Below, piece by piece: positions 1-64,000 of a stretch of DNA of 64,000 nucleotides. A program made the translations under genes and the position numbers. The stretch comes from Acorus gramineus. Taxonomy: Eukaryota > Streptophyta > Magnoliopsida > Acorales > Acoraceae. The stretch is from assembly GCA_030737835.1 (NCBI GenBank), contig JAUJYN010000017.1, positions 1,922,001 to 1,986,000 on the forward strand, in the 5' to 3' direction. Below the pieces are notes generated by a model. The model was not told the DNA's origin. It saw nothing but the letters and a program-made list of their open reading frames with translations, and did no database searches. The stretch's first letter is position 1. Each line of letters starts with the position of its first letter.

Positions 1-1658
1 CGGAGCTCAACATGCGTCAGAGACGTTGGGTTGAGTTCCTGAAAGACTATGATTGTGACATCGCTTACCATCTGAGTAAGGCGAATGTCGTGGCGGATGC
101 TCTCAGCAGGCAGCCCTTGGGCATGGCCGCCCACATGGTTGTACGTCGTTGGAGGCTTCTGGAGGAGGCCGCTTGCTGGATCAGCGTTCGAGAGACTCCC
201 GCGGGTGGATTTTTGGCCAGGCTAGTGGTGTAGCCCGATCTTCTTGTCGAGATTCGCACGGCTCAGGGGCAGGATCCTCACTTTCTAGTCCTCTCGAAAG
301 GCGTCACCCGGGGCGAGCGTCCGGACTACCAGATTCGCGAGGACGGGATCCTGCGGTTCAGAGGTCGAGTATGCATTCCTGACGACGCAGAGCTGAAGCA
401 GAAGATCTTGGACGAGGCCCATCGTTCGAGGTACACAGTGCATCCTGGTGGCACGAAGATGTACAGGGGCCTTCGTCGTGGCAACTGGTGGCGCGGGATG
501 AAGATGGATATTGCCCGTTTCCTTGCCCGATGCTTAGTATGCCAGCAGGTGAAGTCAGAGCATCAAGGCCCTGCGGGGAAGCTGTAGTCCATTGAGATTC
601 CTCAGTGGAAGTGGGAGCAGATCACCATGGACTTCGTCTCAGGTTTGCCGAGGTCACGTTCGGGTCGCGATGCCATCTGGGTGATCGTTGACCAACTGAC
701 TAAGTCCGCTCATTTCCTCCCCATCCGACTCACCGATTCTCTGGACACCCTGGCGCAGTTGTTTGTCTCCGAGATTGTTCGTCTCCATGGCACTCCCGTC
801 AGCATCATTTCTGATCGAGACACGAGATTTACTTCGAGGTTCTGGCGTAGCCTCCAGCATGCCCTTGGTACGAACCTCCACTTCAGTACAGCGTTTCATC
901 TGCAGACGGACAGCCAGTCGGAGAGGACAATCCAGACCCTGGAGGACATGCTGCGAGCATGCGTTCTCGATTTTGGGGGCAGTTGGGAGAGGCACCTTCC
1001 GTTGGTGGAGTTTGCCTACAACAACAGCTACCACTCGAGTATCAGGATGGCTCCTTACGAGGCGCTCTATGGCCGCAGCTGCAGGTCCCCCTTGTGTTGG
1101 GACGAGGTCGGAGAGCGCCAGTTGGAGGGACCAGAGATCATTCACCAGACCTCAGAGATGGTGAAGATGATTCGTGAGCGTATTCGAGTCGCTCAGAGCC
1201 ATCAAAAGAGCTACGCCGACTGTCGTCGCCGTGAGCTCGCCTTCGAGGTGGGTGACCATGTCTTCCTGAAGGTGTCCCCGATGAAGGGCATCTTCCGTTT
1301 CAGTGTGCGGGGCAAGCTGAGTCCGCGTTTCATTGGGCCGTTCCTCATCCTCGAGCGAGTTGGGGAGGTGGCCTATCGCATAGCTCTGGCTCAGGCCCAT
1401 GACGACTTCCATGTCTCGTAGCTGAGGCGTTATGTCCACGATCCTGCTCACGTCATTCCGTTCGAGCCGCTCATCTTCGAGCCGGACTTGTCATTCGTCG
1501 AGCAGCCGATCGAGATCCTGGACCGCCGCGAGAAGAGGCTCTGCACCAAGACCGTCCAGCTGGTCAAGGTGCGATGGCAGCACCGTTCCGGTGCCGAGGC
1601 CACTTGGGAGCTCGAGGACGCCATGCGTGACGCGTATCCGCATCTTTTCCCTTCCTAG
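1..1658 (+). pseudogene. pol: Family A pol 3' part (RNase H end, integrase, chromodomain), copy A2
   Basis: This is the C-terminal part of a Ty3/gypsy polyprotein that enters from the left edge. In one continuous frame it shows the RNase H end ([11 protein letters not shown]), the integrase zinc-binding region with CLVCQQ near 535-550, the integrase core with MDFVSGLP (627) and SDRDTRF (about 810), the catalytic Glu region QSERTIQ (about 915), the GPF motif FIGPFLIL (about 1330), and a chromodomain-like tail with KVRWQH and EATWE before the stop at 1656-1658. The frame is broken only by TAG codons at 231, 585 and 1419. Each replaces a Gln codon (CAG) present in copy A1. A short in-frame deletion lies near 1388 relative to A1. 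The lineage call, chromovirus of the Tekay/Del kind, rests on domain order and the C-terminal chromodomain. The copy is inactive as it stands. Confidence 0.93.
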
Positions 1659-1693
1659 ATGTTTTTGTATTTATTTTGAGGACAAAATTTCCT

Positions 1694-1706
1694 AAGGGGG
1701 GGAGAA
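1694..1706 (+). other. Polypurine tract of copy A2
   Basis: A G-run (AAGGGGGGGAGAA) directly precedes the LTR start TGTTATATATGTG. This is the plus-strand priming site in Ty3/gypsy elements. The same tract precedes the B2 3' LTR and, reversed, those of A1 and B1. Confidence 0.85.
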
Positions 1707-2288
1707 TGTTATATATGTGTCACTTTTTACCTTCTGGTCACCATTGGAGCATTTTGGCAGTTTTTCAGCTTTTTCGTTTTTCGATCAGAACCGCTAAAAT
1801 TTTGGACTTTTAGCTATCATCCTGAGTTTGAGGATTCCGATTGAAAATCTAACTGCATATTATGTGTCTTGGTGCCATTTCAAGCCACTCACGAAAATTT
1901 CATCGAATTTCGGTAACGTTTCAGAATTTCACAGTTCTGAATCGTATCCGGGTTTTGACCGAGCGAAAAGTCATTGGGAGACTTGACTTGGTCAAGGTTG
2001 ACCTTTGACTTGGTCAAATGATTTTTGGCTTTTAGTGTGGTTGGGTTGACTAGGGTTAAATCTCACCTAAACCTAACTAAACCTAGCCTAAACCTAATTA
2101 GTGCTAAGTATAAGTGGTGAGTGTGTGAGGTGTGTGTGTGGCCCCCCTTTAAGTTCACGCCTAGGTATAGTGCCCCCCCACTATTCATCATCTTCTCCAC
2201 CTCTCAATCTCTCTCTCCCTCTCTTTAAAACCCCCTTTTGACCAAGCTAGAGGTGTTGGATCAAAAACCCTAGAAGGAGAAAAGATAG

Positions 2289-4034
2289 GTGAGGACCCGA
2301 TCTATCTTCCTATGGTCTCGGATTCGAGTTCCCTCATGTGTGACCCCCTCTTATGGTCCCTTTTCTCCTCAGATTTCAGCCACTTTTAGGGCTTGGTGGT
2401 GGTGGCCTTGGAGGTGGTGTTTCGGTGCGCGAAGAGCACCCGATCTTCCCTTCCTTCCCTTCCTCTCCCTTGGGTGAGCTTTCTTTCCTTCCTTTTCTTG
2501 TTTAGATGCATGTTAGGAGGTGTTTTTGGTTATGCATGGCTGTTGGGTGGTTGGAGGGGGGCTGTTGGGGGCTGTTGGAGGTGTTAGGGTTGGCTCGGGT
2601 GCATGCGGGCTCACCGGCGCGCGTGGGTACGAGCCTGCGCGCGCGCAGGCAGGCAGGCAGGCGAGCTGCGGTCAGGCGCGCTGGGCGCGCTGGGCGCAGT
2701 GCATGGCGTGCGCGCGGAGCGCTGCGCAGGGGCGCGGTGCGTGCGGTGTGCGCGGGGAGGCGAGCGGGCATGCGCGCGGGGTGCTACGCTGAGGCGCAGT
2801 GCGTGCGGGTGTGCGCGCGAGGTGCTGCACTGGGGCGCAGTGCGCGCGGGTGCACCCGGGGCTAGATGCGCGGTGCGCGCGGGCACGCGCGAGCGTGCGC
2901 TCGGTGTGCGGCGGGTCTGGGCGTGCGGGCTGGGGCGCGGCAGTGCGCCCGGGGCTCGGGCGTGCGTGCGTGCGTGCGCACCCGTGCGTGCGCGTGCGGG
3001 TGGCCGTGCGCATGGCTGCCCGGGGGTGCGGGAGTGAGTCGGGGCACTCGGGCTCGCGTGCGTACGGGCCGTATGTACGCTTGTCCGAGTGTTGGGTACA
3101 TTAGTGTATTTTTGTATGTATTTGTGTATTTTACTCACCTTGTTGAATACCCTGTCTTGCAGATCTTGACGGACGGTCACGCGACGACCCGGGTATTGGT
3201 GAGTGGGACAATCCAACCCAGTAGGGAGGCGTATATGCTTTTAGGCGTGTATCGTCCTCCCCTGGGGCACCATAGTTTAATATTAACTTGTATAATATGT
3301 AATCTATGCAGGCATGATTGTTATGTAGTATGCATGCCACCCTAGACCTTATATGTTAGGGACTTGCACCCTTAGGATATGTGTAAGAGCCATGCATCCT
3401 GATACCATATTTTCATGCTAGGAAGCCTTGACCTGTGCATGTTCCCATTTAGTTTAATTTATTTTAAATCAAATGTGAGTTATTGGTAATGAGCATGCTT
3501 AGTGAATATTATAACCATGAGGTTATAATACAGGCTTCCCCGCATCGTAGTTATGCGCCCTGGAAAAATTCGCAATAATTCATGTCATTTAAATTGTTAG
3601 GAAGATGTTGCCGACGGATCCGATTGGATCGTATACGTGTGGGTAGGCTGTTTCTGTTCCCTTCGTTGGATCCGTATAGAGACTGCCCCAGCGTTAGACA
3701 GGCCGTCCTGACAGAGGGCTCCCATCAGTAGGTACCTCCTGATTTGGTTTCGGACTGTGCTGAATTGTGGGAGTAGACCAGGCGGGCTACGGAGTGGAGG
3801 AGAGACTATCGGTGGACCAAGGGTGATTAACAGCCTAGTCAGTCCCAATAGCCGTGTCACCTATTGGAGGGTGAGGGTGAGGGTGTGGTGGGTCGGCGAT
3901 GTAGCGACCCACTGGATTGTGTAGTTCCTGCCACTTTGAGGCTTTGAATAATAATTGTGGTTAATATGAATTGTGATGCATGGGTTGTGCTATTCACTGA
4001 GCGTGTGCCTCACCCGTCGCATATTTTTCTCTAG
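2289..4034 (+). other. Predicted spliced leader inside the A2 LTR
   Basis: Three GT-AG intervals are seen. Intron 1 is 2289-2379 (donor GATAG|GTGAGG, acceptor ATTTCAG|CC). Exon 2 is 2380-2473 (94 bp). Intron 2 is 2474-3162 (donor CTTGG|GTGAGC, acceptor CTTGCAG|ATCTTG) and contains the CpG-dense tract. Exon 3 is 3163-3198 (36 bp). Intron 3 is 3199-4034 (donor TATTG|GTGAGTGG, acceptor TTTTTCTCTAG|TTATC). The same pairs with the same exon lengths occur in A5 (exon 2 59833-59926, exon 3 60697-60732), and related ones in A1 and family B. Splicing itself is inferred; no transcript is visible here. Confidence 0.55.
2588..3075 (+). repeat. CpG-dense alternating purine-pyrimidine tract in A LTR
   Basis: This block is very rich in GC, CpG and GT/GC alternation (runs such as GTGCGTGCGTGCGTGCGCAC near 2963). 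It contains degenerate tandem units of about 41 bp (2776-2816 and 2817-2858) centred on CTGGGGCGCAGTGCG. Equivalent tracts occur in the other A and B LTRs at about 18268-18545, 25668-26030, 27678-28020, 38852-39185, 42700-43440 and 60048-60620. Long open frames on both strands here follow from the lack of A/T and are not taken as genes. Confidence 0.85.
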
Positions 4035-4432
4035 TTATCACTGAGTCGGATCTGGAGGAGGAGCTCCCCGAGGGATTTCATCAGTAGTGGAGCAGCGCCA
4101 CGTCCCGCGAGTGTTAGAGGCCATCAGCATTCCTTTTGATTGTATGTATTATATTTCCGTGCTTGGGCACTCGTATGTATTATATTTGGATGTATTTGTG
4201 TATATTGGCTCTCACAGGACAGTTGATTATGTATCGAGTCTGTAATATGTTTTTGAATTACAGACTCAGTCTTTTAGCTTCCGCTATTTGTGTATATATC
4301 ATGTCAGCCTTGCTTTTGTCTGTGTTGCCATTTTAGCTGTTGTTTAGAGTATGTTATTGACCTCCTGTATAGACTGCTGATATCATATATACACTTGCCG
4401 CATCTCGGGGACGGCCGCCCTGGGGTGTGACA

Positions 4433-5470
4433 CGTTCGCTGCCAGCGACCACGCGCACGCACGCGCCTGCGCGCCCTTCTGCGCCTGCCAATGCCCCTCT
4501 GCGCGCGCGCCTGCGCGCGCACGCGCGCAGACAGACCCCTGCGCGCGCCCAGCACTCCCCAACCCTCTTTTAACCCCTTTTAACCCCTTCCCCACACTTC
4601 TCACTCACCCTAAACCAATTACCTAACATGCATGACTTCCCTACAACCCCCTAAGCCATGAAAAACCAAGAAAAGAAGGGGAAGAGCTCACCTTGGGAGG
4701 GGGATTGAAAGGGGTTCCCGGGGCCCTCGATGCACCCGCGACCACCTCAACCACCACCACCACTACCACCACCTCCACCTCCATAGCCCTCCTCAACCTC
4801 CTTTGGCTGCAAAACAGGGGGGGGAAAGGACATGAAAAGGGAGCTAGAGAGAGGATGATCAACAACAACAACAACACCCACACAACCTTGCTCTTCCTCC
4901 TTCACCTTCTCCTTCTCTTCTCTTTGAGACATTAACACAAACACATGGGGGGATTGAAAGAGAGGAAGAGAGACCCCCAAAAAAATCCACGTGGGGAGTG
5001 GGAGAGAGAGAGAGAGATATTTTCCACTTGGGGGGGGGGGGGGGGGGTGAGAACAAGATTGGGTGAGGGGGGTAAACCTAAGCCTATTCTCACCCTCTAA
5101 CAACCAAATAACCAAGTGGTTGCTTCACCACTAAGCAAAAAGGGGGTAAGGTTACCCAAGGTCACCCCATTCACCAAAATATCTCTCACTATTTGACTAA
5201 TCAAACCAGGAACTCTCGGAAACCCGGATACGATTCGGAATTGCATATTTTTCCAAACGTTACCGGAATTCGATGAAATTTTTATGGGTAGTACTAAACG
5301 GTACCAGGACCCATAATATGCAGTCAGATTTCCAATCAGAGTACTCTAACTCCCGCAGGTGGCTAAAAGCCAAAATTTTAGCGGCTCTGATCAAAAATTA
5401 AAAAGCCCCTTAATGACCCAGAAGTGACCAAGGCTTAACCGAAATTGCTCCAAGTGACACAGCCATAACA
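4433..5470 (-). mobile_element. 3' LTR of family B copy B1, inner part
   Basis: This reverse-oriented LTR sequence ends at 5470 with GACACAGCCATAACA, the complement of the TGTTATG start of family B. It contains the CpG-rich tail (4433-4550), the donor-like AAG|GTGAGC complement near 4687, a polypurine stretch and a G-run at 5031-5047. The rest of the LTR lies left of the window because A2 is inserted at 4432/4433. The next stretch on the right is the B1 PPT. Confidence 0.88.
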
Positions 5471-8203
5471 TTCTCCCCCCTTAGGAAATTTAGTCCTCGA
5501 AATTTAAGGAAACCCAAAGGGAAGACCGAATATAGCAAGTATCATGCATAGACCTTTTGTTCCCAAGTGGTCTATGCACCAGACTGGCGCTACCGACACA
5601 CTACAATCAAGGGAACGGTCTTAGCGTGGAGCCTCTTCTCATGCTGGTCTCTGACCTCGATCCACTGCTCCATGAACGACAAATCCAGCTCGAAAATGAG
5701 ACGGTCGAACAGAGTGACATGAGCAGGATCTTGGACATAACGCCTCGGCCATGAGACAAGGACGACGTCATGGGCATTAGCCAGCTGCGGGGGAAAGGCT
5801 ACATGACAAGCCACCTCCCCAATCCACTCAATGACGAGAAACAGTCCCATTGAAGAGCCAACTCAGCTTGCCCCGAACATCGAAACAGAGGATGCCCTTA
5901 AACTGGGACACCTTCACGAAAACATGGTCGCCAAACCCAAAGGTAAGCTCCTGGCGACGATGACCTATGTAGCCCTTTTGTCGGTTCTGGGAGGTGCAGA
6001 TGCACACACGAACCAACCTGGCCACCGCAAGGTCAAATAACTAACTTGTGGCCCCTCCAACTGGCGCTCCTCAACCGTCCCAACACAAGGGAGGTATAAA
6101 ACTGCACCTGTAGAATGCCTTTCACAGATCCATCTGGATGCTTGAATGGCAGCCGTCTTGTAGGCACACCCCAACAAATGGGTGGTGCCTCCCCCAACTG
6201 CCCTCATCATCGAGCACGCAGGCACTTAGCATGTCCTCCAAGGTCTGAATCGTCCTCTCTGTCTGGCTGTCCATCGATGATGAAACGCTATACTTAAATG
6301 GAGGCTCGCGCCAAAGCCTGCCAAGGCTGCGCCACAACCTCAAAGTAACCCTCGCGTCTCAACCAAAAATAGCACCGACTGGAGTGCCATGAAGACGAAC
6401 AATCGTGAAGGTGAAAACCCACGTCAAGGCGTCCAGAGACTCAATCAGTCGAAGTAGGGAGGGAAGCGCGGACTTAGTCAGTCGGTCATTGATCACCTAG
6501 ACGGCGTCGTGACCCGAACGTGACATTAGCGAGTCCGCAACAATCCCTGATAACCCACTCCCACGTCCACTGAGGAATCTTCATAGACTGACGCTTTCCA
6601 ACACGATGATGGATCTCGAACTTTGCCTGAGGGCATGCCAACCTGGGGAAACAAGGTTACCCATATCGCCTTTTCATCTCACCACAGCAATCTCAATGAA
6701 GACTACCCCAAAGTAGTCCACGGAAGCCCAATAAAACTTTTGAGATCCACGAAGGCATCCGACGCATTCGTCAACCCTGACGGCAGTACTTAAAACTCGT
6801 AGTGCCTGAAACGGTCACGAAAGGCCATCTGCAGGATGCCCAACTCCCGGATCTCCAACTTGCGGTACCCTTGTGCGAAGATTGATCTAAGAGAAGACAC
6901 TAGCTCCCAGAGCTGGTCAAACAGATCATCGATTCGCGGTAAGGGTAATTGATCTTCAACCTCCACGGGGAGATCAAAACAACACCACGAACAATTAAGT
7001 CCAGATTCTGCTCCTCGAGCATGGCTGGCGCTCATGACGACACTTACACGCTTGGTAAGCCGCTCAACCGCACTTAATCCACAAGACACGCAATAAGGGG
7101 TCAAACCTCTATGCGACGTCATCTATCCGATAGGGCGGTTGAGTCCCATCACGAACGCTAGCATCGCGTCTCCTTATTTGCGACCAATGTGGGGCAAAAC
7201 GCGACAGTATCCACAACTGTGCTTCACATGCCACCAGAGATAGGTCGCTCAACTATAACCATTGGAACTCCAGCATCCTGCACTCCATGGGCAGGTTCAT
7301 CACAGGAAGTCAACACTCTTGACATCATCCAGTAGCACTCTCCCTGTGTGGCCTCTACCTGGTAGCCTCCCAAGCCCACTATCTCTGCCATATGGGCGCA
7401 CCAACAAGCATAGTATCTGGGAGCACCTCACAGAGCTCTGGCCTCAATCGAGTGGCTACAACGCACAATGATATATCGAAGCGACTCCAGATGCCACTAT
7501 GGAACCTAGTCCACAAGCAATCGCCCACCAAGCTGCAATAGGATGCACCCAATCCCGATCGTATGCATCACCACTCGCTACAGCACCTTCCAAGTGAGAG
7601 GAAAAATCCATCATCAATTTGATGCTTCAAAGGTATTCCTTGATTGGGAAAAGAACCTTGGGAGGGCACCATGAGATCCCGATATAGGATATCCCGACAA
7701 CCAAACAAGGAACACGGAGTACCCTAGCCCGGGTCTCAACGATGACCCCGCAAGGCCCCTTAATCCTGAGTAGGAAGGCTGGAAGAAGACATCACCCCTT
7801 AATGAGCAATACGCCACATCCTCAAAACTTGAAACTGGCGTGGCGCGCGAACTCCATGGTTACCAGCAATACCAATGCTCAGGAAAGAAGCTCCATTATC
7901 GAGACACAATCCATACCTTAGAAATTGTGACCAATTCATCATTATCACACTACTAGGCTAGAATCTCCTACCCAAGCCTTAATCCCGCAACAAGGGATCC
8001 AACAACTGACCCTGTTCAGTCGACCCAGTCGACAACTTAAGGGTGGGTCCAGGGGGGTCACGTCCACGTCAACGGATGCGAGGAGGCATGTCAGCAACCT
8101 AAGATAACTTCTAAAACAGGAGTACTCAGATGACAATCCTACGACTCATCATCTATACGACTAGACTTAGGCTCTGACAGGACCAGGCTCTGATACCAAC
8201 TTT
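5471..8203 (-). pseudogene. Internal region of family B copy B1, defective pol
   Basis: Read on the minus strand, the region runs from a PBS (8188-8198) to a PPT (5471-5483) in only 2.7 kb, against 4.9 kb in A1. It holds remnants of RT ([13 protein letters not shown], about 6960-6920), integrase core (SQTERTIQTLEDML, near 6270), the post-core region (FGFGDHVFVKVSQFKG) and a chromodomain-like tail near 5690. The RT motif carrying the first catalytic Asp in A1 ([11 protein letters not shown]) is replaced by RSIFAQGYRKLEI. The YIDD box, RNase H and the integrase zinc-binding domain are absent. B2 has the same defects in the same places, so they predate the split of the two copies. The upstream part (about 7200-8170) is not recognisable as gag. 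Confidence 0.82.
8188..8203 (-). other. Primer binding site of B1
   Basis: The complement reads TGGTATCAGAG, which pairs with the 3' end of plant initiator tRNA-Met, five bases from the LTR end (8204). It is identical in A1 (24320-24330). Confidence 0.85.
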
Positions 8204-10305
8204 TGTCATGCCCAAGGGTGGCCGTCCTCGAGACGTGGCAATAATAAAATATCAGCTATCAATACCTGAGGTCAATAAAGACTCCAACAACAACACACGA
8301 AGTGGCAAAGCAAGGATAATGATAACTGACTGAAAAGCGGAAGCATAACATATAAACAATGTCTGTAAACCAAAAACATTATTACAGACTTGAATACACA
8401 ATTACTATCCTGCGAAAGTCAAGTCTAGACCAAAGAAAATACAACCTGTGCCACATGCACGATTTACAATATATACAATGACTCTAGGACTGTTGACAGC
8501 CTCGCACTCGCCACCCACAGGAAGAACGCTCCACGCCCATAAGACCACGCCACAAAAAAGCTCCAGCTCCACGCCCAACATTGCCCCTGAAAAGAAACAG
8601 TATGCGAGGGGTGAGCTACAAGCTCAGTGAGTGGCTGGAAACCAATCACCATACAACAGTTCAATACTAAGGCAATTTCCTTTCAAGGAAAACATGGGTA
8701 GAAACCCAATGGATAACAAGGTCACGCGGCGGCGTGACCAACCTCACCCTCACCCTCACTCCCGGAGGGAGACTCTTGGGGTTTTTAGGGAGAGACCATA
8801 CCGTTGGTCGAGGAGACCCGGGATTACTGGTCCACACAACACTACTGGATCATCTACATCGAGATAACTGCCCAACGATGTCTTTGAACATCGATACGAG
8901 ACCGGACCCAACAACTATGGGAACGGACGAACAACGAATGGGTCACGAGGTGACATGTCTTCACCTCATCCTCACCCTCACTCCCGGAGGGAGGCTCTTG
9001 GGACTTTTGGAAGAGACTTAGACTGCTCTACACCCTTGGTCCACCGGTAGCCCTTTCCCCGGGTAGTCACTTCCCGGTATACTCCAACGATCAGTACGCT
9101 TTCGAACGCCTCGGTGGTACCTACAGATGAGAGCCCTCTGTCAGAACAGCTTTTCCAATGCCGGGAAGTTCCTACATCGGATCCAACGAAGGGGAGAATG
9201 ATTCAACGCTCGCAATATCATTCGTTAACCTCTCCCGGGTAGCCTCTACCCGATACACTCCCACGATCAGTACGCTCCCGAACGCATCGGTGGTACCTAC
9301 GGATGGGAGCCCTCTGTCAAAACAGCTACAACCCGGCCCTCTTCAACTCGGACGACATTGGGAGTAAACATTCCATGTTCGCAAAGCAAACCCAATGGAG
9401 AAACAACCACTATCGATAATCACTTATCGAGATATCGAATACTACTGTACTCCCACACCGTTGCGTCGCTCGGACACAGGGGGGGTCACGCCCCAACTAC
9501 CGGCTTAACAATCCGATAAGATAATGAATTCTCTTGAATTCCACACGAGTGCATCGCTCGGATGCACAGGGCGATTACATCACTAGCGCTCTAACTAATA
9601 AGGTACAACCCGATAGCGGGTCATACCCACGCCTATCCCAGATAGGCCTATCAGTTTTTTAACATGCGCATATAAATATATCCAGGAGAATTTTTATATC
9701 TAGCTATGTGCATGAACCATATGCACAATCATCTAATAATTATAGGGACACTCCCTAACATGGATTTACATCATAATAAATCATACAACATGCATACATG
9801 GTCATTAATCACATAAGCACACAAGGCCTAACTTAAATATGCGTTGGATATCACCAACTTAAAAGAAAGGGTCAAGCGCGATCTCGCGCACTAACAGGTG
9901 CATGCCAATATTTCAAACGAACCTGAGTCGAGTAGGAAATCACATCTACTTAATCAGTTCGTTCAGAGGGAGAGGGCGGGAGAGATCATCATCTCATGAA
10001 ACTGGTCATAGCTTTGCCCCATTAGCATGGGCACAACAACTACACCACGCCCTCGAGTCTTATCGCAAGGGAATATTAGGCAGGTGCCCGTTATTAACCC
10101 AGACTTATTCATGCTGGATATTCCAATTAATATGGTAAGAGTATTATTACAATACTACCTAAGGCATGCCATATAATATACATCCATACACATTACAAAA
10201 ATACATGCCCATACTAGAGGGGCTCATGCAACACAATCATTCATACATGAATACAATACATGTATATAAGCCTAGCATGCAAGATATCTAACATATTATA
10301 GTTTA
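8204..10305 (-). mobile_element. 5' LTR of B1, first segment
   Basis: This is a reverse-oriented B LTR starting TGTCATGCCC on the plus strand. It continues at 27439 after the B2 insertion; the two segments total about 3.58 kb. It includes the G-run/C-run repeats (CCTCACCCTCACCC) near 8742 and 8967, two diverged copies of a block with AGGTACC-type motifs (about 9080-9310), and the acceptor-like TTTCTTTTCAG complement near 8590. The break at 10305 has left flank gttta. No clean 5-bp duplication is visible at the two sides (right flank aagca), so the B2 ends may have been altered after insertion. Confidence 0.85.
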
Positions 10306-11230
10306 TGTTATGCCTGTGTCATTTTTAGCCATTTCGGTTAAGCCTTGGTCACTTCTAGGTCATTCACGGCCTTTTTAATTTTTTGATCGGAGTCGCTAAA
10401 ATTTTGGCTTTTAGCCACCTGCGGGAGTTAGAGTACTCTGATTGGAAATCTGACTGCATATTATGGGTCTGGTACCGTTTAGTACTACCCATAAAAATTT
10501 TATCGAATTCCGGTAACGTTTTAGAAAATTTTGTAGTTCCGAATCGTATCCAGGTTTTGATCGATTTTGGATTGTCAAAGGGGTGACTTTGACCGAGTCA
10601 ACGAAGACCTTGACTAGTCAAAGATGACCTTTGACTAGTCAAGGGTTTTTGTTTGGTAGTTTGGTTGGGTTGACTCAAAGTCAATCCCCCAACCACCCCC
10701 TTTTTCACATTTAATGAAGAATGTGTGTGTGAGTGTGTGTGTGTGTGTGTACACTATAGGTGGGCGTCCCCTTCTCATCCTCTCCCTCTCACTCTCTCCT
10801 TCACTCCCTGGTTTTCTTTGTTTTTTTTTTGTGTTAAATAAAAGAAGAACAAGAAGGAGAAGAAGAAACATTAAAAGGAAAAGAGAAAGGTATGTGTGTG
10901 CAAGCTTTGGGTGTTGTAGTTGTTGTTGTTGTTTCACTTCTCATTAGCTCCTTCTCATGCCTTCCCCCCCCCCCTGTTTTCAGCCAAGGAAGGCTGGTGG
11001 AGTGGCTGATGAGGTGGTGGTAGTGGTGGTGGTGGTAGAGGTGGTCGTGGGTGTGTCGAGAACCCCGCATCTCCCCATTTCCCTTCCCCTGTTTTGGTAA
11101 GGCAGCACACTGTCTTTTAAAGATCTCAGTGAATAAAGTATTTAGAGGCTTATTTTTAGGATTATGTCTTCTTCTGATTTGATCAGCTATGTGTCTAGAT
11201 GTAATATATGAAATTTGGGGTCATTATGAT
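10306..11230 (+). mobile_element. Truncated 5' LTR of family B copy B2
   Basis: The sequence starts TGTTATGCCTGTGTC and matches the first part of the B2 3' LTR (13935 onward) up to about 11230. There it jumps into sequence that lies just downstream of the PBS in B1. About 2.6 kb of LTR and the PBS are therefore missing. It contains a candidate first intron (AAAG|GTATGTG near 10890 to TTTTCAG|CC near 10983) and a GTAAGG donor at 11097. Confidence 0.8.
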
Positions 11231-13934
11231 ATCTGTGGTCTAGATGATGAGACGTAGGATTGTCATCTGAGTACTCTTGTTTTAGAAGTTATCTTAGGTT
11301 GCTGACATGCCTCTTCGCATCCGTTGACGTGGACGTGACCCCCTGGACCCACCCTTAAGTTGTCGACTTGGTCGACTGAATAGGGTCAATTGTTGGATCC
11401 CTTGTTGCTGGATTAAGGCTTGGGTAGGAGATTCCAGCCCAGTAGTATGATAGTGATGAATTGGTCACAATTTCTAAGGTATGGATTGCGTCTCGATAAT
11501 GGAGCTCTTTCCCGTGCATCGGTATTGCTGGTAACCATTGAGTTCGTGTGCGGCGCCAGTTTCAAGTGTTGAGGATGTGGCGTATTGCTCATTAAGGGAT
11601 GATGTCTTCTTTCAGCCTTCCTACTCAGGATTAAGGGGCCTTGCGGGGTCATCGTTGAGACCCGGGCTAGGGTACTCCGTGTTCCTTGTTTGGTTGTCGG
11701 GATATCCTATATCGGGCCCTCATAGTGCCCTGCCAAGGTTCTTTTCCCAGTCAAGGAATACCTTTGAAGCATCAAATTGATGATGGATTTTTCCTCTCAC
11801 TTGGAAGGTGCTGTAGCGAGTGGTGATGTGTACCATCGGGATTGGGTACATCCTATTGCATCTTGGTGGGTGATTGCTTGTGGACTGGGTTCCTTAGTGG
11901 CATCTGGAGTCGCTTCGATATATCATTGTGCGTTGTAGCTGCCCGGATGAGGCCAGAGCCCTGTGAGGTGCTCCCAGATGCTATGCTTGTTGGTGCGCCC
12001 ATATGGCAGAGATAGCTGGCTTGGGAGGCTACTGGTGGAGGCCTCACCGGGAGAGTGCTACTGGATGATGTCGAGAGCGTGGACTCCCTGTGATGAATAT
12101 GCCCATGGAGTGCAGGATGCTGAAGTAGAAATGGTTATAGATGAGCGACCTATCTCTGGTGGCATGTGAAGCACAGTTATGGATACTGTCGCGTTTTGCC
12201 CCACATTGGTCGCAAATAAGGAGACGCGATGCTAGCGTTCGTGATGGGACTCAACCGCCCTATCAGATAGATGACGTCGCATAGGCATTGTCGAGGTCCG
12301 ACGACCCCTTATTGCGTGTCTTGTGGATTAAGCGCGGTTGAGCGGCTTACCAAGCGTGTAAGTGTCATCATGAGCGTCAGCCATGCTCGAGGAGCAGAAT
12401 TTGGACTTAATTGTTCGAGGTGTTGTTTTGATCTCCCCGTGGAGGTTGAAGATCAATTACCTTTGCCGCAAATCGATGATCTGTTTGACCAGCTCTGGGA
12501 GCGGTTGTCTGCTATTAGATCGATCTTCGCACAAGGGTACCATAAGTTGGAGATCCGGAAGTTGGACATCCCGTAGATGGCCTATCATGACCGTTTTGGG
12601 CACTGCGAGTTTTAAGTACTGCCATCGAGGTTGACGAATGCGCCAGATGCCTTCGTGGATCTCAAAAGTTTTATTGGGCTTCCGTGGACTACTTTGGGGT
12701 AGTCTTCATTGAGATTGCTGTGGTGCGATGAAAAGGCGATATGGGCGACCTTGTTTCCTTAGGTTGGCATGCCCTCAGGCAAAGTTTGAGAATCATCATT
12801 GAGTGGAAAGCGTTAGTCCATCGAGATTCCTTAGTGGACGTGGGAGTGGGTTATCAGGGATTGTTGCGGACTTGCTAATGTCACGTTCGGGTCACGACGC
12901 CGTCTAGGTGACTATTGACCGACTGACTAAGTACGCGCTTCCCTCCCTATCCGATTGATTGAGTCTCTGGACGCCTTGACATTGGTTTTCACCTTCGTGA
13001 TTGTTCATCTTCATGGCACTCCAGTCGGCGCTATTTTCGGTTGAGACGCGAGGGTTACTTTGAGGTTGTGGCGTAGCCTTGGCAAGCTTTGGCGCGAGCC
13101 TCCATTTAAGTATAACGTTTCATCGTCGATGGACAGCCAGACAAAGAGGATGATTCAGACCTTGGAGGACATGCTAAGTGCCTGCGTGCTCGATGATGAG
13201 GGCAGTTGGGTGAGGCATCACCCATTTGTTGGGGTATGCCTGCAAGACGACTGCCATTCGAGCATCCTGATGGTACTGTGAAAGGCACTCTACAGGTGCA
13301 GTTTTATACCTCCCTTGTGTTGGGACGGTTGAGGAGCGCCAGTTGGAGGGGCCACAAATTATTTATTTGACCTTGCAGTGGCCAGGTTGGTTCATGTGTG
13401 CATCCGCACCTCCCAGAACTGACAAAAGGGCTACGCAGGTCATCATCGCCAGGATGCTTACCTTTGGGTTTGGCGACCATGTTTTCGTGAAGGTGTCCCA
13501 GTTTAAGGGCATCCTATGTTTCGACGTTTGGGGCAAGCTGAGTTGGCTCTTTAATGGGACTGTTTCTCGTCATTGAGTGGATTGGGGAGGTGGCTTGTCA
13601 TGTAGCCTTTCCCCCACAGCTGGCTCATGCCCACGACGTCGTCCTTGTCTCATGGCCGAGGTGTTATGTCCAAGATCCTGCTCATGTCACTCCGTTCGAC
13701 CGTCTCATCCTCGAGCTGGATTTGTCATTCGTGGAGCAGTGGATCGAGGTCAAGGACCAACATGAGAAGAGGCTCCACACTAAGACCGTTCTTTTGATTA
13801 GAGTGTGTCGGTAGCGCCAGACTGGTGCATGGACCACTTGGGAGCAAAAGGTCTATGCGAGATACTTGCTATATGCAGTCTTCCCTTTGGGTTTCCTTAA
13901 ATTTCGAGGACTAAATTTCCTAAGGGGGGAAGAA
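11231..13934 (+). pseudogene. Internal region of family B copy B2, defective pol
   Basis: This is the forward counterpart of the B1 internal region and matches it throughout. It has an RT remnant ([13 protein letters not shown], about 12460-12500) followed by RSIFAQGYHKLEI in place of the catalytic block. Integrase core remnants lie at 12880-13280 (SRSGHDAV, then IQTLEDMLSACVLDDEGSW) and chromodomain-like remnants at 13690-13800. Several stops interrupt the frame. It lacks YIDD, RNase H and the integrase zinc-binding domain exactly as B1 does. The PPT (13920-13934) is intact. Segment 11635-11749 recurs as a small insert in solo LTR A4 (43873-43992). The shared defects suggest mobilisation by proteins supplied in trans. 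Confidence 0.82.
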
Positions 13935-16900
13935 TGTTATGCCTGTGTCATTTGGAGCCATTTCGGTTAAGCCTTGGTCACTTCTGGGTCATTCAGGGCC
14001 TTTTTAATTTTTCGATCGGAGCCGCTAAAATTTTGGCTTTTAGCCACCTGCGGGAGTTAGAGTACTCTGATTGGAAATCTGACTGCATATTATGGGTCCT
14101 GGTACCGTTTAGTACTACCCATAAAAATTTCATTGAATTCCGATAACGTTTTAGAAAATTTTGCAGTTCTGAATCGTATCCGGGTTTTGACCGATTTTGG
14201 ATTGTCAAAGGGTGACTTTGACCAGGTCAACGAAGACCTTGACTAGTCAAAGATGACCTTTGACTAGTCAAAGATGACCTTTGACTAGTCAGGGGTTTTT
14301 GTTTGGTAGTTTGGTTGGGTTGACTCAAAGTCAATCCCCCTTTTTTCACATTTAATGTAAGTGTGTGTGTGAGTGTGTGTGTGTGTGTGTACACTATAGG
14401 TGGGCGTCCCCTTCTCATCCTCTCCCCCTCACTCTCTCCTTCATTCCCTGGTTTTCTTTGTTTTTTTTTTTTGTGTTAAATAAAAGAAGAACATGAAGGA
14501 GAAGAAGAAACATTAAAAGGAAAAGAGAAAGGTATGTGGGTGCAAGCTTTGGGTGTTGTAGTTGTTGTTGTTGTTTCTTCTCATTAGCTCCTTCTCATGC
14601 CTTCCCCCCCCCCCCTGTTTTCAGCCAAGGAAGGCTGGTGGAGTGGCTGATGAGGTGGTGGTAGTGGTGGTGGTGGTAGAGGTGGTCGTGGGTGTGTCGA
14701 GAACCCCGCATCTCCTCATTTCCCTTCCCCTTTTTTGCAGATCTCGTCTTTTAAAGATCTCAGTGCATCTAGTATTTAGAGGCATATTGTTAGGATTTTG
14801 TCTTCTTATGATTTGATCATCTATGTGTCTAGATGTTATATATGAAATTTGGGGTCATTATGATATCTGTGGTGTAAGTTAGGAATTGACCTGCTTCGGG
14901 AAATGATTTGTTTCGGGCTTGTAGAAGCAAAATTATGTTCTAATGCCTTCATGGATTATGATCCCATAATATCATAGAATGTGCATGATTTATTTCATAA
15001 TTTTTGGATTTGTATTGGGTGCTGTGAAGACCAATTAGTAGGGCTGGTTGCAGCAGGTTTAGTAGTTTTGCTTGGTTGAGTGTCAAGGAGTTGGTTGCAT
15101 GTGTCTTGGGTGATAATATGGAAGTATCAGGGGTTAAGGTTTTCATGAAGTAAGCTTATATGTGTGATAGGAGGTTCCATAATTTAATTATGGATCATTA
15201 GTTGTGTTTTGCAGATCTCGTAGACCGGATGCACGGCGATCCGGATATCGGTGAGTGGTTCGATCCAGCCCCCCCCCCCCTCTCAGGATGCGCTCGACGA
15301 GCGTAAACGCGCGTCGCGCATTGATGGGGCCCCCTAGCTATACTACTTGTCTAGATAAGTAGTATAGCCATGCTTAAGCTATGATATGTAGATATCTTGC
15401 ATGCCAGGCTTATATACATGTATTGTATTCATGTATGAATTATTGTGTTGCATGAGCCCCTCTAGTATGGGCATGTATTTTTTAAATGTGTATGGATGTA
15501 TAGAATATGGCATGCCTTAGGTAGTATTGTAATAATACTCCCACCGTATTAATTGGAATATCGAACAGGATTAAGTCTGGGTTAATAACGGGCACCTGCC
15601 TAATATTCCCTTGCGATAAGACTCGAGGGCGTGGTGTAGCTGTTGCGCCCATGCCAATGGGGCAACGATATGACCAGCTTTATGAGATGATGATCTCTCC
15701 CGCCCTCTCCCTCTGAACGAACTGAGTAAGTAGATGTGATTTCCTACTCGACTCAGGTTCGTTTGGAATATTGGCATGCACCTGTTAGTGCGCGAGATCG
15801 CGCTTGACCCTTTTGTTTTAAGTTGGCGATATCCAACGCGTGTTAGAGTATATTTTGTATGTTTATGTGATTAATGACAATGTATGCATGTTGTATGATT
15901 TATTATGATATAAATCCATGTTAGGGAGTGTCCCTATAATTATTAGATGATTGTGCACATGGTTCATGCACATAGCTAGATATAAAATTCTCCTGGATAT
16001 ATTTATATGCGCATGTTAAAAACTGATAGGCCTATCTGGAATAGGCGTGGGTATGACCCGCTGTCGGGTTGTACCTTATTAGTTAGAGCGCTAGAGATGT
16101 AATTTCCCCGTGCATCCGAGCAATGCACTCGTTTGGAATTCAGGAGTATTCATTATCTTATCGGATTGTTAAGCCTTTAGTTGGGGCGTGACACCCCCCT
16201 GTGTCCGAGCGACGCAACCGTGTGGGAGTACAGTAGTATTCGATATCTCGATAAGTGATTATCGAGAGTAGTTGTTTTTCCAATGGGTTTGCCTTCCGAA
16301 CATGGAATGTTTACTCCGAGTGTCGTCCGAGTTGAAGAGGGCCGGGTTGTAGCTGTCCTCACAGAGGGCTCCCATCAGTAGGTACCACCGATGCGTTCGG
16401 AAACGTATTGATCGCGGAAGTGTACCAGGTAAAGGCTACCCAGGAGAGGGCTAACGAATGATATTGCGAGCGTGGAATCGTTCTCCCCTTCGTTGGATCC
16501 GATGTAGGAACTCCCCGGCGTTGGAAAAGCTGTCCTGACAGAGGGCTCCCATTCGTAGGTACCACCGATGTGTTCGGAAGCGTATTGATCGTGGGTGTAT
16601 ACCAGGTAGAGGCTACGTGGGGAAAGGGCTACCGGTGGACCAAGGGTGTAGAGCAGTCTAAGTCTCTTCCAAAAGTCCCAAGTGTCTCCCTCCGGGAATG
16701 AGGGTGAGGATGAGGTGAAGACACGTCGCCTCGCGACCCATTTGTTGTTCGTCCGTTCCCATAGTTGTTGGGTCCGGTCTCGTATCGATGTTCAAAGACA
16801 TCGTTGGGTAGTTACCTCGATGGAGATGATCCAGTAGTGTTGTGTGGACCAGTAATCCCGGGTCTCCTCGACCAACGGTATGGTCTCTCCCTAAAAGTCC

Positions 16901-16948
16901 CAAGAGTCTCCCTCCGGGAGTGAGGGTGAGGGTGAGGTTGGTCGCGCC
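13935..16948 (+). mobile_element. 3' LTR of B2, first segment
   Basis: The LTR starts TGTTATGCCTGTGTC after the PPT. Together with 26904-27438 it measures about 3.55 kb, and A1 separates the two segments. It has a candidate intron 1 (14532-14624; AAAG|GTATG to TTTTCAG|CC) and a 36-bp exon (15215-15250) between TTTTGCAG and GTGAGTGG. Unlike other copies, the interval before that exon (about 14746-15214) is AT-rich with no CpG tract. A hairpin with an 11-bp perfect stem lies at 15338-15367. Two diverged copies of a block with GGCTCCCAT and GGTACCACCGATG lie at about 16365-16640. Confidence 0.88.
15338..15367 (+). repeat. Perfect hairpin in B LTR
   Basis: Arms CTATACTACTT and AAGTAGTATAG (11 bp, no mismatch) enclose an 8-nt loop. 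The same stem recurs with a different loop in B1 (around 27449-27474), B5 (around 38629-38656) and, with changes, B4. Confidence 0.75.
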
Positions 16949-19407
16949 TGTCATGCCCCAGGGCAGCCGTCCCCGAGACATGGCAAGTATATATAATATC
17001 AGCAGTCTATATAGGAGATCAATAACATACTCTAAACAACATAAAAAATGACAACACAGACAACAAGGTAGCTGACATAATATATACAAATAGCGGAAGC
17101 TCAAACGACTGAGTCTGTATATCAAAGACATATTAAAGATCCGATACATACTCAATTATCCTGTGAGAGCCAATATATACAATGACATCCAAATACAAGT
17201 ATGTACCCAAGCACGGAATACAATACATACAATCAAGAAGGGGATGCTGATGGCCTCTCACTCGCAGAACGTGACGCTGCTCCGCTACTACTGATGTGCC
17301 TCGGGGAGCTCCTCCTTCAGATCCAACTCAGATATCACTGGAAGAAAAGAATATGCGAGGGGTGAGCCACACGCTCAGTGAATAGCACAACCCATGCATC
17401 ACAATTCATATTAACCTTATATAATTTATAGCCCCTAACACGGGAGCAACCACACATTCTAATGGGTCGTTTCATCGCCAACCCACCTCCCCCCTCACCC
17501 TCACCCTTTCCGGGGGGTGACATGGGCCTCTTGGGGCATACTAGACCGCTCTCCACCCCTGGTCCACCCGGTAGCCTCTCCCACCCTCGTAGCCTCCACC
17601 TGGTATACTCCCACTATCAGTACAGTCCGACGCATCGGAGGTACCTACGGACGGGAGCCCTTTGTCAGGCCAGCCAACGCCGAGGAGTTCCTACATCGGA
17701 TCCAACCAAAAGGAGAAGATAGCCTACTCACACGGATACGATCCTCTTGGATCCGTCGACACCGATTTGTAACTCTACTAATGTCATGAATTCTCAAGAA
17801 TTCCTCCAGGGCGCATAACTAAGATGCGGGGAGACATATATTATAACAACAAGGTTATAATATTCTCTAAGGCATGCTTGTAACTATATGCTCACATTTG
17901 ATTTAATTAAATTAAACTAGATGGGAACATACATAGTTCGGGGCATAGTGTCTAGGCATGCATAGGCCTCTATACATGACGTATGGGTGCATATCCCTAG
18001 CATACAAGTCTAAGGTGGCATGGATACAACATATTAATCATGCATGCATAGCTTTACATTTATTACATGTTAATACACAATTATGGTGCCCCAGGGGAGG
18101 GCAATGCACGCCTACGTGCATCGAACGCCTCCCTACTGGGTTGGATTGTCCCACTCACCGAAACCCGGGTCGCTACGTGACTGTCCGTCAAGATCTGCAA
18201 GACAGGGGCATTCAATATGGTGAGTAAACTATACAAATACATAAGAAATTTTCTAAAAATATCCAATACTCGGACAAGCATGCATACGGACCCGCACGCA
18301 TGCGAGCACGGCCCCCCGCACGCGCACGCATGAACGCGCATGCCCGCAAGCGCCCCTTCGCCCCGGGCGCACTGCCGCACCCTTGCCCGCGTGCCCAGAC
18401 GCGCTGCTCGCCCCTGCCCATGCGCCCAGACACGCTACTGCGCGCGCCCGCGCGCACCGCTCGTCTAGCCTTGCGCGTACCCTGCGCGCATTGCGCCCCC
18501 GCGCAGCACTCCGCGCGCACGCCCGCGCGCGCGCCATAGCCCTTCCCACCCCCTCCTCAGCCCATGCAAGCATGCATAACCAATTAAGTTCCCTAATCAA
18601 GCATCTATACTAGCTAGGGGAGGAGGAAAGCTTACCCAAAGAGGGGAAGGGAAAGGGAGGGAACTCGGGTGCCCTTCGCGCACCAAATCGCCGCCACCAA
18701 GACCACCAACACCTTAGCCACTTCTCAGCCCAAGATGGCTGAAAACAGGGGTTATGAGAAGCCATGAGAGGAGGTAAACAAGGGGGAAAACTAAACAAAG
18801 ACCATGGAGAGCTAGATCACTCCCTTACCAATCTTTTCTTCTTCAATGGCTTTCTATTTCAACTCCTCCTACTACCTCTAATGGGGGAAATAAAGAGAAG
18901 GGAAGATGGATTTGTGTGTGAGAGAGAGAGAGAGAGATGGGGAAGAAGAAAGAAGGGGGACGCCCACTTAAAGGGCCACACACACACACACACACACTCA
19001 CACACTCACACTCAGAAAAATTAGGTTTTTGTGTTTGACTTTAGGTCAACCCAACCACACAAACAAACAAAACCAATTGACCAAGTCAATGGTCAAACTT
19101 GACTTGGTCAAAGTCATCTTTGACTTGGTCAAGTCTCCCCATGACTTTCCCACTTGGTCAAAACCGATACGATTCGGAACTGCCAAATTCTGAACGTTAC
19201 CGGAATTCGATGAAATTTTCGTGAGTGGTTTGAAATGGCACAAGGACACATAATGTGCAGTTAGATTTTCAATCGGAGTTCTCAAGCTCATGATGATAGC
19301 TAAAAGTCTAAAATTTTAGCAGTTCCGATCGAAAAAAGAAAAAGTTGAAAAACTGCCAGAAATGTCCCAAAGGTGACCAGAAGGCTAAAAGTGACACATA
19401 TATAACA
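16949..19407 (-). mobile_element. 3' LTR of A1
   Basis: About 2.46 kb, running TGTCATGCCCC to GACACATATATAACA on the plus strand. It is shorter than the 5' LTR mainly because part of the CpG tract is missing (18268-18545 against 25668-26030). Splice-like signals are retained: the exon 3 complement lies near 18160-18200. Confidence 0.9.
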
Positions 19408-19422
19408 TTCTTCCCCCCTTAG
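19408..19422 (-). other. Polypurine tract of A1
   Basis: TTCTTCCCCCCTTAG on the plus strand is the complement of the A2 PPT and abuts the LTR end. Confidence 0.85.
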
Positions 19423-19455
19423 GAAATTTTGTCCACAAAATAAATACAAAAACAT

Positions 19456-20812
19456 CTAGGAAGGGAAAAGATGCGGATATGCGCCACGCATGGCGTCCTC
19501 GCGCTCCCAAGTGGCCTCAGCACCGGAACGGTGCTGCCATTGCACCTTAACCAGCTGGACGGTCTTGGTGCGGAGCCTCTTCTCGCGTCGATCCAAGATC
19601 TCGATCGGCTGCTCCACGAATGACAAGTCCGGCTCGAAGACGAGCGGCTCGAACGGAATAACGTGAGCAGGATCGTGGACGTAACGCCTCAGCTGCGAGA
19701 CATGGAAGACGTCATGGGCCTGAGCCAACTGTGGGGGCAGGGCTATGCGATAGGCCACCTCTCCAACCCGCTCGAGGATGAGAAACGGCCCAATGAAACG
19801 CGGACTCAGCTTGCCCCGCACACCGAAACGGAAGATGCCCTTCATCGGGGACACCTTCAGGAAGACATGGTCACCAACCTCGAAGGCGAGCTCACGGCGA
19901 CGACGATCGGCGTAGCTCTTCTGACGGCTCTGAGCGACTCGGATACGCTCACGAATCGTCTTGACCATCTCTGAGGTCTGGTGGATGATCTCTGGTCCCT
20001 CCAACTGGCGCTCTCCGACCTCGTCCCAACACAAGGGGGACCTGCAGCTGCGGCCATAGAGCGCTTCGTATGGTGCCATCCGGATACTCGAGTGGTAGCT
20101 GTTGTTGTAGGCAAACTCCACCAACGGAAGATGCCTCTCCCAACTGCCCCCAAAGTCGAGAACGCAAGCTCGCAGCATGTCCTCCAGGGTCTGAATCGTC
20201 CTCTCCACTGGCCGTCCGTCTGCGGATGAAACGTGTACTGAAGTGGAGGTTCGTACCAAGGGCGTGCTGAAGGCTACGCCAGAACCTCGAAGTAAATCTC
20301 GCGTCTCTATCAGAAATGATGCTGACGGGAGTGCCATGGAGACGAACAATCTCGGAGACAAACAACTGCGCCATGTCCAGAGAATCGGTGAGTCGAATGG
20401 GGAGGAAATGGGTGGACTTAGTCAGTCGGTCGACGATTACCCAGATGGCATCGCGACCCGAACGTGACCTCGGCAAACCCGAAACGAAGTCCATGGTGAT
20501 CTGCTCCCACTTCCATTGAGGAATCTCAATGGACTGCAGCTTCCCCGTAGGACGCTGATGTTCCGACTTCACCTGCTGGCATACCAAGCAACGGGCAACG
20601 AAACGGCCAATATCCGTCTTCATCCCGCGCCACCAGTAGCCACGACGAAGGCCCCTGTACATCTTCGTGCCACCAGGATGCACTGTGTACCTCGAACGAT
20701 GGGCCTCGTCCAAGATCTTCTGCTTCAGCTCTGCGTCGTCAGGAATGCATACTCGACCTCTGAACCGCAGGATCCCGTCCTCGCGAATCTGGTAGTCCGG
20801 ACGCTCGCCCCG
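19456..20812 (-). pseudogene. pol: A1 integrase with C-terminal chromodomain
   Basis: On the minus strand the zinc-binding region (TVHPGG, then CLVCQQ) is followed by the DDE core with MDFVSGLP and SDRDARF. It continues in another frame with the Glu region ERTIQTLEDML, the GPF motif (FIGPFLIL) and a chromodomain-like tail (KVQWQH, EATWE, YPHLF). It would insert cDNA into chromatin, and in chromoviruses the chromodomain targets integration. Comparison with A2 shows single missing bases near 20812, 20233 and 20206. The last two break the core between the second Asp and the Glu. No nonsense substitution was seen. The stop is at about 19456, just upstream of the PPT. Confidence 0.92.
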
Positions 20813-22833
20813 GCGACGCCTTCAGAGAGGACTAGAAAGTGAGGATCCTGCCCCTGAGCCGTGCGGATCTCGTCGAGAAGAACGGGCTGCACCACTAGCC
20901 TGGCCAAAAAGCCAGCAACGACGCTGATCCAGCAAGCGGCCTCCTCCAGAAGCCTCCAACGACGTACAGCCAAGTGGGCAGCCATGCCCAAGGGCTGCCT
21001 GCTGAGAGCATCAGCCACGACATTCGCCTTACCCGGATGGTAAGCGATGTCACAATCATAGTCCTTCAGGAACTCGACCCAATGTCTCTGACGCATGTTG
21101 AGCTCCGGCTGGGACTGCAAATAAGTCAAGCTCTTGTGATCAGTGAAGAGCTCGAACTCCTCGCCATAGAGGTAGTGCCTCCACATCTTCAGCGCAAAGA
21201 TGATCGCTGCTAACTCTAAGTCGTGGGTGGGGTAATTCTGCTCATGGGGCTTCAACTGACGCGACGCGTAAGCCACAACCTTACCGTACTGCATCAGGAC
21301 GCAACCCACACCCAGCCGCGATGCATCGGAGTAGACTGCGAATCCACCACTCCCAGACGGAATGGTAAGAACTGGCGCTGAGGTGAGCCTTCGCTTCAAC
21401 TCCAGGAAGCTCTCCTCGCAAGCTGGGGACCACTCGAACCGGACATCCTTCCGAGTGAGGCGGGTCAGAGGAACAGCTATCTTCGAGAAACCCTCGACAA
21501 ACCTCCGATAATATCCCGCTAAACCCAAAAAGCTCCGAATCTCTGTGGGGTTCGACGGTCGACGCCAATTCGACACGGCGAGCGTCTTGTCCGGGTCCAC
21601 AGATATGCCCTCGCCGGAAATCACGTGGCCCAGAAAGGCCATACGCTCCAACCAAAACTCGCACTTACTGAACTTGGCGAACAACTGATGTCGGGCCAAA
21701 GTCTCCAAGACAGTGCGGAGATGGTCAGCGTGCTCCTCAAGACTCCTCGAGTACACCAGAATATCATCGATGAAGACTACTACGAAGGAGTCGAGGAAGG
21801 GCCGAAACACCCGGTTCATCAGATCCATGAAGGCTGCCGGCGCATTCGTCAACCCAAATGGCAGTACTCGGAACTCGTAGTGCCCATAACGGGTACGAAA
21901 GGCCGTCTTCAGAATATCTGACTCCTGGATCTTCAGCTGATAGTAGCCCGAACGGAGATCGATCTTAGAAAAGACACGCGCTCCCTGGAGCTGGTCAAAC
22001 AGATCGTCAATCCGTGGCAAGGGGTACTTGTTCTTCACGGTCCACTTGTTCAGTTGCCTGTAATCAATACAAAGCCGCAGCGAACCGTCCTTCTTCCTCA
22101 TGAACAAAACAGGGGCTCCCCATGGAGAAACACTCGGACGTGCGAAGCCCTTCTCAAGCAACTCCTCCAACTGCTCCTTGAGCACCTTCAGCTCTGCTGG
22201 GGCCATCCGGTACGGAGCTCTCAAAATCGGCTCGGTCCCCAGAATTAGATTAATCTCAAACTCGATCGCGCGATCCGGCGGTAATCCCAGAAGATCATCG
22301 GGGAAAACCTCTGGATATTCCGCCACGATCGGAGTCTGACTGATATCTGCCCGCAGTGGTGCGTCCTCCTCAGCAATATACGCCAGAAAGCCCTCGCATC
22401 CTCCCTGAAGGAGTCTCCACGCCTGGATAGATGACACGAACCCCAAAGGGGCTATGTCACGATCGCCCACGAACTGGAAAGACCTCCGACCCGGAAGGTG
22501 GAAAGACACCGACTTCGCAAAACAGTCGATGCTGACGTGACTAGCTGAGAGCCAATCCATTCCCAGGATGGCATCGAAGTCCGTCATGGCGAGCTCTACC
22601 AACTCCACTGGAAACTCATGCTCCGCAATCACCACGGTACACCCTCGGTAAACAGAACGGAGGAGAATACGGTCTCCGATGGGCAATGATATCTCCAGCA
22701 TAACATCAAGAGGGGCGGACGCCACGCCCATCCGTCTCGCAAAAATGGGAGACACGAACGAGTGCGTGGCTCCGGAATCAAATAACACATATGCAGGGAG
22801 CTGGGAGATCAAAACAATACCTCGACCACGCTA
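20812..22833 (-). CDS. pol: A1 protease, reverse transcriptase and RNase H
   Basis: A long open stretch of about 670 residues encodes an aspartic protease ([11 protein letters not shown] near the start), reverse transcriptase with [23 protein letters not shown] and the catalytic [11 protein letters not shown], and RNase H with catalytic positions in [17 protein letters not shown] and LFTDHKSL, ending in [11 protein letters not shown]. These produce and process the cDNA inside virus-like particles. All key residues checked are present. The block is joined to gag in the family's usual single polyprotein, but here a missing base near 22820 separates them. Another near 20812 shifts the frame before integrase. 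About 15 bp present in A2 are absent near 20920. The boundaries given are those of the open frame; no independent start is claimed. Confidence 0.93.
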
Positions 22834-24222
22834 CCCGAAGCCTGCGCCTCCTCGGCTGAAAGTGCTGCAACTCAGCCCTGAACAAACTGCGGCTGAGGAG
22901 CAGGGGCACGCCTCGCAGGCTGCACTGGCTGCCTCCTCTGGTCAACTCGGCCACCCTGTGGCTGCTGCTGCTGGCGTGGCTGCTGCTGTTGGCGTGGCTG
23001 CTGCTGCTGGTGCGGCTGCTGCTGTAGCTGTTGCTGCTGCGGGCACAGCACACAGGGGTCGGCCAGCATCCGGGCAATTATACAATATATGCCCGACGCG
23101 CTGACAATGGAAACAGCGCCGCTTCTCTGGTTGCCTGACCTGGACCGGTACTGCCGCAATGGGTGCTGGACCTCGCACTGGCACCACATGGACTGGAGTA
23201 GCGACAGCCGCTGACTGATCAAAGCGGGCCACTTCTTCTTGCGCTATCCCTGGTCCTGGCTCCTGGGGGTCTCTGGTCTGCAGAAGGGGTCGGAACCCCC
23301 AAAGGGACCCCAAGGTCTCGCTCGACTGTCTTCGCCCGAGACACCAAGTTCGAGTACCTCGTGAACGCCTGAGAAGTGACATGCACCCGAATGGTGCTAA
23401 TGAGACCCATCTCGAAACGACGGCACCGCGTCTCCTCATCCATCACCAAGGCGGGGGCGAACCTGGAAAGCCTCGTGAAGCGTGTGGAGTAGTCAGCGAC
23501 TGACATGGAGCCCTGCGTCAGCTGCTCGAACTCTCGCATCACGATCTGGCGTGTCGAAAATGGGAAGTACTCCTCCAGGAAGTATCTCCGGAACCCAGCC
23601 CATAGAAGTCGCTCCACTCCCTCGGGGATGTCCACCGATCGGGTAGCCCACCAGTGGCGGCGCTACCCTTCAACATGAAGGTGGCCAGGGAGACACGCTG
23701 GCGGTCGGTGCAGTGCATGGTCGAGAAGATCTTGTCCACCTCCATCAACCAACGCTCAGGGGCAAGGGGATCCGCCGTCTGGCCATGGAACTCGGGAGGG
23801 TGGAGCTTCAGAAAGGCAGTGAGGCCACTCTGATGCACTCGTGCTGCAGCCTCTAGCTCCACCTCCCTCTCCAGGGGATCCTGAACTCCCACCACTGGAA
23901 TCACCACGGGGACAGGGGGTACGTCGGGCACCACCGGTGGATCTGCCACCAAGGGGACCTGTGGAACTGCCTCGCGCCGCCCTAGCTCCTGGATCTCTCG
24001 TGCCTGCTCAGCTAACGCCCTAGTCTGGGCCTCCAGTGCTCTGGTCTGAGTCTCCACCAGATCTGCGATACGAGCGTAAGCACGCTCCCATGCAGGAGGC
24101 TCCTGCGCCGGTCCTGACCCCATAGCCGAGGACTCTCCAGTAGCATCCTCACCTCTGGTAGGTCCGAGAACCTCCAAAGGCCGAGAGGGACCACGTCCAC
24201 GCATTCCTCTGCGAGGAGGCAT
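22834..24222 (-). pseudogene. gag: A1 gag (capsid and nucleocapsid)
   Basis: The start ATG at 24222 (MPPRRGMRGRG) follows a leader shared with A3. An acidic N-terminal region has a Gln/Glu-rich helix (LVETQTRALEAQTRAL). The capsid-like retrotransposon gag region (PPEFHGQTADPLAPERWL, then EYFPFSTRQIVMREFEQL, then DYSTRFTRLSRF) is followed by one zinc knuckle CFHCQRVGHILYNC of the form CX2CX4HX4C, and then a run of GCT/CAG triplets (22960-23040) read as Gln, Ala or Ser by frame. Compared with A3, single bases are missing near 23655, 23275 and 23233, so the capsid and linker lie in different frames. Gag would package the RNA and form the particle. Confidence 0.9.
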
Positions 24223-24319
24223 ATCAGCAACCTAAGAAAACAGACACTAGGATCAGAATACTCATATAGAAATCCTAGGACTCATCTCTAAGAAAACAAT
24301 TGGCTCTGACAGGACCAGG

Positions 24320-24335
24320 CTCTGATACCAACTTT
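24320..24335 (-). other. Primer binding site of A1
   Basis: The complement reads TGGTATCAGAG, matching the initiator tRNA-Met 3' end, five bases from the LTR end at 24336. Confidence 0.87.
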
Positions 24336-26485
24336 TGTCACGCCCCAGGGCGGCCGTCCCCGAGACGTGGCAAGTATATATAATATCAGCAGTCTATACA
24401 GGAGATCAATAACATACTCTAAACAACATCAAAAATGACAACACAGACAATAAGGTAGCTGACATAATATATACAAATAGCGGAAGCTCAAACGACTGAG
24501 TCTGTAATTCAAAGATATTACAGACCCGATACATAATCAACTGTCCTGTGAGAGCCAATATATACATGACATCCAAATACAAGTATGTGCCCAAGCATCG
24601 AATACAATACATACAATCAAGAAGGGGATGCTGATGGCCTCTCACTCGCAGAACGTGACGCTGCTCCACTACTGCTGATGTGCCTCGGGGAGCTCCTCCT
24701 TCAGATCCGACTCAGATATCACTAGAAGAAAAGAATATACGAGGGGTGAGCCACACGCTCAGTGAATAGCACAACCCATGCATCACAATTCATATTAACC
24801 TTATATAATTTATAGCCCCTAACACGGGAGCAACCACACATTCTAATGGGTCGTTTCATCGCCAACCCACCTCCCCCCTCACCCTCACCCTTTCCGGGGG
24901 GTGACATGGGCCTCTTGGGGCATACTAGACCGCTCTCCACCACTGGTCCACCCGGTAGCCTCTCCCACCCTCGTAGCCTCCACCTAGTATACTCCCACTA
25001 TCAGTACAGTCTGATGCATCGGAGGTACCTACGGACGGGAGCCCTCTGTCAGGTCAGCCAACGCCGGGAGTTCCTACATCGGATCCAACCAAAAGGAGAA
25101 GACAGCCTACTCACACGGATACGATCCTCTTGGATCCGTCGACACCGATTTGTAACTCTACAAATGTCATGAATTCACAAGAATTCCTCCAGGGCGCATA
25201 ACTAAGATGCGGGGAGACATATATTATAACAACAGGGTTATAATATCCTCTAAGGCAAGCTTGTAACTATATGCTCTCATTTGATTTAATTAAATTAAAC
25301 TAGATGGGAACATACATAGTTCGGGGCATAGTGTCTAGGCATGCATAGGCCTCTATACATGATGTATGGGTGCATATCCCTAGCATACAAGTCTAAGGTG
25401 GCATGGATACATCATATTTATCATGCATGCATAGCTTTATATTTATTATATGCTAATACACAATTATGGTGCCCCAGGGAGGGCAATGCACGCCTATGTG
25501 CATCGAACGCCTCCCTACTAGGTTGGATTGTCCCACTCACCGAAACCCGGGTTGCTACGTGACTGTCCCTCAAGATCTGCAAGACAAGGACATTCAATAT
25601 GGTGAGTAAACTACACAAATACATAAGAAATTTACTAGACATACCCAATACTCGGACAAGCATGCATACGGACCAGCACGCATGCGAGCACGCGCGTACG
25701 CACGCGAGTCCGAGTGCCCCGACACCCTCCTGAACCCACGGACAGCCATACGCACGGCCACCCGCACGCGCACGCACGAATGCGCATGCCCGCACGCGCC
25801 CCTGCGTCCCGGGCGCACTGTCGTGCCCTTGCCCACGTGCCCAGACGCGCTGCCGCGCCCCTGTCCGTGCTCCCAGACGCACCGTGCGTCCAGCCCTGCG
25901 CGTACCCGCATGCACTGCGCCCCTGCGCAGCACTCCACGCGCACGCCCGCGCGTCTGCGCGCGCCAGCGCCTACCAGCGCGAGCAGACTCGCGCGCACGC
26001 GCGCAGATGGCTTTTCGCGCGCGCCATAGCCCTTCCCACCCCCTCCTCAGCCCACCCTCACCCCCTTAACACCCATGCAAGCATGCATAACCAATTAAGT
26101 GCCCTAATCAATCATCTATACTAGCTAGGGGAGGAGGAAAGCTTACCCAAAGAGAGGAAGGGAAAGGAGGGAACTCGGGTGCCCTTCGCGCACCAAATCG
26201 CCGCCACCAAGACCACCAACACCTCAGCCACTTCTCAGCCCTAGAATGGCTGAAAACAGGGGTTATGAGAAGCCATGAGAGGAGGTAAACAAAGGGGAAA
26301 ACCAAACAAAGACCATGGAGAGGTAGATCATTCCCTTACCAATCTTTTCTTCTTCTAGGGCTTCCTATTTCAACTCCTCCTACTACCTCTAATGGGGGAA
26401 ATAAAGAGAAGGGAAGATGGATTTTGTGTGTGAGTGAGAGAGAGAGAGATGGGGAAGAAGAGAGAAGGGGGACGCCTAAGTGGCT

Positions 26486-26516
<31 letters not shown>

Positions 26517-26903
26517 ACTTAGAAAATTAGGTTTTTGTGTTTGACTTTGGGTCAACCTAACCACACAAACAAACAAAATCATTTGACCAAGTCAATGGTC
26601 AAACTTGACTTGGTCAAAGTCATCTTTGACTTGGTCAAGTCTCCCCATGACTTTCCGCTTGGTCAAAACCCGGATACGATTCGGAACTGCCAAATTCTGA
26701 ACGTTACCGGAATTCGATGAAATTTTTGAAATGGCACCAGGACACATAATGTACAGTTAGATTTTCAATCGGAGTTCTCAAGCTCATGATGATAGCCAAA
26801 AGTCTAAAATTTTAGCGGTTCTGATCGAAAAAAAGAAAAGTTGAAAAGCTGCCAGAAATGTTCCAAAGGTGACCAGAAGGCTAAAAGTGACACATATATA
26901 ACA
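24336..26903 (-). mobile_element. 5' LTR of A1 with predicted spliced leader
   Basis: About 2.57 kb, running TGTCACGCCCC to GACACATATATAACA on the plus strand. On the coding (minus) strand, intron 1 starts at 26339 (AAAGATTG|GTAAGG) and ends at 26250 (TTTTCAG|CC). Exon 2 is 26249-26147. Intron 2 starts with GTAAGC at 26146 and ends CTTGCAG at 25577. Exon 3 is 25576-25541 (36 bp). Intron 3 starts GTGAGTGG at 25540 and ends TTCTTCTAG at 24722. The CpG-dense tract (25668-26030) falls inside intron 2. A (CA)n stretch lies at 26484-26520. Confidence 0.88.
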
Positions 26904-27438
26904 GGTTGTGCCGCCGCTTGACCCTGTTATCCATGGGTTTCCACCCATGTTTACCTTGAAAGGAAATTGTTTATGTATTGAACTGTTGTATGGTGATTGG
27001 TTTCCAGCCACTCACTGAGCTTGTAGCTCACCCCTCGCATACTGTTTCTTTTCAGGGGCAGTGTTGGGCGTTGTGCTGGAGCTTTCCTATGGCGTGGTCT
27101 TATGGGCGTGGAGCGTTATTTTGGCGGGTGGTGAGTGCGAGGCTGTCAGCAGTCCTAGAGTCATTGTATGTATTGTAAATCGTGCATGTGGCACAGGTTG
27201 TATTTTCTTTGGTCTAGACTTGGCTCTCACAGGACAGTGATTATGTATTCGAGTCTGTAATAATATTTTTTGTTTACAGACATTGTTTATATATTATGCT
27301 TCCGCTTTTCACTCAGTTATCATTATCCTTGCTTTGCCACCTTGTGTGTTGTTGTTGGAGTCTTTATTGACCTCAGGTATTTATAGCTGATATTTTATTA
27401 TTGCCACGTCTCGGGGACGGCCGCCCTGGGGCGTGACA
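26904..27438 (+). mobile_element. 3' LTR of B2, second segment
   Basis: The B LTR resumes after A1 and ends GGGGCGTGACA at 27438. It includes the third acceptor TTTCTTTTCAG|GGGCAG (AG at 27054-27055), after which exon 4 of the predicted leader would begin at 27056. Confidence 0.88.
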
Positions 27439-28913
27439 AAGCATGGCCATACTACTTATCTACACAAGTAGTATAACTAGGGGGCCCCATCGATGCGCGA
27501 CGCGCGACTAAGCGCGTCGAGCGCATCCCGTGGGGAGGGGATTGGATCGAACCACTTACCATTACCCAGGACCTCGCGCATCCCATCCGACGAGATCTGC
27601 AAGGTAAGGGCATCAAATTTGGTGAGTAACATCACAATTTAACACTTAGAAATCACTAGAATTACTAAAGACTTAGACATGCACGCATACGGCCTCGCAC
27701 GCATGCGAGCACGCACGTACGCACGCATGCCCGAGTGCCCCAGCACCTACCTGAGACCCTGGGCAGCCCCACGCATGCCCCAGCACGCGCACGCACGCGC
27801 ACGCACGCGCGCGCGCACACTGGCACCCAGCCGCGTGCCCAGACACACGCCCAGGCGCACTGCCCCGCGTGCGCGCGCACGCTTGCGCGTGCCCGCACAC
27901 ACTCGCGCGCACCCCGCTCGCTGCAAGCGTCCGCGCGCACCCGCCTGCGCCTGCCAGTGCCCCTCTACGCGCGCGCCTGCGCGCGCACGCGCGCAGACAG
28001 ACCCCTGCGCGCGCCCAGCACTCCCCAACCCTCTTTTAACCCCTCCCCCACACTTCTCACTCACCCTAAACCAATTACCTAACATGCATGACTTCCCTAC
28101 AACCCCCTAAGCCATGAAAAACCAAGAAAAGAAGGGGAAGAGCTCACCTTGGGAGGGGGAATGAAAGGGGGAGATTCGGGGGCCCTCGATGCACCGCGAC
28201 CACCTCAACCACCACCACCACTACCACCACCTCCACAGCCCTCCTCAGCCTCCTTTGGCTGCAAAACAGGGGGGGAAGGACATGAAAAGGGAGCTAGAGA
28301 GAGGATGATCAACAACAACAACAACACCCACACAACCTTGCTCTTCCTCCTTCACCTTCTCCTTCTCTTCTCTTTGAGACATTAACACAAACACATGGGG
28401 GGATTGAAAGAGAGGAAGAGAGACCCCCAAAAAAAATCCACGTGGGGAGTGGGAGAGAGAGAGAGATATATTTTCCACTTGGGGGGGGGGTGAGAACAAG
28501 ATTGGGTGAGGGGGGTAAACCTAAGCCTATTCTCACCCTCTAACAACCAAATAACCAAGTGGTTGCTTCACCACTAAGCAAAAAGGGGGTAAGGTTACCC
28601 AAGGTCACCCCATTCACCAAAATATCTCTCACTATTTGACTAATCAAACCAGGAACTCTCAGAAACCCGGATACGATTTGGAACTGCATATTTTTCCAAA
28701 CGTTACCGGAATTCGATGAAATTTTTATGGGTAGTACTAAACGGTACCAGGACCCATAATATGCAGTCAGATTTCCAATCAGAGTACTCTCATCCCGCAG
28801 GTGACTAAAAGCTAAAATTTTAGCAGCTCCGATCGAAAAATTAAAAAGCCCTTGAATGACCCAGAAGTGACCAAGGCTTAACCGAAATGGCTCCACATGA
28901 CACAGGCATAACA
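27439..28913 (-). mobile_element. 5' LTR of B1, second segment
   Basis: This is the remaining part of the B1 right LTR after the B2 insertion, ending GACACAGGCATAACA at 28913. It contains the hairpin (about 27449-27474), exon 3 of the predicted leader (27596-27560, 37 bp, between CTTGCAG and GTAAGTGG on the minus strand), the CpG-dense tract (27678-28020), the donor AAG|GTGAGC (27147+1000: 28147-28146) and the acceptor TTTTGCAG|CC at 28260-28259. The right flank atatc is the B1 target-site copy in a Harbinger Myb gene. Confidence 0.88.
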
Positions 28914-29340
28914 ATATCAGTTCACTGAGCACCAGCCATACATGACCCCTACTCCCAGTTCAATCCCCCCCACATCCAATGTCCTTGATGAGGCCACTAG
29001 CCCCCGTCGATAGAGCCCTCTACCCCCGCTGCCTGTTGCTCCTAAGAGACAGAGAACTGCAGTAGGACAGAAATTGGGTGGACCCATAGATCGCATGTGT
29101 GATATATTGGAAATGAGAACCAATCTAGCATATGGAAACAATGACACAATCCGCAAATTTGCCAATGCAAGGGCATTGGTGGATCATATTCTAGAGATAT
29201 CTGTGGGTAGTCCAATTTACTTCTATGCACTGGACATGTTACGTGACCTTGGTAACCGTGAGGTTTTTTGTTCCTTCCCTACAGATGCAAGGAGGGCCGC
29301 GTGGATGATGTACCAATTTCAGAAGCTCCATCGGTTTTAG
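28914..29340 (+). pseudogene. PIF/Harbinger Myb/SANT-like gene, 3' half
   Basis: The C-terminal part of a transposon-encoded DNA-binding partner protein resumes after B1. The frame opens at the atatc target copy, runs through a Pro/Ser-rich linker (one TAG near 29014) and a basic KRQRTA stretch, and ends in a helical region (GGPIDRMCDIL, then YALDMLRDLGNREVF, then WMMYQFQKL), stopping at 29340. Its reading phase is the one expected for continuation of the 5' half at 56610-56796, which is cut at the same gtatc/atatc site. In PIF/Harbinger elements this Myb-like protein acts with the transposase. An alternative is a host Myb/SANT-like gene, but the neighbouring DDE gene favours a transposon. 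Confidence 0.72.
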
Positions 29341-29849
29341 ATTCACCATGGGTGGTGTAAGGGTTTTAGTTACTAATTAGTGTTGTTTGTTTTGACCCAT
29401 TTTGAAACAACATTTCCTCCTATTGGTCCTACTATATGATAGTCTAATCATCTGACATGTCACATTTTGCATATACAGTGACATTTGGCTAACTGTAATT
29501 TTGATATCTAATTTACTATACGAACTTATTGCATGGCAATGTAATATTTATGATTAGTACTGAAGTACATGTAGGGGACAGTTATTGGAAGTTCATTGGT
29601 TATCTTATGTCTTTCACTAACCTGATTTTAGTGTGATATTCTTACAATTTTTACTATCAGTTGATCAGTTCTTGCAAGATAGCCTCTAGCATCTGAAAGA
29701 GGTGGATGACCAAATTTGCTGACAATGGCTTCCAGAAATGCTGTTCAGAGGTATTATTCCCAACAAATGAACTCATAGATATTAAAAGGTCATAGAATTG
29801 TAGGGAACAGTGCCTTTTGGTTTATTAATGTCTTTGGCAGTTCAAGCAA
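29341..29849. other. AT-rich non-coding sequence within the Harbinger element
   Basis: This lies between the Myb stop and the Mutator-like insertion. No gene, RNA or strong repeat was seen. It ends with the 9-bp target copy ttcaagcaa (29841-29849). Confidence 0.6.
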
Positions 29850-30751
29850 GGGCGCGTCTATCCCCACCAAGCGTTTTTCTTACCCCACCAATAAAAAAAA
29901 AACGGTGTTTGGCTGTTCCCACCAATCCAGGTCGACCGAACTTGGTCGCCATTTCAGGTTTTTGGCGACCGGACTTGGTCACCATTTCAGGTTTTGGGCC
30001 ACCGGACTTGGTCGGAATTTCAGGCTTTGGGCGACTGTAATTGGTTGAACAGGGTTCAAAACTATATCTACCTATTTTTGTAAACAAATAACTTTTTGGG
30101 TTTATCCATCATAGTTTACATTTATTCTTTTATCCAAACAACAGCTAAGGGGCCGAAAAGAATGTAAGTAGGTATACTTTCAATTAATTCAAATTTTTAT
30201 AGAAAAATATCTTACTAGACAAATATATATCATTTTTAAGTTTCGTTTGAATTCGTAGTTAAAAGGATTCTTCATTTGAAAACAAAAAAAACCTATAAGT
30301 TGATCCAAACACATTATATATTTGGCTTTTGAAAATTAGTCCGTCACTTATGTAAAAAAAATTGTTCTTATATTCTACATTTAAGAATAATAATTGATTC
30401 TCCTTACATTACAACTCAGACTTGGAGTGGTATGAAGGATTCAAGGAAGATATACGTCATGGGATTATGTTTCCAAGAAAAAAAATTATAAACTTTATTA
30501 CAAATCCTGTTCGACCAAGTTCGGTCGCTCGAAACTTGAAATGATGACCAAGTCCGGTCGCCCAAAATCTGAAATGGCGACCAAGTCCGGTCGTCCAAAA
30601 CCTGAAGTGGCGATCAAGTCCGGTCGTTCAAAACCTGAAGTGGCGACCAAATCTGGTCGACCTGGCCGGATCGGTGGGAAAAGATAAAACACCGATTTTT
30701 TTTTCTCGATTGGTGGGGTAAGAAAAATGCTTAGTGGGGATAGCCGTGCCC
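29850..30751. mobile_element. Non-autonomous Mutator-like element with long TIRs
   Basis: The 902-bp element is bordered by a perfect 9-bp direct repeat ttcaagcaa (29841-29849 and 30752-30760). Its ends form long inverted repeats: 29850-29889 and the complement of 30712-30751 match in all but a few of 40 positions, starting GGGCGCG and GGGCACG. Inside each end are tandem units of about 30 bp with the motif CCGGACTTGGTC (left about 29930-30035, right about 30510-30670, inverted). There is no transposase coding. A 9-bp duplication with long TIRs is typical of Mutator-like elements. Confidence 0.85.
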
Positions 30752-30760
30752 TTCAAGCAA

Positions 30761-31390
30761 TTCATAAATCTGAGATGATTTGTCTTTTTTTTCCAAGTTA
30801 GAATTTCTCCATTGATTCATTTTTAAAATCCCTAATTATGATTGATTTGTTATAAATGTTGATGTTCATATCTTCAATATGACCTGCTTGTTTTTTTTTT
30901 TTTTCAATATTTTTTGCATCCTTGTGGTATTTGACTGAACTTGAATGTAGTTGTTTTCATTTTATTTTGTTTTTAATAGCTATTGTCATAAACCTCATGC
31001 ATATAGAGTGACTTGAATGATCTAAAGGTGTTTCATTTACATCACCTATCATATCAATCATACTATTCACCAATGTTTACAATTTCCCACTTCAGACTTT
31101 AATAATCTATGTACCTACTATCCTATTTGCCTAGGTTAATTTTTCTCTGTGTTCATGAATAAAAAATGGCTTGCTTTTTAGTATCAAATTACATGCAAAG
31201 GTTGGCCAGGTTGAGAGGAGGATCTAGCACTACCTCGATTTATGTATAGCATTTATCATGCAATCAATTTGTGCCCCTATCAAAAAGATTGAATTTAATG
31301 AGGGTCACTCCTATGTATTGTTTGCTGCATCATATAACCCATGAATGATTGCTTTGTTTTATGCTGAATTTTACATGTCATTTCTCTAGG
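30761..31390. other. AT-rich non-coding sequence before the DDE gene
   Basis: This is T-rich sequence with no recognisable gene. It may hold the promoter or a 5' intron of the transposase: an acceptor-like TTTCTCTAG lies directly before the ATG at 31391. Confidence 0.5.
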
Positions 31391-31911
31391 ATGGATACTG
31401 ATGAAGATGCTGAACTTGAAATCAATTTAATCATTATGGTCCTACTTGAGAGACTAATTGCATATGAGGCCTCATACCTAAACAAACAACCAGTGCATGA
31501 CCAAACATACACGGGCAATCAGAAGGTCTTTGATATGCTACATGGTCACTGGCGTGTTTGCTTTGACACATGCCATGTCATGCCTGAGGTCTTCATGAAA
31601 CTATGCAAGCTATTGAGGGACAAGGGATTGGCTAAAAGTTCACACACTGTATCTATGGAGGAACAGATGAGGATATTTTTGCAAACTATAGGACACAATG
31701 ATAGAAATCGGTCCATGCAAGACACCCTTAGCCATTCTGGAGAAACGATCAGTCGTTACTTCAATCAAATCCTGAATGCCATTTGTGCGATAGCTCTTGA
31801 GGTCATATGTAACAGAGAACCACTCACCTCTGTCCCTAACCACATCCTACATTACGGGGGTGGTAAATACTACCCTTTCTTCAAGAACTGCATAAGAGCA
31901 TTAGATGGGAC
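31391..31911 (+). pseudogene. PIF/Harbinger DDE transposase, N-terminal part, cut by B3
   Basis: The start is taken at 31391 (MDTDEDAELE). About 174 residues follow without a stop. They contain the helical DNA-binding region found in HARBI1-like plant proteins (VFMKLCKLLRDKGL, then EEQMRIFLQTIGH, then SGETISRYFNQIL) and the beginning of the nuclease domain (NCIRALDGT), whose Asp is the first catalytic residue. The B3 LTR starts at 31912, so the rest of the DDE domain is lost here. It lies on the same strand as the Myb-like gene about 2 kb upstream, the usual pairing in plant PIF/Harbinger elements. The frame is intact up to the break. Confidence 0.85.
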
Positions 31912-32940
31912 TGTCACGCCCCAGGCAACCCCGAGACGTGGCAAAGAAAAAATAGAAGCTATCAATACCTGAGGTCAATAAAGACTCCAACAACAATACA
32001 CAAGGCGACAAAGCAAGATAATGATAACTGACTGAAAAGCGGAAGCATAATATATAAACAATGTCTGTAAATCAAAAACATTATTACAGACTCGAATACA
32101 CAATCACTGTCCTGTGAGAGCCAAGTCTAGACCAAAGAAAATACAACCTATGCCACATGCACGATTTACAAAGCATAAAATGACTCTAGGAATGCTGACA
32201 GCCTCGCACTCGCCACCCGCCGGCAGAACGCTCCACGCCCATAAGACCACGCCACAGGAAAGCTCCAGCTCCACGCCCAACACTGCCCCTGAAAAGAAAC
32301 AGTATGCGAGGGGTGAGCTACAAGCTCAGTGAGTGGCTGGAAACCAATCACCATATTACAGTTCAATACATAATCAATTTCCTTTCAAGGAAAACATGGG
32401 TGGAAACCCATGGATAACTGGGTCACGCGGCGGCGCGACCAACCTCACCCCCACCCTCACTCCCGGAGGGAGTCTTTTGGGAATTTTGGGGAGAGACCAT
32501 ACCGTCGGTCGAAGAGACCCGGATTTACTGGTCTATACAACACTACTGGATCATCTACATCTAGATAATTGCTCAAACGATGCCTTTAAACATCGATACA
32601 AGACCGGACCCAACAACTATGAGAACGGTCGAACAACGAATGGGTCACACGGCGATATTCTTCACCTCATCCTTACCCTCAATCCTGAAGGGAGACTCTT
32701 GGGACTTATGGAAGAGATTTAGACTGCTCTACATCCCTGGTCCATCCGGTAGCCTCTCCCACACTCCGTAGCCTCTACCTGGTATACTCCTACATTCAGC
32801 ACTGTCCGACGCATCGGAGGTACCTACAGATGGGAGCCCTCTGTCAGGACAGCTTTCCAACGCCGGGGAGTCCCTACTCGGATCCAACCAAAAAGGAGAA
32901 CGATTCCCACACCCGCAACATCATTCGTTAACCCTCTCCC
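31912..32940 (-). mobile_element. Family B LTR fragment B3
   Basis: This reverse-oriented B LTR begins TGTCACGCCCC inside the DDE gene and follows other B LTRs for about 1 kb. It is lost after TTAACCCTCTCC near 32936. The next bases, about 32933-32953, resemble the inverse of this LTR's own 32475-32495, which suggests a local inversion or template switch at the break. Element C sequence follows. No right end or target copy is present. Confidence 0.8.
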
Positions 32941-32953
32941 CAAAAGTCCCAAA

Positions 32954-33162
32954 AGAAGATTTTCGATAACTACAGAAGATTTCAGCAACAAATCTTCCAT
33001 GATTTTGATTTTCATGCCTTAGTCATGATTGCAGGAATTTTTTGAAGGAGGACTACTTTATAAGTTTCCATCATCCGACTAGAAGAGGAGAGAGAATTCA
33101 AAAATCAAATCCCCTGCTCGTTTTCAAACTTTGCCTCTTCTCGAATTCCTTCTCGCGCCACC
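32954..33162. other. Leader region of the accessory ORF of element C
   Basis: Non-coding sequence with a TATAAG stretch near 33059 and a purine-rich leader before the ATG at 33163. It lies where the 3' LTR side of element C is expected, but no copy of the C LTR (48458-49301) was recognised here. Confidence 0.4.
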
Positions 33163-35430
33163 ATGTTGATGGACATTGCTCAGAAACTAAGGTCCTCTTT
33201 GTCGATTCTTGAATCCATCATCATCACACCTACTTCTTTCAAAATCGTAGATGAGCTTAAGGGCAACGGCCCTGAGAAGCTCTTCATGTATCATTCTCAG
33301 ATGCTGAGGAGCTCCCTTTCTTTTCCTCTCCCTGAACTGGTCAGGGACTTCATGCACTGATTCAAGCTTCACCCGGTGCAATGCTCCCCTAATCTGTTAA
33401 GGGTGATGATATGCGTTGTCACGATCAACTGCAAGCTGCAGCTTCAGCTTGGGGTGGATGACATCCACCACCTGTACAAATTGAAAGAGTCAGAGCATGC
33501 TTACTATCTTCGGGCGAGACCGGGTGCAGTCCCTCTCATTGAAAAACTTCCTTCATTCGACAGCGGGTGGAGAGATGAATGCCTTGTGCAACTGAGTGGT
33601 CCTTGGGTGCTTCCTGCTCCCATTCCGGGTGAAGAGGCTAGGGTGTCATGTTGTTTTCGTCCGACGAAATTGGGGGAGCATAAAAATCATTGGACTTCTA
33701 TGCCTTATTTGCCTTTTCTTTCATCACCGACGAATCTCATATACTCCTCGCTGATGACTCGGAGCGTGCGACCCCAGACCCATCAGTGGTCAAGTTCGAT
33801 CAGATCACCAGGGCTCAAGGGCTGGAGGATAAGGATTTCCGCAAGTCCTCAGCCTCCCCGCAGTCAGGGCCCCTAATTCCTCTTCGAAGGTTGGCGGCTT
33901 GTCTTCGGGATTCGACGCATCTCTGCCTTCTCTGAAGCTTCTCCTTCTGCTGTTTCTGAAGAAGTGGGTGAATGGTCTGCTGCCTACAAAGGCAAGTCGG
34001 CTTTGTAGAAAAGGCATAGGCTGCCACTTCCTTCGAAATGGCAGACCAAGGCTGCTCGTCCTACTTTATTGGTTAAAGAGTCGAACTCCGAAGGTAGAGC
34101 CAAAGCCCTACCAGACGTTTCCAAGGGATCCCTTGTGGGGAGCGATCTGCCTTCGAGTGCTGTTGGTGTGGCTATCACCGAGCTTCCTGCGCCTTCCAAC
34201 GAAGAGGGATGCCCACCAAGTCCCCCTGAGTTTCGAGTACCAGAGACGGTGGAGGTTCCCTCTTCTCCGGAAGTTGAGCCCTCCCTCACCGAGGAGGTAG
34301 CAGCCATGGTTTCCTCAGCTCCCTTGTGTGGAGTTACTCCAGCTGCTATGGCAGGCTCAGCGCCTGTGGTTGTTGCCCTGTCAGAGGTGCCCCCAGTCAA
34401 GGTGTTGGAGAGTACTCTCAACCTGACTTCTCCTCCAAGGGCGCCACCAGTTGCTTCAACTCCTGCTGGGATGCCCCCAGCTGCTTCAACTTCTATCGGG
34501 ATGCCCCCAGTTGCTTCAGCTGTGGTGGATGCACCCTTCATCACGACGTTCGTGGCTCAATCTGGTGCTGTCCTGGAAGCTGGAGCTCCTCGCTCTACAT
34601 CCTTGGAAACTCCTTCGGCCTCTGCTTCCGCATCTACGACTGGTACCCATTCAGCAGATCCTCTTACTGGTCGTGCTGGCAAAGAGTTAGCAGTACTCAG
34701 CTCAGGGGTGGTCTTCTCGAGGAAGCGCTTTTCAATCAGCTAGGGTGGAGCTTTTACCACGTAAGTGTTCAACTTCTATCTTTGAAGTTTCTTCTTCAAG
34801 GTTTTAACCATTTTCTTTTCAGAATTCTGTCATCTGGCAGGTGTTCAATGAGCGAAGCCTGGATGCGATGAGGTATGAATATGTCCTGAAGTCTGCCCAA
34901 GAGCTTGCTCATCGTAGGGAAGCACAACTGAAGTCGGCTGAGGAACAAATTGTGATCGCGAAGCGAGCACGCCTTGCTGTGGCACTCGCTAAATCCTCTA
35001 CTCGTCGGGACTTGTTTGCTGCTCAAGTTCGGGCTGTTGCTTTTGAAGATTGTGTGAGAGAGCTCCTCGAGCTGAAGCTCTCCCAGTCATTCGATCAGGC
35101 TTCCTTTTCCTTGCGGGCGCACAACGCGGAAAAGCAAGTCGAGGCCCTGATGCATTAGTTGCAAGAGTAGCAAGTTAAGCTTTGCTAGCTTCGAACTGAC
35201 TGTGCTGCTGCTTTCGAGGATGGTCTGCCGAGGGGTCGAGGAGAACCCTTCACGACTATGAGGGACCAAATGAAGGAGATTTCAGATTCTTTGACGACTT
35301 GTGCCGAGAAGAACTACAATTGTGGATATCGTCAAGGTTATGAAGATAGATCCACCAACGTCTCTCCTCGTATTGCCGTCGATCCTCCTCCTGGGCTTGA
35401 TTCTGGCCCTGATGATGGGTCTCAAATCTA
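33163..35430 (+). pseudogene. Accessory ORF of element C, antisense to its pol, broken
   Basis: The ORF starts MLMDIAQKLRSS. A plant-retrotransposon accessory domain follows (FPLPELVRDFMH, then GWRDECLVQLSGPW, then in another frame FAFSFITDESHILLADDSER), then a long Pro/Ser/Ala-rich linker with repeated MPPVAS-type units (34460-34520), and then a coiled coil (LKSAQELAHRREAQLKSAEE, 34890-35150). A 62-bp intron with canonical ends is likely (34761-34822; GTAAGTG to TTTTCAG). It is disrupted by TGA at 33358, a frame change near 33685 and later stops. Accessory ORFs between pol and the 3' LTR, in either orientation, are known in Tat-lineage elements such as Ogre and Retand. The function is unknown. 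Confidence 0.6.
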
Positions 35431-36228
35431 GACATTTTGTAAGAACGACAATGTTTTCATAAATGACTTGCCTTTTACATGTTTGCTTGTTTTTCGCATG
35501 ATCTGAATGTTTGGAGTGCTTATTTGTCTTTGTAATAGTGCTTTGTGCCCACTCGATGGACTAACTCTGATTTATCCTATCATTGCGACCTCCGTTGGTT
35601 TATCCTGCCATCACGACCTCCGTAGGGCCAGGGCCCCTAGAAATCTGGTGAATAACAAGTGAAGGTTCTCCCTCTTTCTTTTTTTTTGTCCTCATCGTGT
35701 GAGGACATCTTGTGCGTTCCTTCTGCTCCTTCTTGAGGGTTTTGAAGATGGAGTGCTTAGGACGAGAGGGAGGTACCCTTTCAAAATTGAGTCGATGGAC
35801 TAATTTTGCTCGTCTTTTCCTAGTGACCTCCAAAGATTGGTCATAGAGCCTGGGCTCTATGCGACCGTGTGAGCATAGGGGGAAGCTTGTACTTCCTAAC
35901 GACCTCATCATTTGAGTGTAATCTATATGTCTCACTTTTGCAAAACCTTTTACTCGAGTGCTTATCGATTGATGGGGCATTCTCCGCGACCTCTTACAAA
36001 GAGTGCTCATCCGATCGATCTGATTTGGATCAACGCGCGACCTTCGTGGAGTGCTATATTCGTGACCTCCGTGGAGTGCTTTTTTTTTAAAACCAAGTTC
36101 ACGCGCGACCTCGAATTTGTTCTCATTCACGTAAAATATTTCAAACGAAAAATCTTTTTATTTTAGAAGTAATACTTCTTCAAATGCATTACATTGTGAG
36201 GTCTTATGAATGCCTCTCCATTCATTCA
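35431..36228. other. Spacer between accessory ORF and pol of element C
   Basis: Non-coding. It contains several imperfect copies of a motif GACCTCCGT(G/T)GAGTGCT (35588-36080). No LTR or gene was recognised. Confidence 0.5.
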
Positions 36229-36525
36229 TTACAGATAATAAGCTCCTTTGAGACCTAGTCTGACGACCTTGTACGGGCCCTCCCAACTGGGTCCGAGCTT
36301 ACCATCAGATCTTTTTTGGGATTCGGGGAATACCTCTTGAAGGACCAGGTCTCTTACTCGAAAGCTTTGTCGCGAAACCCTCTTGTGGTAGCTTCGTGGG
36401 ATCTGGCTTCGGTTGTTTGCCATCCTGATGGAAGCTGTTTCCCTTCACTCGTCCCTCAGGTCCAGATCAGACGCGAGAACTTCTTCATTGGCCTGTGGCT
36501 CAAAGTTCTCGATCCGAAATGTCCG
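36229..36525 (-). pseudogene. pol: Element C integrase C-terminal end
   Basis: On the minus strand the sequence reads VRDLVLQEVF, then GKLGPSWEGPYKVV, then GAYYL and a stop at 36229. GPSWEGPY is the GPY/F motif of Ty3/gypsy integrases in the form usual for Tat-type elements. There is no chromodomain. The gene is cut upstream by solo LTR B5 (36526-40063) and continues at 40064. Confidence 0.85.
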
Positions 36526-39500
36526 TGTCACGCCCCAGGGCGACCGTCCCCGAGACGTCGCAATAATGAAATATCAGATATCAATACCTGAGGTCAATAA
36601 CGATTCCAACAACACACAAGGTGGCAAAGCAAATATAATGATAACTGACTGAAAAGTGGAAGCATAATATATAAACAATGTCTGTAAATCAAAAACATTA
36701 TTACAGACTCGAATACACAATCACTGTCCTGTGAGAGCCAAGTCTAGACCAAATAAAATACAATCTGTGCCTCATGCACGATTTACAATACATAAAATGA
36801 CTCTAGGACTGCTGACAGCCTCGCACTCGCCACCCGCCGGAAGAACACTCCACGCCCATAAGACCACACCACAGGGAAGCTCCAACTCCACGCCCAACAC
36901 TGCCCCTGAAAAGAAACAGTATGCGAGGGGTGAGCTACAAGCTCAGTGAGTGGCTGGAAACCAATCACCATACAACAGTTCAATACATAAACACTTTCCT
37001 TTCAAGGAAAACATGGGTGGAAACCCATGGATAACAGGGTCACGCAGCGGCGCGACCAACCTCACCCTCACCCTCACTCCCGGAGGGAGACTCTTGGGAC
37101 TTTTGGGGAGAGACCATACCGTTGGTCGAAGAGACCCGGGATTACTGGTCTACACAACACTACTGGATCATCTACATCGGGATAACTGCCCAACGATGTC
37201 TTTGAACATCGATACGCAACCGGACCCAACAACTATGGGAACGGACGAACAACGAATGGGTCACGCGGCGACGTGTCTTCACCTCATCCTCACCCTCACT
37301 CCCGGAGGGAGACTCTTGGGACTTTTGGAAGAGACCTAGACTGCTCTACACCCTTGGTCCACCGGTAGCCCTTTCCTCGGGTAGTCACTACTTGGTATAC
37401 TCCCACGATCAGTACGCTTCCGAATGCCTCGGTGGTACCTACGGATGGGAGCCCTCTGTCAGGACAGCTTTTCCAACGCCAGGAAGTTCCTACATCGGAT
37501 CCAACGAAGGGGAGAATGATTCCACGCTCGCAATATCATTCGTTAGCCCTCTCCCGGGTAGCCTCTACCTGGTACACTCCCACGATCAGTACGCCCCCGA
37601 ACGCATCGGTGGTACCTACGGATGGGAGCCCCTTGTCAGGACAGCTACAACCCGGGCCTCTTCAACATAGACGACATTGGGAGTAAACATTCTATGTTCG
37701 CAAAGCGAACCCAATGGAGAAACAACTACTCTCGAGAATCTCACTTATCAAGATATCGAATACTACTGTACTCCTACACCGTTGCGTCGCTCGGACACAG
37801 GGGGGTGTCGCGCCCCAACTACCAGCTTAACAATCCGATAAGATAATGAATTCTCCTGATTCCACACGAGTGCATCGCTCGGATGCACAGGGCGATTACA
37901 TCGCTAGCGCTCTAACTAATAAGGTACAACCCGACAGCGGGTCATACCCACGCCTATTTCAGATAGGCCTGATTAGTTTTAACATGCGCATATATTTTAT
38001 AGGAGAATTTAATCTTAGTTATGTGCATGAACCATATGCACGATAACATATCAATTAATCATAGGGATACTCCCTAATCATAGATTTACATCATAATAAA
38101 TCATACAACATGCATACATGGTCATTAATCACATAAGCACACAAGGCCTAACTTAAGCATGCGTTGGATATCACCAACTTAAAAGAAAGGGTCAAGCGCG
38201 ATCTCGCGCACTAACAGGTGCATGCCAATATTCCAAACAAACCTGAGTCGAGTAGGAAATCGCATCTACTTACTCAGTTCGTTCAGAGGGAGAGGGCGAG
38301 AGAGATCATCATCTCATAAAGCTGGTCATAGCTTTGCCCCATTAGCATGGGCACAACAACTACACCACGCCCTCGAGTCTTATCGCAAGGGAATATTAGG
38401 CAGGTGCCCGTTATTAACCCAGACTTATTCATGCTGGATATTCCAATTAATATGGTGGGAGTAGTATTACAATACTACCTAAGGCATGCCATATTCTATA
38501 CATTCATACACATTTCAAACAATACATGCCCATACTAGAGGGGCGCATGCAACACAATCATTCATACATGTATATAAGCCTAGCATGCAAGATATCTACA
38601 TATTATAGCTTAAGCATGGCCATACTACTTATCTACACAAGTAGTATAGCTAGGGGGCCCCATCGATGCGCGACGCGCGACTACGCGCGTTGAGCGCATC
38701 CTGAGGGGGGGGGGATTGGATCGAACCACTCACCGCAACCCGGGACCTCGCGCATCCCATCCGACGAGATCTGCAAGGTAAGGGCATCAAATTTGGTGAG
38801 TAACATCACAATTTAACACTTAGAAATCACTAGAATTACCAAAGACTTAGACATGCACGCATACGGGCTCGCACGCATGTGAGCACGCGCGTACGCACGC
38901 ATGCCCGGGTGCCCCAGCACCTACCCGAGACCCTGGGCAGTCCGTGCATGCCCCAACATGCGCACGCACGCGTATGCATGCACGCGCGCGCACTGGCACC
39001 CAGACCCGCCTAGGCACACTACTCGCGCGCACGTCATGCGCGCACCCCGCTCGCTGCTAGCGTTCGCGCGCACCCGCGCGCCCGCTCCGCGCACACGCGC
39101 GCGCCCGTGCGCCCACCTATGCCTGCCAGCGCCCCTGTGCGCGCGCACACGCGCACAGACAGGCCCCTGCGCGCGCCCAGCCATCCTTAACCCCTTTTAA
39201 CCCCTCCCCCACACTTCTCACTCACCCTAAACCAAATACCTAGCATGCATGACTTCCCCACAACCCCCTAAGCCATGAAAAACCAAGAAAAGAAGGGGAA
39301 GAGCTCACCTTGGGAGGGGGAATGAAAGAGGAAGATCCGGGGGCCCTCGATGCACCCGCGACCACCTTAACCACCACCACCACTACCACCACCTCCTCAG
39401 CCCTCCTCAGCCTTCTTTGGCTGCAAATTAGGGGGGGGGGGAAGACATGAAAAGGGAGCTAGAGAGAGGGGGATCAACAACAACAACACAAACACAAACC

Positions 39501-40063
39501 TTGCTCTTCCTCCTTCACCTTCTCCTTCCTTTGCTTCTTCCTCCTCCTTCTCCACACACAAAGAGAGGAAAAAGAGACCAAGAGAGGGAGAGAAAGAGAG
39601 GTCCACGAGTTGGGAGAGAGGGGGAGAGAGAGAGAGAGGGCAAAATGGTCATTTTCATGCCCAAATAGTATTTTGGGGTGACCATATAGGGGGGGTGAGG
39701 TTAGGGTTAAGCTCACCCTCACTCAACCACTTATTTTTGCTTTATTGGGAAGCGTGCGGAGAAGCACCACACACTCGAAAATATCTCACCCACCAAAACC
39801 CAGTAACGGCCAAACCCGGATGCGATTCAGAACTGCATATTTTTCAAAACGTTATCGGAATTCGATGAAATTTTTATGGGTAGTACTAAACGGTACCAGG
39901 ACCCATAATATGCAGTTAGATTTCCAATCAGAGTACTCTAACTCCCGCAGGTGGCTAAAAGCCAAAATTTTAGCGGCTCCGATCAAAAAATTAAAAAGCC
40001 CCTGAATGACCCAGAAGTGACCAAAGCTTAACCGAAATGGATCCAAATGACACAGGCATAACA
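36526..40063 (-). mobile_element. Solo LTR of family B (B5)
   Basis: A complete reverse-oriented B LTR of about 3.54 kb, running TGTCACGCCCC to GACACAGGCATAACA. It is bordered by gtccg (36521-36525) and gtcgg (40064-40068), a 5-bp target copy with one change. Host sequence on both sides is integrase of element C. It carries the predicted 37-bp exon 3 (38770-38734, between CTTGCAG and GTGAGTGG), the hairpin, the CpG tract (38852-39185) and purine-rich microsatellites (39440-39640). A solo LTR arises by recombination between the two LTRs of a full element. Confidence 0.92.
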
Positions 40064-41093
40064 GTCGGGATCCTGAGCTCCATGGGATTACAGCCTCGAC
40101 GCCAAAAGCCAAGGAAAACAGAGTCTCTCTTGTGGCCCTTCGCTCCGTGGTGCGGTATGCCCATAGCACCAAGGGAAGCTCATCCACCCAGTTGCCTTTG
40201 GCCGCATTGAGCTGCTTCTTGATCCCATCCAGGATGGTATGATTGGTGATCTCTGCCTAACCATTTCCTTGGGCGTAGCGTGGAGAGGAGAAAAGGTGCT
40301 TTATGCCCAACTCCTCGCAGAACTCTCTCATGGTGGCATTATCGAATTGTGTTCCGTTATCGGAGATTATGGTGTTCGGCACTCCGAACCGACACACGAT
40401 CTCTTTCCAAAGGAAACTTCGCACTTTGATATCACGGATTCTTGCCAGGGCCGCAACCTCCACCCATTTGGTGAAATAGTCAGTGGCGACCATGAGGAAT
40501 CGCTTCTGGGATGGCGCAAAGGGCATGGGCCCGACTATATCGAACCCCCATTGAGCGAACGGCCAAGGACTTGACAGTGTATTCAAATCCCCAGCTGCTC
40601 GGTGAATCAGGGGACCGAATCGCTGGCACTTGTCGCATTTCCTCACCAGGTCAAGTGAGTCTTTTGCAAGGGTTGGCCAGAAATATCCAGCTGTCAATAC
40701 ACGTCTTGCCAAATACCTTGAGGCCGTATGGCTCCCGCATACTCCCGAATGCATTTCTTCCAACACTTCTTTAGCTTCCTCGGGATTGACACACCTGAGG
40801 AGAGGGCCTTGAAAGCTTTGCTTATACAGTGCGCCCTGATCATAGATCAAGAACCGAGCAGATCGGCTCTTGATCCTCCTGGCTTCTTCTTTATCTGCTG
40901 GGAGGAAGTCGTCTTTCAGGTAAGATAGGATGGGGTCCATCCAAGTCGGCTCCCGGGTTGTCGACTCTACTGCCATAACCTGTTTGAGGTGGACTATGCT
41001 CAGCTCCCCCAAGAACTCGACCTGAATCTCCCGGGATGGCTCTCCTTCCAGCGCACTCACCAGATTTGCCAGAGTATCAGCTTGAGTATTCAA
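40064..41093 (-). pseudogene. pol: Element C integrase core
   Basis: On the minus strand a zinc-binding region ending CDKCQRF is followed by the core with WGFDIVGPMP (first Asp), ISDNGTQFDN (second Asp) and SPRYAQGNG followed by the Glu-containing AEITN. Then [14 protein letters not shown] runs into B5. A TAG at 40257-40259 stands where Gln is usual in this family (GNGQAE). The region integrates cDNA. Upstream it joins the RNase H block. Confidence 0.88.
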
Positions 41094-41829
41094 CTCGTGA
41101 TCGATTGCGTGAATTTCTCACTCACTGATTTGTTTAAGCAAAGTACGTGTGTAGCCTTGATAAGCCGCCATACGATCACCTTTCGTCTGATATTCTCCAG
41201 TGCTTTGATATACCCGAGCTGAGAATCGTTGTAGATCACCAGTTTATGGACGGTGAGATCTACGGCGAATTCCAAGCCCGCAATGAGAGCCTCGTATTTG
41301 ACTTCGTTGTTAGAAGCTTTGAATCCCAGTTTGATTGCGTGCTCAAATAGGAAACCGTCTTCACTACGCAAGATCAGCCATGCTCCCGACCCTTTTTGGT
41401 TGGATGCCCCAACGACATGGAGTGTCCAAGAAACTGGTCTATAGTCAGAGATAGCACAGACATGCTGCTGGACAGGTGTAAGGTCGGCGATGATGTCTGC
41501 GATGACTTTCCCTTTGATTGCGCTCTTAGGCTGATAGTGGATACCAAAAGCTAAAAGCTCCACCGCCCATTTGACCAACCGTCCTGCGACATCCGCCTTT
41601 TGCAATACAGCCTTGAGAGGTGAGTCGGTGATGGCATGGATCATATGGGCATGAAAGTAATGATGTAGTTTCCAAGCAGAAACGAGGAAGGCAAACAGAA
41701 GCTTCTCGATGCGGGAATACCTGGTTTTTGCCCCGCTAAGCGCCTTACTCGCATAGTAGATTTCCCTTTGCCCCTGGTCAATGTCCTTCAATAGCACGGA
41801 GCTAACAGCGTGCTCAGAGGCTGCAATGT
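41090..41829 (-). pseudogene. pol: Element C RT-linked RNase H and second (archaeal-like) RNase H
   Basis: The first part (DIDQGQREIYYASKAL, then TRYSRIEKLL, then ITDSPLKAVL) is the RNase H attached to reverse transcriptase. The second part (WTLHVVGASNQKGSGAW, then NNEVKYEALIAGLEFA, then YNDSQLGYIKAL) is a second RNase H, the additional domain known from the Tat lineage. Its first catalytic Asp (expected in VDGAS) is replaced by Val, so it is probably inactive. It is cut on the right by solo LTR A4. Confidence 0.85.
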
Positions 41830-43872
41830 TGTTATATATGTGTCACTTTTAAGCTTCTAGTCACCATTGGGACATTCTGGCAGTTTTTTGATTTTTTTCG
41901 TTTTTCGATAGGAACCGCTAAAATCTTGGACTGTTAGCTATCGTCCTGAGTTTGAGGACTCCGATCGAGAATCTAACTGCATATTATGTGTGTCCTGGTG
42001 ACATTCCAAGCCGCTCACGAAAGTTTCATCAAATTCCGGTAACATCTCAGAATTTCACAGTTCTAAAACGTATCCGGGTTTTGACCGAGCGAGAAGTCAT
42101 TGGGAGAGTTGACTTGGTCAAAGTGGGCCCATGACTTGGTCAACCCCTTTTGTTTTTTTGTGTGGTTGGGTTGACCCAAATCAAATCTCACTTAAGCCTC
42201 ACTAATCCTCTCTTAACCCTAATTAAACCTAATCTAAGTGGGGATTAACCTATAAGTGAGCTAAATATCTTCTCTCCTCCACTATTCATCATCTTCCCCA
42301 ATTAGATATCTCTCTCCCCCTCTCTCTTTTTCTTGGTTTTGACCTAGCTAGATGGGTTAAAATGAAAAGCACAAAGAAGAGAAAGGTTAGATCTCATCCC
42401 GATCTATCCACCGGTGGTCACGGATTCGAGTTCCTACGAGTTTGACCCCCTCTAACACCCTCTTTTCTTCTCTGATTTCAGCCCCCCTTGGGCTAGGTAG
42501 AGATCTTGGTGGTGGAGGTCTTTGGGGAGGTGTTTCGGTGCGCGAAGAGCAACCGATCTTCCCTTCCTTCCTTTCCTTCCTTGGGTAAGGTTTCCTTTCC
42601 TTCCTTTCTTGTTTAGATGCTTGGTAGGAGGGTGTTTTTGAGTGGGGGTGGCTATGGGTGGCTGTGGGTGGCCGTTGGTGTCCGTTGGAGTGGTGGTGGG
42701 CTGTCCCGGGTTGGCTGGCAAGCAGGCAGGGCAGCGCAGAGCTGGGCGCTGTCGGGCATGCTGGCAGGGCAGCGTGGGCGTGTGCGCGGGTGGAGCTCGG
42801 TTCGGGCACATGTGGGCAGCGATGCGCGCAGGCAGGCGCAGGCGGTCAGGCGCAGGCAGGCGAGCTGCGGGCAGGCGCGCTGGGCGCGTGCTGACGGGCT
42901 CGCTGGGTGAGTGAGGTCGGGCGCGCTGGGCGCAGTACGCGACGTGCGCGTGGAGCGCTGCGCAGGGGCGCGTGGACGAGCGGGTGGTGTGCGGGTGCTG
43001 CGCAGGGGGCGTAGTGCGCGCAGGGCGAGCAGTTGGTGCGAGCGGGGAGTGTGAGCGGGCAGGTGTTCAGGCGCTGCGCTGGGGCGCAGTGCGGGCGGGT
43101 GCGCGTGCGGGGCGCTGTGTTGGGGCACAGTGCGCGCGGGTGCACCCGGGGCTGGGCGAGCGGGTGATCCGAGCAGGTGGTGCGCGCGGGATGCTGTGAT
43201 GGGGCGCTGGGCGTGCGGGTGTGCGTGCGGGTTGCTGCACTGGGGCGCAGTGAGCGCGCGGTGCACCAGTGGGGGGCTCGGCGGGGTGTCCGGGAGTGCG
43301 GGCTGGGCTCGGCCGTGCGACTGGGCGCGCGGGCTGGGGCGCGGCTGTGCGCCTGGGTCGGGTGGCCGTGCGTACGGCTGCCCGGGGGTTCGGGAGTGAG
43401 TCGAGGTGCTCGGACTCGCGTGCGTATAGGCCGTGTGTACTCTTGTCCGAGTGTTGGGGTATTTTAATGTATTTTAGTTGTATTTATGTATTTTACTCAC
43501 CAAATCGATTACCCTGTCTTGCGGATCTTGACGGACGGTTGCGCGACGACCCGGTTAAGGGTGAGTGGGACAACCCAACCCAGTTGGGAGGCGCTATACG
43601 CACTTGGGCGTATACCGTCCTCCCCTAGGGCACCGCAGTTGATATTAACTGTGTAATATGTAATCCATGCAAGCATGATTAATATGTAGAATGCATGCCA
43701 CCCTAGACTTTGTATGTTAGGGACTTACACTCTTATGATATGTGTAAGAGCCATGCATCCTGTCACCCTGTTCGCATGCTAGGAAGTCTCGACCTATGCA
43801 TGCGTCCTACTAGTTTAATTTATTAAATTAAATGCTAGCATATGATTATTAGCATGCCTTGATAATATTATA

Positions 43873-43992
43873 GGGAGGGGCCTTGCGAGGTCAACATTGA
43901 GACCCGGGCTAGGGTACTCTGTGTTCCTTGTTTGGTTGTCAGGATGTCCTGTATCGGGACCTCAAGCTGCCCTCCCAAGGTTTCTTTTCCCA
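43873..43992 (+). mobile_element. Short insert matching family B internal sequence
   Basis: About 119 bp (GGGAGGGGCCTTGCG to TTTCTTTTCCC) lie between two copies of ataatattata (43862-43872 and 43993-44003). The other A LTRs have one copy of this target and no insert (near 3513 and 61040). The insert closely matches 11635-11749 of B2 and the complement around 7650-7765 of B1. There are only weak inverted ends. It may be a very small mobile unit that also sits in family B, or a B fragment inserted in repair. Confidence 0.65.
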
Positions 43993-44321
43993 ATAATATT
44001 ATAACCCTCATTAATTAATATTATATATGTTTCTTGGTTATGCGCCCTGGAGGAATTATGAAGAATTCATGACATTAGAGTTGTTGAGATGTGTTGTCTG
44101 CGGATCCGAGTGGATCATATGCGTATGGATAGGCTGTTCTGTTCCCTTCGTTGGATCCGTGTAGAGACTACCCTGGCGTTGGAAAGGTTGTCCCATGCAG
44201 GGGCTCCCATCAGTAGGCACCTCCTGATTTGGGACGGACTGTGCTGAATGTGGGGGTGGCCAAACGGCCTACGGAGTGGGGAGAGACTATCGGTGGACCA
44301 AGGGTGACCAACAGCCTAGTC

Positions 44322-44494
44322 AGTCCCAATATCCTATGTCACCTGTTGAGGGTTGAGGGTGAGGGTGTAGTGGGTTGGCGATAGCGACCCACTGGATTTG
44401 TGTAGTTAGTCCCAATATCCTATGTCACCATATTGAGGGGTGAGGGTGAGGGTGTAGTGGGTCGGCGATATAGCGACCCACTGGCTTGTATAGT
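44322..44494 (+). repeat. 86-bp tandem duplication in A4
   Basis: Two copies start with AGTCCCAATATCC at 44322 and 44408. Each includes GAGGGTGAGGGTG and GCGACCCACTGG. A2 and A5 have one copy. Confidence 0.85.
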
Positions 44495-45015
44495 TGTTGC
44501 CACTTTGAGGCTTGAATAATGAGATAGTGGTTAATAAAATCTGGTGGTTAATATAAATTGTGATGCATGGGTTGTGCTGTTCACTGAGCGTGTGGCTCAC
44601 CCCTCGCATAATTATTATTCTCCAGTGCTATCTGAGTCGGATCTAGAGGAGGAGCTCCCCGAGGGACAGCACCAGTAGCGGAGTAGCGCCACGTCTCGCG
44701 AGTTTCAGAGGCCATCAGCATCCCCTTTTGATTGTATGTATTATATTCCGTGCTTGGGCACACGTTTGTATTCTATTCGGATGTATGTGTATATATTGGC
44801 TCTCACAAGACAGTTGATTATGTATCGAGTCTGTACTATGTCTTTGAGTTACAGATTCAGTCTTTTAGCTTCCGCTATTTGTGTATATATCATGTCAGCC
44901 CTGCTTTCGTCTATGTTGTCATTTTTAGCTGTTGTGTGAGTATGTTATTGAACTCCTGTTTGGACTGATATCATATATACACTTGCCGCGTCCCGGGGAC
45001 GCCCGGGGCGTGACA

Positions 45016-45979
45016 AATGTAGAGGAACAAAATATCTCCTAAGAAGGACATACCACAAGTGGAGGCGTGCTGAGGTACTTTTTGATTTCTTCAAATGCCT
45101 TCTGGTAGTCTGGCATCCATTCGAATCTTGAGCCTTCCGCAGCAACTGGAAGAATGGCTGGCATCGATCAGTGGCCCTAGAGATGAATCGATTGAAGGCG
45201 GCCAACCTCCCCGCTAGTTTCTGCACCTCCTTTTTGTTTCGTGGAGGCTCCATCTCCAATATTGCCTTGATTTGGTCAGGATTGGCTTCGATTCCTCGCT
45301 ACATCGTCAGGTACCCCAAAAACATGCCCGAGGTGACTCCGAATGAGCATTTCGTCGCGTTTAGTTTGAGGCGATACTTACGCAACACAGTGAAGACTTC
45401 TTCCATGTGGGTCAAGTGGTCAACTCGGCGCTCGCTTTTGACCATCATGTCGTCGATGTAGACTTCAACAGTCTTACCGATCTGACGTTGGAAGATTTTA
45501 GTCACCAACCTCTGATAAGTGGCCCCAGTGTTCTTTAATTCGAACAGCATTACTTTATAGCAATAAATTCCTGTAGGGGTTATGAATGTTGTCCTCTCCT
45601 GGTCAGGCTCGTACATTGGGATCTGGTGGTAGCCTGAATAAGCATCCATGAAACTCATTAGTTCATTACCTGATGAGGAGTCCACCAGCTGGTCAATCAT
45701 CGGAAGTGGGAAGCTGTCCTTCGGACATGCGCTGTTCAGGTCGGTGAAGTCCACGCAGACCCGCCACTTCTTATTCTTCTTGGGAACCACCACAGTGTTG
45801 GCCAGCCACTCAGGGTGTCGCACTTCACGGATTAATCCGGCGGCTAGGAGTTCTTTCACCTCGTCCCATACCGCTTCAGCGTGTACTGTGGCCATTCGTC
45901 GCTGCTTCTGTCGGACTTGACGGATGGTAGGTGAGATGGACAACTGATGGCTTGCCACCTCGGGGTCAATCCCTGGCAT
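45016..45979 (-). pseudogene. pol: Element C reverse transcriptase
   Basis: On the minus strand the order is PEWLANTVVVPKKNKKWRVC, then FTDLNSACPKDSFPLP, then MDAYSGYHQI (first catalytic Asp) and VEVYIDDMMVKS (YIDD catalytic pair). A TAG at 45299 lies where Gln precedes RGIEANP. The thumb/connection region (LAGRLAAFNRF) continues to the A4 insertion point, where the frame is less clean. The domain copies the element RNA into DNA. Confidence 0.9.
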
Positions 45980-46444
45980 GTCTTGAGGCTTCCACGTGAA
46001 GATGTCCTTGTTCTTGACAAGGAGGTCGAGTATAGTTTTTCTCTCTTCTGCGGAGAGTAAACTCCCGACGAGAAAGTATTTCTCGGGGTCAAGGGGATCT
46101 ATCGGGACCTGCTCGAGGTCTTCAAGAATCCTGTCTTCAGGACCGGGTCGGCGCTCATCGGCCTTGACTCGGTCCTGAAGTAATTGCTACCTTTTGAATG
46201 AATTTCTCCACCCTCAGGCTGCTTTGAAGTCAAGTAGGGCCAACTTCCCTGCCATTGCCGCCATGTAGCACCGTTTCACGACAACTTGGCCTCCTCGAAT
46301 TTCCATTATCCCCTCGGTTGTGAGGAAACGGAGCAATTGATGGTGAGTAGACGGAATCGCCTTCATCGCCGCCAGCTAGGTGCGTCCGATGATGGCATTG
46401 TTTGGAGATGGGAGGTCCATGATAGTGAACTCCGTCATAGCGGT
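45980..46444 (-). pseudogene. pol: Element C protease-RT linker, degenerate
   Basis: This stretch between protease and RT has the expected length and strand, but its frame is interrupted. Readable segments include an acidic stretch near 46080-46170. No separate function is claimed. Confidence 0.45.
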
Positions 46445-46645
46445 CTAATTCCCTGCTCGAACTGGTAGTGTAATTTGTCCGGCGGGGACGACTCGTGCTC
46501 CGTTGAATGCAACCAGAGGATCCTTTGTTTGAGTGAGATCGGCGGCTTTTAACCCCATCCGAAGAAAGGGTTTCATGAAGAGGATGTCGGCCGAGCTTCC
46601 TATATCAACGAGAATCCTCTTAAAGTCGAAATTAGAGATACGCAT
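46445..46645 (-). pseudogene. pol: Element C aspartic protease
   Basis: On the minus strand the sequence reads FKRILVDIGSSADILFM, with the protease active-site DTG changed to DIG, followed by LVAFNGARVVPAGQI. It would cleave the polyprotein. The altered site suggests inactivity. Confidence 0.8.
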
Positions 46646-46659
46646 GGTGATTAACAGCG

Positions 46660-48424
46660 CTTCCGAGTGTGGGGCCTAGACTCTTTCCAAGTCAGAATCA
46701 GAGAAAGTGATGGCTCCTTCATCACCACTTCTTGGTCTCTTCATGACCAGTTTCGGCTCCTGGTCGATCTACATCGTTTTGAAGGAGACCTGCATCTTTA
46801 TCGAATCTCGACGGGCGCTTTTTGGCATGACAAAATGCAGTACGCCTCAAAAAATGACGTCAATGACCCCCACCGAACTATTAGGGTCAATATTTGTCAC
46901 ATGCTGCTCATTGGAAGCTGTCTTCTCGATAGGAACATATTCCTTCAAGCGTCCCCTTTGGATCTGGGTCTCCAAGAACCCCCGGAGGATATGGCATTGG
47001 TCGGTGGTATGGCTCACGCTCTTGTGGTAGTCACAGCAGAGAGTTTGATCCCACTTTGATTCGTCACTCCTCATGGGTGCAGGCCATTGGAACCACAGCT
47101 CCCCCTGGATTTTGGATAGGATCAGCGATGAAGGGATCTTGAAGAACATCCCCCGTCCTTCTCGCACCTCGTTTGTTGAGGCACCAGGCTTCTTGCCTTC
47201 TCGCCCCGCTGGTCCTTCTAACGTGGCTCTTGTGGGGGTCTTACTGCTGGTACCGGGGTGGCGGCCATTGGTGAAGATCGGGACGCAACCACTGCCTGTT
47301 TAAGGATCCGAGATTCTTCTTCCACCTTGGCGTAGTTTTCACCACGCCCATCAAATCGCGCAAGTCGGAAGGAGTACGCTTGATAAGCGACTCCTTGAGG
47401 CCGTTTCCAGATGGCAGGCCGTTCTGGAAAGCCATTATTGCAGCGTCCTCATTGCAGTCTTTTACTTCAAACTTAAGGATGTGGAAGCGATCGACAAACT
47501 ACTGAATCATCTCCCCTGATAGCATTTGGATCTTCATGAGACCGCCGAGATCCTTCTTCCTTCATCGACTATAGATGAAGTGCTCAGCAAACATAGTACC
47601 GAGCTGCTCGAAAGTTCTGATTGTCGCACGTGGAAGGAGATTGAACCAAGTCAGCGCGGCCCCTTCCACGCTGGAGGGGAAGAGGGGCCATATAAGCCCA
47701 TCATAGAGCTCTCATACAATGCCATTGAATGTTGGAATGCCTAGATATGACCATAGGGATCCGTCGTGCCATTGTATAGCTTGAATTTGGGCTGAACGAA
47801 CTTCCGAGGAAGTCGTTCCTTGAGAATCTCTGCGCAAAACGAGGAGGCAAATCCCCGTATTGCGTGCTCCACCATCTCGTGATTAGGAACGCGCCGTACC
47901 TCAGAGCGCAAGGCATAACGAGGCTGCGCGACTGTTCCCCCAGCTCGATGGAGGGTGGAGAGTTATACTGACGTCCTTCCGATACTTCGTGTAAGGCCGA
48001 TTGCCCTTGGTGAGTGCCCGCGCCTCTGTTCTTCATGACGCCGTTGACTCGCTCGAGGGGTGCGTGAACGCCGACGAGATCGCTGCCTTTGATTGGAGGA
48101 AGAGGTACTTCCCTCCGAACCTTCAGCATTGATGGTCAGGGGATTGGGCAGTACAGGAGGTGGTGACCGGATTTCCTCCTAGACTGGCTGTTGTCGATGC
48201 ATGTTCGTATAGAACTGTTGCATCGAGGCTTCGATCATCTGCTGCATTGATCCTTGCAGACGAGTAAATAGAGTTTCTTGCATGGACTCCATTATCCACC
48301 TGAGGCCCTGGACCTGACTAGCCAGGGTTTCTGGTGAGCCGTCAGCAGCATCGGATGGGAGAACGTTTCGTTCTTGTCGCCCTCCTGCATTGGTGTCACT
48401 AGGATCTGACATTTCGGATACCAT
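46660..48424 (-). pseudogene. gag: Element C gag
   Basis: The start is taken at 48409 or 48424 (MSDPSDTNAGG). An amphipathic region rich in Met and Gln follows (MESMQETLFTRLQGSMQQMI), then the capsid-like part (ALTWFNLL, then FEQLGTMFAEHFI, about 47700-47550), and then a zinc-knuckle-like CCDYHKSVSHTTDQCHIL (about 47040) with GRLKEYV after it. This pattern is usual for Tat-type gag. Stops (one near 48179, PV*EE) and frame changes break it. It lies just downstream of the PBS. Confidence 0.82.
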
Positions 48425-48438
48425 CTTTTGTTTCAGTA

Positions 48439-48457
48439 TCCCACAGGCGGCGCAAAC
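48439..48457 (-). other. Primer binding site of element C
   Basis: The complement reads TTTGCGCCGCCTGTGGGA, close to the TTGGCGCCGTCTGTGGGA type of primer site found in many Tat-lineage elements, and it abuts the LTR end. It differs from the tRNA-Met site of families A and B. Confidence 0.75.
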
Positions 48458-49301
48458 TGAGGTGGATATTTTTCCCCTTCAGTTAAATTTGTAAATCTCT
48501 CAGGAAAATGAACTTGAACTAAATAAACTTTTTTTGCTCTGCTTCTATTCTCTCAACGACTGTATAGGAAATAATACACAATGACTCACCAATGGCTCAC
48601 AATGACTTTGCTTGACTCAATGAATAACTGTCTGACTCTGCTTGACTGTGTCCGTAGAGTACCTCTTTATAGACTGCCTACGTACCCCCTTGGGGATCAA
48701 GTCATACGTAGTTCCTTAATTACCTTTGTAACCGTCTTGCCACTAAGTGTTTAGTGGGCTTTTTTTAGAGAAACTCCCCCAGCATTTACGCTCTACGTCG
48801 GTCCTTGATTACCCACGTTCTGCTAGTAGTGGGCCTTAAATGCCACCTTGGTAGTTACAGGCGTTAGTGGTCTTCTGACTGTTTCTTCATTCTGCTCGGG
48901 GTCTCTTGATATGCTCGCCCGTATATTTCATAGCATGTCTGCGAGAAGTAAGGTCGATCGACCAGACCTCATGTATGGTCGTGCCTTAGACTACTCGCTT
49001 TCGCGGAGTAAGGTCGACTGACCAGACCTCATGTCTGGTCGTGCCTTAGACTACTCGCTTTCGAGGAGTAAGGTCGACCGACCAGACCTCATGTCTGGTT
49101 GTGCCTTCGACTACTCGCTTTCTAGGTGCCCGACTGTCCAACTAGACCCTGGATCTAGTCGTGTCAATACATTTGGGAGAGTCATCATGACCATGGATTG
49201 GAACTCAAATTTGCGGGTCCCAAGGTAGGTCCACATCCGTCCTGGTGTGACACATTACCCCTGATATGACACGTGTCGTGGTGAGGATTTTTACCTCCAC
49301 A
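48458..49301 (-). mobile_element. 5' LTR of element C
   Basis: The left end TGAGGTGGATATTTTT abuts the PBS. The right end is set near 49299-49301, where ATTTTTACCTCCACA gives an imperfect inverse of the left end, so the length is about 840 bp. It contains three 60-bp tandem repeats. No second LTR was found at the other end of element C, and the target copy cannot be defined. Confidence 0.65.
48943..49122 (-). repeat. Three 60-bp tandem repeats in the U3 side of the C LTR
   Basis: Units lie at 48943-49002, 49003-49062 and 49063-49122, nearly identical, each with AAGGTCGA(C/T)(C/T)GACCAGACCTC and ACTACTCGCTTTC. The first holds a perfect 12-bp palindrome GGTCGATCGACC (48952-48963). The position near the LTR 5' side suggests enhancer-like repeats. 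Confidence 0.85.
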
Positions 49302-50207
49302 CTCCTGTTGACCACCGTGTTAGTAATAGTGTTATTAGAGGAAATTAATTCCCCCAAGTCCATGAAATATCTAAACTTATATTTAGATCTCTAACTCAAG
49401 TACATGTTTATTAAAACTTATAAGCTGGAGATTATAGCTTTTAGCTTAAAATAAACAATTGGTGCATGTTTGTTAAACTTATTGTAACTTAATTATTTAA
49501 GTTAAAACAGTTTACAAAGTTATAACTTGTAAGCTAGGAAAGAGATGCTTTTGAAATTATAGCATATAAAATGCTTTGATTTTTTTTTATTAGGACATTC
49601 ATGCTCTTAATCTTTTTACTAATAATATGCGTATCTATATTTTTTACTATTACACCAAAAATCACCAAACCTCATTTCATCTTCTCAATTTTTTTTTACT
49701 ATCACAAATAATACATTATCAATTTTTTTATAATTCCATTTGTCACTCAATTTTCTAAAATTCTAGAATGTAATATTTAAAAAATATTGTAGTAAATTTG
49801 AAATATTATTTTTGTCAAGTTAATTTTCTTTTAAATATTTACGAAATTAATTTTATATGTAAAAGTCAACTTATTTTATCAAACATAAATTAATTTTTTA
49901 GTTCTACAGTTTAGAGGTATTTTTGACAATTATACAGTAAAAAAATATCTTACATCTTATTAAACAAACATCCACTGCTGCTTATTTCTTACTTTTAAAC
50001 AGTTGCAACAAACTTGTCTTCTACGTATCAAAAAAGTTATAATATATAATTTATAAGTTATATTCTATAATATGTAAATTTAAGTTACAATAAACATGGC
50101 CTAAGTTAGTTGGAGACTCATTTTCGGATCCTTCTATCCATTGGAGATTAATTATCTTTTACCCTCTCTTTTTTCACTTTAGCCATTCTGTTCATCTCTT
50201 CTTTGTG

Positions 50208-50241
<34 letters not shown>

Positions 50242-51890
50242 CCATATCCACCTAGGGCGTCCTCCCCCTTTGCACACACCATCTGCTCACCTCCATCCAA
50301 TCATATTGTCCCTCCTGTCAAATGAGGTTTTGTCTCAATTTTCAAACATGTGTTTTTATTAACTCCATGTTATTTTGTATGAACTTAATATATTGCTCAT
50401 TAAAATTATTTAAGCAATATAATAATAGGAATAATGTATTGTATTATGTGGGTTTGAATTTATTATTAATTAAGTTGTCTTTTAGATTATTTGTGAATCG
50501 TGAATAATGGTATACATGTAGTGTATAACAGTTTACTGGCAATGTTTAGCAGTGTGCACAGAATATGGTGTACACAGAGAGAGTCGAGGGGTAAATATGA
50601 AATAGTTAATGGTGTACCTAATAAATATTAGTCAAAAGGATCTGGAAATGATACACGATGTGATTTGGGGATCTAAAAGTAAATCTGAACATTCAAGGGA
50701 CTTAAAAAATAATTCAAAGATGTCCAGGGGACCCGGAATAAATTTTCCCTTTTTTTTTAATGAATGAACAAAAACAATTTTCAAAAGAAACCAGTTGATA
50801 AAAATTTTAATTTTTTTCATCGACGGCCAGCTTGGCATCGCTATTGGGTAAAATAAAAAAAAACCTAATTTCTCTGATGCACCTGTATTTGTTATATTTT
50901 TATTCTAACTTCACTTGTGCCTTTCCATTTCCAAATATAGCGTAACAAAATCAAATTCATATATTTGTTTTTAATGTCTTATCCACTTAGTTTGATTTGA
51001 CCAAATCAGCCTTTTATCTTATCAATTAGTTATAATGAAATGCTGATCTATTGTATTTTTAAATCTTGAGTTGTATTATATATACAACTTCAAGCTTTCA
51101 GTATTAAAGCAGATAAGGAACGAGAAGTTTATTAAAGCATCTCTCTGTCTCCTCTTTTTTTTTTTGGTATGAGAGCTATTATGCTAATGGAGTTCTTTCT
51201 GCACATCAATTGCTACAAATGAGAATGACATCCAATGTATTTGGTACTACTTTACAACAAACCAACTCTTCTTTAGAAGGTATTTACAACTTCTATGCTT
51301 TTCATTTTGCTCCCTTGTTATCACCCCTGTTGTCTCTCATAAGCTTGACCATACCAATTATTTGCTTTGAAAAAGTCAAATGATTACAAATATACATGGG
51401 TGCTCCAACAAAAGAGAATAAGTGGTTACCAAATTAAACTAACCCTTAATCTACTCGAGCTCTTCACATTGTTAGTTTTCTTGGTGCGTGTCTTTGAAGT
51501 TCTTTCTTGATATCCAGCGTGAACATGCTACACACGCGCATCAGATCTCATGCATGACGTCCAGTTTTACCTAAACCACCTACGACATAACTAACTATAT
51601 ATGACTTTGTCATATCCCAGTTCACAAATTAAGCGTTAAACCATCTCAAACTGTTCCAATATTTTTTTATTCTCATTTGATCAGTAAGAAACAGCCCAAT
51701 TCGACTGGACGAAAAAAAAAAGAGTATTCTTTCTATATATAATTAATGCATAACCATTTATAACACCTCCTTCGTTTCTCTAGACACATTCCCTTTGGAA
51801 ATTACTAGATGGATCACCTCTTTAGGTTTGCGAGAGCCTGAGTTAAGTGTAATGCACATGATTCCGTAATCATTTTTTAAGTGTAGGACT
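49302..51890. other. AT-rich intergenic sequence
   Basis: No gene or RNA was recognised. It contains a possible MITE at 49401-50100, a (CT)n microsatellite at about 50212-50239 and A/T runs. It ends in the hAT target copy gtaggact (51883-51890). Confidence 0.6.
49401..50100. mobile_element. Possible AT-rich MITE
   Basis: The left end (CATGTTTATTAAAACTTA from 49403) and the complement of the right end (CCATGTTTATTGTAACTTA from 50099) form an imperfect inverted repeat. The inside is very AT-rich without coding. No clear target duplication was found. Confidence 0.35.
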
Positions 51891-52690
51891 AGGGTGGCCA
51901 TGGGCCGGGCCCGGCCGGGCTTTGCTCGGGCCGGGCCTTTTTCGAGCGAGCCTAGACCGGGCCTGAGGGCCTTCGGGCCGGGGCCAGGGCAGGGCCTAAA
52001 GTCTAAAATTAGGCCCGCGCCCACCCATAGGCCCGGCCACGAACGGGCCAAGTTCGGGCCAGGCCAGGCCGGGCTTAGGGTTCAGGCCGGGCTTTGTGGC
52101 CTACACATTTTTTTTCATTTTTTTTAGTTAAATTAAAACATACAATAAAGTAAATAAAAAAGTTTGAATAACTTGAATTGAAAATACTTTGAACAATAAA
52201 ACTATTTGAATTGAATATTGATATAACTTCACAATAATTGCACATTATAAGTTTACAACAAGAAATATTTGAGCATTAATTGAATAGCCACTATAAATTC
52301 ATAGAAAAATATTTTAATGGAACATTACAATGATTAAATATTAGCTTGTGGGTGATAACTGCATCACAATAAAATGAGTACATCAAGGTCGTGGGTGCCA
52401 ACCTAGTTGCCAATGGCATCTACCCATTTTATCTATTATTTGCACAACTTTACCCAAAGCCATCCTTCAATAAATGACAAGAATACAAGTAAGTTTAACC
52501 TAAATTTAAAGTAAATAACCATTGAGGAGGGTTTCAAAAAAACCCTTGAGGGCCTTTGGCCGGGCTGGGCCCGAGCCTACGGCGGGCTTTCCTGGGCCTC
52601 GCCTTGGGCCGAGCTCTGGGCCGGGGCCGGGCTTAGACCCGGAAATTTCTGGGCCGGGTCCGGGCTCACGGGCCGTTTGGCCACCCATAT
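51891..52690. mobile_element. Non-autonomous hAT-like element, 800 bp
   Basis: It is bordered by a perfect 8-bp direct repeat gtaggact (51883-51890 and 52691-52698). The ends are inverted and GC-rich: AGGGTGGCCATGGGCC on the left, and GGCCGTTTGGCCACCCATAT on the right. Both ends (about 200 bp left, 140 bp right) consist of repeated GGGCCGGGC/GCCCGGCC units, while the middle is AT-rich. An 8-bp target copy with short TIRs fits hAT. No transposase is encoded. Confidence 0.85.
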
Positions 52691-52698
52691 GTAGGACT

Positions 52699-53753
52699 CA
52701 GTGTGCTACTTTACAAATTCCCGAATCACAAAGAATTTAAGATAATAACTATACATTAATCCACACAATTAAACATGATAAAATAAGCGCAGCATTACTA
52801 AAACACAATTATCAGTAACAACACGTGATCATAAACTTCAGTAGGATCTAAAAGAAAGATGATTATACACTTTATATTAAATCAATTCAACATATATTCA
52901 TTTGCTGCTAAGTTTAGGATAATAATTCTTTACATGCCAAAAGAAAGAAGGTTACATCCATCCGAAAGCGACGCTATACGGCAAAGGATGATGACCCACA
53001 CTTGATATCGATTACAGCCTCGAAACCACACGCGACGACATGATCCGATAATCTGAAAAAGGAAAGAAAAGGGGTCATGAGCTTGAACATAACATAGAGT
53101 AAATTATCATCTCGTTAATACAGTTGTATTAAGAATAAAAAAAATTACGACTTGAACATACAAACTTGTGTATATATATATCAATTAAGAAAATATACAA
53201 GATGATCAGTTAGACGTACTATTAGATATGTATTCTATCCTATTCAATATGATGCAGGCAATTCAACAAACACATGAGGTCTCATCTTCAAAATCCCACA
53301 GTTCACGGGACCCTTTAGAAATGACCATGTCGACGTATCCATCTCAATAAATACTCCATTACCAAATACTTAGAAGAAATGAATTCAATTTATACGAGTT
53401 TGGAAATAATTTTTATATTAGAACATGTGTATTTATGATCCGCACCTTTGATTCACTTTTCATTGGGATATATAATATGTGAATATTATATTGCATAGGA
53501 CGCTATTACATGCACCTAGATATGTTTTCAGCCCAATCAAAGTTGTACGTCTGCCCCAACTTTGATAGGAACATATATAGGATTACCAATGTTTGTAGGG
53601 ATATAAATGTCTTAACCCTATTATTTTTTTTGTAGAAAAACAACCAAGGAGTTGAAAAGTCTCACTTTGTGATGCAGCGAGTCCATGATCAGCGCTACAT
53701 GATCCCTTGGACTAGTTGTAGTACATCAATCTAATTAGAAAAATATTAGATTA
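52699..53753. other. AT-rich intergenic sequence
   Basis: No gene or repeat structure was recognised up to the tta (53751-53753) that precedes the Harbinger end. Confidence 0.55.
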
Positions 53754-56110
53754 AGGGCCCGTTTGGTTGCACGTTTAGGCGGATTCTACTTTTTAAAAAG
53801 CTGAAAAGCTTAAATCATGCAGTCAAACGGGACAGCTTTTGCAAGAATCCATACTTCGATTCATTTTAATTTTCGTCTTGAAATCTGTGTTTTGACAAGC
53901 TCGGAAAGAGAGCTTTTCGTCGAAATCGTGTTTTTTGAAAGTCAGTGGTCGGGTGAAATGATGGATCTACCCTCATTGAAAACAACCCTTTATAAAAATC
54001 TCAATTTCTTTCTCTCTCCTCTCGGGGTAAAAATTTTATAAGGCTGCTTTGTTTTCTCCCCTCATTTGAAACCCTAAATGATCGACGGCCGATTTGACAA
54101 TGACCTTCCGACCTTGATCCCGTCCGGCCATCTATTCCTCTTCCATGACCTATTTCTCCAACCCGCAGTGTAGACGATCTTTGAAAATCGACCGTCTGTG
54201 TTGAAGAAGAGACAATCCATTGATTGGAATGTCATTTCGAAGCTCGATATTGCAGGGTGAGTTCATTGATCCAAGTGTTTTATTGGTTTTTTTCAATGAA
54301 TCCAGCATTTGTGTGTGAGTTTGACATTCCAAAGATTTCCTTCCTTTATTGACCAGATCCGTCCAACGCAGTTGGGAACCGAGGGTCCTCTTACTTTGCA
54401 AGCATTTCGTGAGGTATATAGACCTTGGAATAAGAAAATATTTCAATGTGATTTATATTTTTCATTGTCAAATGTATGTTGAGTGAACCACATGCATATT
54501 TTGGTGTCTTTGGTGAACCGATTACATCTTTTGGCATCATTTTGTTATTCTGATATGTTGTTCTCACACTTTGAGGTTGGATTATAAGGGACATGATAAA
54601 GGTTGCGTTTTGCGTCAGTGAAGTGGGAGATGAGAACCTTTTATGATTTCATTAGCATTTCTTATATATAGTTCTTCATTGGTTGTTTTTTATTTTCCTG
54701 ATCATGTTGGGAAACTTGTTTTCCTGATCATATTGGGAAACCATTGGTTTTGTATTTGTTTGATGGATTGATTGATTTTTTAACATGTTTATAGTGATTT
54801 TGTGTTGTTAAAACTTTGAATAGCATTAGTAATTATTTCTTGGAGGTATTAATGGATTATGGTCTTGGGTCTTCTATTTTAGTTACTTAATTCTTTTAGT
54901 AGCTGAATAGAGGCATGACGAAGATAATGTGGTGTTGGAAGTCTTTGAGCTTAATTTCAAGCTATTAGTTGAGTTGGAAATCTATATAAGAGGATGGAAA
55001 TAGTTTTTAAATAATCAGTCAAATGTTCAAGTGCTTTTTTAAATGAGGATAGGGTTGCTAAAGTTTGGTTAACCCATGTGGCTATGTGAATTCCTTCAAA
55101 AAAACAACTCATTGGTATGTCCTCACTATTCATATTATGTTATATTCATATATACATTCTTAAAAGGTTTAGCAAGTTAATTGATTTTATTTTATCTTGG
55201 AAAAATATATATCTCCTAATCATAACATTCATTATGCTCTTTTTGGATTTTGTGAAAGCCAAGGTGTCAGTTTTATTGCTTGCTCTTTAGAGTACTTTAT
55301 TTCAAAGGCTTACAATTCATGAAAATGGAGTCACAGTGTACTTGTGGATATCATGTGGTTCTATGACAACCTTGCATAGTCTGAGAGTGGAAACTTTTCC
55401 AGCATCAACAAACTTTTCTTTATCAGATTGTGTGTTTAATAATTTCATAATATATTTGTTCATTAACCTACTTCTTCTAGGTACAGTTTATCATAATTTT
55501 ATAGAAGAAATTAAACTGTCTTGCCAACACTTTAGCCTATTCGTGTGGCTTTAATAGCAACCTCTAGCATATAATACTATATAGCGATATCTGGAATGTA
55601 TGTACATTCAATAGTTTTGATCATAGAGTATACATAACCTACATAAGTATTTTGTTTTGTATGATGAAAGAGGTTGGTTGAATATAATACATGTATATGT
55701 TAGGTGCTCTGATAAGGGATAAACTCATATGATTTATGAATCATATTGGTCTTCTACCCATTATTGTTGTGTGCTTCTATATGTCCATGTTGTTAATCCG
55801 AATGATATTATCTACTTCAAAAGCATAGCATTGTGTATTCCTCTTCTGTTCGTGTCTCTTTCAGTTATTTTAGCTATCTTTGTGATCTCTATCTTTTCAG
55901 TGTTGTTTTGATTGCTGATTTCCCTTTGTATTCACAGTTGATGTATATGAAAAGATCTATGTGCAACTTATTTGGAATTTCTTCCATGTGTTTCATGATA
56001 CTTTTTTATTAGTCGAAGAGCCCCTCATATGTTCTTGCTCCTTATTGTGTTATACCCATTCATGTAGTCATTTTATGAGTAGCCCATGTTATGTGAATAC
56101 TAAATGCCAG
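53754..56110 (+). mobile_element. PIF/Harbinger 5' end and upstream region
   Basis: After TTA the sequence AGGGCCCGTTTGGTTGCA begins, matching the GGGCC(C/T)GTTTGG terminal motif and 3-bp TTA/TAA target of PIF/Harbinger and Tourist elements. The following 2.3 kb is non-coding and probably holds the promoter and leader of the Myb-like gene. A 27-bp tandem duplication with TTCCTGATCAT lies at about 54694-54742. The opposite end of the element is not in this contiguous stretch. Confidence 0.65.
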
Positions 56111-56796
56111 ATGGAGAACAGCACCCCACCATCAATAAGATACAATACCAAGAAGGTGGCCAACAGGGCAAGGGGGAAGAGGCCGATAGATCCAAACAAA
56201 GTAAAGGCTGTTTGGGATAATGCGAAGCACGAGGTCTTCATTAAGATATGCTTAGATGAAATGAGATTGGGGAACAAGCCAGGTCAGACCCTCAATAAAG
56301 CAGGTTATGAGAATCTAGAGAGAAGATTTGAGTTGGAGACGAAGATTCATTATCAGAAGGACCAGTTTAAAAACCATTGGGATACGACTAGGAAGGAATG
56401 GCAAACTTGGAAAGCTCTTAAGAGTCAGACAGGGTTGGGGTTCAATGAGGTGACTGGGACGTACAACATGCCTCGAGAATGGTGGATTGAATTTTCCAAG
56501 GTACTTCATTCATTTTTTCATGTATTACAATTGTTTTTCCCATAAATACTATTATTTCCCATTTGCAATGATAAACATGTGCTTACACTTTCTATTTTAT
56601 ATTGAGTAGGGTCACCCCGGAGCGGAGAAGTTCCAAACGCAACCCCTATATTTTGAGGAGGAATTAGATATCCTCTTTGGCGCAGCCGCTGCCCGGGGAG
56701 AGGATAGCTATGTACCGACCTCAGGTTCTTCTGCTAGGGGGAAAAGGAGCTGTGGATGGAGTGACTCTACCACCATGGAGGACCAAGAGGAGTATC
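56111..56796 (+). pseudogene. PIF/Harbinger Myb/SANT-like gene, 5' half, cut by B4
   Basis: The start is taken at 56111 (MENSTPPSIRYNTKK). A basic stretch is followed by a Myb/SANT-like domain with spaced aromatic residues (VWDNAKHEVFIKICLDEM, then FKNHWDTTRKEWQTWKAL, then MPREWWIEFSK). Exon 1 ends at 56500 (TTCCAAG|GTAC), a 109-bp intron runs 56501-56609 (ending GAGTAG), and exon 2 resumes in phase 0 (GHPGAEKFQ, acidic FEEELDILF, then Ser/Gly-rich). B4 begins at 56797, preceded by target copy gtatc. The protein would bind element ends with the transposase. The phase at the cut matches the 3' half at 28914. Confidence 0.78.
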
Positions 56797-59167
56797 TGTC
56801 ATGCCCCAGGGCGACCGTCCCCCGACACGTGGCAATAATAAAATATCAGCTATCAATACCTGAGGTCAATAAAGACTCCAACAACAACACACAAGGTGGC
56901 AAAGCAAGGATAATGATAACTGACTGAAAAGCGGAAGCATAACATATAAACAATGTCTGTAAGCCAAAAACATTATTACAGACTCAAATACACAATCACT
57001 GTCCTGTGAGAGCCAAGTCTAGACCAAAGAAAATACAACCTGTGTCACATGCATGATTTACAATACATACAATGACTTTAGGACTGGTGACAGCCTCGCA
57101 CTCGCCACCCGCCGGAAGAACGCTCCACGCCCATAAGACCACGCCACAAGAAAGCTCCAGCTCCACGCCCAACACTGCACCTGAAAAGAAACAGTATGCG
57201 AGGGGTGACCTACAAGCTCAGTGAGTTACTGAAAACCAATCACCATACAACAGTTCAATACTAAGGCAATTTCCTTTCAAGGAAAACATGGGTAACAACC
57301 CAATGGATAACAAGGACAAGCGGCGGCGCGACCAACCTCACCCTCACCCTCACTCCCAGAGGGAGACTCTTGGGATTTTTAGGGAGAGACCATACCGTTG
57401 GTCGAGGAGACCCGGGATTACTGATTCACACAACACTGCTGGATCATCTACATCAAGATAACTGCCCAACGATGTCTTTGAACATCGATACGAGACCGGA
57501 CCAAACAACTATGGGAACGGACGAACAACGAATGGGTCACGAGGCGACGTGTCTTCACCTCATCCTCACCCTCACTCCCGGAGGGAGGCTCTTGGGACTT
57601 TTGGAAGAGACTTAGACTGCTCTACACCCTTGGTCCACCGGTAGCCCTTTCCCCGGGTAGTCACTACCTGGTATACTCCCACGATCAGTACGCTTCCGAA
57701 CACCTCGGTGGTACCTACAGATGGGAGCCCTCTGTCAAGACAGCTACAACCCGACCCTCTTCAACTCGGACGACATTGGGAGTAAACATTCCATGTTCGC
57801 AAAGCGAACCCAATGGAGAAACAACTACTCTCGATAATCACTTATCGAGATATCGAATACTACTGTACTCCCACATGTTGCGTCGCTCAGACACAAGGGG
57901 GGTCATGTCACGTCCCAACTACCGCTTAACAATCCGATAAGATAATGAATTATCCTGAATTCCACACGAGTCCATCGCTCGGATGCACGGGGCGATTACA
58001 TCGCTAGCGCTCTAACTAATAAGGTACAACTTGACAGCGGGTCATACCCACGCCTATCCTAGATAGGCCTATCAGTTTTTTTACATGCGCATATAAATAT
58101 ATCCAGGAGAATTTTTATATCTAGCTATGTGCATGAACCATATGCACAATCATCTAATAATTATAGGGACACTCCCTAACATGGATTTACATCATAATAA
58201 ATCATACAACATGCATACATGGTCATTAATCACATAAGCACACAAGGCCTAACTTAAACATGCGTTGGATATCACCAACTTAAAAGAAAGGGTCAAGCGC
58301 GATCTCGCGCACTAACAGGTGCATGCCAATATTCCAAACGAACCTGAGTCGAGTAGGAAATCGCATCTACTTACTCAGTTCGTTCAGAGGGAGAGGGTGG
58401 GAGAGATCATCATCTCATGAAGCTGGTCAGAGCTTTACCCCCATTAGCATGGGCGCAACAACTACACCACGCCCTCGAGTCTTATCGCAAGGGAATATTA
58501 GGCAGGTACCCGTTATTAACCCAGACTTATTCATGCTGGATATTCCAATTAATATGGTGGGAGTATTATTACAATACTACCTAAGGCATGCCATATACTA
58601 TACATCCATACACATTACCAAAAATACATGTCCATACTAGAGGGGCTCATGCAACACAATCATTCATACATGAATACAATACATGTATATAAGCCTAGCA
58701 TGCAAGATATCTACATATTATAGCTTAAGCATGGCCATACTACTTATCTACACAAGTAATATAGCTAGGGAGCCCCATCTATGTGCGACCGCGCGTCGAG
58801 CGCATCCCGAGGGGGGGGGATTGGATCGAACCACTCACCATTACCCGGGACCTCGCGCATCCCATCCGACGAGATCTGCAAGGTAAGGGCATCAAATTTG
58901 GTGAGTAACATCACAATTTAACACTTAAAAATCACTAGAATTACTAAAGACTTAGACATGCACGCATACGGCCTTGCACGCATGCGAGCACGCGCGTACG
59001 CACGCATGCCCGAGTGCCCCAGCACCTACCCGAGACCTTGGGCAGCCCCACCCATGCCCCAGCACGCGCACACACGCGCGCGCGAGCACTGGCACCCAGC
59101 CGCGCGCCCAGGTGCACTGCCCTGCGAGCGCGCACGCTCACGCGCACGCCCTGTGCGCACCCCGCTC
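56797..59167 (-). mobile_element. Family B LTR B4, first segment
   Basis: A reverse-oriented B LTR starting TGTCATGCCCC in the Myb-like gene (left flank gtatc) and interrupted at 59167 by solo LTR A5. The layout is as in B1: duplicated C-run repeats near 57343 and 57566, the hairpin region, exon 3 complement near 58826-58866, then the CpG tract. Confidence 0.88.
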
Positions 59168-61942
59168 TGTTATATATGTGTCACTTTTTGGCCTTCTGGT
59201 CACCATTGGAGCATTTTGGCAGTTTTTCAACTTTTTCGTTTTTGATCGGAACCGCTAAAATTTTAGACTTTTAGCTATCATCCTGAGTTTGAGGACTCCG
59301 ATTAAAAATCTAACTGCATATTATGTGTCCTGGTGCCATTTCAAGCCACTCACAAAAATTTCATCGAATTCCGGTAACGTTTCAGAATTTCACAGTTCTG
59401 AATCGTATACGGGTTTTGACCGAGCGAAAAGTCATTGGGCTTGACTTGGTCAAGGTTGACCTTTGACTTGGTCAAATGGTTTTGGCTTTTAGTGGGGTTG
59501 GGTTGACTAGGGTCAAATCTCCCCTAAACCTAGCCTAAACCTAATTAATTAGCCTTAAGTATAAGTGGTGAGTGTGTGAGGTGTGTGTGTGGCCCCCCTT
59601 TAAGTCCACGCCTAGGTATAGTGCCCCCCCACTATTCATCATCTTCTCCAAAATCTCTCTCTCTCTCTCCCTCTCTTTAATTCCCCCTTTGGACCTAGCT
59701 AGAGGTGTTGGACCAAAAAACCCTAGAAGGAGAAAAGATAGGTGAGGACCCGATCTATCTTCCTATGGTCTCGGATTCGAGTTCCCTCATGTGTGACCCC
59801 CTCTTATGGTCCCTTTTCTCCTCAGATTTCAGCCACTTTTAGGGCTTGGTGGTGGTGGCCTTGGAGGTGGTGTTTCGGTGCGCGAAGAGCACCCGATCTT
59901 CCCTTCCTTCCCTTCCTCTCCCTTGGGTGAGCTTTCTTTCCTTCCATTTCTTGCTTAGATGCATGTTAGGAGGAGTTTTTGGTTATGCATGGCTGTTGGG
60001 TGGTTGGAGGGGGGCTGTTGGGGGCTGTTGGAGGTGTTAGGGTTGGCTCGGGGGCATGCGGGCTCACCGGCACGCGTGCGCGCAAGCCTGCGCCTGCAGG
60101 CAGGTAGGCGCAGGCAGGCGAGCTGCTGTCAGGCGTGCTGGGTGTGTGCTGTCGGGTTTGCTGGGCGCGTGCGGTCGGGCGCGCTGGGGGCAGTGTGCGG
60201 CGTGCGCGCGGAGCTCTGCGTAGGGGCGCGTTGCGTGCGGTGTGCGCGGGGAGGCTAGCGGGCGTGCACGCGGGGTGCGCCTGGGTGTTGCGCTGGGGCG
60301 CAGTGCGTGCGGGTGTGCGCGCGAGGTGCTGCGCTAGGGCGCAGTGCGCGCGGTGCACCCGGGGCTGGATGCGCGGTGCGAGCGGGCACGCGCGAGCGTG
60401 CGCGCGGTGTGCGGCGGGTCTGGGCGTGCAGGCAGAGGCGCGGCAGCGCGTCTGGGCGCGCGGGCTGGGGCACGGCAGTGCGCCCAAGGCTCGGGCGTGC
60501 GTGCGTGCGTGCGCACCCGTGAGTGCGCGTGCGGGTGGCCGTGCGCATGGCTGCCCGGGGGTGCGAGAGTGAGTCGGGGCACTCGGGCGCGCATGCATAC
60601 GGGCCGTATGTACGCTTGTCCGAGTGTTGGGTATTTTAGTGTATTTTTGTATGTATTGTGTATTTTACTCACCGTGTTGAGTACCCTGTCTTGCAGATCT
60701 TGACGGACGGTCACGCGACGACCCGGGTATTGGTGAGTGGGACAATCCAACCCAGTAGGGAGGCGTATATGCTCTTAGGCGTGTATCGTCCTCCCCTGGG
60801 GCACCATAGTTTAATATTAACTTGTATAATATGTAATCTATGCAGGCATGTTTGTTATGTAGTATGCATGCCACCCTAGATCTTATATGTTAGGGACTTA
60901 CACCTTAGGATATGTGTAAGAGCCATGCATCCTGATACCATATTTTCATGCTAGGAAGCCTTGACCTATGCATGTTCCCATTTAGTTTAATTTATTTTAA
61001 ATCAAATGTGAGTTATTTGTAATGAGCATGCTTAGTGAATATTACAACCATGAGGTTATAATACAGGCTTCTCCGCATCGTAGTTATGTGCCCTGGAGGA
61101 ATTCGCAAGAATTCATGTCATTTAAATTGTTAGGAAGATGTTGCCGACGGATCCAAGTGGATCGTATACGTGTGGGTAGGCTGTTTCTGTTCCCTTCGTT
61201 GGATCCGTATAGAGACTGCCCCAGCGTTAGACAGGCCGTCCTGACAGAGGGCTCCCATCAGTAGGTACCTCCTGATTTGGTTTCGGACTGTGCTGAATTG
61301 TGGGAGTAGACCAGGCGGGCTACGGAGTGGAGGAGAGACTATCGGTGGACCAAGGGTGATTAACAGCCTAGTCAGTCCCAATAGCCGTGTCACCTATTTG
61401 AGGGTGAGGGTGAGGGTGTGGTGGGTCGGCGATGTTGCGACCCACTGGATTGTGTTGGTCCTGCCACTTTGAGGCTTTGAATAATTTTGAGGTTAATATA
61501 AATTGTAATGCATGGGTTGTGCTATTCACTGAGCGTGTGGCTCACCCCTCGCATATTTTTCTCCAGTTATCACTGAGTCGGATTTGAAGGAGGAGCTCCT
61601 CGAGGGACTTCAACAGTAGCGGAGCAGCGCCACGTTCCCGCGAGTGTTGATTGTATGTATTATATTTCCGTGCTTGGGCACCCGTTTGTATTATATTTGG
61701 ACGTATTTGTGTATATTGGCTCTCATAGGACAGTTGATTATGTATCAAGTCTGTAATATTTTTTGAATTACAGACTCAGTCTTTTAGCTTCCGCTATTTG
61801 TGTATATATCATGTCAGCCTTGCTTTTGTCCGTGTTGTCATTTTAGTTGTTGTTTAGAGTAGGTTATTGACCTCCTGTATAGACTGCTGATATCATATAT
61901 ACACTTGCCGCGTCCCGAGGACGGCCGCCCTGGGGCGTGACA
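59168..61942 (+). mobile_element. Solo LTR of family A (A5) with intact predicted leader
   Basis: About 2.78 kb, running TGTTATATATGTGTC to CGGGGCGTGACA, bordered by a perfect target copy cgctc (59163-59167 and 61943-61947). Intact B LTRs (near 27919 and 39047) show the empty site. Predicted leader: intron 1 59742-59832, exon 2 59833-59926, intron 2 59927-60696, exon 3 60697-60732, intron 3 60733-61566, exon 4 from 61567. It occupies the same position in a B LTR as A2 does. Confidence 0.94.
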
Positions 61943-62800
61943 CGCTCGCTGCCAGCGTCCGCGCGCCTGCGCGCCCTCCTGCGCCTGCCCGTGCCCCTCT
62001 GCGCGCGCGCCTGCGCGCGCATGCGTGTAGACAAGCCCCTGCGCGCGCCCAGCACTCCCCAACCCTCTTTTAACCCCTTTTAACCCCTCCTCCACACTTC
62101 TCACTCACCCTAAACAATTTACCTAACATGCATTACTTCCCTACAACCCCCTAAGCCATGAAAACCAAGAAAAGAAGGGGTAGAGCTGACCTTGGGAGGG
62201 GGAATGAAAGGGGGAGATTCGGGGGCCCTCGATGCACCCGCGACCACCTCAACCACCACAACCACTACCACCACCTCCTCATCCCTCCTCAACCTCCTTT
62301 GGCTGCAAAACAGGGGGGGGGAAAGGACATGAAAAGGGAGCTAGAGAGAGGATGATCAACAACAACAACAACACCCACACAACCTTGCTCTTCCTCCTTC
62401 ACCTTCTCCTTCTCTTCTCTTTGAGACATTAACACAAACACATGGGGGGATTGAAAGAAAGGAAGAGAGACCCCCAAAAAAATCCACGTGGGGAGTGGGA
62501 GAGAGAGAGAGAGATATTTTCCACTTGGGGGGGGGGGTGAGAACAAGATTGGGTGAGGGGGGTAAACCTAAGCCTATTCTCACCCTCTAACAACCAAATA
62601 ACCAAGTCGTTGCTTCACCACTAAGCAAAAAGGGGGTAAGGTTACCCAAGGTCACCCCATTCACCAAAATATCTCTCACTATTTGACTAATCAAACCAGG
62701 AACTCTCGAAAACCCGGATACGATTCGGAACTGCATATTTTTCCAAACATTACCGGAATTCGATGAAATTTTTATGGGTAGTACTAAACGGTACCAGGAC
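61943..62800 (-). mobile_element. Family B LTR B4, second segment, truncated
   Basis: The B LTR continues after A5 and closely follows 4433-5330, including the G-run and the AG-rich stretch. It stops at 62800 (GGTACCAGGAC), about 235 bp short of the usual LTR end, and is fused to family A internal sequence. Confidence 0.86.
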
Positions 62801-63987
62801 TTCTTTTTCGTATAGATGAGTCCTAGGATTTCTATATGAGTGTTCTGATCCTAGTGTCTGGTTTTCTTAGGTTGCTGATATGCTTCCTCGTAGAGGAAGG
62901 CGGGGACGTGGTCCCTCTTGTCCTTTGGAGGTTTCTGGACCTACCAGAGGCGAGGATGCTACTGGAGAGTCCTCGGCTGTGAGGCCAGGACCGGCGCATG
63001 AGCCTCCTGCATGGGAGCGTGCGTTCGCTCGGATAACGGATTTGGTGGAGACTCAGACCAGGGCACTGGACGCCCAGACTAGAGTGTTGGCTGAGCAGGC
63101 TAGAGAGATTCAGGAGCTGAGGGCGGCCCGTGATGCAGTTCCACAGGTCCCCTTGGTGGCAGATCCGCCTGTGGTACCCGACGTACCCCCAGTCCCTGTG
63201 GTGATTCCGGCGGTGAGAGTTCAGGATCCCCTGGAGAGGGAGGTGGAGCTAGAGGCTGCAGCGAGAGTACATTAGAGTGGCCTCAATGCCTTTCTGAAGC
63301 TCCACCCTCCCGAGTTCCATGGCCAGACGGCAGATCCCCTTGCCCCAGAGCGTTGGTTGATGGAGGTGGACACGATCTTCTCGACCATGCATTGCACCGA
63401 CCGCCAGCGAGTCTCCCTGGCCACCTTCATGCTGAAGGGTAGCGCCGCCGACTGGTGGGCTACCCGATCGGTGGACATCCCCGAGGGAGTGGAGCAGCTT
63501 TTATGGGCGGGATTCTGGAGGTATTTCCTGGAGGAGTACTTCCCGTTCTCGACGCGCCAGATCGTGATGCAGGAGTTTGAGCAGCTGACGCAGGGCTCCA
63601 TGTCTGTCGCTGACTACTCTACGCGCTTCACGAGGCTTTCCAGGTTCCCCCCAGCCTTGGTGATGGACGAGGAGACCCGGTGCCGTCGTTTCGAGCTTGG
63701 TCTTAGTAGCGCCATTTGGGTGCATGTCACCTCCCAAGCTTTCACGAGGTTCTCGGATTTGGTGTCTCGGGCAAAGACAGTCGAGCGAGACCTCGGGATC
63801 TCCTTGAGGGTTCCGACCCCTTCTGTAGACCAGAGACCTCCCAGGAGCCAGGACCAGGGACAGCGCAAGAAGAAGAGGCCCCGCTTTGATCAGTCAGCGG
63901 CTGCCTCTCCTCCAGTCGATGTGGTGCCAGCGCGAGGTCCAGCACCCATTGCGGCAGTGCCAGTCCAGGCCAGGCGACCGGAGACGC
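62801..63987 (+). pseudogene. gag: Family A gag fragment (A3)
   Basis: Leader sequence that lies just downstream of the PBS in A1 (62801-62879) leads to the ATG at 62880 (MLPRRGRRGRG). The gag frame then runs through LVETQTRALDAQTRVL, the capsid-like region (PPEFHGQTADPLAPERWL, then SAADWWATRSVDIPEG, then EYFPFSTRQIVMQEFEQL) and a basic linker (QRKKKRPRFDQ). It stays in one frame apart from a TAG at 63273 in place of the Gln codon of A1. It ends before the zinc knuckle where another A LTR begins (63988). The 5' LTR and PBS are missing. Confidence 0.9.
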
Positions 63988-64000
63988 TGTTATATATGTG
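63988..64000 (+). mobile_element. Start of another family A LTR (A6)
   Basis: TGTTATATATGTG at the window edge is the first 13 bases of a family A LTR, inserted in the A3 gag. The left flank gacgc would be the target copy. Confidence 0.75.

Follow-up and report, generated by a model that had tools for sequence, protein, structure and literature searches.

Leader introns in the long terminal repeats of Ty3-type retrotransposons of Acorus gramineus, and intron-less genomic copies that point to replication of spliced RNA

The retrotransposons of the locus

The window, i.e. the whole stretch of 64,000 nucleotides analysed here (C55:1922001-1986000), belongs to the 398.6-Mb genome of Acorus gramineus and is rich in nested LTR retrotransposons. 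Five A-type LTRs lie within it, alongside sequences of a second family, B. The copies used below are the following.

1707-4434, plus strand: LTR A2, 3' LTR of a Ty3 element with the pol end upstream; 91% match to 59168-61950
59168-61950, plus strand: LTR A5; exon 2 at 59833-59926 (94 nt), exon 3 at 60697-60732
24336-26903, minus strand: 5' LTR of element A1; exon 1 ends at 26340, exon 2 at 26249-26147 (103 nt), exon 3 at 25576-25541, exon after acceptor 3 from 24721
16949-19407, minus strand: 3' LTR of element A1; microexon at 18194-18159
41830-45015, plus strand: third A-type LTR; microexon present, acceptor 2 reads TTGCGG
36526-40066, minus strand: B-family LTR; exon 1 ends at 39500, exon 2 at 39420-39309 (112 nt), exon 3 at 38770-38734 (37 nt), exon after the third acceptor from 36905
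58839-58875, minus strand: B-family microexon, 37 nt; this copy is the sister of the intron-less locus L062 (98% identical)
27560-27596, minus strand: B-family microexon, 37 nt
15215-15250, plus strand: B-type microexon, 36 nt

The LTRs at 26903-24336(-) and 19407-16949(-) bound a single element, A1, whose pol ORF (22830-20725, minus strand) contains RVP_2, RVT_1 and RT_RNaseH above cut-off, corresponding to protease, reverse transcriptase (RT) and RNase H. A further ORF (20421-19456, minus strand) harbors SH3_Tf2-1, also above cut-off, together with a weak match to the chromodomain PF00385 (E 5.1e-4, 20.4 bits, cut-off 25.1 bits). The integrase core (rve) was seen only in another copy (588-1421), with a score under its cut-off. 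With protease, RT, RNase H and then integrase in this order between the LTRs, and with a primer binding site (PBS) adjoining the LTR, the elements are Ty3/gypsy LTR retrotransposons, and they are probably of the chromovirus type. They may belong to the Tekay/Del clade, as their LTR length would suggest. The start of LTR A2, TGTTATATATG, and its end, TGACA, are common to other copies.

Two structural details of the window can be recorded here. The LTR at 41830-45015 carries an insertion at about 43873-43995(+), after the microexon, part of which (GAGACCCGGGCTAGGG) recurs in inverted orientation near 7726 and also next to LTRs L038 and L041; it is perhaps a small non-autonomous element. At 10305/10306 and 27438/27439, parts of oppositely oriented LTRs directly adjoin each other, forming head-to-head or tail-to-tail joints.

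A shared splice layout in two LTR families

A preliminary description of this DNA had proposed that the LTRs of both families share an ordered set of GT-AG signals. The signals of A2 are indeed found at bases 2288, 2380-2473, 3163-3198 and 4034, giving the following layout, in which a slash between motifs marks a splice site.

2245-2288, plus strand: exon 1, taken as 44 nt for the query, ending AAAGATAG/GTGAGG; joined to exon 2 in L053-L057, L079 and L080
2289-2379, plus strand: intron 1, GTGAGG to TTTCAG, 91 nt; its equivalent is absent from 7 A loci and 20 B loci examined
2380-2473, plus strand: exon 2, 94 nt; joined to the microexon in 14 A loci
2474-3162, plus strand: intron 2, GTGAGC to TTGCAG, 689 nt; its equivalent is absent from 14 A loci and 18 B loci examined
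3163-3198, plus strand: microexon (exon 3), 36 nt, TTGCAG/ATCT to ATTG/GTGAGTGG
3199-4034, plus strand: third-donor region, from donor GTGAGTGG to the proposed third acceptor TTTTTCTCTAG, which ends at 4034; no copy with exon 3 joined to exon 4 was found
4035-4141, plus strand: possible exon 4, with a predicted end GATT/GTATGT; ATG in 0 of 40 copies

GT-AG introns and the microexon recur in the LTRs of both families, and the microexon is typically 36 nt in A and 37 nt in B. A search of the window with the microexon pattern gave eight matches, five of 36 nt (3163, 15215, 60697, 25576(-) and 18194(-)) and three of 37 nt (58875(-), 38770(-) and 27596(-)), which bears out the small exon of 36 or 37 nt reported for both families. 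The LTR at 41830-45015 is a ninth with a microexon, missed by the pattern owing to its altered acceptor TTGCGG. Exon 2 does measure 94 nt in both A2 and A5, as described beforehand, although it has 103 nt in A1; across 38 aligned A copies its length ranges from 93 to 105 nt with a mode of 103, and 94 nt is found in part of family A only. The core of intron 2 (2574-3062, plus strand) reaches 77% G+C in aligned A copies, and both of its 100-nt ends contain 40-42% T. A GC-rich stretch of this length seems unusual in a plant intron.

Conservation of the sites was measured in 40 aligned A-type LTRs, consisting of 36 fetched loci minus L018, which repeats A5, plus the five copies of the window. The eight GT/AG columns of introns 1 and 2 have a mean majority frequency of 0.987, compared with 0.912 for the 96 columns that flank them (P 0.019 by resampling). 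Both GT-AG pairs are kept in 31 of the 33 copies in which every site is aligned. The expectation that splice sites would be better conserved than their flanks thus holds for introns 1 and 2 taken overall, the excess stemming from donor 1, acceptor 1 and donor 2; in the same 40 LTRs it fails for acceptor 2 and donor 3, which are no better conserved than their own flanks, and acceptor 3 exceeds its flanks only slightly. Since all aligned copies are close relatives, site conservation is modest evidence when taken alone.

A block CACTGAGC(G/T)TGT(G/A)(G/C)CTCACCC occurs just 5' of the third acceptor in both A and B LTRs (3995-4034, 44582 and 61527 on the plus strand; 24764, 17380, 36948, 32331 and 8629 on the minus strand) and is well conserved among A copies (3987-4026). 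It may be a branch site or another U5 signal.

Intron-less LTR copies in the genome

Reverse transcription of a spliced leader RNA should leave intron-less LTRs with exact junctions, and such copies were sought throughout the genome. For family A, a query of the four exons joined (282 nt) yielded 40 scored candidates among 6070 first-look ones. In five of the 40, the match runs unbroken through exons 1-2-3 and ends with the final microexon base; when read, these five have both junctions exact and retain the GTGAGTGG region 3' of the microexon. A 17-nt pattern across the A exon 2/exon 3 joint matched 12 times in the genome and 0 times in the reversed control, and 11 of the 12 matches are LTRs. 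Ten of them were new and were fetched: nine proved to be LTRs, and L083, a chance match outside any LTR, was dropped. For family B, the 40 loci scored with a joined-exon query of 257 nt comprised 27 with exons 1-2-3 joined, five with exons 2-3 joined, two with exons 1-2 only, and six in which exon 2 matched as a separate piece, i.e. intron-bearing loci. Twenty of the 34 joined B loci were fetched.

In all, 34 loci lacking intron 1, intron 2 or both were checked, 14 from A and 20 from B. Both introns are absent from seven of the 14 A loci (L053-L057, L079 and L080) and intron 2 only from six (L078, L081 and L084-L087), while L082 lacks intron 2 and has intron 1 shortened to a 12-nt rest; A loci outnumber events, as some are the two LTRs of one element. 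Among the fetched B loci, 18 lack introns 1 and 2, and two (L074 and L075) lack intron 1 only. The exon 2/exon 3 joint falls at the predicted base in all 32 loci without intron 2 (14 A and 18 B), and the exon 1/exon 2 joint does so in 25 of the 27 loci without intron 1. The exceptions, L066 and L067 of family B, read TTTGT at this joint, which a donor a few bases downstream could explain. The leader splicing predicted at 2288/2380 and 2473/3163, or at equivalent bases, is thereby matched by genomic copies joined at both junctions.

A first rough figure for frequency comes from exact patterns in family B: genome-wide, 13 matches to the joined exon 2/exon 3 stand against 523 intron-bearing matches in which exon 2 is followed by GTGAGC, with 0 control matches, i.e. 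a joined share of about 2.4% of the copies caught by the two patterns, which cover only some B subfamilies. A 27-nt exon 2/exon 3 pattern allowing two mismatches gave 78 matches and 0 in the control, but its count was set aside, as by eye only about 26 are joined and the rest are mostly intron-bearing acceptor variants (TTGTAG etc.).

Plain DNA deletion or gene conversion, rather than spliced RNA, could also produce LTRs without introns. L082 shows that a partial deletion within intron 1 can occur, and imprecise deletions would have been ranked lower by the exactly joined queries with which the loci were found, so that exact joints are favoured in the sample. However, joints that are exact in 32 of 32 and 25 of 27 cases, in two families and in three combinations of missing introns, are hard to reconcile with deletion, as are two elements flanked by target-site duplications in which both LTRs are alike. 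In one of these, on C55, intron 2 is missing from the two LTRs, which share 96.8% identity across 901 aligned bases, and TGTAA flanks the element on either side. In the other, on C58, the two LTRs are devoid of introns 1 and 2 and share 96.6% identity across 640 bases, with GTATA flanking the element on either side. Both target-site duplications are perfect and 5 bp long. In the established retroviral mechanism, the 5' end of the RNA is the template for R-U5 in each of the new LTRs. Two like LTRs within a 5-bp duplication are therefore as expected from LTR reverse transcription of spliced RNA followed by integrase insertion, and we regard deletion or conversion as extremely improbable. For a pair on C82 (97.0% identical) and the B pair L076/L077, no target-site duplication was confirmed, one or both LTR ends not having been found.

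Trees were built from 480 nt running from the microexon into the retained region, with 40 intron-bearing and 14 intron-less rows for A, and 11 and 18, respectively, for B, from which L074 and L075 were left out. The A tree contains four changes of state, at least three of them forced by supported branches, and the B tree six, of which at least four are forced, although resolution is poor (open inner branches number 31 of 50 in A and 13 of 26 in B, and L085 and L068 are long, odd rows). A history with a single change was found in 0 of 200 bootstrap trees in either family. Three changes in a tree may represent one gain and two losses, the direction not being readable from trees alone; however, that both families should have gained two introns at identical sites is implausible, and the changes are thus read as repeated losses.

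Taken as a whole, the data are best explained by leader introns of Ty3-type LTR retrotransposons whose spliced RNA enters replication, a reading to which we assign a probability of roughly 0.85. That introns 1 and 2 are real and have been retro-copied appears very likely. Since both families contain what appear to be DNA copies of their spliced RNA, introns 1 and 2 qualify as spliceosomal introns with exact GT-AG removal. By the same evidence, ordinary splicing evidently takes them out in vivo, either one at a time or both at once, and part of the leader-spliced RNA is evidently reverse-transcribed and integrated normally, yielding elements in which both LTRs are intron-less. The preliminary description had suggested that splicing of the leader could set a messenger apart from the unspliced genome; for introns 1 and 2 the strict form of this idea fails, since RNA spliced there has repeatedly been reverse-transcribed and integrated.

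ATG content of the leader

The predicted exons of the A copies are almost free of ATG, with 2 in 1482 nt of exon 1, 1 in 3852 nt of exon 2, 6 in 1439 nt of exon 3 and 0 in 4301 nt from the start of exon 4 to its donor, i.e. 9 in 11,074 nt. Outside the exons there are 81 in 3317 nt of intron 1, 363 in 27397 nt of intron 2, 978 in 33632 nt of intron 3 and 243 in 11608 nt of U5 after donor 4. Mononucleotide shuffles predict 0.96 to 2.12 ATG per 100 nt in the exons, against 0.00 to 0.42 observed, and all four exons are low; these counts are not independent, as the A copies are related. The reversed triplet CAT served as a control. It occurs 69 times in exon 4, so that composition is not the cause of the absence of ATG there, but only 1, 6 and 2 times in exons 1 to 3, about as rarely as ATG, and this control thus favours exon 4 only. 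In family B there are two ATGs in the microexon and one in the exon that follows the third acceptor, which restricts the ATG-free leader to A. The predicted spliced leader of A would fit scanning ribosomes that must reach gag.

Alternatively, the spliced exons could code for a small LTR protein, in a frame running through exons 3 and 4 (..ESDL(K/E)EELPEG..stop). This frame is open in exon 3 of all 40 A copies and in exon 4 of 38 of the 40, and third positions of exon 4 vary more than the others (1.085 vs 0.475 and 0.402; column permutation P 0.026). However, the excess comes largely from one column (4081) and P becomes 0.23 when the number of variable columns is used, and 21 of the 108 LTR windows taken as controls show an equally strong phase. 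In exon 2, moreover, 19 of 38 copies have this frame open, which is no higher than for the other frames; exons 1-4 are ATG-free in most copies, and by eye the frame is not kept in B. Coding exons would thus seem very unlikely and are not favoured.

The third donor, the primer binding site and gag

The preliminary description had three introns contained in the LTR. This stands for introns 1 and 2, whereas no joined copy was found for the third, 3198/4035: none appeared in the A or B joined-exon searches of the genome, and a 25-nt A exon 3/exon 4 pattern allowing two mismatches gave 0 genome matches. As far as fetched, 14 A and 18 B loci retain the sequence 3' of the microexon; for B this is based on an aligned microexon end in seven loci, the others being placed by the tree alignment (L066 weakly), and in L074 and L075 the region falls outside the fetched stretch. 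As introns 1 and 2 have been lost repeatedly and the third was not seen lost in these searches, three readings arise: the third is not spliced, RNA without it is not packaged, or its donor leads past the PBS.

Under the first reading, introns 1 and 2 are the only ones in the leader, every RNA retains the long region downstream of them, and Gag is made via shunting, reinitiation or an internal promoter. The lack of joined exon 3/exon 4, exon 3/gag and exon 4/gag DNA in the searches made agrees with this, as do third sites hardly more conserved than their flanks, although conservation is uninformative as proof of these sites, since young copies show uniform conservation throughout U5. On the other hand, a donor GT(G/A)AGTGG is kept after the microexon in both families, and the 107 nt after acceptor 3 are ATG-free in 40 of 40 copies despite CAT being common there, in a leader that is otherwise ATG-rich. 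A leader with only two introns is on balance rather unlikely.

The second reading holds that the third intron is spliced to 4034 but carries a packaging or dimer signal, so that RNA without it is never copied. Intron 3 is better conserved than intron 2 in A copies (0.969 vs 0.913), and it is kept in retro-spliced copies where these are readable, both as this reading would have it. Yet U5 downstream is equally conserved (0.971), and with such young copies conservation is weak evidence. We consider a signal of this kind unlikely.

The third reading involves the region between the LTR and gag, where the relevant features of A1 are the following.

24319-24330, minus strand: TGGTATCAGAGC, beginning at 24330(-), which we take to be the primer binding site of A1
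24231, minus strand: first base after the predicted gag-proximal acceptor, TTTTCTTAG/GTTGCTGATATGCC

The gag ATG of A1 begins at 24222(-), 9 nt after this acceptor. An acceptor TTCTTAG/GTTG right before gag, present in A1, is also found in 13 of the 15 loci displayed for their PBS-like stretch; of the two exceptions, L026 has a diverged leader and L052 has none. Within the LTR, the donor GATT/GTATGT follows the possible exon 4. Searches for joined DNA gave, for exon 3/gag, a single match with two mismatches (C5:12354282), which was judged to be chance and rejected as a joint, its letters resembling pol adjoining another LTR start; for exon 4/gag there was none, the three matches with two mismatches all being, by their letters, unspliced acceptor variants. 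A splice that removes the PBS predicts this lack of joined exon 3/gag or exon 4/gag DNA, which also fits the absence of such splicing. That the last splice spans the PBS is the reading we prefer among the three, although we give it slightly less than even odds.

A second leader type was seen 3' of the LTR in L026 and L014 (TAGTCGTATAGATG.., acceptor TTGTCTTAG or TTATCTTAG, ATGCCTCCTCRC). It comes without an A1-type gag start and perhaps belongs to a non-autonomous element.

A model of leader splicing can be outlined in which introns and third donor play different roles. Transcription would start in the LTR just 5' of exon 1. The third donor GTGAGTGG, at the end of the microexon, would usually not be joined to the acceptor at 4034 alone, but would lead, directly or via exon 4, to the acceptor TTTTCTTAG/GTTGCTGATATG just before gag. 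This gag-proximal splice would remove the remaining upstream ATGs together with the PBS, and the PBS-less product could be translated into Gag but not copied, leaving no DNA trace. The leader would thus act as a splicing cassette: removal of introns 1 and 2 would be harmless to replication and heritable in new LTRs, and the splice from the microexon donor to gag, by removing the PBS, would fix a messenger-only fate. We advance this cassette tentatively, and somewhat doubtfully. Separation of messenger from genome by the third-donor splice is possible if that splice ends past the PBS.

Comparison with known systems and significance

In HTLV-1 and foamy viruses the major splice donor lies in R, so that the first donor is in an LTR-derived leader; these are animal viruses with a single donor and no microexon, unlike the A and B LTRs. 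An intron is also contained in the Penelope terminal repeat. Penelope-like elements resemble the present case in that their introns can apparently be retained through retrotransposition, but they are not LTR retrotransposons, and an antisense template has been hypothesised for them (PMC3846280, accessible sections). In plants, the sections available of the respective reports place splicing always inside the element body, for Ogre, BARE1 and EVADE alike (PMC6317226, PMC3735527, PMC12786077). Ogre, of the Tat lineage, is likewise a plant Ty3 element with a partly spliced intron (PMC6317226, PMC12786077, in the portions available). EVADE, a Ty1/copia element of Arabidopsis, obtains its Gag messenger (subgenomic GAG) by alternative splicing, but the splice removes the protease region within the element body (PMC12786077, same portions). 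The barley Ty1/copia element BARE1 produces a spliced Gag RNA by means of a 104-nt intron at the gag end, and its authors state that DNA copies of the spliced RNA could not be amplified from barley DNA (PMC3735527, available text). Splicing of BARE1 RNA assigns translation and replication to different molecules (PMC3735527, available text), and the third-donor splice proposed here would do the same; the two cases differ in that the BARE1 intron lies outside the LTR and that DNA copies of spliced RNA are present here.

Retrosat2 of rice, from the Tekay/Del clade, is a chromovirus, as the present elements probably are, and likewise has very long LTRs (>3.2 kb), but the main text of its report mentions neither intron nor exon (PMC3485330), and the available part of a report on centromeric retrotransposons contains no mention of intron, splicing or leader (PMC3059260). 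No report of introns inside plant LTRs was found among the titles and abstract starts of the best-ranked matches in the open-licence literature, subscription papers being mostly outside it, and a prior description is possible.

How a single retrotransposon RNA can be both messenger and genome has yet to be settled for the LTR elements of plants. As splicing within an LTR leaves a record in DNA, both the splicing and the entry of its products into replication can be counted from an assembly without RNA. The intron-less copies indicate that spliced plant LTR RNA can be replicated, in contrast to BARE1 as reported, and LTR annotation should expect length classes arising from intron loss. If the cassette reading is true, counts of intron-less LTRs would measure how often spliced leaders enter replication.
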